Below are positions 1 through 64,000 of a DNA stretch of 64,000 bases, one piece after another. This DNA comes from Lineus longissimus. Taxonomy: Eukaryota; Nemertea; Pilidiophora; Heteronemertea; Lineidae. The stretch lies in contig NC_088320.1 in assembly GCF_910592395.1 (NCBI RefSeq), forward strand, positions 10,234,001 to 10,298,000, written 5' to 3'. Position 1 is the stretch's first letter, and each line of letters opens with the position of its first letter. The notes under the pieces were generated by a model. That model did no database searches. It worked only from the letters and a program-made list of their open reading frames with translations, and was not told the DNA's origin. Both the position numbers and the translations under genes were made by a program.

Positions 1-850
1 GATCGGCAGCATTGGAACGGTGTGAAAGAGGGCGCCATGTCCAAATAGGACGAAAGCGTAACGACGACGACGACGACATGCGCAATACATCGACTCGCAT
101 CGTTGATGATCTGGCGCCTCGAGTTTCAAGATCGGTACGGAAAGATGTAGAGCATCTTTCTGTACGCTCAGAATGAGGTTGCTAAAACACATATATATAA
201 GTTAAAACTAACAATAGGTAAAAAACATCCTGAGCAAGTTTGCAAAATACTCGGGCAACGAGGTGTTTGATAGTTTATGCAAGTTTCTCGAATTCGAATC
301 TATTTTTGTCTGTCATGTGACCTCGGCAAATTCCCGGCCAATCTTGACACTAGAGGCGCTGATTTCGTTGCTTACAAATTTCGGCACTGTGCGAGTTTGG
401 CCCAAGCCGGCCGCGGTGGAATTGAAAATGTCCTCGTCCATGTCTATCATGTGTACGAGTTTGATTTGAAGAGGCATTTATCTGCATCATTGGAACAAAA
501 AAGTGGCAGTGAATTCACTCAGACATAAACAAAATGGTAAGCATATGATATATACAACATTCCGGAAATTTCGCAGAAGGTGCTGTTCATATTTAACCTG
601 GCTATTTCCATGACCATGAATGGCATGATTCTGGGCTGTTATTTATTAAAGCTGAACTATCTCCATTTAAGGTGCCTGCGCCATGTTTATAAAAAGGCAG
701 CCGTGCCACCGCGCGACTACCTTTGTAAATAGCAACTACCATCCGCCATGTTTTAACCCTTTAGCTCCTGGGGGTCTACAAATTTTTTTCCAGCATCTCC
801 CTGAAGATTTCCAGGTAGCCTATTCCTATAGCATGTATAGTGTATAGGTG
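1..850. other. Non-genic stretch, nothing recognised
   Basis: No open frame here shows a recognisable domain or a convincing splice pattern. Two short overlapping frames near 263-528 have no family signature. The sequence has ordinary intergenic composition with an A/T-rich patch near 185-230. Confidence 0.5.
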
Positions 851-1038
851 TACACCTTTCCAGAAATGGGGCGCTGAGTGTCCGAAGTAATGATATCATA
901 AGGGGAAACTAGGCCTTATGGTGGAGGGACAAAGGAGATAGTCATTGTTGACCAACACACTTGAATGCCTTTAATGACGGACTAGGGGGAAAGAGTTAGT
1001 TCCAATGCAAGCCACCAATTTCGGGAAGCATTTATAAG
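851..1038. repeat. Dispersed ~190-bp repeat, copy 1
   Basis: This block begins ACACCTTTCCAGAAATGGGG and is nearly identical to 4522-4710 and 12994-13182. In the other two copies it sits inside the ~302-bp satellite, directly after its GTGTAACTATA junction; here it stands alone. It encodes nothing evident. Confidence 0.8.
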
Positions 1039-1859
1039 CCCCCCTTTAGGAGGGGCTCTTAAGATACACGTGTGTGTGGGAGTATATACTGATTTGATGA
1101 GAAATAAAGAGAGTAACAATTGTATATCCTACAAACAATTGTTTTTGGTATTTTTCTGAATTAACTCCGTTGAGTTTACCGATTTCTCCGCGATCTTCCG
1201 GTGGTGGTTGCTATCCCATTGGTTGAAATTAATTTAAATTAATTTAAATCTTCATGGGAATTCGCTACATCATATGCCTAAGAAATTGGCCAATTATATT
1301 AATATTTTTATTAGAGAAATATCCGTCCTAAATAATGACAGAAAAGGGTGGTTTATTTCAATTTTGTGTCGACATGATCGAGGTCACGTGACATAAAAAC
1401 AAAACAATCGCACACACCCGTCCAAAAAAGGCACTTTAAGAAAAACAAATACGTTTTTCCAGCTTAAAACCACACTGACGACTAAGTTATATTGGTCTTC
1501 TGCCCAAATCTGAAGTATCAAAATGAATCACAAACTAGAACTAGCTCTATTTAGCAAAAGTTGCGTGAAAAATTCGGGTGAGCGACATTCTGCACCCTAG
1601 CGGCCAATAATTAAACTACTTTCAGCCGTCTGCTCCGGTCTCGTTAGGAAGTTTTTCCCAAATGTACGCGATGATGACGTGCCCCATTAACAGGACGTAA
1701 CATCTATTTTAAAATGCGTTTCCAAAGTGAATGCATGAGGACAACCTATTTGTGTCGTATATCACTGGAAACGCCCGATTCTCGTGAATAAGGACAATCA
1801 CAATGACGTATTACATTACCAAAACAAAAATGTGTCGGAAGGAACTATATGGATGGTCC

Positions 1860-2090
1860 CATCGCACCCCCCCCTCCAGCAGTATGACACAGAAGGGCTA
1901 GTTGACTGTCCACCGGGGGGGTTTGGGGGGAGCTTCCCCCCAACGCACTGGTAAAAACCTATGTCGATGGAGGGGGGTTTGGGGGGTGTCCCCCCATTGT
2001 AACAGCTGTAGTTGTTAGAGCTTGCACTTAACATATGCTCGTAGGGGGGTTCGGGGGAGCTCCCCCGACCTAAAGGGGGGCTCACTAAGT
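1860..2090. repeat. G-run/C-run block with self-complementary units
   Basis: Three or four imperfect units of about 65-75 bp each carry a G-run pair followed by a complementary C-run, for example GGGGGGTTTGGGGGG then a C6 run. Each unit can fold as a hairpin, and the plus strand has several closely spaced G6 runs. A 102-codon minus-strand frame across it is proline/glycine-rich only because of these runs and is not called as a gene. Related blocks lie at 59550-59702. Confidence 0.65.
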
Positions 2091-2690
2091 CCTTGACTTT
2101 ACATATTAGACTGTCTTTGGGCAAAAGAGATCTAGGCCTATATGCAAAAAATTACAAGTGATCGGGAGCTCTGAAGCGAGGTATATGGTTAGAGAGTGTG
2201 TGTATACCGGCAATGAAAAAAAGTTGACCCGGAGCCAGAAAACCACCTCACCCAGGTGAAATTTTTGCACGCGAGGATTCGTATACGCCTATGCACAGCA
2301 ATTTACCTGGGGAGAGATTTTCTTTTTCCAAAACAATGCAGGGGGACTGATGATTTTTACGCGGAGTAGCCACTGTTCGGTTGGAGATTTCGTCAACGGA
2401 TCCAGTAGTTACGAAACGTGCCCTGCTAACGGACAACGACGGACGTCCCGCCAATGCAAAAGCTCACCTCTAAGCTAAAAACCATTGTGTACAATCCGCA
2501 TTAATCTTGAGAGCTACTTGTTTTAGTACAAATACAACATCTTATCCTACAATATGATATAACGTCAAATGACAATTACACAGAATCTGTACAGGTAAGG
2601 AGAGGGAAATGTGTAGTACGATGAGCTTTGTATGTCAAAGCAGGCCAGTGGACCATTTTGCTCCTAGACATGGCATCATCCTAACTATAT

Positions 2691-2735
2691 ACCCCCCCCC
2701 CCCCACCACCACCACCACCACCACCACCACCACCA
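2691..2735. repeat. Poly-C / (CAC)n microsatellite
   Basis: A C-run is followed by about eleven CAC triplets. The surrounding 2.1-3.4 kb contains no recognisable gene; short frames there translate the microsatellite. Confidence 0.95.
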
Positions 2736-3404
2736 GAGTCTTCTCGCTCACCAGCCCTATTAACGAAGAGCTCCCTATCAAGGCCTGAGCCTTCCCCATA
2801 TTATTTATTTTGAAGCTAACAATCATACCTACAATATGATATCATTAATTTTTCATTTTAACCCCCTGGTATCGAAAGCATTAACACTCTCAGCAATTTA
2901 GTGAAAATAGATAGAAAGGCCCTGTAGTAAACAATAGAATCATAAAAAGTTCCTACCTAATCAAAAAAATCTTTAAAGAAACCCTAATGTACGATAATTC
3001 AACCTAATACTTTTGATCGAAAAACACAACCCGGCAGTCTCCTGTACATGAATACATGGAGGAGGCTGACTCGCCAACTCGCCCTGTATTAGTATTACTC
3101 GGTAAAATGTACAGCAACCCACCTAGGAACAAGGAAGATTACACTGTGGTGTAACTTTACTTCTCTGCCCCTTGGATATCTTAGGGTGGGAGTTTTAAAC
3201 ACGGGCGGCTACGGGCGGTACAGGAGGGGTACGCCGGTCGTAATTACTTGTGTGTTGTCCGGTTAAATAGAAATCCACCAATACATATTGCCGTAGTGCA
3301 GTTATTATGTACAAAAAATTGGTTATATCCGCACTTTCGGAGAAAGTTCGGATACTGTTTTTATCAGGATTGTCGGTCCGACCGTCTGGCCGTCCGTCTG
3401 TATG

Positions 3405-4010
3405 TCACACTCTTGTGACCTCTCTACATTCTGAACGAGTTAGCCTAGACATTTCATATTTGGTGTGCACGCGTATCGGGTGAATATCAAGACCAAGTTC
3501 GATAATGGCTGATTTCGCACTCAAGATGGCTGACTGGCGGCCATTTTGTTGTAAAACTTCCAAATCACTTGTGACCAGACCTACATTCTGAACGAGTTCG
3601 CCTAGACATTTCATATTTGGTGTGCACCTGTATTGGGTGAATATCAAGGCCAAGTTCCATAATGGCTGATTTTGCATTCAAGATGGCCGACTGTCGGCCA
3701 TTTTGTTGTAAAACTTGCAAATGCCTTGTGACCTCTCTACATTCTGAACGAGTTCACCTAGACATTTCATATTTAGTGTGTATGTGTATGGTGTAAATAT
3801 CAAGGTGAAGTTCGATAATGGCTGATTTTGCATTGAAGATGGCCGACTAGTGGCCATTTTGTTGTAAAACTTGGAAATGCCTTGTGACCTCTCTACATTC
3901 TGAACGAGTTCACTTAGACATTTCATATGCGGTGTGCATGTGTATTTGGTGAATATCAAGGCCAAGTTTGATAATGGCTGATTTCCCACTCAAGATGGCC
4001 GACTAGCAGC
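3405..4010. repeat. Satellite A: ~156-bp tandem units, about 3.8 copies
   Basis: Units start at GTGACCTCTCTACATTCTGA (about 3416, 3570, 3728, 3886) and end in a segment with GGCGGCCATTTTGTTGTAAA. Two minus-strand frames of 90 and 103 codons run through it because the period is close to a multiple of three; they repeat internally and are not genes. The same family recurs at 12122-12480. Confidence 0.9.
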
Positions 4011-5528
4011 CTTTTTGGCTCACCGTCAGGGGAGTCTATAAAATAGCCCTGCGTCCGTCGTCCGTATCCTGTGTGGCACGTTTCTTAACTGCTTGTGCTA
4101 TGAACTTGAAACTTTGTACACATTATGAGCTAGGTCACATGACCTTTGGCAGCGAATTTCGGTCCGGTCTGATTCTTCACCTGGCCACCAGGGGGCTAAA
4201 ACCAAAAACTTAAAAAGTGCGATAGATCGTTTATTACTGATTTGTTTTTGCTAAAATTTTTATGGTGGGTACCCCTAGCAAAGATACATCAGATATTATA
4301 CGGGTTTTTGATTTGACCTACTTTTCAAGGTCACAGAGGTCAAACTCTAAAATTTCACCGATAGTGGCACGTTTTGTCTTTATTCGTCATATAGTCTTTA
4401 TATTTGGTGTGTAGACACCTGTTACGTAGCTCTACATGTTGACAAAAAATCAGGTTAATGTGGCGTACTTTTCAAGGTCACAGAGGTCAAATGGTGTGAA
4501 TTGGCCGTTTGTGTGTAACTATACACCTTTCCAGAAATGGGGCGCTGAGTGTCCGAAATAGTGATGTCATAAGGGGAAACTAGACCTTATGGTGGAGGGA
4601 CAAAGGAGATAGTCATGGTTGACCAACACACTTGAATGCCTTTGATGATGGACAAGGGGGAAAAAGTTAGTTCCAATGCAAGCCACCAATTTCAGGAAGC
4701 ATGTATAAGACACATTTCTTAACCGCTAAAGCTATGAACTTGAAGTTTGGTACACCTGATTCCCTATGTCATGTTACCTCTGACACCAAATTTCGGTCCG
4801 ATCTGATTCTTGACTTTCAAATATTGCCGTGCGGCCATCTTAACCACTAAAGCTATGAATTTTAAACTTGGTACACATGACCCCCCTAGGTCAGATGACC
4901 TGTGACACTGATTTTCGGTCCGGTCTGATTCTTCACTTGGCCACCAGGGGGCCAAAACCAAAAAGTTTGAATAGTGCCATATCTCGCTTATTACTGATTA
5001 GTTTTTGGTAAAAATTTTATAGTAGATACTCATAGCAAGGATACATCACATATGACACGGGTTTTTGATTTGACGCACTTGTTAAGGTCACAGAGGTCAA
5101 ATGGCGTAAATTGGCCATTTGAGCGTAACTGTGGAACATTTGTTAACCCCTAAGGCTATGAACTTGAGACTTTGTACAAAGGACCCCCTAGGTCAGCTGA
5201 CCTGTGACCCTGAATTTCACTCCGGTCTGATTCTCGACTTGGCCACCAGGGGGCCAAAAGTGAAAACCTAGAAAGTGTGATATTTCGCTTATTAGTGATT
5301 CTTTTCAATAACATTTTGATGGTAGGTTCTCCTAGCAAGGATACATCACATATCATATGAGTTTTTGATCTGACCTGCTTTTCAAGGTCACAGAGGTCGA
5401 ATGGCATAAATTGGTCGCTTGACGCAAGGGCCCAACGCGCCGCGTAGCGGCAAAAAAGCGAAGCTGGCGAAACATTTATAACGGGTCACCGTCACTTATT
5501 GGCTCACCGTAGGGGAGTCTATACAATA

Positions 5529-5554
5529 CCGCAGTGTCCGTCGTCCGTCGTCGT

Positions 5555-5616
<62 letters not shown>

Positions 5617-5621
5617 CGTCG
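5529..5621. repeat. (GTC)n microsatellite with GTCC interruptions
   Basis: About thirty GTC triplets, with GTCC interruptions at both edges, sit just after a second GGCTCACCGTAGGGGAGTC start motif. The same motif-plus-GTCC arrangement occurs at 4016-4065 and near 61410-61445. A 93-codon plus-strand frame here is a poly-arginine artefact. Confidence 0.95.
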
Positions 5622-5940
5622 TATCCTAGTTCAAAAACAGTGGCACGTTTCTTAACCGCTAGGCCTATGAACTTAAAACTTTGTACACATGACCCCCTAG
5701 GTCAGATGACCCGTGACACTAAATTTTTGTCCGATCTGATCCTCTACTTGGCCACCAGGGGGCCAAATGTGGATATCTAAAAACTGTGATATCTCGCTTA
5801 TTAGTGACTTGTTTTCGATGAAACTTTTGTTGTAGGTACTCATAGTAAATATACATCTTATATTATACGGGTTTTTAATTTGACCTACTTTTCAAGGTCA
5901 CAGAGGTCATATGGCGTAAATTGGCCGTTAGAGTGTAAAC

Positions 5941-6544
5941 TATGGCACGTTTCTTAACCACTAAAGCTATGAACTTGAAACTTGGTACATATAACCCCCT
6001 ATATCACATAGCCTCTGGTGCTGAATTTCAGTTTGATCTGATTCTCAACTTTGCCACCAGGGGGCCAAAAGTGGAAATCTAAAAAGTGTGATATCTCGCT
6101 TATAAGTGACTTGTTTTCGATAAAATTTTTATGGTAGGTACCCTTAGGAAGAATACATCACATATCTTACGGGTTTTCAATTTGACCTACTTTTCAAGGT
6201 CACAGAGGTCATATGGCGTAAATTGGCCGTTAGAGTGTAAACTATGGCACGTTTCTTAACCACTAAAGCTATGAACTTGAAACTTGGTACATATAACCCC
6301 CTATATCACATAGCCTCTGGTGCTGAATTTCAGTTTGATCTGATTCTCAACTTTGCCACCAGGGGGCCAAAAGTGGAAATCTAAAAAGTGTGATATCTCG
6401 CTTATAAGTGACTTGTTTTCGATAAAATTTTTATGGTAGGTACCCTTAGGAAGAATACATCACATATCTTACGGGTTTTCAATTTGACCTACTTTTCAAG
6501 GTCACAGAGGTCATATGGCGTAAATTGGCCGTTAGAGTGTAAAC
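5941..6544. repeat. Two identical 302-bp satellite B units in tandem
   Basis: Positions 5941-6242 and 6243-6544 read as identical over 302 bp, whereas neighbouring units differ at many sites. This indicates a recent unit duplication or local conversion. Confidence 0.85.
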
Positions 6545-7200
6545 TATGGCACGTTTCTTAACCAGTAAAGCTATGAACTTGAAACTTGGTGCATATAACC
6601 CCCTACATCAGATAACCTCTGATGCCAAATTTTGGCTCGATCTGATTCTTTATTCGGCCACCAGGGGGCCATAATGGAAAAAGTAAGAAGTGCAATATCT
6701 TGCTTATTTTTAGTGATTCGTTTTCAATAACATTTTTATGGTAGGTTCTCCTAGCAAGGATACATCACATATCATATGAGTTTTTGATCTGACCTGCTTT
6801 TCAAGGTCACAGAGGTCAAATGGCGTAAATTTGTCGTTTGATTGTAACTATGGCACGTTTCTTAACCACTAAAGCTTTGAACTTGAAATTTGATACACAT
6901 GACTCCCTACGTCATGTAACCTCGGACACCGAATTTCGATCTGATCTGGTACTCAACTCGGCCACCAGGAGGCCAAAACTAAAATAGGTAAAAAGTGCAA
7001 TATCTCGTTTATTATTGACTTGTTTTTGATGATATTCTTATGGTACTTACTCCAAGCAACGATACATCACATGTCATACCGACTTTGGTTTGACCTATAT
7101 ACTATACATGTACAATGTTTCTTAATCTGGATGAATTACAAAGCACCAAATATCTATACGGTGAGCACAATGGCCCCTGGCCGTTTCATTATTGGACTTA

Positions 7201-10136
7201 TAGCGCATTTACGGGGTTGCAACTATTTTGCTTATAGTGTCACCAGGAAAGAAAAGCATGCGACCTAACGCCGATCTATTTGTATAAAGTGATAATTGGA
7301 AGGTATATAGTAGGAAATATCAATAAAATAATCATTCCATGTCGTCTTTTGAGGGCATTTTTGATTGTAAAAAATATATGTATACGTCACCGTAGTCTCT
7401 GCAATGATAATTTTATCAGAGCAGTCTCGCGCAAGTAGAAGTTCTTTACCTATTAGTTCTTCACTTATTAGTCTCAACGTCTGGCGCAAAGCCAGACGTT
7501 TTCCATTACGATTTCACTACGATGTTTGACAAGAAGGAGCAGTGCGCGAGATATGCTAATGAGCAGACTTCCCTCGCTTGAGTTTCTGAAGAATGTTCCA
7601 TATCGCGCTAAGCTCATCACTGCTGATTATGACAGGCGTGCAACGGTAGGTATCTGCTCCCCAACTTCCACCCTAATACGGTACAATAAGTTACCATTTG
7701 ATGGGAATGGGACAATGCCCTCACTGTGTATGGAGTCATAGGGATAAGAAGACATTATTCATTAGTTTTGGTACAAGTGATTTTGCCCAAAAAGCATGCG
7801 CATTCAAAAAACAAAATATGCAAGGTATCACGTACATGACCATGACGACGTGCAGAAAGTGCACTGGCCAGTGCATACCCTATGGCTATGTACTAGTAAA
7901 CATGGTAAACATGGTAAACATGAACAACATCATTATTCATCGGCAGTTCATTTTACTCTGAGCTTTTCCTGAAACATATAGCCATGATGATTAGGCCTAC
8001 CATGTACCATGACCAATAACAGCACTAGATCATGTAGATGTCAACAAGTTCACATGAACCGTATAATCCCGCATGGCGCATGTGGGGCATGCGTCTAAAC
8101 CAAAGCCCCAAAATCACTTGTTTTTGTCTATTTCACTTGTGTTTCCCCCGTCTCCCAGTCCATAATACATTTACAGTTTACAATCCCCGATCATGGCCCA
8201 ACAAAAGGTCATCGGTTGACTAAAGGAACACAACTGTTCAATGGATTTATAGTTCAATAGTTGAATGCGATCAAACTACGTCTTTTCAATCGTGGATTGT
8301 AAATTTAACCCCATGGGCCTAGGGAAGGCCCTATAACAATACTTTCGACACAGTTATTATCTCCGCTGCCTCCACCATGTTACACACAGTGCTCACTGCT
8401 GATTCTAAAATGCGCCACCTAGTCAAAACAGGACATATGTTCTTCTAGGAATAGATCTCTTTCCAGTATTTCGTCATTCCACTATCGTCATCACCTCATC
8501 ATACTTTCATTGACATTACAGGCACACATCAAGATCCACAGAGCACTCTTCAAATCATCTAGTGGTTATCCAACTAGGATTATAAAGGTAATTTCTTAGC
8601 CCCGCACAGTGGGTTTCAGTCTTGATAAAGGGGCACTATTGCTAGCAGCTAGGTAGGCAAGATAAAGTTAGCCGTAGTAGCCGATAGGGGTCTCTCACCC
8701 CTCAAAGTCGTCACAACTATTCAAGCTTGTACAAGGAATACATGCAGCGCTGACTCTAACAAGACCCAATGGGAATGTCGCACAGTCATCTGTCAAAAAC
8801 AAGATCTATGTTGTAGTATGATCTCTTGCCAATATTTAATAATTGCACTATCGTCATCACCTCATCATACTTCATTGACATTACAGGCACACATTGACAT
8901 AGACCACTGTTGCAATCAACAACACAGTCGCTATCCAAGTAGCATTATAGAGGTAATTATCATTATCATACCTCATTAGCATGTGAACCAATCGCGTCGC
9001 GTCCTTTGCGATCACGGCAAAGCCTCATGGAATAATGTCTTTCACCGTTGAATAATTTTTCATATTCCATGCCTACAACTTCAATTTCTTCATATTCCAT
9101 GGCTAGAAGTTCAATACTAATATAATATCCAAGATAAAGTTACAAGAAGTAGTCAATAGGGGTCTCTCACCTCTCACTGTATGTCCACACTATTCACGCT
9201 TGTACGAGGAATACATTCAATGCTGAATCTAACAACACCCAGTGCCCTTACTCTGTATATTAGTCACTGGAAGATGGCCCATTTCACTCCTTGCTTCTAC
9301 TTCACCTATAGTCTATGCAAACGCCTCAGTTCTATGATATCACATTCACTTTCAGCTGTCATGCAACGCAACAACTGTGCTATCTGCCATCGCACATCAA
9401 CGAAGAAGTGCAGCCGCCCACATTCCACCTCACGTCTGTCCGACCAGCTGCAATCCTCGAGGACGCCCCACTGTACCACGATTTCACTACGATGTTTGAC
9501 AAGAAGGAGCAGTGCGCGAGATAGGCTAATGAGCAGACTTCCCTCGCTTGAGTTTCGGAAGAATGTTCCATATCGCGCTAAGCTGACCACTGCTGACCAT
9601 GACAGGCGTGCATTGGACTGGTACAGGTTGGAACTGAACATTGAATATGCTGGTGGTGACGCTTTCTGATGAGAAGTTGGTCGTGACTGATGCAGTATCC
9701 TTGGACTTGTCCACAGCATCGTTCAATCATTGCTCTCTGAGCTGCCTTGATTCTGTACTTACCCAAATACTAAGACCAAATGCCTCTTGACTGTGCTTTA
9801 AGAGAGACTGGCGCCATGCCTAGAGATATGACTGACCCCTATTGGCAAATTTGTATGACTTTATCTTGCCTACCTAGCTGCTGCCTATAGTCTCCCTTTA
9901 ACTGCGGAACACTTCAAAGTCGATAAAATGCCATGTTCCACCTTTTAATGTGTTCAGACTGCCATTTTCAAAATAATCAAGTCAGGACACTGCCTTCTCG
10001 TCTCATAATAAATTTTGCTTTCCTCAATAATAACATTTCTTCTTCTTCAATGCTTTCATCATTCCAAACTTCTCCTCCTCTGACTTTTACAGGGGTACAG
10101 TCATGGCAATCAAAACCCAAATACTGAGACCAAATG
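7201..10136. other. Non-genic stretch with small duplicated fragments
   Basis: No gene is recognised. 7503-7635 and 9477-9610 are near-identical and each can be read, across a frame break, as a short peptide beginning HDFTTMFDKKEQCAR; the family is not recognised and stops interrupt it, so it may be a gene or repeat fragment. 8440-8545 and 8818-8935 share a second duplicated segment (CACTATCGTCATCACCTCAT). Confidence 0.5.
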
Positions 10137-10201
10137 CCTGTTGACTGTGCTTTAAGAGAGACTGGCGCCATGCCTAGTCTCTCTTAAAGCACAGTCAACA
10201 G
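10137..10201. repeat. Near-perfect 65-bp palindrome
   Basis: Arms of about 26 bp (CTGTTGACTGTGCTTTAAGA and onward, and its complement) flank a ~13-bp loop with GGCGCCATGCC. A single left arm with the same loop sequence occurs at 9795-9825 without the right arm. Confidence 0.9.
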
Positions 10202-10261
10202 ACACCAACCCCCTCAGACTCAGAAACCACAAACGCCCAACCCTTCCTGCTACCTTAATAC

Positions 10262-10620
10262 TTCTGGATTGTAACTATGGCACGTTTCTTAACCACTAAA
10301 GCTATGAACTTGAAATTTGGTAAACATGACTCCCTATGTCATATAACCTCGGACACCGAATTTCGATCTGATCTGGTACTCAACTTGGCCACCAGGAGGC
10401 CAAAACTAAAATAGGTAAAAAGTGCAGTATCTCGTTTATTAGTGTTACTCCAAGCAACGATACATCACATGTCATACCGACTTTGGTTTGACCTATATAC
10501 TATACATGTACAATGTTTCCTAACCTGGATGAATTCCAAAGCATCAAATATCTATACGGTGAGCACAATGGCCCCTGGCCATTTCATTGTTGTAAAACTT
10601 AGATTTGCCTTGTGACCTAT
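10262..10620. repeat. Satellite B fragment
   Basis: It matches the array at 6850-7200, including the GGCCACCAGGAGGCC variant and the closing GGTGAGCACAATGGCCCC. It lacks an internal segment present in the array. Confidence 0.85.
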
Positions 10621-12110
10621 GGCCTGTTATGTGTAGCACTATGCGATTCACTGATTCATTCAATATTTCAGTCAGAAATCGAATGAATAGTTTCTTTAGT
10701 GAAAAATAAATCAAATAAATTGTCAATCAAATCGAATGATAGGTTGTTTTATCAAAAATGTATTGGAAAGAGTTTAAAATATCAAGACCGAGATCAAACA
10801 ATCTCATTCGATTCTTACAAATCACCTATTCAATATTAATCGCATAATTCGTCATATAGATTAAAGTACATTTCGATATAATCAAATAGTTCTTACAAAA
10901 AATTGAATGATAATTTGATTTTAAGAATGAATGTTCATTCGATTCCATATCAAATGAAAAGCAATATTCGATTTAAAAATCAAATGGTCTATTTGATTTA
11001 AATCGAATAAAAAATATATATATTTGATTTCAAAATCGAATGGTCTATTCGATTTAAATCAAATGATTATTCGATTTAAAAATCAAATGGTCTTTTTGAT
11101 TTAAATCGAATAAAAAAATATATGTATATTTGATTTCAAAATCGAATGGTCTATTCGATTTTAAATCGGATGACCTATTCGATTTAAATCGAATGAGTAT
11201 TCGATTTCTAAATCAAATGGTCTCATTCGATTCTGCTCCTATTCCATTCGATTCTAATTGGTTGCTAGTTTGTCACGTGACTACGATTGACCAATCAAAA
11301 TCGAATAGAAATCTACAAAAATCGAATGACATATTCAATTTTAAATCGAATGGTCTATTCGATTTTAAATCGAATGACCTATTCGATTTAAATCGAATGA
11401 GTATTCGATTTCTAAATCAAATGGTCTCATTCGATTCTGCTCCTATTCCATTCGATTCTAATTGGTTGCTAGTTTGTCACGTGACTATGATTGACCAATC
11501 AAAATCGAATAGAAATCTACACAAAATCGAATGACCTATTCGGTTTTAAATCGAATAAAATCTGATGATAATTCGATTTTAAAATCGAAAGACCCATTCG
11601 ATTTCAAATCGAATATATGAAATCGAATAATACTAAAATCTAATTCATATATTCGATTTGAAATCGAATTTACATTCGATTTAAATATCAAATCGAATAG
11701 TGCATTCGATTTTGAAATCGAATAGCTATTCGATTTCAAAATCGTATATACTTCTTATTTGATTCTGAAATTGAATATACTTTGATTAAATTGAAAGATT
11801 TGGTGTAATTAAAATCGAAAATGCTTCGTTTTTTGACCAGTTAATGCGATATATTTGAATCTGATTTTGATCTATTTCTTTCACCTTTTGATTTTTTCTA
11901 AGTTATATTCGATTATGAATTTATAGTGTTTGATTTGATATACAACAAGAACAGTATTTTTTGTTGATAAATGTTTGAAAAAAATCGAATGAATATGCAA
12001 AAAAATCAAATGATTGAGGGAAGAATCGAACAAAGTTGATTAAAATCGAATAGATAGGCACAAAAATCGAATTTTAATTGCAATGTTGCTCAAATCGAAT
12101 TTTGCTACAA
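10620..12110. repeat. AATCGAAT/ATTCGATT palindromic array
   Basis: About 1.5 kb of A/T-rich DNA is built from the dyad ATTCGATTTAAATCGAAT and variants, recurring every 10-30 bp. A ~200-bp segment within it is tandemly duplicated (about 11145-11340 and 11341-11535); both copies contain ATTGG, TCACGTGAC and CCAAT motifs in fixed order. Open frames on both strands (e.g. 11130-11534 plus) translate the repeat and are not called as genes. Confidence 0.85.
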
Positions 12111-12121
12111 AAAACATGCCA

Positions 12122-12480
12122 TAGTGACCCCTCTACATTCTAAACGAGTTCACCTAGACATTTCATATTTGGTGTGCAGATGTATGGGGTGAATATCAAG
12201 GTCAAGTTCAATAATGGCTGATTTCGCATTGAAGTTGGCTGACTGGCGGCCATTTTGTTGTAAAACTTCCAAATCCCTTGTGACCTCTCTACATTCTGAA
12301 CGAGTTCACCTGGACATTTCATATTTGGTGTGCACACGTGTATGGGATGAATATCAAGGTCAAGTTCGATAATGGCTGATTTTGCATTCAAGATGGCCGA
12401 CTGGCGGCCTTTTTGTTGTAAAACTTAGAAATATCTTGTGACCTCTCTACATTCAGAACGTGTTCACCTGAACATTTTTC
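12122..12480. repeat. Satellite A, second locus, about 2.3 copies
   Basis: The units match 3405-4010 with about 156-bp period. It begins right after the AATCGAAT array and ends near 12480. Confidence 0.85.
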
Positions 12481-12719
12481 GCTATAGAAATAGACTACCC
12501 AAAATAACAATAAAAGCCACTCCAATCATCAGCTTCCTTCTTTACTATTCTATTCTATTCCATTCCATAACACTACCAGCAACCTGATTTCACCAAAGTG
12601 CGGATATACTAGCGTTTGCCAGCAAACGCGGTGCCTCTAGTTTAAACTTGGTATTCATTGTATTGGTATATCTGTCTACACAATGACAATGTTTAAAATT
12701 TATATTTAGTATGTATTTC

Positions 12720-13312
12720 TGCAATTGGAAATCTTTCTCCCTACATGATATATCCTCTGACACCGAATTTCGATCCAATCTGATTCTCGACTTAGCCACC
12801 ATGGGACCAAAACAAAAAACCGTAAAAAGTGCAATATCGCGCTTAACAGTGACTTATTTTCAATGATATTTTTATAATTTAGTAGGTACTCAGAGAGCAA
12901 GGGCACATCACATTTCCTACGGGTTTTTGATTTGACCTAATTTTCAAGGTCACAGAGGTCAAATGGTGTGAATTGGCCGTTTGAGTGTAACTATACACCT
13001 TTCCAGAAATGGGGCGCTGAGTGTCCGAAATAGTGATGTCATAAGGGGAAACTAGACCTTATGGTGGAGGGACAAAGGAGATAGTCATGGTTGACCAACA
13101 CACTTGAATGCCTTTGATGATGGACAAGGGGGAAAAAGTTAGTTCCAATGCAAGCCACCAATTTCAGGAAGCATGTATAAGACACATTTCTTAACCGCTA
13201 AAGCTATGAACTTGAAGTTTGGTACACCTGATTCCCTATGTCATGTTACCTCTGACACCAAATTTCGGTCCGATCTGATTCTTGACTTTCAAATATTGCC
13301 GTGCGGCCATCT
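12720..13312. repeat. Satellite B unit plus ~190-bp repeat, copy 3
   Basis: A diverged satellite B unit leads into the 190-bp repeat (12994-13182) and on to about 13312. The join and its right part match 4470-4838 closely, so the composite was copied as one block. It abuts the duplicated block starting at 13304. Confidence 0.85.
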
Positions 13313-14208
13313 TGAAAATGAAACAAAGTGGGATTGCAACCAAATTTCATGTGATTGTATATCTAAGTACTCTCTACAACATCCCTGATTTTCAGTCAAA
13401 TCCATCTACCAATATGGCCGCCAGGCGGCCATCATGAAAATTAAACAAAGTCCTGTTACTCCGAAACTAATGATCGGATTGCAACTAAACTTTATGTGAT
13501 TATGTATCTATGTACTCTTATAAATATCCCTAATGTTCAGTCAAATCCCATGACAAATATGGCCGCCAGGCCTGCATCGTGAAAATCCAACAAAGTCATA
13601 CTCCTAAACTGTTGAACAGATGTCAACCAATTTCCATGTGACATGTACACTCTTCAATAACCTGAAATTCAGTCAATTTTATAACCAAAATGTTATACTT
13701 AGATGGTACCGGTATTTTTCTTTTTGCCATTGAGCCGAGAAGAATAATATTATCCAATACGTGTGACATATACGAAGAAATAATGAAGAGAACGGCTGGA
13801 TGGTTCCTATAAACGTTGTTATGAAAAAATATAAAATGATACAAAATTGAGAACACTCTCAAATCCAATAACACCTTGTCACATGTCACTTCCGTTCTAT
13901 AGTAATAAAAGAAATTACTACCTGGAGTCACATAATGAGGCCTAGCAACAAGTACCTTGACCAAGAAACTCATTGCGAACTATTCCCATATTTTAATTCA
14001 AGACTGTCAGGTGCTGCCACCAACACTACGGTGGACAAACTACAAAATCAGGGAAATCTAACATTTTCACTCTCTGTCATGAAAAGACCAATAGTTCCCA
14101 ATCAAATACCTAGGTCAAACCAAGATTGAGTACAACAGTTCAGCTACCAGCAATGGCATTTAAAATATAATGGGAACTCACCAATATTGCAAATAGAGAC
14201 TTCGCCCT
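13304..14208. repeat. ~0.9-kb duplicated block, copy 1
   Basis: It matches 20310-21225 in direct orientation over its full length with scattered substitutions and small indels. It contains GGCGGCCATCTTGAAAAT-type motifs recurring every ~100-120 bp in its first third. The frames inside are short and not shared intact between the copies, so no gene is called. Confidence 0.9.
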
Positions 14209-14568
14209 GAACATAATCACATACATGGATATTCCTACACACACATCAGCGAGGCGACACAGAGAGAATCGCGACGTCACTGAGAAAGATTTAAAGCGAA
14301 TATTAGTGCGTTTCACAACAATATGGGAATAAAAACTGGTGAAACTAACCAGAAACTGTTCTCCCCATATCCACTGCAAATGACATGCATTACATTACCC
14401 GAGGTGGGCACATGGTCCCTGGACAATTTCATTCATATGTATGTATATGAATGACCCTAAAATCTAGGTCGAGTTCAATTTTAGGTGCGCTGTGATTCTT
14501 AGTTTGCCGACTAGGTGACTTTTTCTGAAAAACTTAAAACTGGTCTAGCTCCCATATCCTTTCAGACA

Positions 14569-15118
14569 GGAATTCTCCATTTGAGACTTAGGATTTCAAT
14601 GCGGTTTTATTGATTTTCAAGTGTTTTGGACTTATTTCCACAGAAATAGGTAGGTGCAGCTACTAAAGGTACATCATTTATGATACAAGTTATTTTTTTT
14701 TTTACCGAATTTCAAAACATCTCCCCCCGAATTCCTACTGCCAAGCAGGCACAGTGCCCTGGGCGCTATCGTTTAATATTCTGGGGTTTTCCGACTGCTG
14801 CTTACGATATTGGCCTTCACACTCGTTCCTAGAGACCTGCAATGCATGCCGTCCTGTAGAACAACCATATAGGCAGGGGCCGTGCTACCCTGTTAGCAAA
14901 TTCGTCCAATTCATGATAAGCATTCAAGTTCAAGTTTGCCAATTACGTTCATGACTTTACTTACTATAAATTTCATACTTGGATTTATTTCATTTCAAGA
15001 TACATTTATTTTGAATTATCAAACATTTCTGTGGAAATAAAGAGTACATAAAGTGCCAAAACACTTGAAAATAACATAAAACCGCATTGAAATCCTAAGT
15101 CTCAAATGGAGAATTCTT
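14569..15118. repeat. Inverted repeat, ~85-95-bp arms, ~380-bp spacer
   Basis: The arm at 14569-14652 (GAATTCTCCATTTGAGACTT onward) matches in reverse complement 15020-15118, with one arm carrying a small insertion near the STOP-rich TTATTTCCACAGAAAT end. Nothing coding is seen in the spacer. It is probably a foldback or MITE-type element; no clear target duplication was found. Confidence 0.75.
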
Positions 15119-15250
15119 GACTTGATTGGAAAATAAATATCTTTCATAGGTGTGGTGATTTCAGCCAATAGGACGAAAGTAGGACAAGGTTGAATCATTT
15201 GCATAATTGATGTTATGAATGCAACTGGCACAGCCATCCCATTTGAGATG

Positions 15251-16302
15251 GTAGTTGATAAAGCTTGGAATCAGTGAAACCATGTAACCAGTGATAAACC
15301 TTGGAATAGTCAGTACTAAACCGTGGAATCACTGTGCAAGTACTGCGTAAAATCGGCGCATTTCTTCCACGATTTATACCCTCCCAACTGCCAATCTCGT
15401 CCCAGCTGACTTTATTGATAGCAATTTGCCAGTAGTTCCAGAATCAACCTTTTTGTGGAGGATGACGTCATCATTGAATGCATTGGAAATGTGTTGTTGT
15501 CGTTAAAAAATAAACTTATATTCATGACAGGCCGCCATTTGCAAATATCTAATTATTGCTCTTCGATAAAAGCAAAAGTAAGCTTTTGTGATTGTTTTGT
15601 ATTCCATATACTAAAATAAAACGTTTTTATTAGAAGAATCATTTGTATATATGATGCTCTGATAAAGCTCAGTAGATATGACAAACATGCACACGGGAAT
15701 CACTAAAAAATGTGTCCACTTAGAACTGGTTACATCACGAAAATATCTCTACATCCCTCGATGTGTACATGAATATGTACGAAATCACTCACAGCGAAGG
15801 AATTTATTCACATTTTTCATCTCCAAACCCGGCTAAAACCTTCGGTAATAAACCTTCATCTACGTTTCTACGGATAAGTGCCAGCCGGTACTGCATGATG
15901 TAGTCAATCTTCTCTGTATCACCCTGTATGATCACACCGCTCCGTTGTTCAAATAGACCCCGTGTGGTGGTGTAGTAAGCGGAGCGCTGATTGGTCCATA
16001 TTATGGGTGTGTGGTGGGCGTGTCGTTACGTGCATGCCCACATTTGGGAGATCAGTAATGTACACTGGAGGCGAGGTATGACTGGGTTGTTCTCAAATAT
16101 AGATTATTGAATCGGATATGCGACTGATTTCTAAACTACCGTCAAATTCCGATCTGATCATGTAAAAATAAGCTCCAAATATTGATTCATAACCACCTTA
16201 GGTTCAAATGGCATTATTTCATGTTTTTATGCATTTTTAGGACTGATTCCAAGGTTTATCACTGGTTTCAAGGTTTCACTGGTTCCAAGCTTTATCACCT
16301 AC
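15251..16302. mobile_element. 1.05-kb inverted-repeat element with 11-bp target duplication
   Basis: The ends GTAGTTGATAAAGCTTGGAA and its complement GGTTCCAAGCTTTATCACCTAC form terminal inverted repeats of about 60-70 bp with a few mismatches. Immediately outside, CATTTGAGATG occurs in direct orientation at 15240-15250 and 16303-16313. No transposase frame is present, so it is non-autonomous. Long inverted repeats plus an 8-11-bp duplication fit the Mutator superfamily best; this is inference. Note that the duplication word is close to its own inverse, so alternative end choices were considered. Confidence 0.8.
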
Positions 16303-16753
16303 CATTTGAGATGTTTGGGGAATCCCCATTTCATGCCCATGAGGAGTTGAATACATATACTTGCTATTTTTGATTCACAATTGCGATCCTTATTTTTGCC
16401 TCTTAATTTTGTTCTTCGTCGATTTTCTCCTTGAAATCTATCACTACAGGTCTTATTATTTTACAAAGCCTAGCTAAATTTGTATGCCGTTCTGTGTCCC
16501 CTCAGATTTATTTGGTATAAATCGCTAGCTTTTTGAGAAAAGGTGATTTTTGTGGTCATTCGTCAATTTATTTCATGGATATTTTGGGTGGTGTCCGTTT
16601 ACTCGATAACTGCTTTTAAAATCAAATAAAAGGTTTTTTAAGGTATTTGATATGAATTAAAAATATTACTATTTGTCCAGTGGGATTGTCGTTGGACATT
16701 GACTGTTGAACAGTTATGCAGGAATGACAAAAATATGTCCACATTGTTGAGAG

Positions 16754-16925
16754 TACAGTAGAACCTCCCTTAGTGGACACCTCTGCCAGGCGGACACCTC
16801 TACATTACGGACACGTCCGGCCAGTCCCAATTTTTTCTAAGTCATTTCAAATAACAAAAACCTCTGTACGGCGGACACCTCTCTACTCCGAATTGCGGAC
16901 CTACATTCGGCGAATGAGGTCATCG
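16754..16925. repeat. Single end of a CAGTAGAACC-type DNA element
   Basis: The sequence starts TACAGTAGAACCTCCCTTAG followed by repeated GGACACCTCT words. This start resembles the complete element at 45496-45655 (CAGTAGACCCTCTCC...). No matching opposite end was found here, so it is a fragment. Confidence 0.5.
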
Positions 16926-19446
16926 GGAAGTTTAAACTTCTTTCCTTTATACCTCGGTCCACAGAGGAAATATTGTTTTCAAATCTGGCCGAATATTTTT
17001 AAATAATTTTTCATTTTGACTTGTAATGGAATTAGTTTAGTTTTCACCGCCAGTTGGCGCTACAGGCACATTTGACAGATTTTTGACGATTTAAAAGCCC
17101 GGGTTATGACGTATAGTTGCGCAGTTGTATTCTGCGCATTGAATTGGCCAAGGAACCAGGCTATATTTCAGCATACCCACTGTGACCAGTCTAAAGATGG
17201 AAGATTGATTTTGCAACAAGTAACCAATTTTCTGCTAAAAAGTAGTCAAGTAGGCGATATTATCACTAGTTCCTTTCAGTGGGTAGTCATAAGGTCTTAA
17301 GGGAATACTTTCAGAAATTAGTTCTTGAAAATTTGGCCACAATTCTGTGAAAACGATATCGGAAGTGCACGCTCTGTTTGCGATGTATTTTGAAGTGGAG
17401 AATTCCCACAGTATGTGCAGTGAATCGGCATGATTCTGTTTGCATATTAGTTTTTAGTACTACGATTCTTACATGAGTAAAAAGTAGACGTTTTAAGCAA
17501 CACAATAATGTTACTCCCATAAAAATTGATTCAAAATTGACGGAGCTACGGCATTCTGTTCGGCAATTGGCAGCGCTGATAAAATACATTGCATGCTAAT
17601 ACATGCCAAATGGCACACTTTAAAAAGCGCTCATTGGACAACGTAGGGAATCACCAGTAATGACGTCATCGCTGGTCTAAATCTTCTATATAATAATATT
17701 AGAAGGGGGACGAATAAAGTCACACTTAGAGGCGTTGGATCACCTTGAAATTTTGCATGAATGGTGATGACACCTTACCCTGATGCAACGTCTTGGTTTT
17801 ATTCAAAAATTTACTTCAGAGGAGCAGTAATGAGGGATTTTTAATCGGACACTGTCAATTCTCCTTACCACTCACATAAGCCAAGCCATTGCGGGAAATG
17901 AAATTGTAAACAAACGCATGTGTGCAGTTCAAATGTAAACAAAAATGTATTTTTGGTATTTTTGGTTGCTGGACTTGGGTTTTCCCGCAGTCAGGAGCTG
18001 GGGTCAAATTGGTGGTCTATTGTTTATGGGTGCTGTTTTAGTCCGAGGTAGCCCTTGATTATGAAGGGATTTTCAAATTAAGGTGACCATGGTCTTTTTA
18101 TATGCTCACCACGGCTTTCAATACTTGATGTTTCTGAAGAGGCGTGCGGAACCTGACATGGCCTTACCAAGGAGCTGCTCACGGTGCTGAACATCTAGCT
18201 TGCCTGTCGACTAAGTGCCTTTTTGGCCGAGACATTGCTACATGTAGGAGGAGCACGCATTTTAAAGTTATAGTAGTGATAGTACAGTTGGTTCGAGCCA
18301 TTTAGAAGCCGACGTGTGAAGGTCTATCTGGGTTCTCCTTCTCCGTATAAAAAGGGGAATATTGCTGACTAAGGAACGAGGCATATTGACATTGCCTCAT
18401 CATCTCTATCGGACCAATTGATATACTTTTATATGCACACATACATCACGCCATTGCAGGGTCCGAGTCTGTGGAAAATTGGTTTGATTAATTTGTCTCT
18501 TTGATATTGCTCCTTTATTGCATTAGATTTTCATCGCAATTCAATCTATTGGCTTACTGTATTTAGCGCAATATTACGCCTATTTAGCGCAATATTACGC
18601 CTCGGGAGCAATCATTATTTTCTGACTCTAAAAAATACAATGGAACAAGGGTAGATGTCAGTTATCGTATCATCTCATAGATGGCGCGCCTATTGATCTA
18701 TTATTATATACTAGTAGTAGTACATGGTGTGGTGGCGGTGACCTATTAGCTTGAATATCATGTCTGTTTTGCATTGGGATAATAAAGATTACCTTAAAGA
18801 GACAATATAGGCAGCAAGATAAAGTTACACAAAGTCGCCAAAAGGGTTCTCTCACATCTCACGCTTCTGTAAGGAATATATTAAGTGCTGAATCGGACAT
18901 GGCCCAGCGCCCTTAGTTCGTGACGGGTGCCGGTTGGCTGGTCGGGGAACTAAGTCTACCTACCACCCTGCCATCTTACGACGATTATGAAACCATGGTA
19001 AACACAAACTCACACTCGCGAAAGTCGTCGACCTAACAGTACCCGTACTTCAGTTTTTTGTTATTGGATTAGTAGTGTTAGTATACACCGAAAATATCGG
19101 AGCTACAGGTCCGTCCTCGAACGTTTATCCATGGTAAATCATCATGTGTGGGTAAATGTATTAAACCAAAAAATGAACACTCCCTAAGCGGAAGTAGTTG
19201 ATCTCGTGCCCTATGTCCAATTACGTGCATTTCATTGTGTTTCTCAATAGGCAGAGAAATAGGTACCACATTTTGGGTTTTCCCCCATTCATTGCGCTAA
19301 GCGTAATGATTGCGCTAAATACAGTTAGCCCAATCTATTCAAGATATAGCCAATTTGAACCTGTCTGCGCCAAGGATAGATTGGTTCCCGATTGACTCAC
19401 TAGGGATACGCAGTAGAGCACAATGTCATGAAAAACGACCCTTTGT
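16926..19446. other. Non-genic stretch
   Basis: No coding region or splice pattern is convincing. A 22-bp direct duplication (TATTTAGCGCAATATTACGC) occurs at about 18560-18602. Short frames lack family signatures. Confidence 0.5.
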
Positions 19447-19965
19447 ATTGTAAATTCCAATCACCTGCAGGACAGGTCAATTTCTCTCAATAAAATTAAT
19501 TTTGTTGACTCCTGTAATCTCTACCTTATTAAAAAAAAAAAAACAGTGGTGTTCGTCCCAAACTGGTCATTTCTAATTCTATTTATTTTGAACTCTGTTA
19601 AATCAGGATACCTCTCAATTACAGACAGCATTTTGTATCCTTGTGCTGTACAACCCAGCCTGGACATACCACCCTTGTCCATGGAGAAGTCTCATCCTCT
19701 CTGACACTTCTTTTCTGTAAAGCTACCGATACAACATACTGAACTAGGGATATCTTCCGTTGCCTCCAGTAAAATTTACATACCATGGCTGATTAGTTCA
19801 ATCATATTTCATCCAGCTGGCAGGTCTGCATTGGAAATTTTAGTGGTATAACGTGTTCTCTTGACCTTCAAACAGTAGTATAAAGCCGATATTTACTACT
19901 TTACACCCTCTGTCCTATGTTATTAGGTCATCCAGTTGAGCGCCAGGCCCTTGGGCCTCTTGTTA
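19447..19965 (-). repeat. Dispersed ~0.5-kb repeat D, copy 1
   Basis: On the minus strand the repeat begins AACAAGAGGCCCAAGGGCCT and finishes near CCTGCAGGTGATTGGAATTT. Both ends match 34527-35007 although the middles differ. The AAGAGGCCCAAGGGCCT start is a motif seen in short dispersed repeats of several marine invertebrates (recalled, not searched). Confidence 0.65.
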
Positions 19966-20309
19966 GTGGGTGTAGGCCTAATGCAGTTTTGTAAGGGGAA
20001 GGTTCCTTTCGAAAATCAGCGCGATTCGAAATTCAATATGGCCGCCACGCTCACATCCTCAAAATAGGTTTCTACAATTTTAATTTCCATATGCAAACTA
20101 GCCACTCCACTAAGCCAACTTCACCATTATCTCACCTTCAACCTTAATAGGCTGAGGGGTTATGCTCGCTTTGCGATGCTATTTTTGCCATTTTGAAGTT
20201 AATGGTTGTAGCTAGAGTGATGATAGGTGGCACGTTTCATTTCCATTTGAGCTAGAATGTTCTAAACTTGTGAGGACATACATCGAGGGACCCCTCATTT
20301 CTCTATTCA

Positions 20310-21225
20310 GGCGGCCATCTTGAAAATTAAACAAAGTCAGATTGCAACCAAATTTCATGTGATTGTATATCTAAGTACTCTCTACAACATCCCTGATTTT
20401 CGGGCAAATCCATCTACCAATATGGCCGCCAGGCGGCCATCATGAAAATTAAACAAAGTCCTGTTACTCCGAAACTAATGATCGGATTGCAACTAAACTT
20501 TATGTGATTATGTATCTATGTACTCTTATAAATATCCCTAATGTTCAGTCAAATCCCATGACAAATATGGCCGCCAGGCCGCTAGGCCGCTATCGTGAAA
20601 ATCCAACAAAGTCCTATACTCCTAAACTGTTGAACAGATGTCAACCCAATTTCCAAGTGACATGTACACTCTTCAATAACCTGAAATTCAGTCAACTTTA
20701 TAACCAAAATGCTATACTTAGATGGCACCGGTATTTTTCTTTTTGCCATTGAGCCGAGAAGAATATTATCCAATACGTGTGACATATACGAAGAAATAAT
20801 GAAGAGAACGGCTGGATGGTTCCTATAAACCCTGTTTCTGAAAAAATGTAAAATGATACAAAATTGAGAACACTCTCAAATCCAATAACACCTTGTCACA
20901 TGTCACTTCCGTTCTATAGTAATAAAAGAAATTACTACCTGGAGTCACATAATTAGGCCTAGAAACAAGTACCTTGACCAAGAAACCCATTGCGAACTAT
21001 TCCCATATTTTGATTCAAGACTGTCAGGTGCTGCCACCAACACTACGGTGGACAAACTACAAAATCAGGGAAATCTCACATTTTCACTCTCTGTCATGAA
21101 AAGACCAATAGTTCCCAATCAAATACCTAGATCAAACCAAGATCGAGTACAACAGTTCAGCTACCAGCAATGGCATTTAAAATGTAATGGGAACTCACCA
21201 ATATTGCAAATAGAGACTACGCCCT
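20310..21225. repeat. ~0.9-kb duplicated block, copy 2
   Basis: Direct-orientation partner of 13304-14208. The match ends just after GCAAATAGAGACTACGCCC; beyond it the sequences diverge. Confidence 0.9.
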
Positions 21226-21487
21226 TTTCCCTTGAGTAAAGAATGTGCCGAGATTAACAGATTGTTAAACTAAAGAAGTGGCTTGGACTATCAACAAGTG
21301 CTTTCGGACGCTGGCCAAAGTCAGAGTCACAAAGCCAATAAACCTTATTGGGTCAACAATGACTCCAGTTCTGACATGCATTCACATATTGATTGTGAAA
21401 ATTACTCAAGGCAAACTTATTCTCGAATTTACTGGGTCAGTTTGCCGATCAACAAAAACGATCACAGCCGTGCCTATTCAAATCATT

Positions 21488-21547
21488 CTACTTTTTCTGG
21501 TTGGCCCTGGACTTGACAGGTGGCAGATACACATTGGATTTCTTTTG
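21488..21547 (-). CDS. FAM221A: FAM221A-like exon, terminal coding exon with stop
   Basis: A strong acceptor (CTCTCTTTCTGTTTTTCAG on the minus strand) precedes codons reading QKKSNVYLPPVKSRANQKK and then TAG. It enters in phase 0, matching the donor of the preceding exon. Confidence 0.8.
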   Translation of the reverse strand, partial: QKKSNVYLPPVKSRANQKK

Positions 21548-24500
21548 CTGAAAAACAGAAAGAGAGGAATGAAATTTCATGATAGTTAAGATTGCATTTT
21601 GACACCTGAAAATAAGAACATATTCATTCGACTGAAGAAGCTTTATGAAGCTTGCAGGGAAATGCTTCATACGAGAAACTTTAACAGATTTCATAACTTC
21701 AAAGATACCTCCACTCCTTATAAACCCAGACTCTAACTACAAGTTGACCAACAATAGATTGAAAACTTCTGTGGCACAAGTTGGTCAACTGACCCTTTCC
21801 TGGTAGCGCCTCTCATAGAAATCCATCTCCGACTCCCCGGGTTGACGCATCTTGGACTTGAGCTCCTGCTGCTCTCGGTCAGAAATCCTCAAGCCCTGGG
21901 TCTGCTTGACCATGTCGACCTCCTCGAGGTTAGCACGGAGGAACGGGTGGTCTTCGCTTGTGATTGGCTGATTCAAGAAGGCCTTTGATGGCAGGGCTGA
22001 AAAAGGGATTCGGTCGTTAAATATTGCATTGAAGTTGCCACGTAAATACTGAGTTGAGAGATGAGGGTCAGTCACTCAATGAGAACAAAAGTACTATTGG
22101 CAAAGTTTGTTTCTAATGCATCTCGTGAAGTACTGGTCTAGATCCCAGACAAGCACCGATGTTAATTCTGAACAGTGGTATTGTTCATCGTTCCACTTTC
22201 ACAGTCCTTTGCAATCTGCCAATCTAAAATGTCACTGTTTCCATGTAACTGAAATTATAATTTTCTCTAATTGAAAATATTATCCACTAGTAGCGTACTT
22301 ACCTGTTAGAATTACTTTTGAGTATTATCCCGGCTACCCGGATCCAACGCCGATTCCATTTTTTATACCCCACCATTATCACCTCCTGCGCATGCGTACA
22401 ACGTACTTCCTCTTTATCTGAGGTTGCTATACACAAACCAAAAATCCACAACAGCAGGGAGGAGGGTGGGAACATTCTTACAGGTAAGTACGCTACTAGT
22501 GGATAATATTTTCAATTAGAGAAAATTATAATCCACTGCGTAGCTCCCTTACCTGTTAGAATTACTTTTGAGTAGAAATACTGAAGCTTATTAGGATGGT
22601 GGGAGTCTTGAAAAAAGGAGGTGATAATTAAACACGAGATGTTGAAAGGACAGCCTGGGCAAACCTCGCCCTCTGACCTGTAACATCCCTCATGTAAAAA
22701 GCAGTGAACGTAGAATCTGATTTCCAGTTTGCTGCTTGCATGAGTTCCTCCATTGGTACTCCCTTGGCTAAGGCCCACAAGGTGGCCATTGCCCTTACAT
22801 CATGTGCCTTACAATGTACCCTCTCCCTGAGCGAGGCATTGTCATAAGAAAACTTGTTGGTTTCTACCAGCCAGCGACTGATAGTGTCTCTAGCACAAGG
22901 TTTTACTTTCCCTTTCGCATATGTCAGAAAGAGCTGATTCTGGCCGTCTCTGACACTCTTGGTCCTATCTAGGTAAATTCTAAGTGCCCTGCATGGGCAC
23001 AACCAGGTGTCTTCCTGCACACTGGAGACTGAAGACATTTCAGGTAAAAAGATTGCTTTACTCATGTAGTTGGCGGATTCATTTTTGGCCATGAACCCTG
23101 GGGATGGAATGATTGTCAGCCCTTCCCTTGACCAAGACAAATGGCCTTCGTCGATGGATAATGCATGAAGAGTGCTTCTCTGCCTCGCCGAGGCTGCTGC
23201 TATCAAAAAGGCTGTCTTCCAGGACAGGAATTTCATATCTGCCTTCCCCAGAGGCTCGAAAGGTTCCAAACAAAGTTTCATGAGGACTAGAGGCAAATTC
23301 CAACCCGGGCAAATATGCCTAGACGGAGGTCTGATGTAAATGAAAGACTTAATGATGTCAGAAAGTAGAGGGTACCTACCCACTACTATTCCACCCCAAC
23401 CTGGGTGCACCACTGATATAGCAGCCTTGTAACCCAGAATAGTTCTAACCTGGAGATTCTTAATCTCGAACAAATAAGTAAGGAAAGAGGAGACCTCGGC
23501 TAAAGTGGCCTGCAATGGTCGAATCTCCCTCTCCCTGCACCATTCAAAGAAAATTCGAAGTCTGGCATCGTATGTGTCCCGGGTTGACTTTCTTCGGGCC
23601 TGGGCTGCATGCTCTGCAGCGTTGACAGGTATGCCTTTCTTAACCCAGGCATTCTTGATAATCTCCATGCAACTAGCTTCATGATGGAGGGATCTTTGTG
23701 GAGTTGTTTGTTGTGTGGTTGGTACAGTAGGTCGGGTCTGTCCGGAAATTTCAACGGCGACTCGATCAGGAGATCTAGTACCCCGAGAACCAAGGCTGTC
23801 GGGGCCACCACGGTGCTATGAGGAATACAACACAGTCCTCCTCTTGTATTTTGTTGAGTACCCTCTGTATCAGGGCTACCGGAGGAAAAGCATAACCCAG
23901 GATCCCCCTCCAAGAAATTGACAGGGCATCTACTGCCCATGCCTGAGTGTCTTGAACTGGGAAGACATATACAGGAAGCTGGTGATTTAGACTTGTTGCG
24001 AATAGATCGACATGGGGTCTGTCCCATCTGCTGAATACCAGCTTCAGAATGTCCCCCTTTAGGGTCCACTCTGTGGGGAATGTCCCGTCTCTCCTGGACA
24101 GAGCATCCGGGACTATGTTTTTCACCCCTGCGATGTGTCTGACCTTCAGGGAAATGCCCAGGCGTGCACACCAAAGCAGGACTGACCTCATGAGAAGACA
24201 CAGGTCCTTCGAATCAGTGCCCCCTTCTTTGTTTAGATATGCAGCCACCGTGGTGTTGTCGGTTAGAACAAGTACCATCTTGCCCCCCAGCGATTTTTTG
24301 AATCCCATCAAGGCTAGCTGTACAGCTCTCAATTCTAGCCAGTTTATATGTTTTATTGCCTCTGCCTTGGTCCAAACTCCTGAAAGGCTGCTGCCCTCCT
24401 TGAGTGCTCCCCAACCCTCGAGTGATGCATCTGTTGAAATCGTCACTTGGGTTTTTTGGGGGGTTATACTGACCCCTTTGAATAAATTGGCTTCTACTGT

Positions 24501-27500
24501 CCACCAGTGGAGCTGACGTTTCAGATTGAAAGGTAGAGAAATATGTTTCGATAGGATATTCCTCTGGGGGCACCAGGACTCCCGTAAATGAAGCTGAAGG
24601 AGCCTCATCTGAAGTCTCGCCCATTGGACAACGTCTGTGCATGATGCCATCATTCCAAGGATGCTGAGAATTTCTCGAGCAGTGGCCCACTCTCTGTCCA
24701 TTACGGATGAAATTGCAGACTAGAGAGCTGATGCTCGTTCCCGTGATGGGAAGGCCAGACTGTCCACTAGGTTCAATATTGCCCCAAGACTATTACCTGG
24801 GTTGGTGCCAATTCGGATTTTTTCCAATTTATCAAGAAGCCCAGGGCTGTGACAGTCTGGGTCTCTAAGCTTAAGACCTGTTTCAGTCGGCGTCGACTGA
24901 ACGCTCTTATAAGCCAGTCGTCTAAATAGACATGAATTCGGATTCCTCTGGTCCGAAGGTGGGCCATGAGGGTTGCAACTACCTTTGTGAATACCCTCGG
25001 AGCCGATTTCAGTCCAAAAACCAGGGCCTTGAACTGAAATTGTTTGCCCGCAAACTGGAATCTGAGGAATTTCCTGGATTCTATGTTCACAGGGACGTGA
25101 AAATATGCTTTGGACAGGTCCAGCGATGCCACCCATTTGTCGGGTTTCAGAGACCTCATCACTGACCTGAAGGTCTCCATCCTGAACGGACGGTCTACTA
25201 TGTATGAATTTAAAGCCTTTAAATTCAACACAGGACGCAAACCCCCCAGATTTTTTGGGAACAAGAAAAAGATTTGAATAGAAACCTACCTCTTGTTGGT
25301 GCACCGGGACTTCCTCTATTGCCCCCTTTTCCAACATCTTTTCTATTTCCAAGGACATGGCCCCCCTCTTCTCTTGGCTGAGAGAATTTGCTGTGTCCGG
25401 ACGGAAGTTTGACAAGGGAGGGCTTTTTTCGAATTCTATGGAATAGCCATTTTCCAAGATGTTGAGCACATACTTGTCTTTTTGTAATCTTTCGCCATTT
25501 TTTGGTGAAAGAGCCCAGCCTGCCCCCCACTGGAGGCCTTGAAGATGTTGTGGTGGGGGGGGGGGGGGGGGGGCTGGGGACAATGGTTGCTATTGTGACT
25601 GTTTGGGGCGATAGGACTGCTTGAATGACCTTTGCCCTTTTCCCCATTTGTTGCCCTGGCGACCTTGAGTTGCCTGCTGTTGTGCCCCCCATTTTTGCTG
25701 AGGCTTCTGCAGACCTTTTTTGTCGGCTCTTGAATCATAGCCTGGGGCCCAAGCCTCGTTCCTCGTGGGGGGCCAATCCCTTGAACTGGTTATCAACGGA
25801 AGAAGAAGCTTTCCTCTTGGTATTTCGAGAACTGTCCCTGCCAAAACTGCTGGCAGTTGACGCCATCGTGCTTGCCATTTCTCGAGCATCACGTCTTAAC
25901 TGTGAAGATTCCTTCGCAATATCATTAAACTTTCCTCCAAAAAGTTTAGATCCCTCAATGGGAACCTTCAGAAGGGCGTCCCTGTCTGACTTGTCTGGAA
26001 GATTTAGGGCTTCCACATACACATGCCTACGCTTGTTGACACATTTTGCCAATGCTGTAGTGCTCAGGGCGGCCACATCGCAAGTTGCCGTCGCTAGTGC
26101 CCTCAAAATCGAAGCAATGTCCGCCTCCGTGGAGCTCGCTTCTGGAGCCAGGGCCTGTCTGAAGGCTGCTAACAGGTACGATGAGTGACACACCACTCTC
26201 TGTTGACAACGAAGAACTTTGTCGATCCCTTCTAGGGCCTTCTCCGTCTTCACTTCAGAGGGGTAAAGTGACCTAGGTTTGAACCTACCTACCTTGGTGT
26301 TAAGGTAAGTGGCAACCGACTTGTCGAGACTTGGACATTTGCCCCTCCGTTCGAAATCAGTCTCCGGCCATCTATATTGCCTCCTTAGTCTATTCTCATC
26401 CGAGAATGACACCCTAGGAAGGCTCTTGTTAACTTTGTCCCACCTGATGTCCACGCTGCCATCCTGTCCACGCTGCCGGTCTCTTAGGGAAAGGAGATTC
26501 TCCCCCTCCAAAAATACTATCTTCATAATTGTCTCCAAGTACAGAATTAATATCCCCACGATGGACAGGTGGACTCCTCCCAGTCCTGTGGGAAAGGAAA
26601 CTGGGCGAATCTGGAGAAACCGCACGACTGTCCCTACTAGGGCCACTGATCGGACCACTGCCGGCTACACCGGGCCTCACCCCTTGCAGTGAGGATGCCA
26701 TTATGCCCAAAATTTTAGTCTCAAAGTGGGACATTTTTTCTTCCATGAAGGAACTCATCTTTTTCTCCCAGACTGCCCCAGCTGTGTGAGGATTTTTTTG
26801 AAGATGATGACCTTTACCTATGACCCTCATGGCCATGAGAGTGATCATGGTGACGAGACCCCTTTTTTGACGAGTGGGATTGGGAAGACCGTTCCCTGTC
26901 TGTAATATCCTTCTTTCCCGATCCACTAGGAACCCCCACCTGAGGCTCAGAGGATGGGCCGCTATCCTGTCCTGCTTTCTCAATGGAGCTGGATCCCTGT
27001 CCAAGGGAGCCCACATTGGAATTCGGGTGTGATCCCCGACCAGAGGCACCCTTTTCTTCCGCGGACTTGCATAGATTTAGCGGCAGATTTTGGTGACCTT
27101 GACCCCGCGGCTGTCCGGCCACTGTCAGAACGGCCGTTTTCAACACGCACAGAAGTCGCATTATCGGGCGTGAAAAGCGGTTAATCTGCCTGAACGGAGT
27201 GAGACATGATACACAACAAATATAAGTTATAAATACAATATAACCAGAGAATCTAGCGTAAAAGATAAAAAAGAGCGTGAAAAACACAGGAAATTTCGAG
27301 AGCTTTCTCATCTGCGATCCGGGTTTGAACGCGCCGAAGATAAAGAGGAAGTACGTTGTACGCATGCGCAGGAGGTGATAATGGTGCGGTATAAAAAATG
27401 GAATCGGCGTTGGATCCGGGTAGCCGGGATAATACTCAAAAGTAATTCTAACAGGTAAGGGAGCTACGCAGTGGATGTGACAAAACATGACGCCCTCCTG

Positions 27501-28801
27501 CCCGACTGAGCGTCCTCCCTCCTGTCGGAGTGGGCATCCTCTCATCACCAGATGACTGGTCATCAAATCCAAAGATTAATTGAATTATGAGCGTACCTTT
27601 ACCACTCAGGTCCATCCTCATGTAGCCCTAAGCCAGAGATGAGAAGCCCGACAGACTGCCCATGGCCTGGTATGGGACGTCCTCCTGCCCGACTGGGCGG
27701 CCTTGTTTCTCCTCCCACCATCTCATGTCTGTGAGCCGGCTCACCGCAGCCACAGGTGTAGGAACTCTTGAACCCAGCACACTTGCATCCAGCTGAAACA
27801 CCAGACAATACATTAGTTTGATATTTGTAAGTCTCAGGATGGAAGGCAATAGCTGTTGTGAAGGACATGGGGTGCTGACACCGGCCCAGCAGGTGACCTT
27901 GTATGTTGAACAGTTGGGTGCCAACTGACTCGGCCTTTAGCCAGGAAAGAGGAGTCCATCGTGAATCTATGTGTAGGGTTATCAGGACATGTACATGAAA
28001 TTATGAAATTCAAGACTTCTCCAACTTACACTTCTTGCACTTCATGAGATTCGTCTCCGAATGTTCGTCCGAGTAATGTTTACAGCCGCACCTGATTAGT
28101 TGAGAGCCATTCAGCGGGATGGGACGTAGCTGTACGAGTTACAGCAGCAGCCACGGACTTTGCACGGCTGAAGGATGGGGCAGGCCTCCGGGATTGTTTC
28201 AAAGTATGTTTTGTGTTGCTTATATCTGGAAGAGAAGGTTACACTTCTGTCATTTTGTTTAAATTGGCATCCTGGACTTTTCGGGCTATCTGGGAGTGGC
28301 ACAGTAGATAAGACTGTTACGTCTGAGGTCACCAGTTTGATTCTAAGTCAGACTACAAACCTGTGAGTACAGAAGCATGGCATCTCTGGGCCAACCAGCT
28401 TGCAGTCGATACCAGTCGGTGGAGAATACCAGCTGACATACAGGCGGTTCTTTTGACGCTGAAATTATAACACCCAAATAAAAATATGTTGTGATATAGA
28501 ATTTGACTTCGAGCAGATAAATTTTGCTTCCTTAAGGCCAGTGCTGAACTGGAACGAAAGGTTGGCAGTCCGACAGATTGACTGCTGTAAACTGAGAATC
28601 TGAGATACTGTTAATTGGGTAATGTTCAAAACATTAAACTTGCTAATACATGTTTTTCTTTTTATTGTTTACATAGAGTTCTTAGATGATATAAATGAAA
28701 ACCAGCGGAGTTCTATGCCTACCATTAGCAGAACTCTTCTCTGGTAGTCTTCAAAGTCCTCAGGTGACATGATGACACCCCCATCATCATCGCCAACAAT
28801 T
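21488..28801 (-). CDS. FAM221A: FAM221A-like gene, six exons recognised, first exon not found
   Basis: Six minus-strand exons (28801-28723, 28458-28361, 28225-28030, 27792-27597, 21996-21794, 21547-21488) join in compatible phases once two single-base length changes are allowed. The translated exons show the FAM221A signature in order: RIVGDDDGG, DCKLVGPEMPCFCTHR, RYKQHKTYFETIPEACPI, a Cys-rich LIRCGCKHYSDEHS segment, CKCAGFKSSYTCGCGEPAHR, GRPVGQEDVPYQAMG, then a C-terminal MDFYERRYQER block. FAM221 proteins are Cys-rich and of poorly known function. Lesions: a G3 run at 28121-28123 is one base short, a C3 run at 27714-27716 is one base long, and TAG at 27630-27628 replaces a conserved acidic residue. 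The gene is therefore a pseudogene or carries consensus errors. A DIRS element occupies the fourth recognised intron. The 5-prime exon with the start codon was not identified. Confidence 0.9.
21794..21996 (-). CDS. FAM221A: FAM221A-like exon with MDFYERRYQER block
   Basis: The acceptor CCCTTTTTCAG lies at 21999-21997 and the donor GTCAGT at 21793. The exon enters in phase 1, completing the G left by the upstream exon, and encodes ALPSKAFLNQPITSEDHPFL near its start and MDFYERRYQER near its end. Both resemble the FAM221A C-terminus. Confidence 0.85.
22282..22419. repeat. DIRS left inverted terminal repeat
   Basis: It runs from ATCCACTAGTAGCGTACTTA to CTTCCTCTTTATCT and matches the reverse complement of 27338-27476, with differences in the outer 20 bp and one substitution inside. 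About 26 bp of extra left-end sequence (22256-22281) lies outside it and is represented in the internal region. Confidence 0.92.
22481..22574. repeat. DIRS internal complementary region (circle junction copy)
   Basis: 22481-22530 is the reverse complement of the left end 22256-22305, and 22531-22574 is the reverse complement of the last 44 bp at the right end. The two meet at AATCC. This is the template expected for completing element ends during DIRS replication. Confidence 0.9.
22628..23668 (-). CDS. DIRS tyrosine recombinase (346 codons)
   Basis: The uninterrupted frame has the tyrosine-recombinase layout: an N-terminal helical DNA-binding region (about 25-110), then a catalytic part with AHDVR (H289, R292), NWKSD (W315) and AFYMRD (Y325 as nucleophile). 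The first catalytic Arg is expected in the segment ASARQRSTLHAL (160-170); by alignment with family members the position may be Gln163 with Arg on both sides. In DIRS elements this enzyme inserts the circular DNA intermediate. It overlaps the end of the RT-RNase H region in another frame, as is usual for DIRS. The first ATG of the frame was taken as start. Activity cannot be judged from sequence. Confidence 0.88.
   Translation of the reverse strand: MEIIKNAWVKKGIPVNAAEHAAQARRKSTRDTYDARLRIFFEWCREREIRPLQATLAEVSSFLTYLFEIKNLQVRTILGYKAAISVVHPGWGGIVVGRYPLLSDIIKSFIYIRPPSRHICPGWNLPLVLMKLCLEPFEPLGKADMKFLSWKTAFLIAAASARQRSTLHALSIDEGHLSWSREGLTIIPSPGFMAKNESANYMSKAIFLPEMSSVSSVQEDTWLCPCRALRIYLDRTKSVRDGQNQLFLTYAKGKVKPCARDTISRWLVETNKFSYDNASLRERVHCKAHDVRAMATLWALAKGVPMEELMQAANWKSDSTFTAFYMRDVTGQRARFAQAVLSTSRV
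23690..25560 (-). pseudogene. DIRS reverse transcriptase-RNase H, frameshifted
   Basis: RT motifs are visible in order: LRPVLNLKALN, DLSKAYFHVP, LVFGLKSAPRVFTKV and VYLDDWLI (YLDD active site). RNase H follows with VTISTDASLEGWGA, INWLELRAVQLAL, LVLTDNTTVAAYL and VRHIAGVKNIVPDALSR, then the DIRS-typical tail HVDLFATSLNHQLPVY. The frame is broken at a C6 run (25242-25247), a C4 run (24782-24785), a C4 run (23781-23784), near 25480-25500, and by an in-frame TAG at 24722-24720. The first three are single-base changes in runs. As written the sequence cannot give one polyprotein. Confidence 0.88.
25590..27165 (-). pseudogene. DIRS gag-like region, frameshifted
   Basis: Successive pieces lie in different frames: a Ser/His/Lys-rich N-terminal part (about 27165-26814, with HHDHSHGHEGH), a short helical piece with WEKKMSSFMEEKMSHFETK (about 26790-26600), a long alpha-helical core in the 26658-25735 frame (WDKVNKSLPRVSFSDENRLR to KFNDIAKESSQLRRDAREM), and a Gln/Lys-rich tail ending before 25590. 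The helical core is the kind of capsid-like segment found before RT in DIRS elements. A G-run of about 20 (25556-25575 in plus-strand coordinates) separates it from RT. Confidence 0.7.
27338..27476. repeat. DIRS right inverted terminal repeat
   Basis: The reverse complement begins ATCCACTGCGTAGCTCCCTT. This is the 5-prime end for the element's genes. The element stops at GTGGAT, and host intron resumes at GTGACAAAAC. Confidence 0.92.
27597..27792 (-). CDS. FAM221A: FAM221A-like exon with CGCGEPAHRH motif, frameshift and stop
   Basis: The exon follows TGTTTCAG and ends before GTACGC. It encodes the second Cys/His cluster, then, in a different frame, GRPVGQEDVPYQAMGSLSGF and GYMRMDLSG separated by TAG (27630-27628). 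The frame change coincides with a C3 run at 27714-27716. Confidence 0.85.
28030..28225 (-). CDS. FAM221A: FAM221A-like exon with first Cys cluster, frameshift
   Basis: The acceptor CTTCTCTTCCAG precedes ATATAAGCAACAC; the donor is GTAAGT at 28029. It reads KQHKTYFETIPEACPILQPC then, after a break at the G3 run 28121-28123, IPLNGSQLIRCGCKHYSDEH. Entry in phase 2 matches the upstream exon. Confidence 0.85.
28361..28458 (-). CDS. FAM221A: FAM221A-like exon encoding DCKLVGPEMPCFCTH
   Basis: A clean 98-bp exon, without lesions, between TTATAATTTCAG and GTTTGT. It encodes RQKNRLYVSWYSPPTGIDCK then LVGPEMPCFCTHR, a close match to the family. Confidence 0.9.
28723..28801 (-). CDS. FAM221A: FAM221A-like exon encoding RIVGDDDGG
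   Basis: A 79-bp exon between TTTTGAATCTTTTCAG and GTAGGC. It starts with the last base of an Arg codon and encodes IVGDDDGGVIMSPEDFEDYQ. An upstream exon is required but was not recognised up to 31 kb. Confidence 0.85.
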
Positions 28802-28915
28802 CTGAAAAGATTCAAAACGTGTGATTGGGATGGTACGGAAGTTAAAAGAAAACATCTAGCAAACAAGTGATTTTTTAATCGCTGTGACCTGTGATTTTAG
28901 TAAATCGTCACAATC

Positions 28916-29127
28916 TTGGATGAGTGTTTGTGTGTCTCACTTGGAGACAGTCCGAGTCTGGATGCGTGTTTGAGTGTCACACTTGGAGACAGTCACAATC
29001 TGGACCAGTGTCTGTGTGTTTCACTTGGAGACAGTCACAATCTGGACGAGGGTTTGCTGGTGTCTTTCTTGGACTGGAGACAGTCACAATCTTGGATGTG
29101 TGTTTTGTTTGTTTCACTTGGAGACAG
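28916..29127. repeat. 42-bp minisatellite, about five units
   Basis: Units carry CACTTGGAGACAGTCACAAT; the fourth is expanded by a few bases. The 42-bp period keeps three plus-strand frames partly open, which explains the overlapping short frames; none is called as a gene. Confidence 0.9.
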
Positions 29128-29212
29128 TCACAGTATTGAAACACTGTAGGAAAAACACATCATTTTTGACGGGTCATCCTATTTTGCGTCCAGTGGCGTC
29201 CAACGCGAAATA

Positions 29213-30234
29213 AGGCCATTCAAAATTAATTTTTAGATTTACGTCACTCAGATCTGAAAAATTTGGTGGGGAGGGGAATTTGTTTTTTACTTTTTGACAT
29301 TATTGTGCCCGGAACATTTATCCCAAACCAGGCCTTCACTATAGTTACGCCACTCGTTACCTGAACAACAATGAATCCCATGTTGTCAAGGAATACTGCT
29401 CCGGTACACAAATGTCACAAATCGAAATCGAAACTAGTCTACTTCAACACAATGCCATGGTCCCGCTTGCATCACTAACCACAGATGCTATGATTTATGT
29501 GAGTTTTCAACATTTAATGACTCTAGCGTCTGACAGGTGGTGCGCCCTTGCAATATTAATAGTAACTTCAAAGACCGTTGATTTTTTTATTGAACGTGCG
29601 CGCCGTACGTGTGTTCAGAGGCTGCCAACTTTATTAAATATTCAAAGCATCCCTGTAGACAGGAATTATCGCAGTGACCACATGAAATTGTTGAAGGTTG
29701 CCTACAATAGTTTTCCCGCCAAAAACGAAGCCGCTCAGTCGTCTGCCACGTGTGTACGCGGCAACTCTACCCGATCGTTAGTCCCAGTACGCTATCTTTC
29801 CAAGTTCATAACTCAGTTCATATTTTTCTAATCTCTTTGTCAAAGATATCATTTTGAAGCTTAGGACTATACTAATTGACTGAAACGCAAATTCGCGGCA
29901 TCCGTGTCCTCCTCAGTTCGAAAAAGATGAAAGAACCTTCCACTCTAGTATATTCCCGCAATGCGGCGTCGGTATACTATTGCGTACTACATCTAACGGG
30001 AGTTGGATATTTTGGCTAGTATTGTCATATAAGCACTGTACCTAAGCTATCCCTATGAGGAGTTGTGCCAGTAATGAGTAGGGCCATAAAAAAGGTTTCC
30101 AATGGGCTTCAAGACCGATCTAATACAAAAAAACGTTTTTTTTTAAATTTAGCAAAAAACAAAAACATATAGGGACGGAGGCAAAAACTGGGGCGGTCGG
30201 TAACGTAAATCTAAAAATTAATTTTGAATGGCCT
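29213..30234. mobile_element. 1.0-kb inverted-repeat element upstream of FAM221A exons
   Basis: The ends AGGCCATTCAAAATTAATTT and its complement form near-perfect ~32-bp inverted repeats (29213-29244, 30203-30234). No clear target duplication was found. A 139-codon plus-strand frame (29412-29831) inside has no recognised domain. Confidence 0.7.
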
Positions 30235-30636
30235 AATGGGGTGTATATGGTTAAAATGTTTTCAAGCTTCCAAGGAGGATACCGCGCTGCATATTGTGAA
30301 CAAACTCGATGAGACAAGCCAGGCCTATCAATTAGACGAGTGCATGTTTTTAACTCTCAAGTACATATTTGGGAGGTGTTGAAAAAATATTTGCTGTGGC
30401 AAGTCTACAGATATAAATAAATTGTTTGGTAAAAAAAATAATTTTGAATTTTGTCAACCTCGCCATAGGCGGGGGTGATTCAAATTTGGAGTGAAAATGG
30501 CTGAAATGGGTAAAAATGTCCACTTGTGTCAAACTTGTCAATTTAAAAAAAAAATTCCGTGGTCAACTACCAGTTTAAATCGCACCAGTTACTCCCAAGA
30601 CTAACCCGTATATCATATCCGAGTTTCAGTTTAAGG

Positions 30637-30800
30637 AATTGAACCCGAGGCGGAGGACCTTGGTTGAGTTACCAAGACACTCGAGGGTGGAGCTAAAATA
30701 CAGTCCAAACCCGAGCCGATAGGCGAGGGTTTGGACGAAATTTTAGCTCCACCCGAGTGTCTTGGTAACTCAACCAAGGTCCGAAGCCGAGGGTTCAATT
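30637..30800. repeat. 164-bp hairpin
   Basis: Arms of about 70 bp starting AATTGAACCCGAGGC fold on each other around a short GAGCCGATAGGCGAG loop with few mismatches. One arm is shared with 43060-43145. Confidence 0.88.
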
Positions 30801-31245
30801 TCTATTCTAAAAGTACCTCAAACTTGAAAAGATAGGCCACGAAAATAACTTGAATATGTGCGAATTTGGCAAATTCCATCCATCGCCTGCCCGGAGCGCT
30901 GGTAGCGCCGTTGTTTACATTATGTTACGGCAGTGCGCATAGGAAGTGATGCTAAAATCCGCGCAAATGGGCTATTTGGAGCGTTTTTCTCAGCAAATAT
31001 GTGTAGTGCTCATTAAAAAACTTAGGGTGGTTGATGCTTCCTTGGTTCATTTGTGTTTGAAGCAGTGTTTTGAGAGCCTCAAACTTCTGAAGTGAGCTGT
31101 GTGCATGGTTTCCACATTTTAGTGCAACCCGAGGGAACTTTGGTAGAGCATCTTGGTTGCGTGTCCAAAACACTCCACTCTCAGAACGAGGCTTATGCAT
31201 TTTCCATTAAAAAGTTGACTTTACGGTACCAAGGTATTTTAGAAT
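30637..31245. repeat. Dispersed repeat E, copy 1
   Basis: It matches the reverse complement of 42640-43145 from the hairpin arm to CGGTACCAAGGTATTTTAGAA, with small indels. Frames in the two copies (minus here, plus there) translate similarly over part of the repeat but contain no recognised domain. Confidence 0.85.
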
Positions 31246-31328
31246 TCACAACCCCACGCAGTATTTGATGGCGGGCATTTGAAATAACTGGAAATGGCTT
31301 GGAAAATCAATTGTGGTCTTGTCTCCAT

Positions 31329-31798
31329 TCAGAGGGTTTTGGGTTACAGGTCAAAAATAGTAAATGAGCTCTGAAATCCACAAAAACCGTTGTAATTGGC
31401 TGAAATGTGTTGAGAATGTGTGGACGTATCATGGAAATTGGAAAATGAGGAAAAAAAGAAAATTCTCAAATTTAACCCCCCCCCCCCCTGTCCTACAGGG
31501 CTTTTAAGTGAAAATGCCAAAAATTGAAATTTTCAAAAAATTTCAAATAATTTCAAATTTTTCTACTTTTTTGGGCTAGATATGTTTCATAACCATCATC
31601 AATTGTGAATAGTAATGAGAGTGTTTATTGTTTTGCATGTTATTTTCATTTTGGGAGGTGTCGGCACAGAGCACGATGGGTGGCAGGGTACCAAGCTTTC
31701 ACTAATTTTTTTATTTCAGCAGGTGAATTCAGGAGAAAAATATTAGAATTGAGAGCGAGAATGTTATCAAAGACGAAAAGTGACGGTTTTTGTTTGAA
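31329..31798 (+). repeat. ~470-bp direct repeat, copy 1 (5-prime part of nuclease gene)
   Basis: It matches 36862-37328 closely, including a poly-C run (31481-31490) and the intron-exon boundary of the nuclease gene. Copy 1 continues into the nuclease exon; copy 2 is cut off by another repeat. Confidence 0.88.
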
Positions 31799-32121
31799 TT
31801 GGGAGGGGGCTAGGCAAAAAAAGAGGGGGGGTCACATACGGGTTTGTTAAAGTAAGTTTTTTAGAGAAGCCGGTCACAATGACAACACACCGTGCGATGT
31901 TTTTATGTGAAAATGATGAATTGCAATTCAAAATTAGCACAGGCTATCATATAAGTCATCTGTGTCATAATTCTCTGTGCGTGAAAGTCGAGCACTTAAC
32001 AATAGAAAGAGAACGGGTCAATCAGAGTAGAAAAAGGTGCAATGCCAAGAAAGTTTGTGAAGGCCATGGCAACCGGCCTAAATGCATTTTTCCTGGTAAG
32101 CTACAGTATGTGTTGAAATGA
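31720..32121 (+). pseudogene. I-PpoI-like His-Me finger nuclease, copy 1 (frameshifted)
   Basis: After an acceptor TTTTATTTCAG the exon reads RARMLSKTKSDGFCLNW, then, beyond a one-base-long G7 run (31825-31831), a second frame with YHISHLCHNSLCVKVEHL, ERERVNQSRKRC and CEGHGNRPKC, ending TGA at 32121. The SHLCHN...H...N spacing matches I-PpoI: catalytic His (I-PpoI His98), zinc ligands Cys100, Cys105, His110, catalytic Asn119 and the second Cys/His cluster from Cys125. This is the Pfam zf-His_Me_endon type fold (PF05551). Family members cut DNA with a single metal ion. It is tail-to-tail with the Mutator-like transposase, about 40 bp apart. Copy 2 at 62.5 kb lacks this frameshift. Confidence 0.85.
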
Positions 32122-32162
32122 AAGAAAATATCATCATATTGAATTGACATTTGAAAGTTTTC

Positions 32163-33146
32163 TTACCGCGATGGAAACCTCTTTGTTGTCTTGATGGCTG
32201 GTTGGATCTTGAAGGATCGCCGAAAGTAGGAGTGGTCATAGTTTCTGCCGTTTGGGTCGAGACATTTCCACTCTGGTACAGGCGGTCTGTCTCGTCGTGC
32301 AACAGCCTTCTTGACACCCTTCCTTCGCAAGTCCGGCATTGTTATCATCACATGTTTCTTGTACTCACCACCCCTGGTTTTGTTTTTCTTCTTCGTGAAG
32401 TAATCTGTTGCCCTGATGTTATCAAACACCAGCTAACTTCTGGTGTCCAGCACTCCGTTTATACCTGACTGTGTACTGCCTGTTCATTGCAATTCTGTCC
32501 AGCGCTTTCATCGGGCGGCAACGAGTATCGACTTCGATGTTGAACCACTTTAGTTTCCGTCGCCCGCTCTCGGCTATGTTATGGTTCATTCTGTGGGCTG
32601 CTGAATGGATACGGGGGTTGAGTTCCTGCTCCTGGTCACAATCTTAGGATCGCTGGCCGACAGACCTCGATTCTTGGACTCGACTCCCTGGGTTGTCACT
32701 CCAAGACTCAGCTGTCGCAACGCTCCTTTAATAAGACATACCTCCAAAACGAGATGTACCAAGTTCTTGTCAATCACTGTCATTTTAAACTTGGGAATCT
32801 CGCCGTAAGATGACCATCGTGTTGATTTGTGCCACCAAGAACCAGTTGTGCCTGAGCACAGTGAGAATTCGTTCTGTGGACAACCAGTGCAGTCACCACC
32901 ATAACAGTTCACAACACAGGCAACAGTGTCATACAGGTATCCCATGATCCTGTCGAGATCACCGTTGCAGCGCTTGAAATTAAATAGAGATTGCAAAATC
33001 TTGGATGACCTTACCCTAAGATCATTCAGAAACGTTGTTTTTAACAGTGTTCTCTCCTCTGCAGTACGTCCGCGTGTCTGGGCTTGATGCAAATGTATCG
33101 AGTCAAGTTGATGCTTCACCATGAACAAGCCACCGAAGAGCTTTTT
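32163..33146 (-). pseudogene. Mutator-like transposase C-terminal part, copy 1
   Basis: From upstream to downstream: KKLFGGLFMVKHQLDSIHLH, RTAEERTLLKTTFLNDLRVR, CNGDLDRIMGYLYDTV, a Cys cluster CYGGDCTGCPQNEFSLC, WWHKSTRW, then TTQGVESKNRGLSASDPK. This order resembles the C-terminal half of the animal Mutator-like transposase domain (PF20700), with the TQ..ES.N...PK motif near the end. A frame change follows near 32610 and the tail continues as RRDRPPVPEWKCLDPNGRNY to a TAA at about 32163. Its N-terminal side is cut by a TAGCTCAGCTGAC-type repeat at 33147. Copy 2 at 62929-64000 is colinear. Confidence 0.8.
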
Positions 33147-34526
33147 TAGCTCAGCTGACAAAGTCAGCAGAGCTATTCATATAGCTATTTGATTGGTGTC
33201 CGTCCTTCCATCCATCCGTCCGTGGACACAATTGGGCATTTTGTAACCGTAAGGCCTAGGCACTTCAAATCTAGTCTTGCTTATAAACACCGCAGAAAAT
33301 GTTGCTTACGGAAAAAATTTTGGGCGATTCGACTCAAATTCAGCTCCCCAGGGGGCAAAATGCGTAAATGAAAAAACAACTTTTTGACGCTCTATTCCAG
33401 CAGATAAAAGCTTGAAATAAAGTTGAAAAGGTCTTCATGATACAGACGTTTTGATATAAAATAGATTAGTGTTGATTTATATCACCAGTTGGCGGTAGTG
33501 AGCAAAACTGTTGTTTGACCCCAGATGATTCCGCTTTAAATTTCCCGCCGCGATCGAAAACCTCGAACCAGGGAATACCGGACTGCTGGTATTGCCAGTG
33601 CATCCACTGTATGAACGGCTCGTCTGGGGTAAATTGAAGAGGCGGCTCGACCCTCCACTGCGCGGTCGAGGTTACCTGGAGTACTATCATCAAGAAAATG
33701 GCGGTGACCTTTTTATTTCTACCGGAGCGGTGATTTTGTAAGTGACAAATTTTCTTATTTAAGCCTTTACGGAAATGTATTTTGGTACGAAACTTCACAC
33801 GTTTATAGAAAAGATCAACGAGAATGTGTTCAAATGCCCTCATAACGATGAGTTCAACGGAATTTGGTCAAAACAACCTTCGAATGGAGTCAACTTTCTT
33901 TGCGAAATTGAAGCGACGACCTCATTATTTATCGTAATTTATGCAGATCTGAGTCCAGCTGATGGGTGATGTTCTGATTTGTGTTCAAACTATTGGAAAC
34001 TTCGGAAATTAGTTCTATTAGTTCTACTATTCTGCAGGAGTATATTATAGCCATTGATGTTGACAGCTAAAAGCACGAAAACTTTGTTTATTTATCAAAC
34101 TGTATTGAGTGTTATCGAATCGAATGGATGTGTCGATCGTCGGGGCGGATTGATATGTGGTTGTGCGTCCAAGGCGATTAGGTCATTCAGTTAGTTTGAG
34201 AAAGATCATGATCATGAAGATGCGTGTTGTGTCATCATAACCGGAAAATAATTTGAAGTTATTAGTGGTGTTGTCATTGCCATTTTTTGCATGGAATGAT
34301 AGTTCGAGAGCTCTCATCGACGTATTCAGCATTGATGGAAAGTAGGTCCGGATTTGGCAACACGCCAGCTGTCTCACATTGTTCCTCCTGGAGTCACCAG
34401 GCAACTGACTTAACATGGTGCTACAGCCAACACTGTACAATCACTTTCCATCTTGACATCTTGTAATAATCTTTGCCAAATCAGTGATTCTTATATAATT
34501 TACTCCATGATTGCAATCAGCCTTTG
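33147..34526. repeat. Insertions interrupting the transposase, incl. TAGCTCAGCTGAC-type repeat
   Basis: The segment opens TTAGCTCAGCTGACAAAGTC and runs through a GTCCGTCC-rich stretch; a related start is at 37324. From about 33470 the origin is unclear. A 125-codon minus-strand frame (33466-33843) reads WRVEPPLQFTPDEPFIQWMH and onward but has no recognised family. Confidence 0.6.
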
Positions 34527-35007
34527 TTAAATTCCAATCACCTGCAGGTCAGGTCAATCTTTTACCAATAAAGTTAATTTTCTTAAGCACCTCTTTATCT
34601 TACTTCTTCACATACAGGGCATCCCAAACACTTTGCTAAATCCACTAACCCCCCATTTCAAGTTGGTATTGCACCAGACCCAAGCTCAACGGTACAATGA
34701 TCATGTAAGTGTCCAAATACCTTTTCAGGACATACTAGTATGAGGACATCAATTTTGATACCAGAAGCAAAACCAATCCTGTCCGTGTGTCCCTGTGACA
34801 TAGATCCTGGCTCTATTGGAAATGTCGCACTCGCACTGCATTACTTCATGTGATGTCACTTACATCTTTCACAGTTGACAAATTGAAGCATCCATGGTTA
34901 TTGTAACTATAATAGTCCTTGCCAAATCTATCTAAAAGTATCAGTAAAACTGCTAAACTATGAATTGTATCTGCTTACTCAGCTGAGCGCCAGGCCCTTG
35001 GGCCTCT
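34527..35007 (-). repeat. Dispersed repeat D, copy 2, inside the transposase
   Basis: On the minus strand it starts AACAAGAGGCCCAAGGGCCT at the point where the transposase reading loses similarity (after HVEHVHVEPM), giving a false tail EAQGPGAQLSKQ. It is related to 19447-19965. Confidence 0.7.
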
Positions 35008-35010
35008 TGT

Positions 35011-36144
35011 TGTTGCATCGGTTCCACATGTACATGTTCCACATGTAGGCCCTGTTTCTCAAAAGTCTCGGCAAATGCAACCCCAAGATCATATTCTCTG
35101 AATGCATCTGCCTCAGGAAAGTTAGCCGTGCACTTTGAGTGTCGTTCGTCAACATTTGTGCCAGTGGCACCACATTTAACTTCAAAACCTTTCGCCCGCA
35201 TTGCAGCCCCTATCCAGCAGAGTTTTGTTTTAACCTCAATATCAATGATTTTGTGTTCATCTGTCACATTTTCAACACATAATCCAGTCATTGTGCTCGC
35301 ACAACGGCCCATCTTGTTCCTCGAAGTGAGGTGTAAACTATTATAGCGTCCATCAGCTTGGACATTGATTCCTGTGTCGTCCTGATTTCTTAGGCGCAGT
35401 ATCCTTTTCAAGTTCTCGCGTATGTCTGCCATATCGGCCACCAACTTTATTTGCCTGCTTTTGCATGATACTCCTACAAGGGGGCGGGATTCCCATCATG
35501 CTCAGTATGTAACTCATACTCTCGTTGCCAATCATTGTGTCCTGCAACGCAATCTGTAATGCAACATTTGGAAGAGCGGCTTTTCGTCCGCGCTTGCCAG
35601 TGTCTATGTCCTCAAAAAGTTTATACAATTTCGAATCAAAACCACAGTTTTTACACACCACAGTGACTGAACAACACACCCCCTGCTTACGTACCTCTCC
35701 ATATTTGAATATCGGCTGACAGTTCACGTGATATTCGCTATGGGCCCTGTTAACGTCGTTGAGCACATCCATCAGTTGGGTTGTCTGAACAACGAAACTC
35801 TCGTGATCATGCTCCATGGTCTCATCTGGTAACTCCATCTCATCATCAGTATCTTCTTTCATGTTGACCCGTAGTAAGTTGACATTCTTGGCAGTACGGT
35901 TATTAATATCCGGTATGTGTCTTTTGCCGTCGTGTCCCATCGTTGTAACCTGTCCGTACTCCTGGGGCGTGAGTCGTCTCCATGCGGGTTGTAGGCCTAC
36001 TTCTCGTTCGTCGTCGCTCACCACCTCGACACCTCCACTCCGCACGTGTCCGCTCGTGAACATTGTTCTCGTTGCTGCATTCGATGCCCTAGCGCGCCTC
36101 GGACAACCCCGTGTTCCTATCAATCTCCTCGCCTTTGTCCTCAT
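35011..36144 (-). pseudogene. Mutator-like transposase N-terminal part, copy 1
   Basis: It starts MRTKARRLIGTRGCPRRARA, a basic region, followed by an acidic linker and then VCKNCGFDSKLYKLF, RGRKAALPNVALQIAL and MSYILSMMGIPPPCRSIMQK. After a one-base frame change near 35445, LVADMADIRENLKRIL and the first catalytic-type Asp in GINVQADGRYN follow, with IDIEVKTKLCWIGAAMRAKG and a Cys/His segment. The arrangement fits PF20700-type Mutator transposases. The DGD segment expected next is missing in this copy but present at 63985-63995 in copy 2. In-frame Lys/Arg-rich codons precede the chosen ATG, so the start is uncertain. Confidence 0.8.
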
Positions 36145-36861
36145 CTTGTCTTGTCTTTTCGTAACTTGTCTTTCTTTGCTTAAAATCGTACTCCTAGGAG
36201 ATGTCTATTTCGGGATGCTTCCTTCAACAGACTGAAAATACACAAGAAAGGACAAGAGATTACAAAAGGGTGGATGTTGAATAGTGATGACAATGGTTGC
36301 TGTTGTGGAAGTGTCAGACTTGGATGTGACAGACAGGGAGATAACATATGGGTTAATCTTTTTGTCATTTCACACCTTACTAACAAGCTTTCCATGCTTA
36401 TAATGCATCATATATTTGTTGTTTTTCAAATTTCAGACAAAGTTCATATTGTTCGATTTGAAATTTTGACATTTTCAGCATGATACCACTGTCGCAACCT
36501 TGGAACATCCTTTAAAAAGACAACTTTTTTCCAAAAAATTGAAATTTTTGAATATTTGTCATGAATTAAAATTGTTTCAAATTCCTATTTCAGATGACTA
36601 TAGACCACTGGTGATTTGTCGAAGATTCGGTACCATTCGATTAAGAATTCTATGAGTTAATGAGCTTAACTTGAAGACAGTCTGTAAACAATTTGAAGAC
36701 GAAATATAAGGTAGGTTGTCCGTATCGGACAAAATTTTAAAACGTTAATAGCTCGCTCAAATCAAGTTCATTTTTGATGAAACTTGGTTATGTTAGTCAA
36801 GACATCTCAAATGCTTGGGAAAAGGCATATTTCATTGATATCTCAAGATGATCCCTCTTAT
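36145..36861. other. Upstream region of the transposase
   Basis: A/T-rich, no gene seen. It should hold the transposase promoter; TTTTCAG at about 36229-36235 (minus strand) suggests a leader intron acceptor just before the coding start. Confidence 0.4.
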
Positions 36862-37328
36862 TTAGAGGGTTTTGGGTTACAGGTCAAAAATAGTAAATGA
36901 GCTCTGAAATCCACAAAAACCGTTTGAATTGGCTGAAATGTGTTGAGAATGTGTGGACATATCATGGAAATTGGAATATTTGGAAAAAAAGAAGAAAATT
37001 CTCAAATTTAACCCCCCCCCCCGTCCTACAGGGCTTTTAAGTGAAAATGCCAAAATTTAAATTTTCAAAAAATTTCAAATAATTTCAAATTTTTCTACTT
37101 TTTTGGGCTAGATATGTTTCATAACAATCATCAATTGTGAATAGTAATGAGAGTGTTGATTGTTTTGCATGTTATTTTCATTTTGGGAGGTGTCGGGCAC
37201 AGAGCACGCTGGGTGGCAGGGTACCAAGCTTTCACTAATTTTTTTATTTCAGCAGGTGAATTCAAGAGAAAAGTATCTGAATTACGAGCGAGAATGTTAG
37301 CAAAGACTAAAAGTGATGGTTTTTGTTA
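36862..37328 (+). repeat. ~470-bp direct repeat, copy 2 (truncated nuclease 5-prime part)
   Basis: It is colinear with 31329-31798 through the acceptor and first codons of the nuclease exon (RARMLAKTKSDGFC) and then stops at a TAGCTCAGCTGACTAAGTC repeat. It is the remnant of a third nuclease gene or of a tandem copy of the whole element. Confidence 0.88.
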
Positions 37329-37884
37329 GCTCAGCTGACTAAGTCAGCCGAGCTTGTCAAATAAGTTGTTCAGTGGCGTCCGTCTGTCCATCCATCCATC
37401 CATCCATCCGCCTTGAAGAATGTACCCTTGTGCATCAATTTTTCGCTACAGGGGGGGTCTTGTGCATCAATTTTTTCGTATGCACATATGTGCATAAGAA
37501 AGTGGTTTTATTTTTGAAAAATGGCATCCTGTGGATCATTTTTTGGTGTCCAGAAGAAATCTGTGCACAAGCATAAAACTGTCCAACTAAAGTGCTTGGA
37601 CTCCATTCGCAAGATGGATGGACGAACATTCACACTGCAGTAGCGCCCTCTACCCCATTATCACAAGATTCTACTGCGCATGCCCGGAAGACTATTAGGC
37701 GGCCATTTTTTACCATGTGCACAATTTCCATCCAGACATGCCAGATCCATGACAAGTAACCCGACTTTTCATGGTTTTGTTTCACCCGGTGAAGGATTTT
37801 TTTCATGAAATAGGTAGGTTAAACATTCAGGATATCGTCAACATAGATTATTTGCCATTTTTGGTTTGTTATGCTGAACTGTGT
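37324..37884. repeat. TAGCTCAGCTGAC-type repeat and TGTGCA-rich segment
   Basis: After the start motif comes a (CCAT)n patch (about 37388-37409) and repeated TTGTGCATCAATTTTT / TATGCACATATGTGCATAAG words. The latter recur at 58790-58915 and 61290-61390. No gene is recognised. Confidence 0.6.
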
Positions 37885-38417
37885 GTGTTTGTGCGGCTGT
37901 TATAAAACGCGGATTCCGCGGAAATCCGCGGAAAAATCTAACTTGGCTGCAGGGTGGCTACCTGAACCGCAGGTGAGAGTTTTTCATATTAATAGTGTGC
38001 ATTGTTGTGTGCATGAAGTACTCCTGGTGACAAGGTCTTTGGGAATCCCCGTTATATGGTGCGCTGTATGCGCCGTAAATCACAAGCACCTTGTACAGTA
38101 GTTTGAAATAAACTTATACTCTAGGACGGGCCGCGAAGTAAGTTTTTGTGATTGCTAAAAATAGACTCCAATGCGCAGTCGCATACATGTATATGGTTGG
38201 TTAGGTTCGAGCTGCAAGGAGATTGTCCTAAAACATTTTCGTAGACCAGAATTCAGTTCGTCATCGACCTATATTTGAAGGAGGCATACCGTAACGTACA
38301 TCAATCCGGGCATCAATCACACTTGAAAGCAGCCTCGTAATATGTTCCGTTAGGGAATCAGGAACCACGGTGGTGTCGAAGATAGGCCTAACATGCAAAG
38401 TTTATCAACACCTGTCA

Positions 38418-41366
38418 CCCCTGCGAAATTCGACTGGAAATTGTCGGCAAAAGCCGGCAATTTCCACCTAATTCCAAACTATTTTTCCTTGCCAGGAGGC
38501 TGGAATTAGCTGGAAATTCCAGAAAATGTCAGGGCTGGAGTTTGGCGGTATTTTGGTAAATGGCAGTGCCAGAAAATGCCAGCTCGGGAAAAAGCTGGCA
38601 TAACCTGGCATTAGCTGGAACCTTTAAATTTCCAGAGCTGGAATTAGGTGGAAAAATCTTGACCCAGGCCTTCCAGCTGATTACCAATGTCAGGGCTGTC
38701 ATTTATTGGAAATAGCTGGCATTAGTTGACATTAGCTGGAAATTTAATATTGAGTATGTGACCTGCTCTACGTTTGAATCGATCAGAGCACTGCACACTA
38801 ATAAACAGGCGTTTTTTGTCACTCAACAGTGACTATGATTAGAATCGTTGTGATATGCAACAAGAAGATCTCTTGTCGTGGAGTAAAACCAATAATCGCT
38901 TAGTTTTGACTTTGCTGATTGCAATCTTGTCACACGCACCTGCGATTATCACCACAGACAGGCAATTTTTCACATGCAAACATGATTGCAAGTTGATTTT
39001 GCTTGATCCCAGGCCGTGCGATTTCCAATTCTAATTCAATTTTGATGGCATCTGCAATTATAACTGCAAACAAGCAATTTCTGTCACACAGAAATATGAT
39101 TAAAGGTTGCAGGTTGATTTTGCTTCCAACAGAGGTTGCTAGGATGACCAGTTCTTGTTGCGGGCACCTGAAATTATCTATGCAAACAAGTGATTTATGT
39201 CACTTGCAAACATGATTGCTGTGGCATTATCAAGTTTTGAGCATATGCCACTGACCTAATCCCTTAGTTTTCTGACACAATCTTGTCACACTGTTATAAT
39301 GTAAATATCATTCTTGGTGTGTGTTGACCATGGACTTACACGAGCATAAGAGGCCCTATCATATAAAACGTAAGATTATTGCTTCACTGAGGCTTCTTGC
39401 AGACACTTCTGCCAGGCGGACACTTCCCCATTGCAGATGGTTTAAGTTGCCACATGACCTGGGTTGGAGTGCTCGTCAATGCCGACTGGCGTCGTCAGGG
39501 CTCAATGCCCATCCTGGAGACAGCACGTCATTTACATCATAGCTAATTGTGATCAGTTGATACGATGACGTCATTGACAATCACTGACAGGAAAATTTTG
39601 CCTCTCGTTTAATAATATAGATAGTGCAAAGTATTCACATTGTAATATTAGGCTCATAAGTTTGAGGATCATGGATTGACCAGATTGGTGTGAATTGCCC
39701 CAGGGCCCATGGAACATATGTAGGCCTATACCAATTTTAAGTCCAGACTTTACGAAACGTGCCGCGCTAACAATACGGCCGCCACCAACGATGGACGCCA
39801 CATCATCGCATAGGCTCACAAGGTGAGCCAAATAAAAAAGAGGTGCCGTTTTAACTGGATACCGTGACATCAACATGATGTTAACCACACATAGCACACT
39901 CTGTCACTTTGATGTCTGGAGGGCAGGGTTACAGACGGGGACTGACGTCCAAAATGGATGTCCAAATAACATCACTGCACGACCTTGAAAAGAATGATGG
40001 AGCAAGCCGACTGTTGATTGACTCCATCACTTACATGAGTCATGAGCTGTGGACATCTCCCATGCAAAATCTTACAGTTATGATACCGTCCGGGTCTACG
40101 ATCATGCATACAATAATACAGGCTTAGCAAATACACTGATTCAGGCTTCATCATATGCTAAAAAAACAACCTCAAGGCCTGTCCAGATTACCCTTTTTGC
40201 ATTCATTTGAATCCTTATGTGTTCCAATTCAATTTGTGTAAACTTTGGATATCTTGATATCGAATTCGGGGTAAAAATCAAGAAATAAGAAGAGCTCCCA
40301 CATGATTTCTTTGTTTGACTTGAAAATTCAAACCTACCAGTTCCTGTCTGAGGTGTAATGCATCATGGCATAGGTCAGGTGATAAGACCACATGATAGAA
40401 TTGCATAACATAATAGCAATTTTCATAATGCCAGCAAATGCCAGCTTTTTCCAACAATTGTCAGAAACATCGAATTTGAAATTTCCAGCTAATTCCAGCT
40501 CTGACAATCTCATAGTAAAGTGACAGAGATTTCCAGCGCTGGAACTTTTACGAAAAGTAAAGTTCCAGAAAATGCCAAGAATTTCCACCCCATGGATAAA
40601 GTTCCAGTTTTTGTCAGCTTTTGCCAGCTATAACTTTTCGATGAAACTCTCTAAATTCAAAAGGCGTTTTTACACGGTGCGGGTTCAAGCCGGATCGAGA
40701 CTAGTTCAGGTACCAGCCGGTTTATTTTCCCTCGTGTAAAAGCGAACCTACCGTCCTGAACCCTCCTGGTCCGAGGCGGGTTCCGATCGCCGGTCTCGGG
40801 TCGGTGCAGGCCGGTGTAGGCCGGTGGAGGAGGGTTTATTTATGCGTGTAAAAGCGAACCGGCTCCGAGCCGGTTTGCACACGGTACTCGCGTGACGTCA
40901 TTCGCGGGAATAGCTGCCGTGTTCCTGGCATGAAATTTTCCGCGGAAAGAAACTGCTGTGAAATCTTCAATTTATCGAGAGCAAGAGCTTTCTTTCCATA
41001 CAAATGCTGTGTACCAAAGCAAAAACTCTGCATCTCACCGGCGCCATCGTGAACCATTTTGTATTATTTGTTGAAGGTTGTGATATTTTCGTAGCTCCAC
41101 CGCCAGCAGGATTGATCAGCGCCACCAATTGACGATGTTAGTGACGAACCGGCCTGGAGCCGGATCGAGGCCAGATCGTCGAACCGTCCCCGTGTAAAAG
41201 CGAAATGAACCGTCCTGAACCGAACACGCCTCGTGACGGTTCAGGAGGGTTGTCTTGAACCAGCACCGTGTAAAAAGGCCTAAAGTGTCAGCTTATTCCA
41301 GCCAAGAGCTGGAAATTCCAGCTATTTCCAACAAAATCCACCTAAGGTAAAATTCATTTCGCAGGG
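38418..41366. mobile_element. 2.9-kb element with CCCTGCGAAAT ends and subterminal dyads
   Basis: CCCTGCGAAATT at the left matches the complement of ATTTCGCAGGG at the right. Inside each end lie many copies of TGGAATTAGCTGGAAATTCC and its inverse (38424-38750; 40430-40640 and 41285-41345). CCC termini plus dense subterminal dyads resemble the CACTA-like element at 43554-53317, so it may be a non-autonomous relative. No target duplication was clear and no coding region was recognised. Confidence 0.65.
40662..41281. mobile_element. 620-bp MITE-like element nested inside
   Basis: AGGCGTTTTTACACGGTGC and its complement GCACCGTGTAAAAAGGCCT form ~27-bp inverted ends with two mismatches; AAA flanks both sides as a possible 3-bp target duplication. 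The interior is G/C-rich with GAACCGGCTC- and CCGGTG-type repeats. The minus-strand frame at 40836-41057 has no recognised domain. Confidence 0.75.
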
Positions 41367-41588
41367 AAGAAAAAAGAGGGAAGAGTCGATCGGAATGGCA
41401 TGAATGGCGCTCCAGAGGATTAAAATATGACCGATGAAATATGCAGATAACTGGTAGTTCTTGCCTCCGATTTATGATTTATGTTGTTATTTGTATAATA
41501 TAATTATCATTAAATATTATGCGCGTATTTACTGGCGGCTTTGTGATTTTTCCGCGGAATCCGCGTTTTATAACAGCCGGTGTTTGTG

Positions 41589-42639
41589 ATGTGATTTTAC
41601 TGATAACAAAACAGAAATTCTGCCACACACACCCCTTGGAAATCGGCATCAAAAGCAAATTTCGCGTTCATAAACTCACATGAAACTTTCTGACAATATA
41701 TTTTGACACTTCTTCCTTCTAATGATTCCATGCTGAACCAAAATTATCGCTTTTATTATGCCCGAAAGGCCTAACAACGAACATGACGAACTGACCTGGC
41801 CACCCTAATTTCGCCATGTCCCTAATAGGCTATAGGGGCCTACAGCCAAATGCATGCAATACAAGCAATGCTAGTAGCAAATAGGCCTATATCATCATTA
41901 TACAAAATGATAATAGTGAATAAGTGTTCTCCACAGCAGTTAAGTAGGGGGTGCCTCGCAGGGGGGTCCGTTTTCCGCCCCCCTCTTTAAAAAAATCCCC
42001 AAATTTTTTTTTTTATTTATTTTTTTTTGGTTGAAAATGACCTCCTAATTCGTTTTATCCACCTTAAAATGCTATAATATGAACCAATATGCCTTTAAAA
42101 AATGTCTGAAGTCCTTAAAATCTTCAAAATTCGACTTCTTATAAAACAGAATTTTGAACAATTTTCCCAGTTCGCGCAAAAATGGTCTCCGTGCACGCGA
42201 AAAACGGTAGATCAGCCCCCCCTCTTAACTTGAAAGCTGTGGAGGACACTGTGAATAAACCTGAAGTTGAATTCAATTGATAGTAGGCCTTTGATTTTTT
42301 GAAACCCTGTTTGAACTGTGATGGTTCCCTAGGCAGTTGCTTGTGCAACTATTCTCATTTCTGTGCACAAGTGATACTCTTGTGCATTGGTTTTTTTGTG
42401 CAACAAACCAACACGCATGCACCATGTTTCTATCAGTAGGCCTACATGTACATGTAGGCCCGAACTGATGTATGAGCATAGAAACGAGCATGCATCAGCC
42501 TGATTCATAACTTTATCAACATTGTATAGGCCTAGTAATGTTATTGTTATGAAACGGGGCTGGTGTTCCTGAAGTCCTCGTTAGGTTAACGGTATCGTTA
42601 CGCTATTCATTAATCCAGTTGTAACGGCGTCCCTAACAT
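41589..42639. other. Non-genic stretch
   Basis: No gene is recognised. A C/G-run segment (41950-42000 and 42215-42230) and TTGTGCA words (42350-42400) of the dispersed type are present. Confidence 0.5.
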
Positions 42640-43145
42640 ATTATTCTAAAATACCTTGGTACCGTAAAGTCAACTTTTAAATGGAAAATGCATAAGCCTC
42701 GTTCTGAGAGCGGAGTGTTTTGGACACGCAACCAAGATGCTCTACCAAAGTTCCCTCGGGTTGCACTAAAATGTGGAAACCATGCACACGTCACGTCAAA
42801 GGAATTTCACCTCACTTCAGAAGTTTGAGGCTCTCAAAACACTGCTTCCAACACAAATCAGTCAAGGAAGCATCAACCACCCTAAGTTTTTTAATGAGCA
42901 CTACACATATTTGCCGAGAAAAACGCTCCAAATAGCCCATTTGCGCAGATTTTAGCACCACTTGAGCGAGCCGATGCGGACTTCCTATGCACGCTAACAT
43001 AATGTAAACAACGGCGCTACCGGCGCTCCGGCCGGGCCGGCGATGGATGGAATTTGCCTCGGCGAGGGTTTGGACTGTATTTTAGCTCCACCCTCGAGTG
43101 TCTTGGTAACTCAACCAAGGTCCTCCGCCTCGGGTTCAATTCCTT
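42640..43145. repeat. Dispersed repeat E, copy 2 (inverted relative to copy 1)
   Basis: The reverse complement of this segment matches 30637-31245 but has only one hairpin arm, at 43060-43145. Confidence 0.85.
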
Positions 43146-43925
43146 AAACAAAGGCTTCGGGAACACCTGCCCTGACTAGTTGACATGGGCCTAAATTTGG
43201 TTGCATAGAAATACATGTGCCCAAAAAGGTGCACAAGAGGTACTCAGTCCTAATTGCTGTGATTATGAACATCTTGTTATTTCATCTTCCAGTGGAACAT
43301 GGCCAGTCACACACTGACTCGCAAGACTGAATGCCAATGTGGTGCTTCGAAAATGGAGGTGCTTCTTGCACAAGTATCAAAGAACACCTTGAATCTTGAA
43401 GTTAGGGAAATTGATGACGTCATTGGTAAGTCAGATTTGAAGAGAACAGGCAATGGCATTTCAATCTCATGATGGCTACAGCATTATACATGTATACCCC
43501 AGCGCCCAAAATTTCTTTCTGGGGTAATGACTCCCTCTGTTAACAAGCCCTTTCCCAGCTAGCAAATTACATGGGACCCATATGGGTGCCAAATGGGCAA
43601 TCTGGGTTGCCAATATGGGCTCCATCTAAACAAACCATATGGGACCCAGATGGGAAACATGGGGCCCACTTCAACCATGTGGGGCCCATATGTGTTTTGC
43701 ACCGTGGACGCCCATGTGGGTACCATCTGGGCAAATTGGGGTATCTGGGTATGACGTGGGGGTTGCATGGGCAAGCACCACCTTAAACCCCTGTAAATCC
43801 CAGTTAGTGCCCACCTGGTCTGATGTGTTCTACACTTCTTTGAATAGTCTATGTCATCCCCAGACACGTTGTCTCAAAAAGAGATTGGGGACACTGAGTT
43901 GAGTTCATTGAGAATGGAAAAACGA

Positions 43926-45165
43926 AACAAAATGTATGATAAAAAATGAAAATATTTATTTGATTTCTATAATGAATTGAAGTTGATATAGAAATACTTA
44001 TAATATACTGAGTATCAACAATGTCAAAGCACCAATGTCATTGAATAAACCTGAGATTTTGTCCTGCATAACAAAATGTATGATAAAAAAATGAAAATAT
44101 TTATTTGATTTCTATAATGAATTGCAGTTGATATAGAAATACTTATAATGTACCGAGTATCAACAATGTCAAAGCACCAATGTCATTGAATAAACCCGAG
44201 ATTTTGTCCTGCATAACAAAATGTATGATAAAAAATGAAAATATTTATTTGATTTCTATAATGAATTGCAGTTGATATAGAAATACTTATAATGTACCGA
44301 GTATCAACAATGTCAAAGCACCAATGTCATTGAATAAACCTGAGATTTTGTCCTGCATAACAAAATGTATGATAAAAAAATGAAAATATTTATTTGATTT
44401 ATATAATGAATTGCAGTTGATATAGAAATACTTATAATGTACCGAGTATCAACAATGTCAAAGCACCAATGTCATTGAATAAACCTGAGATTTTGTCCTG
44501 CATAACAAAATGTATGATAAAAAAATGAAAATATTTATTTGATTTCTATAATGAATTGCAGTTGATATAGAAATACTTATAATGTACTGAGTATCAACAA
44601 TGTCAAAGCACCAATGTCATTGAATAAACCCGAGATTTTGTCCTGCATAACAAAATGTATGATAAAAAAATGAAAATATTTATTTGATTTCTATAATGAA
44701 TTGCAGTTGATATAGAAATACTTATAATGTACTGAGTATCAACAATGTCAAAGCACCAATGTCATTGAATAAACCTGAGATTTTGTCCTGCATAACAAAA
44801 TGTATGATAAAAAAATGAAAATATTTATTTGATTTCTATAATGAATTGCAGTTGATATAGAAATACTTATAATGTACTGAGTATCAACAATGTCAAAGCA
44901 CCAATGTCATTGAATAAACCCGAGATTTTGTCCTGCATAACAAAATGTATGATAAAAAATGAAAATATTTATTTGATTTCTATAATGAATTGCAGTTGAT
45001 ATAGAAATACTTATAATGTACTGAGTATCAACAATGTCAAAGCACAAATGTCATTGAATAAACCTGAGATTTTGTCCTGCATAACAAAATGTATGATAAA
45101 AAAAATGAAAATATTTATTTGATTTCTATAATGAATTGCAGTTGATATAGAAATACTTATAATAT
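43926..45165. repeat. ~145-bp tandem array, about 8.6 units
   Basis: Units start AACAAAATGTATGATAAAAA at 43926, 44070, 44215, 44359, 44504, 44649, 44794, 44939 and 45083. They are nearly identical (length varies with an A-run of 5-7). The last unit is split by a small element and resumes at 45386. No frame is conserved through the array. Confidence 0.95.
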
Positions 45166-45381
45166 CGTTAGCCTCACAGCATAATTGCCTAACTCATACT
45201 TGAAGGTTTTGAGAAAAATTAAAGAAAACTATTTTTTTAGAAAACGCTTAAGAAATTTTTACTCAAACTTTAACAATAACTTATAACAGATGTCTCAACA
45301 TTTTAAAAACCATGAAAATAAGTAAACAATGCTTGAATAACACAGAATAGTGACATAGGCAATTATGCTACGAGGCTAACG
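45166..45381. mobile_element. 216-bp MITE with ATAT target duplication
   Basis: CGTTAGCCTCACAGCATAAT and the complement of ATTATGCTACGAGGCTAACG are its inverted ends. ATAT flanks it at 45162-45165 and 45382-45385. It sits inside the ninth 145-bp unit, so the uninterrupted units show the empty site. Confidence 0.9.
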
Positions 45382-45495
45382 ATATACTGAGTATCAACAA
45401 TGTCAAAGCACCAATTAATGTCATTGAATAAACCTGAGATTTTGTCATGCATTTCCATGTTTTGGCAAGTCACTGTTCATCACTATGTTTATATA

Positions 45496-45655
45496 CAGTA
45501 GACCCTCTCCATTAAGGACACCCTTGGGACTGACAAGTGCTGTCCTTAATAGAGAGGTGTCCTGATTAGAGAGGTCAAATTGAATGGAAACAACCAATTT
45601 GGGACCAAAACTAGTGTCCTTAATAGAGAGGTGTCCGCTAACAGAGGTTCCACTG
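45496..45655. mobile_element. 160-bp MITE with TA target duplication
   Basis: CAGTAGACCCTCTCC at the left and the complement of GAGGTTCCACTG at the right are imperfect inverted ends with internal GGTGTCC/GGACACC words; TA flanks it. This fits the Tc1/mariner/pogo group. It lies 7 bp beyond the stop codon of the DUF4806-like gene. Confidence 0.8.
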
Positions 45656-45662
45656 TATATTC

Positions 45663-45868
45663 TTAATTGTCACTATCAATATTTTGTGGCTCTGGCAGGG
45701 CAGGGTCATTTCCACCTGGCAATTGCTGTTCAATGACCACTTCAACTGCTCTCGCCGCACGTTTTCCTCCTGCTCCTCGATCACGCGCATTCGTGAACCA
45801 TAACGACATTTTCTCTGCGATGGCCTTGTCTGTTGCCTGCTTTTGATAGGCATGTTTGCGAACACTTT
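45663..45868 (-). CDS. DUF4806-like gene, exon 8 with stop
   Basis: Follows GTCTTTGGTTTCAG; holds the second half of the DUF4806 pattern, AIAEKMSLWFTNARDRG, then an acidic tail ending PQNIDSDN and TAA. Confidence 0.85.
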
Positions 45869-48800
45869 CTGAAACCAAAGACGTATAGTGTAACAGTATT
45901 ATGTACATAACAATAGTTTTCTGACAAGAAGACAATCAATAAGTAGTACGACAGACAACAGATGAGAGGAGTATTGGCTATATTTCATAATTGACATCAT
46001 TTTTGTGATCTAATGGAACTGCACTCTATTTTTGGGTTGCATGGACAAAGTTTGAATTGCTTCAAGTTACATTATGTCAGTATTTCAGAATAGAAAATAA
46101 GGGGAAAGATTCTAATCAACTTTCCAATCAAACCCCCGATCAAAATTGGAGTGTTACTTTTTATATCAAACACACAAGTTTTCATCCTGGTGATGGCTCA
46201 CAACAGGCGCTGTGAGAATAAATGTAACTTCCGTTGTAAATGATTTTTCCTTTATGTCGCCAACTTACTTGTTATTGCTTTGTTTAAAAGCTTGAACTGA
46301 TTGAAGGCATCCTTCTTCTTAGCCCCAGTTGGATTAATGGTTTTTGCCAACTTGCAATCTACCACCTCCTTCATTATATTGCCGACAATGCCCTTGAGGT
46401 CATTGCCCCCAACAAGACTCAATCGCCGCGTCTGAAGTAAGAAATGGGTATAGCTATATTCACCAAAAAAAACCAAGTTTCTTTACAAAGGCATTAATCA
46501 GCTTGTTCCAAGAGACTTCTTTGCAAACCTCTCAGATTCATTTTCAGTATTTCACTTAAGACTGCTTTTGGTTGAAGACTATGCACTTTAGAATTGTTCA
46601 CCATTTGATAAAACACTGAAAGATTGTGAAGTGCAAGGACAGGTACACTTGATCAGAGAGCGAGTCAAACTTTGGTGTGGTCGTTACTTCTTGTTACTCA
46701 CCAACTTCTTGAATACAATTTCTGATTGCAGACTATCTTCGAGGTGGCGAAGGTCTGGAAGAGAAGTGCAAGGGATTTCCAACTCTTCCTCGACAGCCTC
46801 ATCTTGTTGTGGGTTGTTTTCCACCAGTTTTTTCAACAAGGCTTCTTGGGCAATTTGCTTGTCCAAGATCCTCTCCAGAAGACCAAACACTCTTCCTGCA
46901 AAAAAGATAATGAGTTGCAAAGTTCAAGCCATTTTGTTATGACAAAGAAATCAATACCACAGGAAGAATCTTCAACTTCAAAAAATACTGTCAGTGTCAC
47001 ACAATATTCAAATGCGGTGGACAACACAATGATTTCCTGGTTATCAAGAAATCCCCACAATGTCCTACTGGTACCAAGTTATTTCTTGATCTTGATCTCG
47101 ATTCCAACAAGGTATCAAATTGTGAAGTTTTTTGTCATTCTGTTTAACCGAAGGATGCTTAACACGTTGACTACAGTACGAGTTATCTCGTAGAAATAGG
47201 TTATTTGTATTTGCCACTACGAGTTATCTCGTAGTGACCAACTGAGTTCAGTGTCACCTGAATTAGTCTGGCAGTGATGAATGCATGCTAAAATTTTTGC
47301 CGGCAACACGGCAGGACTCAGAATTCATAATGCATACATTAGCAAGGTGTAGACTGTTCATTACTGGAGGTAACAAGTTTTGGTGAGGGACCCCTGGGTA
47401 ATGGCGGACCGGGAGATTCAAAACTTTTTGGTCGGCAGTAAACGTGTAAAACTTTATAAATGAAATGACCAACATAAACACTTACCCAAGGATACATTGG
47501 CAACAGGCTGTTGCACATGTGTTGGAGTACCACTCATGCCACTATCAGAAGGTCGAGGGGATTGCAACGGCGACCGAAAACTTTGGACCGGAGTCCCAGA
47601 TGTACCATTTCTTCGATCTGAAATTGAAAATAGAAAAAGTTGTTTCTAAACTGTTTATATCGGAGCTTACCACTCTATTACACCAATGCACAAATCATTT
47701 CTTCACACCATCTTGCGACATGTACCCTCCTCATGACCATTTCATTGATGATGGAAGCATGCATTTTAAAGCAAGCATTTTAATGCAAGTGATACAATAT
47801 ACAAATAGTGGATGTTTGGGAGTCCGATATGGAATTTTGATGGATGAAGAAATGTCTTCTGATGTTTTGCCCTTATCCCTACAAGGAGGTTTCCTGGCTA
47901 TCAATGGGCTACAAAGCACTTGATTGATAATGACCAATATCAGAGCTGAGCTTTCAAGGCATTGAAACTTACAGATCTGATGTGTTCCTAAGGTACTAAA
48001 TTGCACCTGATTTGTCATGTTCAATCAGATAATAGTTTCTTTCCACAAATTATCTTCACTTACCAAATGATGCATTATCACTATCAGCAGTCTGACGTGG
48101 TGACTCCGGCATGAATGTTGCGGAACATCCTTTAGGGGATTGCAAGCATGATGGAAAGGCACCTGAAGAAAACGAGCTCCGGCCTGAAAAGAATAATAGA
48201 GTATACAATGTACAATTACTTTACGGTGTAACAGTGATGTCACTGGCAATGATGGAATCGCAGTTCCTAGATTTAGCCATCAGTATCATGATCTAGCCAA
48301 ATTTTCCCACAGTTACAATAATTGCTTAATCATGATTTTATATATCTTGAATTCCATGATAATGATACATAAAATCACCAGGCAAAAATAAGGACAATAA
48401 ATCGAATTGTAGCCAATGTCCGTGTGATAAAGGCTAACAGTCTTGACAAGCGAGTAGCCAGGCATGCCAGTATAGGTTTAATTCAAAATAAGATGACATT
48501 TAATGGCACAATAATTGGACTACAAATATCATGAAATGTCCCTAATCCAAAAATATAGGGATATTGCTGCATTGCAATAATTACCACTGATTCTTTGCCT
48601 CGGGGGTGGCTTTGGTAAATTGTTACCAACATATGACAATGGCAGGCCGACTTCCAAAGGGAAAAACGTAGAAGACGATTCTTCGGCACCACTAATATTA
48701 CCCTCCGGCTCGTACCCAAATCGATCTGGAGACCTGAAATTTAAAACAAAATTAAGCCACGAGGATACATCACAATATTCTGTCATAATAATGCACACAC

Positions 48801-49178
48801 ATTTGAATTGATTTACCGGGTACTCCTCTCAAAATAATGTGACGGTTGCAGTGATTGTGCTTTTAGTAGTCCTTTCTACTAGTTGACAAGTAAACAGCTT
48901 TATGGCAGAGGCCGATCAATGAATCATTTTCTATAAGGCCTACCTTCTTCTCCTCTTATTCTTGTGAAAAGATTCATCTCCATCCTCATCTTCAGTCGTG
49001 TCCAGGGAGCTGGTATATATGGACTTGTCAGCCTTCTTGTTGGCCTTTTCCCAGTCCGCTGTCAATGAAGAAGAAATTAATTATTGCAATGCTAATTTTG
49101 AGATGATTCCCAAAGGTCTGTTGTGCACCTGTGTATCGGGGCCGAGACCTCATCACACTGAAAAGGAAATTTGTGTTT

Positions 49179-49221
<43 letters not shown>

Positions 49222-49699
49222 ATATACTTGATCTTTGAGAATGCATTCTCCCTAGATTTTAAAATGTATAGTATTAGTCAGTTATTATTGTATATTACAT
49301 GTAGCTGCTAATAATTTTAATAAGGTTTCATCCCATGGGCAAGGCATGGGGCAAGCAAATGTTTTGTGCCACTGCAATTACATTTATAACAATGAATCTT
49401 GAATGTAAACAATTTAACTTACTTGTTGTGTAAAGAACGCGACTGATCCTGTAGACCTTCCACCTGTCAGAGGGGGCTTCACCCCTTTTCGCAGCCGCCT
49501 TTAACTTTTGGGAATCCTTGATGTGTGTTGGCCACAAAACATGTGAAGACAGCTCGTCAGGTTGCGCATTAAACCAAACTTTTGGGATGACCGCCACCGA
49601 AGTTTTATTTGCATTTTCATTCCTGCCATCTACTACAAATTCTACTACGAGGTATTCCCTTTCCAAATCCTTGTTTGGTTTGACAAATGATGATTCCAT
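45663..49699 (-). CDS. DUF4806-like protein, eight exons, 451 codons
   Basis: Exons 49699-49423, 49058-48944, 48733-48585, 48183-48064, 47617-47486, 46895-46702, 46431-46269 and 45868-45663 all have GT-AG borders and join in phase (1,2,1,1,1,0,1), giving an open 1,356-bp coding sequence. The N-terminal exon (residues 1-92) has SVAVIPKVWF and HVLWPTHIKDSQK, a pattern seen at the start of DUF4806 proteins. A Ser/Pro-rich middle follows (about 130-264). The C-terminal part reads RRLSLVGGNDLKGIVGNIMK, LAKTINPTGAKKK and IAEKMSLWFTNARDRG, matching the DUF4806 pattern (PF16064). Its role is unknown; as the second gene of this transposon it may act like the DNA-binding accessory protein of plant CACTA elements (inference). 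The start is the first ATG of the exon; a leader exon is possible. Confidence 0.82.
46269..46431 (-). CDS. DUF4806-like gene, exon 7
   Basis: Between CATTTCTTACTTCAG and GTAAGT; holds the first half of the DUF4806 pattern, RRLSLVGGNDLKGIVGNIMK. Confidence 0.85.
46702..46895 (-). CDS. DUF4806-like gene, exon 6
   Basis: Between TCTTTTTTGCAG and GTGAGT; encodes VFGLLERILDKQIAQEALLK, a likely coiled coil, then an acidic stretch. Confidence 0.82.
47177..47233. repeat. Two copies of a 16-bp palindrome in an intron
   Basis: TACGAGTTATCTCGTA occurs at 47177-47192 and 47218-47233; each copy is itself a 6+6 palindrome around TTAT. It lies in the fifth intron of the DUF4806-like gene. Confidence 0.85.
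47486..47617 (-). CDS. DUF4806-like gene, exon 5
   Basis: Between TTCAATTTCAG and GTAAGT; encodes GTSGTPVQSFRSPLQSPRPS, Ser/Pro-rich and probably disordered. Confidence 0.8.
48064..48183 (-). CDS. DUF4806-like gene, exon 4
   Basis: Between TTATTCTTTTCAG and GTAAGT; Ser/Pro-rich, encoding SSFSSGAFPSCLQSPKGC. The LQSP word recurs in exon 5. Confidence 0.8.
48585..48733 (-). CDS. DUF4806-like gene, exon 3
   Basis: Between TTTTAAATTTCAG and GTAATT; encodes SPDRFGYEPEGNISGAEESS and ends PKPPPRQRISG. Confidence 0.8.
48944..49058 (-). CDS. DUF4806-like gene, exon 2
   Basis: Follows TTCTTCATTGACAG; encodes DWEKANKKADKSIYTSSLDT and an acidic run, then KNKRRRR, a possible nuclear localisation signal. 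Donor GTAGGC. Confidence 0.8.
49185..49216. repeat. (AG)n microsatellite in intron 1
   Basis: About fifteen AG dinucleotides just upstream (in gene direction) of exon 2's branch region. Confidence 0.95.
49423..49699 (-). CDS. DUF4806-like gene, exon 1 with start codon
   Basis: Begins MESSFVKPNKDLEREYLVVE and ends in TTCTTTACACAACAA before GTAAGT. The donor leaves one base of a split Thr codon. Confidence 0.82.
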
Positions 49700-50057
49700 A
49701 TTTACCTATTCATGACAAAATCAAAAACATGAAAGATTGTGAAATACACAATGTAATAAACCTGCAGAATCTTCTTGTTAATGTGTGATGATTAGGAACA
49801 TACCGTACTACATTACAACAACCAATTTTTTACTCATGTTGAACCGGAACAGAGTTCCTGTAGGCCATGTAACTTTTTTAGCCTGATAACTACCAATGTG
49901 ACCACCTAATGACCCTTTTTGACAAACTTTTAACCTCAACAAAATCTACATAAGCCTACATTGTACATAGGGGACACTTTCCTAAGGAGTAAAATCACGG
50001 AACCTGGAAGTACACAGCAGTTTCAAGAGACGACAAAAAAGTAGAAGTATCACCCAC

Positions 50058-52388
50058 TTAAAAGAGCTGGTGGAGGATAGGGACAAGTACAAATTCCTCT
50101 TTGTTGAGAACGAGTGGAAATCTCTGTTCCTTATAAGGAATCCTGAATAACTTTGAGACAAATGAAGACACTTTCTCCGCCTTAAGAAATCCAGACAAAG
50201 CACTAACCTTGACAATACCAAGGTCCCTTGAGTCCAATGGGTATTGAAAGAATGCAGTTACAGATTTAAATTCTTCAAACATCACAACTGGCTCCGACTG
50301 CTTATTTTTTGAATCCCTACAAATATTCCTAATCAGGCCATATTTTGAGCCAATCTGCACACAGCTATCACCGTCCTGAGAAGAATATCTAAAACCATCA
50401 AGCTCCATGCTCTTGTACTGCAAACAAGTCCTGTATGGGAAAAGAACTGGACCAGAGGAGTGCTCTTGCCTGAAAATGAGGCCTTCTTTGTTCTTGTCTT
50501 TTGCTGTCCCCTTGGATTCAGAAAGCCTACGAATAACCTGAGAAATTGCCTGGTTGGGTTTACGCACCAATTTTTTAAGTTTACCCAAGTGGTTTTCAAA
50601 TGGAAAGGCAGAGAACCCATCAAGAACACCATAAATCTTTGCATCAGCTGCTAAATGAACAAGTCCATGAACATTGTACACATACATGTCTCTACCATAC
50701 AACTTCCCCCATTCTATCACAAATAACCTGAGTAGATCACTTGCATATTCACAATGAGTAGTGAGATACAATGGACTGGACAGGCGATAGATAGCAACGA
50801 AAAGTAGAGAAAAATGGCGATAACAAGCATCAGACAAATTTCTTTTAGTCGCCACAATTCCACTATACAGGACGAATTGGCGGAACTCTGTTGCCTTCCA
50901 TCTATCAACGTCATCAAGTGATCGACATTTTCTAGGGAATTCCCGTGGCACGAATTTGTGACACGAGAGGAGAGAACCAGAAATCTGACTGACAGCATTG
51001 AAACCAATACGACAATTGTTTGCAATTGGGCCCTTGATCCAAGACCAGATGATTCGTTTAACAACACCAAGATACACCAGATGCATGGGATCAAGAGGGA
51101 AGTTGGAAACCATTCCCAATGAAAGCTCTGAGAGAGGTGAGATACCAAGTTGGTGGCCACCTTCTGCACTGTAAGCCATCTCATCAAAAGCAACATCAGT
51201 TCGCAGAGGAGAGTCAGCTTCTGGATAGGTAACCTTCTTCACCCAGACGCCTTTCTGAACACACTTATCACAGCCATAATATCCACTGTATAATTTAGTT
51301 TTCTTCACAAAGCAACGTGCTGGAGTATCACATATGAAACATGACAAATTGAGTAAAAACTGCTTCCTGAAACCATCAATTTCGATGTCAATCCCATTCT
51401 TTTCAACATACTTGACTTCAGACACAAAGTCAGCAAGAAATACATCAACACTGTCTGGCTTACTTTGTCCACAAAATAACCCAATGATAAATGGATCAGC
51501 CGTAAATGGCATGGAAATCCTTCCCAAAATTGGCCAGAACTGCGTCTTTGAACTCTTGTAGAGAGGCAAACCATCTATATTGATCTGGATATGAACAGTG
51601 CCACCATTACCGATGTCAAGTAATTCAGATGAGCTGGTTTTTATACCCTGAACTAGGCCAAAATGGTGATAACTACCTCCAGCTATGTTCTGAATTTCAT
51701 AGCTTGTGGTCGTTTCAAGAAGGGTGCGTGGGTCCTTGGGAAGACTTGGATGAAATGGGCGTAAGACGGAAAGAAGACCTCTTATTTTGTTGTGTGGAAT
51801 CTGAGAATCAGCTGCCCAAACTGCAAGATTATCAGTGAGCTGTGAATGACCACAACCTTCATCATCACTTTCACTCGAGTCTGAACCCCACGTATTATCC
51901 GAATACGAGTAGTAGTCAAACTCATCATCATCATCATTATAATCAACATAACCGTCAAACTGATGTCTTTTTTCAACATCATCACCTGGCCTGTCATTTA
52001 CAGAAGGAGTGAATTCCTCATTGTCCGACTGATCACTGCATAGGCCCACTGGGCCTTTATCCAAGACTGAGGCTGGCCTAACACCATCAAGATAAGGGGC
52101 CTCATCAACAAAAATAGGATCATCTAACCTGTGATATTTACTAGGCATGTCTGTGTAGTAGGGAAAAACAGACGCACTTGACGGCGATGACGTTGCTGCT
52201 TCAAACCGACCCTCGGCCACACCACCACCCTCACGCTCCTGGTCCTGGAGGACCACCTCATCCTCAGGCTCAGCTTCAGCATGTTGATGTTCAGGCTGCG
52301 GCTGGTTGACAAAATCAAGATGCGCATTGACATTTTGTTTGATTTTCCTCCATCGTGACCAACGTGACTTTGAGTTTGAACAACTCAT
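50058..52388 (-). CDS. CACTA/Tnp2-like (Transposase_21-type) transposase, 776 codons
   Basis: One long exon without stops. An acidic N-terminal region (about 90-185) precedes the catalytic part: IQINIDGLPLYKSS (D272), FWPILG, a SKPDSVDVFLADFV segment, FICDTPARCF (D354), a GYYGCDKC zinc-type pair (C373, C376), FPLDPMHLVYLGVVKR (433-445), WKATEFRQFVLYSG, and HGLVHLAAD...FSAFPFENHLG with E598. The IDG / CDxPAR / GxxxC..C order resembles the Tnp2 transposases of CACTA elements (PF02992-like); D272, D354 and E598 are candidate DDE residues by position only. ATG at 52388 (MSCSNSKSRWSRWRKIKQNV) is preferred over the frame's first ATG at 52466, which would add a hydrophobic stretch unlike related proteins. 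It lies upstream of the DUF4806-like gene on the same strand. Confidence 0.85.
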   Translation of the reverse strand: MSCSNSKSRWSRWRKIKQNVNAHLDFVNQPQPEHQHAEAEPEDEVVLQDQEREGGGVAEGRFEAATSSPSSASVFPYYTDMPSKYHRLDDPIFVDEAPYLDGVRPASVLDKGPVGLCSDQSDNEEFTPSVNDRPGDDVEKRHQFDGYVDYNDDDDEFDYYSYSDNTWGSDSSESDDEGCGHSQLTDNLAVWAADSQIPHNKIRGLLSVLRPFHPSLPKDPRTLLETTTSYEIQNIAGGSYHHFGLVQGIKTSSSELLDIGNGGTVHIQINIDGLPLYKSSKTQFWPILGRISMPFTADPFIIGLFCGQSKPDSVDVFLADFVSEVKYVEKNGIDIEIDGFRKQFLLNLSCFICDTPARCFVKKTKLYSGYYGCDKCVQKGVWVKKVTYPEADSPLRTDVAFDEMAYSAEGGHQLGISPLSELSLGMVSNFPLDPMHLVYLGVVKRIIWSWIKGPIANNCRIGFNAVSQISGSLLSCHKFVPREFPRKCRSLDDVDRWKATEFRQFVLYSGIVATKRNLSDACYRHFSLLFVAIYRLSSPLYLTTHCEYASDLLRLFVIEWGKLYGRDMYVYNVHGLVHLAADAKIYGVLDGFSAFPFENHLGKLKKLVRKPNQAISQVIRRLSESKGTAKDKNKEGLIFRQEHSSGPVLFPYRTCLQYKSMELDGFRYSSQDGDSCVQIGSKYGLIRNICRDSKNKQSEPVVMFEEFKSVTAFFQYPLDSRDLGIVKVSALSGFLKAEKVSSFVSKLFRIPYKEQRFPLVLNKEEFVLVPILHQLF

Positions 52389-52926
52389 GACGACAAAAAG
52401 CAAAAATAACAGTACCACTAGATTAAGATTGATTGAACAGGATAAAAACAAGGCTACGAGTACCACTACATAGGCCTACAATACATGGTCATGATAAAAC
52501 AGCAAAACAGGTAGGCAAGACGCACTGCACAGTGTATTTTCACGTACATAAATGTACACAGTTAAATGTACAGTGTAGCATGTACAGTTACAACAGCACT
52601 AGCAGCCTACAACGAACAGGATATCACAACAAAAACATCGAAGAATCTGCAGGATTGTATTGAAAGAATGTATATAAAGCACACAAACATCAAGATTGAT
52701 GCTTTAGACAAGGTCACAACTAACCTGGCAAACAAAAAACTATACTAGTCAATGAAATTATGGGAAAGTTTCTCTGCTTTTCGAGTAATGGCGTGAAGAA
52801 CAAAATCAAATATGGCGGCTGACAATGGCGTGCAAGGAGGGGACAATACTCGTCCCCATCAGCTCTTTCAGCTCCATTGAAGACGCACGATGCACTCGGA
52901 GGCCAATGGGGACGATTTTGATTTGC

Positions 52927-52938
52927 TTTGGCGCCAAA
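52927..52938. promoter_or_regulatory. Perfect TTTGGCGCCAAA palindrome (E2F-type site)
   Basis: This 12-bp palindrome contains the E2F consensus TTTSGCGC in both orientations. It lies about 540 bp upstream of the transposase start in a locally G/C-richer segment (52800-52940), so it may be part of its promoter. Confidence 0.5.
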
Positions 52939-53317
52939 CAAATTTTGTAAAATGCCAGCTTTACTCCTTGAGCTTTACTCATAAATTTCATAAAACATAT
53001 TTCATTATCATAATCTTGAATGGGCCTCATGTAGGCTAAACCCTTTATTTTTAAAACAATATAATTGGAAATTCTCAGATGTGGGATTGATATGGGGTTC
53101 ATATGGGATACATTGGGCTTGCAATTCTCAATTGATCCCCATATAAACCATCGCAAACCCACATGGGTCCCATAACTCGAAACCCATATGGGCCCCACAT
53201 GGTGAAATCCCATGTGAAATAAACCATCTTGGTCCCACATGGGTTACATGTGGGCCAGATGGGACCCTGCTTGCCCAGGTAAAACCCATGTGGTTCCCAT
53301 ATGTTTTGCTAGCTGGG

Positions 53318-54903
53318 TTGGCTTTAAAGTTCGTGGGGGTGATTGTTGTCAGATTTTATGCGTGGCCAGATGATAAGTCGAAAATTGCTTTTTACAGACA
53401 TTGAGATATCACTTGCGATGAAGGCATGAAACAGGTCTGCAGGCATGCTGAATTTCGACCCGAACATTTGCATAGGGCGGTAGGCCCTAGGCCCTACTAG
53501 TTTTATAATGAGGCCGCAAATGCAGTGGCTGGCGTTGGCCCACACCACCACCATATACATGTAGGCCTACACAGCTGGCATCTTGGTGTCGCATGATTTC
53601 GCATTGCAATGTCCAGGGTGGGTTAAAGTGGTGAAAAAGACGCTACTGAACGCAGCGTATGCTCAGACCAGTTTCCGCTGACGGCAACTCTGGTGGCGAG
53701 AGGCGTTCACTCAGTTAGGGTGTCGTGTGCTGCTAGCTTTAGGCTGTACTAGAGGTCTGAAATACATTTTGTACCACTAAACATGAATTTTATTTGGTAA
53801 CCTCTGCTAGGAACTTCTTTTTTATAATCCTGTTCACTTGTGAAAGTAGTTGTTACTAGTGCATTTGCTTATATAAGTAGTCAAGGTTACTAAACTTCGC
53901 TGATAGCGACCTCTGTTGCTTGTGCACCTAGATTCGCGTGTGGTCTCCTTGATCAATTCCTTGTTTTTTCACTTTAGCACTCAGTGCCAATCAAGGTGCA
54001 AAGTAGCTTGATTTCAGTGTTTGAATTCCGAGTGCTGGACTACAGGATAATTATTATTTCCTGTACGATACATGTTGATTATGCATTTTATAGCTGGTTC
54101 TGAGAACAGGTCATTTGATGAGCCTCAGACAGGATTTTTGTGTGGTCTTTTTCCTGTCAAGTACCTAGTTTTATTTCTGCTGAATGCACATAATCTCGGA
54201 GCCAAGAGAGAGGATTATTTGTCATCTCGAGTACAAAAAGTTTGAAGCTTGGGATGATCTGATGTGGCAAGAATGGCCATTGTGTTTACGGATGCAGAAC
54301 ATGATATTACAAGTTGTTTGTCTCTGCTATCCACATGTTTCGTAGGTCTAACTTGCTGTGACATTTTGCACATGACGTCATCAGTTTCTGTGGAGTGTGT
54401 ATGTTAAAGTCGTGAACTCGATCAGAGAACACGAGAACATGCGTAAGTTTTATTGGCAAGGAGTGTTGTTACGAGGGTGTGAAGTTTAAAAATGATGTTC
54501 GACCAATATTAGGTGACATAAATCGTGTTTTTCCAACTTATACAAAATCGATTTTCCCCAGACACGGGTCACGCGATGTCATGACAACCAACTCATCAAG
54601 TCGGTCGTGTTCTCAGTTGGGGGGGGGGGGGGGGGGGGGTGGGGGGGGGGGAGATCTGAACCTCTCAATTATATAGCTAACAGCAATGATGATTGCCTTA
54701 CATTTGAGATTTATTTGATTAGGAAGCTTTAAGCTATTTGCAGATGTTTTTGTTACACATGTTTTGATGTCATGACCTTAAGAATGTTAGCAGAGTGTAT
54801 TCATCCAGTTGTCTCGGATTGCTGTGTATGTCCCTTCTGTTTCCCTTGTCGCTAGCTGTTACAATAAAGGCATGCACAACTTGTAAAGCGTGCTGTCTGC
54901 AAG
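53318..54903. other. Non-genic stretch with long G-run
   Basis: No gene recognised. 54617-54652 is an almost pure G-run of about 35 bases. Confidence 0.55.
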
Positions 54904-55103
54904 GGTCAGGGCTAATTCCAATACACGATTGCAGATTTAATGACGGTGAACCTTGATTGCACATCACTCATCAGTAATGACTGGGACACTATTGAAGTGG
55001 TTAGTGGTCTCCCTAGCTATAAAACCCTAAACAGTCAATCAAGTGTCCCAGTCATAAGCCCTACATGTAATTCTGCAATTGTGTTCTGGAATTAGCCCTG
55101 ACC
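54904..55103. mobile_element. 200-bp MITE-like inverted-repeat element
   Basis: GGTCAGGGCTAATTCCA at the left matches the complement of TGGAATTAGCCCTGACC at the right, with inverted similarity extending ~30 bp. A second internal pair, TGACTGGGACAC (54977) and GTGTCCCAGTCA (55043), is nested inside. No target duplication was seen. Confidence 0.8.
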
Positions 55104-55161
55104 ATCTGGAAGACATACTCTACTGACAAAAAAGTCATTCGAATCACCACGGTTTTTGTTT

Positions 55162-55775
55162 AAATTACATGCTATTTTTTATGTTTTGAACTGTTGGTGT
55201 ATTGCATACTATGGTATTTGTATGAAATAGAATTATAAACACCTCAACAAAAGTAAGTTCCCCGTAATAGACAATCGAAAAATAATCATAGACTACTCAT
55301 GATATATGAATACTGATAAGAGCAATTGTACCAGGTAGTCTTATCAACGATCTTTGAAAGGTACAACATTATCGGACCTGTTATTTTTGAGTTATTACAA
55401 TTATAACAAAAAGTGTCCCATTTCAAAAATCGCAAAATGACTCCGTTCATTGCCATTTCAATGATCTGAATGACTCGTCATAATGACAAGCTCACTGATG
55501 TGCCTACATTTACATTGTGATTTTGGAAATTGGACTCTTTGCATTCATATTGTTCTCATTCATTCAAAACTTTACCATTAGGGTTGACCTTTTCACCGTT
55601 TGTTCCAAAGACCATACCCTGCTTATAATGAAATTTTCGTTTCTACACGGCCAATTATTTTAGAGTTATTAACAATTTTTTTAAGGGGGCCGGGGACTTA
55701 CTTTTGTTGAGGTATTTACATGCAATTTTTATGTTTTGAACTGTTTGTGTACTGCATACTATGGTATTTGGATTT
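55162..55775. repeat. Inverted-repeat element between ~58-bp direct repeats
   Basis: ACCTCAACAAAAGTAAGT at 55241 is inverted at 55696-55713. Outside it, a segment starting TTACATGC and holding ATGTTTTGAACTGT occurs at about 55163 and 55716 in direct orientation, far longer than a transposition duplication. Confidence 0.75.
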
Positions 55776-55861
55776 GGATTAGAAGAGGTGCTGAAAAACT
55801 GAAGTGCTAGATTTCAATTTGCAACAGCAACAATTCATTTCAAAGACATTTTTCATGTTGC

Positions 55862-56430
55862 TGTGTTCATACAGTGTGATTGGCCTTGGCCGATGGGGTC
55901 TAAGCAAAACCTAGGAAAAACTGTTAGCTGTTCACTTCTCCTTGTGCACATTCTATTTTGGATGTCCAGACCTTGTGCACCAACATGCTTTGCTTGTGCA
56001 CCTCCTACAATTCAAGCTAAAAGCCATCCCCGCACATCTTTCTTGTGCACATGTTGACAGAAATAGTATCTTCCTTCTGCACATGTTCTCAGAAATAGTA
56101 TCTTCCTTGTGCACATGTTGTCACTAGTCAGAAGTATCATGTTGATAGAAATATGGCTGCTCCTGGGGTGTTTCCAAGTTTACTTGTTTTTTTCGATCAA
56201 CAACTTTGAATGCACTGACTTTCCCTTTTGGTTTTTGAATAGAGACTATTTCCTTGTGTATCGGGACATTTGCCACCTAGACATTTGCACATGAGAAAAT
56301 GGTTAGGGTTAGTTTTAGGTGCAAAAGTCCGGTGGGATTTTTCAATTAAAATGACTTTCTGAAAATGGTGTACAGTGGAAACCAAAACCAACTTTGAAAT
56401 CACCCATTGTATATCCTTAGTAAAGTTTCA
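55862..56430 (+). repeat. Segmental duplicate, short form
   Basis: It shares with 57440-58440 a left part (AAGCAAAACCTAGG..., GGATGTCCAGACCTTGTGCA) and a right part (TCGATCAACAACTTTGA, TTCCCTTTTGGTTTTTGAAT). Between them are only one or two TTGTGCACATGTTGACAG units. Confidence 0.85.
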
Positions 56431-57439
56431 CAATGTGTGCAGCTAAGCCGCTCTTATGATAATACTAGTTTTACATCCACCCCGCTTGGTTTACAACCAC
56501 AGCATTTATTAAACCAACCAAAAACAACTGTCTTCTTCCACCACGAACTACAAGTACAAGGTACCTAGACCCACCGACAGGTGCAACTAAAAGTAGGTAA
56601 AAATGCATTGAAGATACGAATGGAATGGTAATGCTACGCCAGTCTGGTCACCGAGTGACAAACTGCAAATGTTCCACCTCGCAGTTGCCATGCCTAAATT
56701 GGTAGTCCGTTTTCTTAACCACAAGGAAAATAAGACACAGCAATAGCAAGGTGGGAGTAGGACTAGACATGAGTTTGTGAGGTAGAAGTACAACTTATGT
56801 GTATTGTATTAGTACTTTGTTTTGATTAAGAATGGGAACACCCCCGGACAGACAGACATAAATTATGTGACATGTATGATGTCCATTAACGGAGATATAT
56901 CTTGTAATAAAAATGTCAGTGTGAATAAAAAAATTTTCAATGTTTTATGCATTGTTATTGTTTTATGTTTCCCCTATTTTAATCTCGAACATGTAACTGT
57001 TTCTAATAGCGTTGTTCCCTATTCACAACAGTTGCTGACATAGACTGCATACGGCCTATATTTCCATGCAGTTCCCAGACAGTAGAACTACTGTATTTGC
57101 TACTGTTGAGGCCTAAGCACAGATGGCTGCCGAATAAGAGGCCTTTTGTGCAATAGTAGCTATAGTCAGCATTTCATTTCTGTCTACTGTTGTGAATAAG
57201 GAACAACTCTAATAACATTTTTTCAAAACTATGCGACTCTAATGGCACCCGTGTAGTTAAAGATTTAACCCCAAATGTCTGTGAGAGAAAAGGTGTAACT
57301 GAGATAGCCCGGAGGTATAAATCGGTACCTGGCCGGCAGACATGATACCAGTTTTCACATATGTCTCAAGTCATGTGTTTACTGAGGAACGTAAGTGAAT
57401 CATGACATGTGCAAAGTGAATTGTTCATTCCTATGTAAC

Positions 57440-58470
57440 GGCCTTGCCCCATCAATAATGAAGCAAAACCTTGGGAAAACGTTGTTCACTTCTACTTGCG
57501 CGCATTCTATTTTGGATGTCCAGATCTTGTGCACCAACATGCTTTTGCTTGTGCACCTCCTACAATTCAAGCTAGAAGCCATCCGGCACATCTTCCTTGT
57601 GCACATGTTGACAGAAATGTCATCTTTCTTGTGCACATGTTCTGGGCACATCTTCCTTGTGCACGTGTTGACAGAAATGTCATCTTTCTTGTGCACATGT
57701 TCTGGGAACATCTTCCTTGTGCACATGTTGACAGAAATGTCATCTTTCTTGTGCACATGTTCTGGGCACATCTTCCTTGTGCACATGTTGACAGAAATGT
57801 CATCTTTCTTGTGCACATGTTCTCCGCACATCTTCCTTGTGCACATGTTGACAGAAATGTCATCTTTCTTGTGCACATGTTCTGGGCACATCTTCCTTGT
57901 GCACATGTTGACAGAAATGTCATCTTTCTTGTGCACATGTTCTCCGCACATCTTCCTTGTGCACATGTTGACAGAAATGTCATCTTTCTTGTGCACATGT
58001 TCTGGGCACATCTTCCTTGTGCACGTTGACAGAAATGTCATCTTTCTTGTGCACATGTTCTCGGCACATCTTCCTTGTGCACATGTTGACAGTAATGTCA
58101 TCTTTCTTGTGCACATGTCCTCGGCACATCTTCCTTGTGCACATGTTGACAGAAATGTCTTCTTTCTTGTGCACATGTTCTCGGCATATCTTCCTTGTGC
58201 ACGTGTTGACAGAAATGTCATCTTCCTTGTGCACATGTTCTAAGAAATAGTATCCTCCTTGTGCACATGTTGTCACAAGTCAGAAGTATCAGGTTGATAG
58301 AAATATGGCTGCTCCTGGGGTGTGTCTTCCTTGTGTCATTTTCTTAAGGCATCATGATTTCCAAGTTTACTTGGAGCTTTTTTCGATCAACAACTTTGAG
58401 TGCACTGACTTTCCCTTTTGGTTTTTGAATGGGAGCAATGCTGATGGTGTTTCTTTTTATTCGACTGGAG
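57440..58470 (+). repeat. Segmental duplicate, expanded form
   Basis: Same flanks as 55862-56430 but with the 60-bp tandem array in the middle. Confidence 0.85.
57589..58245. repeat. 60-bp tandem array, about 11 units, open on both strands
   Basis: Each unit has two half-units with CTTGTGCACATGTT, once before GACAGAAATGTCATC and once before TCTGGGCACATC or TCTCCGCACATC. Units 3-7 alternate GGG and CCG at that site, suggesting a 120-bp higher-order period. One unit lacks 3 bp. Because 60 is a multiple of three, long frames stay open on both strands (up to 282 codons); their repetitive translations and lack of flanking gene structure argue against coding. Confidence 0.92.
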
Positions 58471-61409
58471 ACTATTTCCTTGCCACTGACATGCTACGCA
58501 CAAATAGGATTAGGCACTTATGCGGATTCTATGACATTCAACAGTACAGGCCTGTGAGTGAAGAATAAGTGTTTCGAAGGTAGGTTTTCCTGTCCCTGCA
58601 GATCTTGCTATTAGTTGGGTTTCAGTGTCTCAAATGGTCTGGCCTTCACTGACAAAAAAGAAGAACATAACTTGCACAAGTGAAATTTGTGTGTACCACA
58701 AGGTCAAAGCACACAGTGTCCAATTCTTCTCCAGCTTTTTTCAGACTTACCCTGCATCTTGCCCTGATCTATGCAGGGTTGTTGAAGGATCTATACTTGT
58801 GGATCACATTTTCACTCCAATTTGACCTTGTGGTTCAATTTTGACATATGCACATAATATGTCCATAAGGAAGTGGTTATGCTTGTGGATCAGTTTTGGT
58901 GCACATGCATTTAAAAAGTGGCACTCTAGGCCTGTTTCCACTGGACTGTTTAGTGCGTCGCACGATGGCGCAATTTTACACCTTCAATGCTATTTTAGCT
59001 TTTTCTCGACGGAAAACCGCGCCGTTTTTCAGGTTTGAATGGAAAAGCGCTCTAGTGGGGACAGGCCTTTTAGGTTTACAACAAGTTTCGTTAGTGCTGA
59101 TCACAGATTATGATGAACAATTTTTCTTAGTCCGTGGAAATTAAATGTTCAACATCACAAATGTGACTTGGTAAAAAGTTACAGTATTCAGGAGGCGTGG
59201 CAAACCGCTCCCAGTGGTTGGGGGGGGGGGGGGCTTGGCTCCATGAGGCATCGTCCTAATGGGGCAATTACCTAAGGATCAGAGCAGTTCTCTGGGGACC
59301 CCGAAGGCGGCTAGGTATCTGACAAATACCAGTACGCCCACCATATATCAGGTGGTGCTAGTTACTTTGAATTTATGAATCATACTAAGCTCATATGTTG
59401 ACAAATGATGTATCATGTATCAGAGTTGGATATTGACAATCAGTGCCTCTTAGTGGTAATAATAAAAATTGATCCATATGCCACATATCAGTGTAGTACT
59501 AATCATAATATGTAAAGAGCAATCTCTAGTGAACTCACACAACTGTTTGACATGGGGGAGCCCCCCAAACCCCGTCCTTCTGACATATATAGCCAGTACA
59601 TTGGGGGATGAGTCCCCTAAACCCCCTCCCCCGTTCTCTAAAAGTGACAGGTTTTAGTCAGTACATTGGGGGGAAGGCCCCCCCCCCCCCCCCCCCCCCC
59701 CCATTGGACTCTAAAAATAGAATTCCTTGGAGACGCTGAACAATAAGGCCCCATAAAGAAATAGTCCCCGCCCCGGTAGCTGTCTCATATCTGCTAAAAG
59801 AAGCAGCTCTTTGTGGTGAAATAATAATTGAATGCATGTCATGACACCCAGGAGCTTTTTCTCATTTCTGAAACAGTTGCATGGTTGGAATGAATTTCCA
59901 AATCAGTCCGTCAAATCTCTATGCAATGAAAATTGAAATGTCACAACTGTCTCCACCGACGTTGTCCTGTATGTCCTAGCAGACGATTTTTAAATAAATG
60001 ATGTGATTGATACACTTGTAGATTGGAATGAATTATTTCTTCAATGATATGAAAGTTGAAAACCCTCGAGTACGAAAATGCAGAGGCAAGACACATCATG
60101 CATGTCATGACACCCTGGAGCTTTTTCTCATTTCTGAAACAGTTGCATGGTTGGAATGAATTTCCAAATCAGTCCGTCAAATCCCTATCCAAATGGAACT
60201 TTAAGACCACTCTATATTTGTGCAGTAGTGTTAAAACTGACTTTTTGAAGTAAAGTACGTAAATCGAGAAGAAGAGGACGTTTACTTCGTCCATCTGCAA
60301 TGAAATGTCACAACTGTCTCCGCCGACGTTGTTGTCCTGTATGTTCTAGCAGACGATTTTTAGATACATGATGTCCCACACCCGCACTTCAGGACAGTGG
60401 CGCTGGTGTGAATAAATCTACTTGCGTGAATGGTCAATGGCTCATGACGTCATGAAATAATTGCGTCAACAACGGGAATCATGGTAACTGTGGTTGCGGT
60501 GCGTCGTAAAAGCAGGATCGGCAAGCGCGGCCCGTATGGAATGCAACAAACTGTACCGGAACCGGAACTGTCATGGGTCTGCACAAATTTTTTCAGATTC
60601 GATTGACATGATGGATATATGAATTTTTATACACACACGTAACCATTACACTCACTACGTTGTGTGAGTTATCAATGTACCTATTATAAGTTGCTTCAAG
60701 AGGCCCTTTAACCCAGCAATTGTCATGCAGAGTCACCCTAACACTCCAAGAGACGTACTTCAGGAAGCATATATTGTTGTTCAAGTGGCTAGTATATGAG
60801 GGGGAGGGAATCATTCAGGGGGTATTGTCCATCGTGCGGGGTGAGTTGTCGAGGCAGAATACTTAGTACCCTTCATGATTAACACTGATAAGCCTCCTCG
60901 ACTCATCCTCTTCAAAACCTATAGCCTAAGTTTGGTCATGCTTTACAGTATTATCATTGAAACACTCCCTAGGTAGGACAGGTCATGCACTGACACAAGG
61001 TTCCTCAGTCTCTGGATACTCTTAATTGTGTTTGCGACATTGTTAAAAAATTGATGTTGTTAATAATATTTTACATGCAGAGGTTCTAATCGTTTTCATA
61101 CCAACCATGAATAAAAACAAAATTATATAACACGATATGTTTTTGATAAAAATAATATAAGAAATCATCATTTCCTGTACTTCAGAGAAAGATCTAAGAC
61201 AATTTACCAGATTTATCACTGATAACTACCAGATTCTGTATTTATGTTCACAAGTTTGGATAGGCAGATTTCTTGTGCATATCTGTTCACTTGACCTATT
61301 TTTCAACAAAGATTTTGTGCACCAGTTTTCATATGTGCAGAAGGCCATTTCGTAGCAATGCGTATGTGCATAAGCAAAATGATTCACAAGCATACATATT
61401 TCCCTCCAT
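58471..61409. other. Non-genic stretch with duplicated segments and G/C runs
   Basis: No gene recognised. 59833-60003 and 60094-60370 are a diverged tandem duplication (CATGCATGTCATGACACCC start, GCAGACGATTTTTA end). 59221-59234 is a G-run; 59550-59702 has GGGGGA...CCCCCC units like 1860-2090 and ends in a C-run. Confidence 0.55.
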
Positions 61410-62475
61410 CCGTCGTCGTCCGTCGTCGTCGTCCGTCGTCCGTTAGCAGGGCACGTTTTGTAACTGTTAGAGATATTGAGTTGAAACTTGGTACACATGT
61501 ACCCTTATGTAATGACACCTTGGAGACCAAGTTTCGGTCCGATTCGTTTCATGGTTTGGCCACCAGGGGGCCAAACGTTAAAAGTGAAAATATGCAATAT
61601 CTCCCTTAATAGTAGTCAGGAAATTTTGAAAAAAATATGGTAGGTACTTCTAGCAAAGGTGCATCATATATCCTCCGGGTTTTTGATTTGACCTCCTTTT
61701 CAAGGTCACAGACTCACAGAGGTCAAATGGTGTAAATTGGCCGTTAGGATGTAACGATGGCAAGTTTCTAAACTGCAATGACTATTGATCCCAAATTTGG
61801 TACACATTTACCCCTTAGTCAGGTGATCTCAGGGACCGAAGTTTGGTCCAATATGATTCACCACTTGACCACCAGGGGGCAAAATCCAAAAACCTTAAAA
61901 ATGTGATTATTCCTTAACTTCTTGCCCGATTGCCACCAAATTGATAATATGGGTACATCTAACCACCATACAGTATATGTCGCACAGGTTTTTAATTTGA
62001 CCTTCTTGTCAAGGTCACAGAGGTCAAATGGCGTAAATTTGCCGTCAGGCCGTAACTATGGCACGTTTCTTAACTGCAATGACTATTGATCACAAATTAA
62101 GTACACATGTACCCCTTGGTCAGGTGATCTCAGGTACCGAAGTTTGGTGCGATCTGATTTGCCGTTTGGCCTCCAGGGAGGGGGCCAAATCCTAAATTCT
62201 TCAAAATGCCATTATTCCTAGTAATGACTTGCCCGATTGGCACCAATTTTATATCATAGGTACATCTAATTCTAACAACCATTCAATGTGTCACCCGGGT
62301 CTTCTTTGATTTGACCTACTTTTCAAGGTCACAGAGGTCGAATGTACTGTAAATTGGCCATTTTGGGGAAATTGTAATTGCTTGGACCTACATCAAACCT
62401 AACACTACATGACACAATACCATGCTCTTTATCCATCTTTCCACCACATGAGGTGAGCACAATGGCCCTGGCCAT
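61410..62475. repeat. Satellite B, about three units, with GTCC start and closing motif
   Basis: It begins with CGTCGTCGTCCGTCGTCC, contains three diverged units with CAAGGTCACAGAGGTCAAAT, and closes with GGTGAGCACAATGGCCCTGG. It joins the second nuclease gene inside its intron, right before TTTTATTTCAG. Confidence 0.85.
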
Positions 62476-62490
62476 TTCATTTTATTTCAG

Positions 62491-62978
62491 CAGGTGAATT
62501 CAAGAGAAAAGTATCTGAATTACGAGCGAGAATGTTAGCAAAGACTGAAAGTGATGGTTTTTGTTTGAATTGGGAGGGGGCTAAACAAAAAAAGAGGGGG
62601 GTAACATACGGGTTTGTTAAAGTAAGTTTTTTGGATAAGCCGGTCACAATGACGGCACATCGTGCGATGTTTTTGTGTGACCATGATGAATTGAAATTCA
62701 AAACTGGCGCAGGTTATCATATAAGTCATCATTGTCATAATCCTCTGTGCGTGAAAGTCGAGCACTTGACAATAGAAAGAGGAAGGGTCAATCAAAGTAG
62801 AAAAAGGTGCAATGCCAAGAAAGTCTGTGCAGGCCATGGCAACTGCCCTAAATGCATTTTTCCTGGTAAGCTATATGTTGAAGTTGAAAGAAAATATCAT
62901 TATATTGAATTGACATTTGAAAGTTTTCTTACCGCCATGGCAACCTCTTGGATGTCTTGGTGGCTGGTTGGATCTTGA
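62491..62978 (+). CDS. I-PpoI-like His-Me finger nuclease, copy 2, core frame open
   Basis: From the acceptor TTTTATTTCAG (62480-62490) the frame is open to 62978; ATG at 62532 gives MLAKTESDGFCLNWEGAKQK. Key residues by that numbering: C11; H66, C68, C73, H78 in HISHHCHNPLCVKVEHL; N87; C93, C99, H102, C105/C108 in the second cluster. Spacings H-C 2, C-C 5, C-H 5, H-N 21 equal those of I-PpoI H98, C100, C105, H110, N119. Similarity to copy 1 ends at CIFPG, where GTAAGC is a conserved possible donor, so the true C-terminus is unresolved and the last ~36 codons may be read-through. An upstream exon is needed and has been lost to the satellite junction. DNA cleavage is inferred from family only. 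Confidence 0.82.
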
Positions 62979-64000
62979 AGGATCGCCGAAAGTAGGAGTG
63001 GTCATAGTTTCTGCTGTTTGGGTCGAGACATTTCCACTCTGGTACAGGCGGTCTGTCTCGTCGTGCAACAGCCTTCTTGACAGCCTTCCTTCGCAAGTCC
63101 GGCATTGTTATCATCACGTTTCTTGTAGTCACCACCCCTGGTTTTGTTTTTCTTTTTCGTGAAGTAATCTGTTCCCCTGATGTTTTTCAAAACACCAGCT
63201 AACTTCTGGTGTCTAGCACTCCGTTGGTACCTGACTGTGTACTGCCTGTTCATTGCAATTCTGTCCAGCGCTTTCATTGGGCGGCAACAAGTATCGACTT
63301 CGATGTTGAACCACTTTAGTTTCCGTCGTCCGCTCTCGGCTATGTTATGGTTCATTCTGTGGGCTGCTGAATGGATACGAGGGGTTGAGTTCCTGCTCCT
63401 GGTCACAATCTTAGGATCGCTGGCCGACAGACCTCGATTCTTGGACAAACCCCTGGGTTGTCACGCCAAGACTCAGCTGCCGCAACGCTCCTTTACTAAG
63501 ACATACCTCCAAAACGAGATGTACCAAGTTCTTGTCAATCACTGTCATTTTAAACTTGGGAATCTCACCGTAAGATGACCATCGTGTTGATTTGTGCCAC
63601 CAAGAACCAGTTGTGCCTGAGCACAGTGAGAATTCGTTCTGTGGACAACCAGTGCAGTCACCACCATAACAGTTCACAACACAGGCAACAGTGTCATACA
63701 GGTATCCCATGATCCTGTCGAGATCACCGTTGCAGCGCTTGAATAGAGATTGCAAAATCTTGGATGACCTTACCCTAAGATCATTCAGAAACATTGTTTT
63801 TAACAGTGTTCTCTCCTCTGCAGTACGTCCCGGGAACATACCTTTACTGAATTCAGCTCTATGTCCTGCACGCGTCTGGGCTTGATGCAAATGTATAGAG
63901 TCAAGTTGATGCTTCACTGTGAATAAGCCGCCGAAGAGCTTTTTTGTTGCATCAGTTAACCCTTTGAATGAACTGTAATCACCATCTGTAGTCAAATGTT
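62929..64000 (-). pseudogene. Mutator-like transposase C-terminal part, copy 2 (runs off window)
   Basis: Beginning at the window edge: TTDGDYSSFKGLTDATKKLF (the DGD catalytic-type motif), FTVKHQLDSIHLHQAQTR, FSKGMFPGRTAEERTLLKTM, CNGDLDRIMGYLYDTV, CYGGDCTGCPQNEFSLC, WWHKSTRW. A small deletion with substitutions near 63445 shifts the frame at the TTQG motif; the other frame continues SKNRGLSASDPKIVTRSRN, NRQYTVRYQRSARHQKLAGV, then another shift before RRDRPPVPEWKCLDPNSRNY and TAA at about 62929. It retains two small segments (RAEFSKGMFPG and HRMNHNIAES) that copy 1 lacks or has out of frame. The N-terminal half lies beyond position 64000. Confidence 0.8.

Follow-up and report, generated by a model that had tools for sequence, protein, structure and literature searches.

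A probable decayed KolobokP transposon multimer carrying an I-PpoI-type nuclease gene in Lineus longissimus

The locus described here raises the question of why a gene resembling a homing endonuclease should lie tail to tail with a transposase gene in an animal genome. It is contained in a 64,000-bp stretch of the Lineus longissimus assembly (C13:10234001-10298000), hereafter the window. Taken as a whole, the feature is best explained as a multimeric KolobokP DNA transposon of this species, now decayed, a reading to which we assign a probability of roughly 0.9. The pairing of nuclease and transposase is itself an already published system, KolobokP, in which a DDD/E transposase gene and a convergent His-Me nuclease gene lie between long terminal direct repeats (LTDRs), and Table 1 of the publication names Lineus longissimus as a host (Kojima & Bao 2022, Mob DNA 13:24, PMC9587614). 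Our literature search on KolobokP found no paper beyond that one, and a search combining Kolobok with tandem arrays or homing endonucleases gave no other relevant title among the matches listed.

We identified the nuclease gene of the first copy (copy A) on the plus strand at 31615-32121, where 31615 corresponds to the ATG used by the nuclease frame of intact copies. The gene is broken by single-base length changes, with one extra G at ~31825 and one G fewer upstream of there. A profile search matched PF05551 to the frame at 31879-32121 (+) with an E value of 1.4e-11 (45.1 bits, cut-off 27). The transposase gene (Kolobok DDD/E, Pfam PF20700) occupies 32163-36144 on the minus strand, convergent with the nuclease, and is broken by frame changes and foreign DNA. 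PF20700 matches were found in minus frames 36144-35353 (1.1e-17) and 35444-34953 (7.4e-13), and the C-terminus lies in 33161-32163. Relative to the intact monomer, the foreign DNA spans 33148-35033; its left end starts AGCTCAGCTGAC, and it replaces ~50 bp holding the second catalytic Asp. The nuclease stop (32119-32121) and the transposase stop (32163-32165) are 41 bp apart, tail to tail, as the initial annotation had estimated (about 40 bp). The two genes are a real pair, decayed copies of one animal transposon.

A second copy (copy C) was found at 62480-64000 and extends rightward past the window on C13; aligned with copy A over 1,424 bases, it shows 94.5% identity. Its nuclease frame is open (62493-62978, plus strand; PF05551 at 8.5e-13 for 62493-62882), and the C-terminal half of its transposase (62929-64000, minus strand) is broken, convergent with the nuclease and runs off the window. 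The transposase motifs are broken in both window copies. The copy C nuclease carries catalytic H79 and N100, 21 residues apart like H98 and N119 of I-PpoI. It also has Cys/His residues at 24, 81, 86 and 91 and at 106, 112, 115 and 121, which we take, from the zinc-ligand numbers of I-PpoI, to be two zinc clusters. In an alignment of 41 nuclease sequences, the ten catalytic and zinc positions are invariant or at least 90% conserved. The protein is an I-PpoI-type His-Me nuclease, a putative enzyme judged by these residues. Its similarity to I-PpoI by sequence alone is weak (E values of 0.02-0.05), and a structure comparison ranked I-PpoI first but tied by Z with Smad MH1 domains. The structure predicted without an alignment for protein P0002 has a pLDDT of 37.3. 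An initial protein search with the nuclease gave 1 match, and NCBIfam gave no matches for 4 proteins.

The association of the two genes extends across the genome. In the 391-Mb assembly, at least 116 nuclease matches and at least 95 matches to the transposase C-terminus were listed, fragments and distant families included. The pairing count used 77 and 57 of these, respectively, leaving out short fragments and transposase matches that end before query residue 151 or come from distant families; the reverse count used the 62 of the 77 nuclease matches that extend to the C-terminus. A convergent nuclease lies within 120 bp in 55 of the 57 transposase C-termini examined, and a transposase lies beside 55 of the 62 nuclease 3' ends. 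One of the two transposase C-termini without a close nuclease is a 754-aa open frame on C7, and two of the seven nuclease ends without a transposase are due to an inserted repeat. At the best 30 nuclease loci a convergent transposase is present 28 times, in 27 cases with the same 71-bp spacing from the last zinc cluster; in the remaining two, the nuclease is followed by an inserted repeat. Six further distant loci were taken whole (L048-L053), and five have the same convergent layout; no transposase frame was seen at L053.

The initial annotation had proposed that an animal DNA transposon carries the nuclease as its second gene, and had named in advance two grounds for giving this up: that most transposase copies lack the nuclease, or that PF05551 gives no match. 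Neither was found, and the significant PF05551 match and the genome-wide pairing both support the proposal. The same pairing refutes the idea that a homing element of separate origin, such as one out of a group I intron, landed by chance beside a transposase. Relatives of I-PpoI are classically intron-encoded, as the background of PMC9587614 recounts, but no group I intron match was found in window positions 29000-39000 at E values up to 1, and the layout recurs at five of the six further loci. We give such a chance neighbour practically no credence.

The anatomy of the element can be read from intact units that lie to the left of the window, in C13:10106851-10229566. The five LTDRs of this left array are 431-432 bp long and vary by no more than one base; each has GA..TC ends and a perfect 13-bp TIR. 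An intact monomer consists of LTDR (432 bp), an internal unit (INT, 3,762 bp) and LTDR (432 bp), 4,626 bp in all, and its INT contains, tail to tail, the nuclease gene and a single uninterrupted frame for a 734-aa transposase. The transposase carries two Asp residues, DxxH, a zinc finger before E, the E itself and a CCHC finger. These positions are conserved among 23 relatives, apart from one sequence with a gap and one with a D-to-C change; the His of the CCHC finger does not fall in a single column of this alignment. Compared with an annotated transposase fragment of Lineus longissimus (P0005), the query derived from the window shows 92% identity over 59% of its length, and the intact array transposase shows 95% identity over 428 positions. 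A second family has an LTDR of 444 bp, GG..CC ends and the TSD ATGT. For L049, L050, L051 and L053, self-comparison did not resolve LTDRs.

Comparison with the intact monomer also revises the extent of copy A. The initial annotation had placed the feature at 31720-36144; both genes in it are real, but the element is larger. The INT of copy A runs from 31326 to ~36860 and is preceded by an LTDR on the minus strand at 30311-31325. Two segments of this LTDR, 30319-30632 and 31245-31325, align with the 432-bp LTDR of the array; foreign DNA is inserted at ~30633-31244, there is a small internal deletion, and the outer flank is ...CTCGAT. This interrupted copy is the sole LTDR left in the window. 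At 36853-36869 lies an LTDR-less INT-INT seam, reading CCCTCTTATTTAGAGGG on the plus strand, and a second, abutted and truncated INT follows at 36855-37327 on the minus strand; it holds the 5' part of another nuclease gene and is ended at 37327 by a repeat starting AGCTCAGCTGAC. The direct repeats at 31327-31794 and 36860-37327 were considered as LTDRs, as their length and distance fit, yet there are no convincing TIRs at their ends; the intact array shows that two adjoining INT units begin there, and that the true LTDR is at 30311-31325.

In the published description of KolobokP (PMC9587614), LTDRs measure about 450 or 660 bp and each bears TIRs of 11-18 bp; elements have 5'-RR and YY-3' ends and TSDs of 3-5 bp, and autonomous elements of the Pacific oyster families are 4,022-4,748 bp long. 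The description further gives a transposase with C/DxxH, a CCHC finger that follows the first D and a zinc finger located between the second D and E, and multimers of the forms (LTDR-INT)n and LTDR-(INT)n, with solo LTDRs typical. The Lineus element shows the convergent nuclease, the LTDR and TIR sizes, the RR/YY ends, the TSD, the 4,626-bp length, the transposase motifs and the multimers. The TSDs of the left array and of the second family are 4 bp long, against about 9-11 bp in MuDR. The initial annotation had called the transposase Mutator-like, which is the name that Pfam gives to PF20700; the element is a Kolobok, specifically KolobokP. A MuDR/Mutator element that gained a nuclease would account for the Pfam name but is very unlikely, as the element has LTDRs, 4-bp TSDs and two zinc fingers, a CCHC one following the first D and another located between DxxH and E, all of which fit Kolobok as described in PMC9587614. 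On the C/DxxH signature, that paper places MuDR and Kolobok together.

How the multimer may have grown is recorded in the boundaries between its units. The left array spans 122.7 kb with 5 LTDRs, ~60 kb of later inserts and 16 INTs, a count taken from an assembly in which near-identical repeats can be misassembled; it contains a run of 12 INTs without LTDRs. ATCG stands directly before and directly after the block (chance of a match, 1 in 256), so we read the left array as a single insertion flanked by a 4-bp TSD. An LTDR-bearing boundary has the form CTCTAAATA|LTDR|AATGAAGAG. All 12 LTDR-less seams found in the left array read CCCTCTAATGAAGAGGG, whereas all four found in the window's own array, including that at 36853-36869, read CCCTCTAAATAAGAGGG. 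Relative to the LTDR-bearing boundary, each seam has lost 5 bases, placeable on one side; INT-INT junctions that lose a few bases on one side are also reported in PMC9587614, where the main text describes runs of up to four INTs. One 5-bp footprint per array is most simply read as one LTDR excision per array, which suggests that a single excision came first and that the unit without an LTDR was then amplified. At three other genomic loci, nuclease spacings of 4,192-4,201 bp indicate multimers in which the length of the LTDR is retained. A shared 27-bp flank hinted that the locus might be part of a long inverted duplication, a reading that was rejected: the 34.7-kb spacer between the arrays contains only one inverted pair longer than 100 bp (139 bp).

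We propose that the transposase would insert the element, making 4-bp TSDs, and could excise single LTDRs with the loss of ~5 bp of one flank; the tandem units would then multiply in place through unequal exchange. This exchange may be started by site-specific double-strand breaks that the nuclease makes within the element, following Kojima & Bao, who proposed nuclease-induced unequal crossover and suggested that the nuclease may cut joined TIRs or a site within the LTDR (PMC9587614). Self-copying, one of the roles initially suggested for the nuclease, comes close to that proposal. The same paper argues against help with target choice, another of those roles, on the ground that insertions are not strongly biased towards particular targets. 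That nuclease breaks inside the element start exchange, rather than choosing the insertion target, is our tentative inference, held at somewhat below even odds.

The same transposon could instead have grown its arrays by ordinary unequal crossover, the nuclease having another role, such as circle opening or help in excision, or none now; we put this at close to an even chance. Any tandem repeat can expand in this way, and the eight uninterrupted units of the left array differ by only 0.15% on average. Against it, 15 of the 16 left-array units keep an open nuclease frame and 9 an open transposase frame, a difference that weighs little, the nuclease being much shorter and the units young. Of the readable internal boundaries, 12 of 15 in the left array and four of five in the window's array are without an LTDR, and cutting in the LTDR alone therefore does not easily explain array growth.

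One possibility is that the nuclease naturally targets the LTDR-less seam left between two INTs when an LTDR is excised. Cutting there would turn a damaged composite into a self-amplifying array, or would restore the LTDR by gene conversion, and the 16 LTDR-less seams of the two neighbouring arrays would be products of the nuclease or cut-resistant remains. The transposon would then have its own repair-and-amplify device. A palindromic seam was rejected as a conserved feature, the arms matching at 5/6 positions in this KolobokP family and at 3/6 and 2/6 in two others; because the symmetry is not conserved in those two families, we consider seam cutting improbable.

The locus is worth using in further work, as it offers one TSD-flanked insertion grown to 16 INTs, whose seams record which boundary type was amplified. 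If the arrays are confirmed by long reads, the target of the nuclease and its possible role in multimerization could be tested with a few defined DNA substrates.

Compared with known systems, the element resembles KolobokP in its gene pair, LTDRs with short TIRs, RR..YY ends, TSDs, monomer length, multimers, one-sided junction losses and host. It differs from the main text of PMC9587614 in the scale of multimerization, with one insertion holding 16 INTs and a run of 12 without LTDRs, although the supplement of that paper may list such cases. With MuDR/Mutator it shares the Pfam name and a DDD/E transposase, and it departs from that group in TSD length, LTDRs, zinc fingers and the accessory nuclease. 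The nuclease resembles I-PpoI and other His-Cys box homing endonucleases in its PF05551 match, the spacing of its catalytic His and Asn and its two Cys/His zinc clusters; unlike theirs, its gene sits in a DNA transposon.

The inner flanks of the long terminal direct repeats (LTDRs) of KolobokP, the DNA transposon in which two LTDRs enclose an internal segment (INT) carrying the transposase and the convergent His-Me nuclease, are similar in three families (loci L048, L054 and L055, and the main array to the left of the window on C13). The flank reads TATTA in two of these families and CATT/TATT in the main-array family, whereas the outer target-site duplications are unlike between families (ATCG, ATGT), as if the composite had been inherited as a unit.

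Several KolobokP copies are interrupted by one repeat, which starts with AGCTCAGCTGAC(A/T)AAGTCAGC and continues into CATC/GTCC runs. It is inserted at window positions 33148 and 37327, near position 1870 of both L002 and L003, and near 510 of L055, and at every one of these sites it is preceded by a T run or TTA. The LTDR of copy A, a broken KolobokP copy in the window, is interrupted by the first copy (30629-31245) of an inverted repeat pair, the second copy of which lies at 42643-43149.

A second inserted element, with ends TGAAAYGGCCAGGGSCC and CTACGGTGAGCC, interrupts four units of the main array (at L033, L039-L041 and L043), the interruptions measuring 2.3 to 13.5 kb. The same element, in reverse orientation, borders copy C, a second KolobokP copy in the window, at 62440-62479. 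One main-array unit is split by 37.3 kb of other DNA (C13:10145108-10182427; L035-L039).

About 27 bp (ATCGAGTTTGTTYACAATATGCAGCGC) are common to the LTDR flank of the window's own array (30270-30310) and the right flank of the main array (C13:10229567-10229593, L043). The two copies are in opposite orientation, and the similarity ends beyond this stretch; the match may reflect either a common origin or the same target repeat.

The window also carries a DIRS-like retroelement (22628-26658). Its reverse transcriptase matches RVT_1 at 2.6e-24, and the element further has an RNase H and a frame resembling a tyrosine recombinase. An open frame of 802 aa (50058-52466) has a weak, below-cut-off match to DUF4218 (9e-4) and is perhaps another transposon protein. 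A tandem repeat with open frames on both strands, including units such as HIFLVHMLTEMSSFLCTCSG, occupies 57395-58243.
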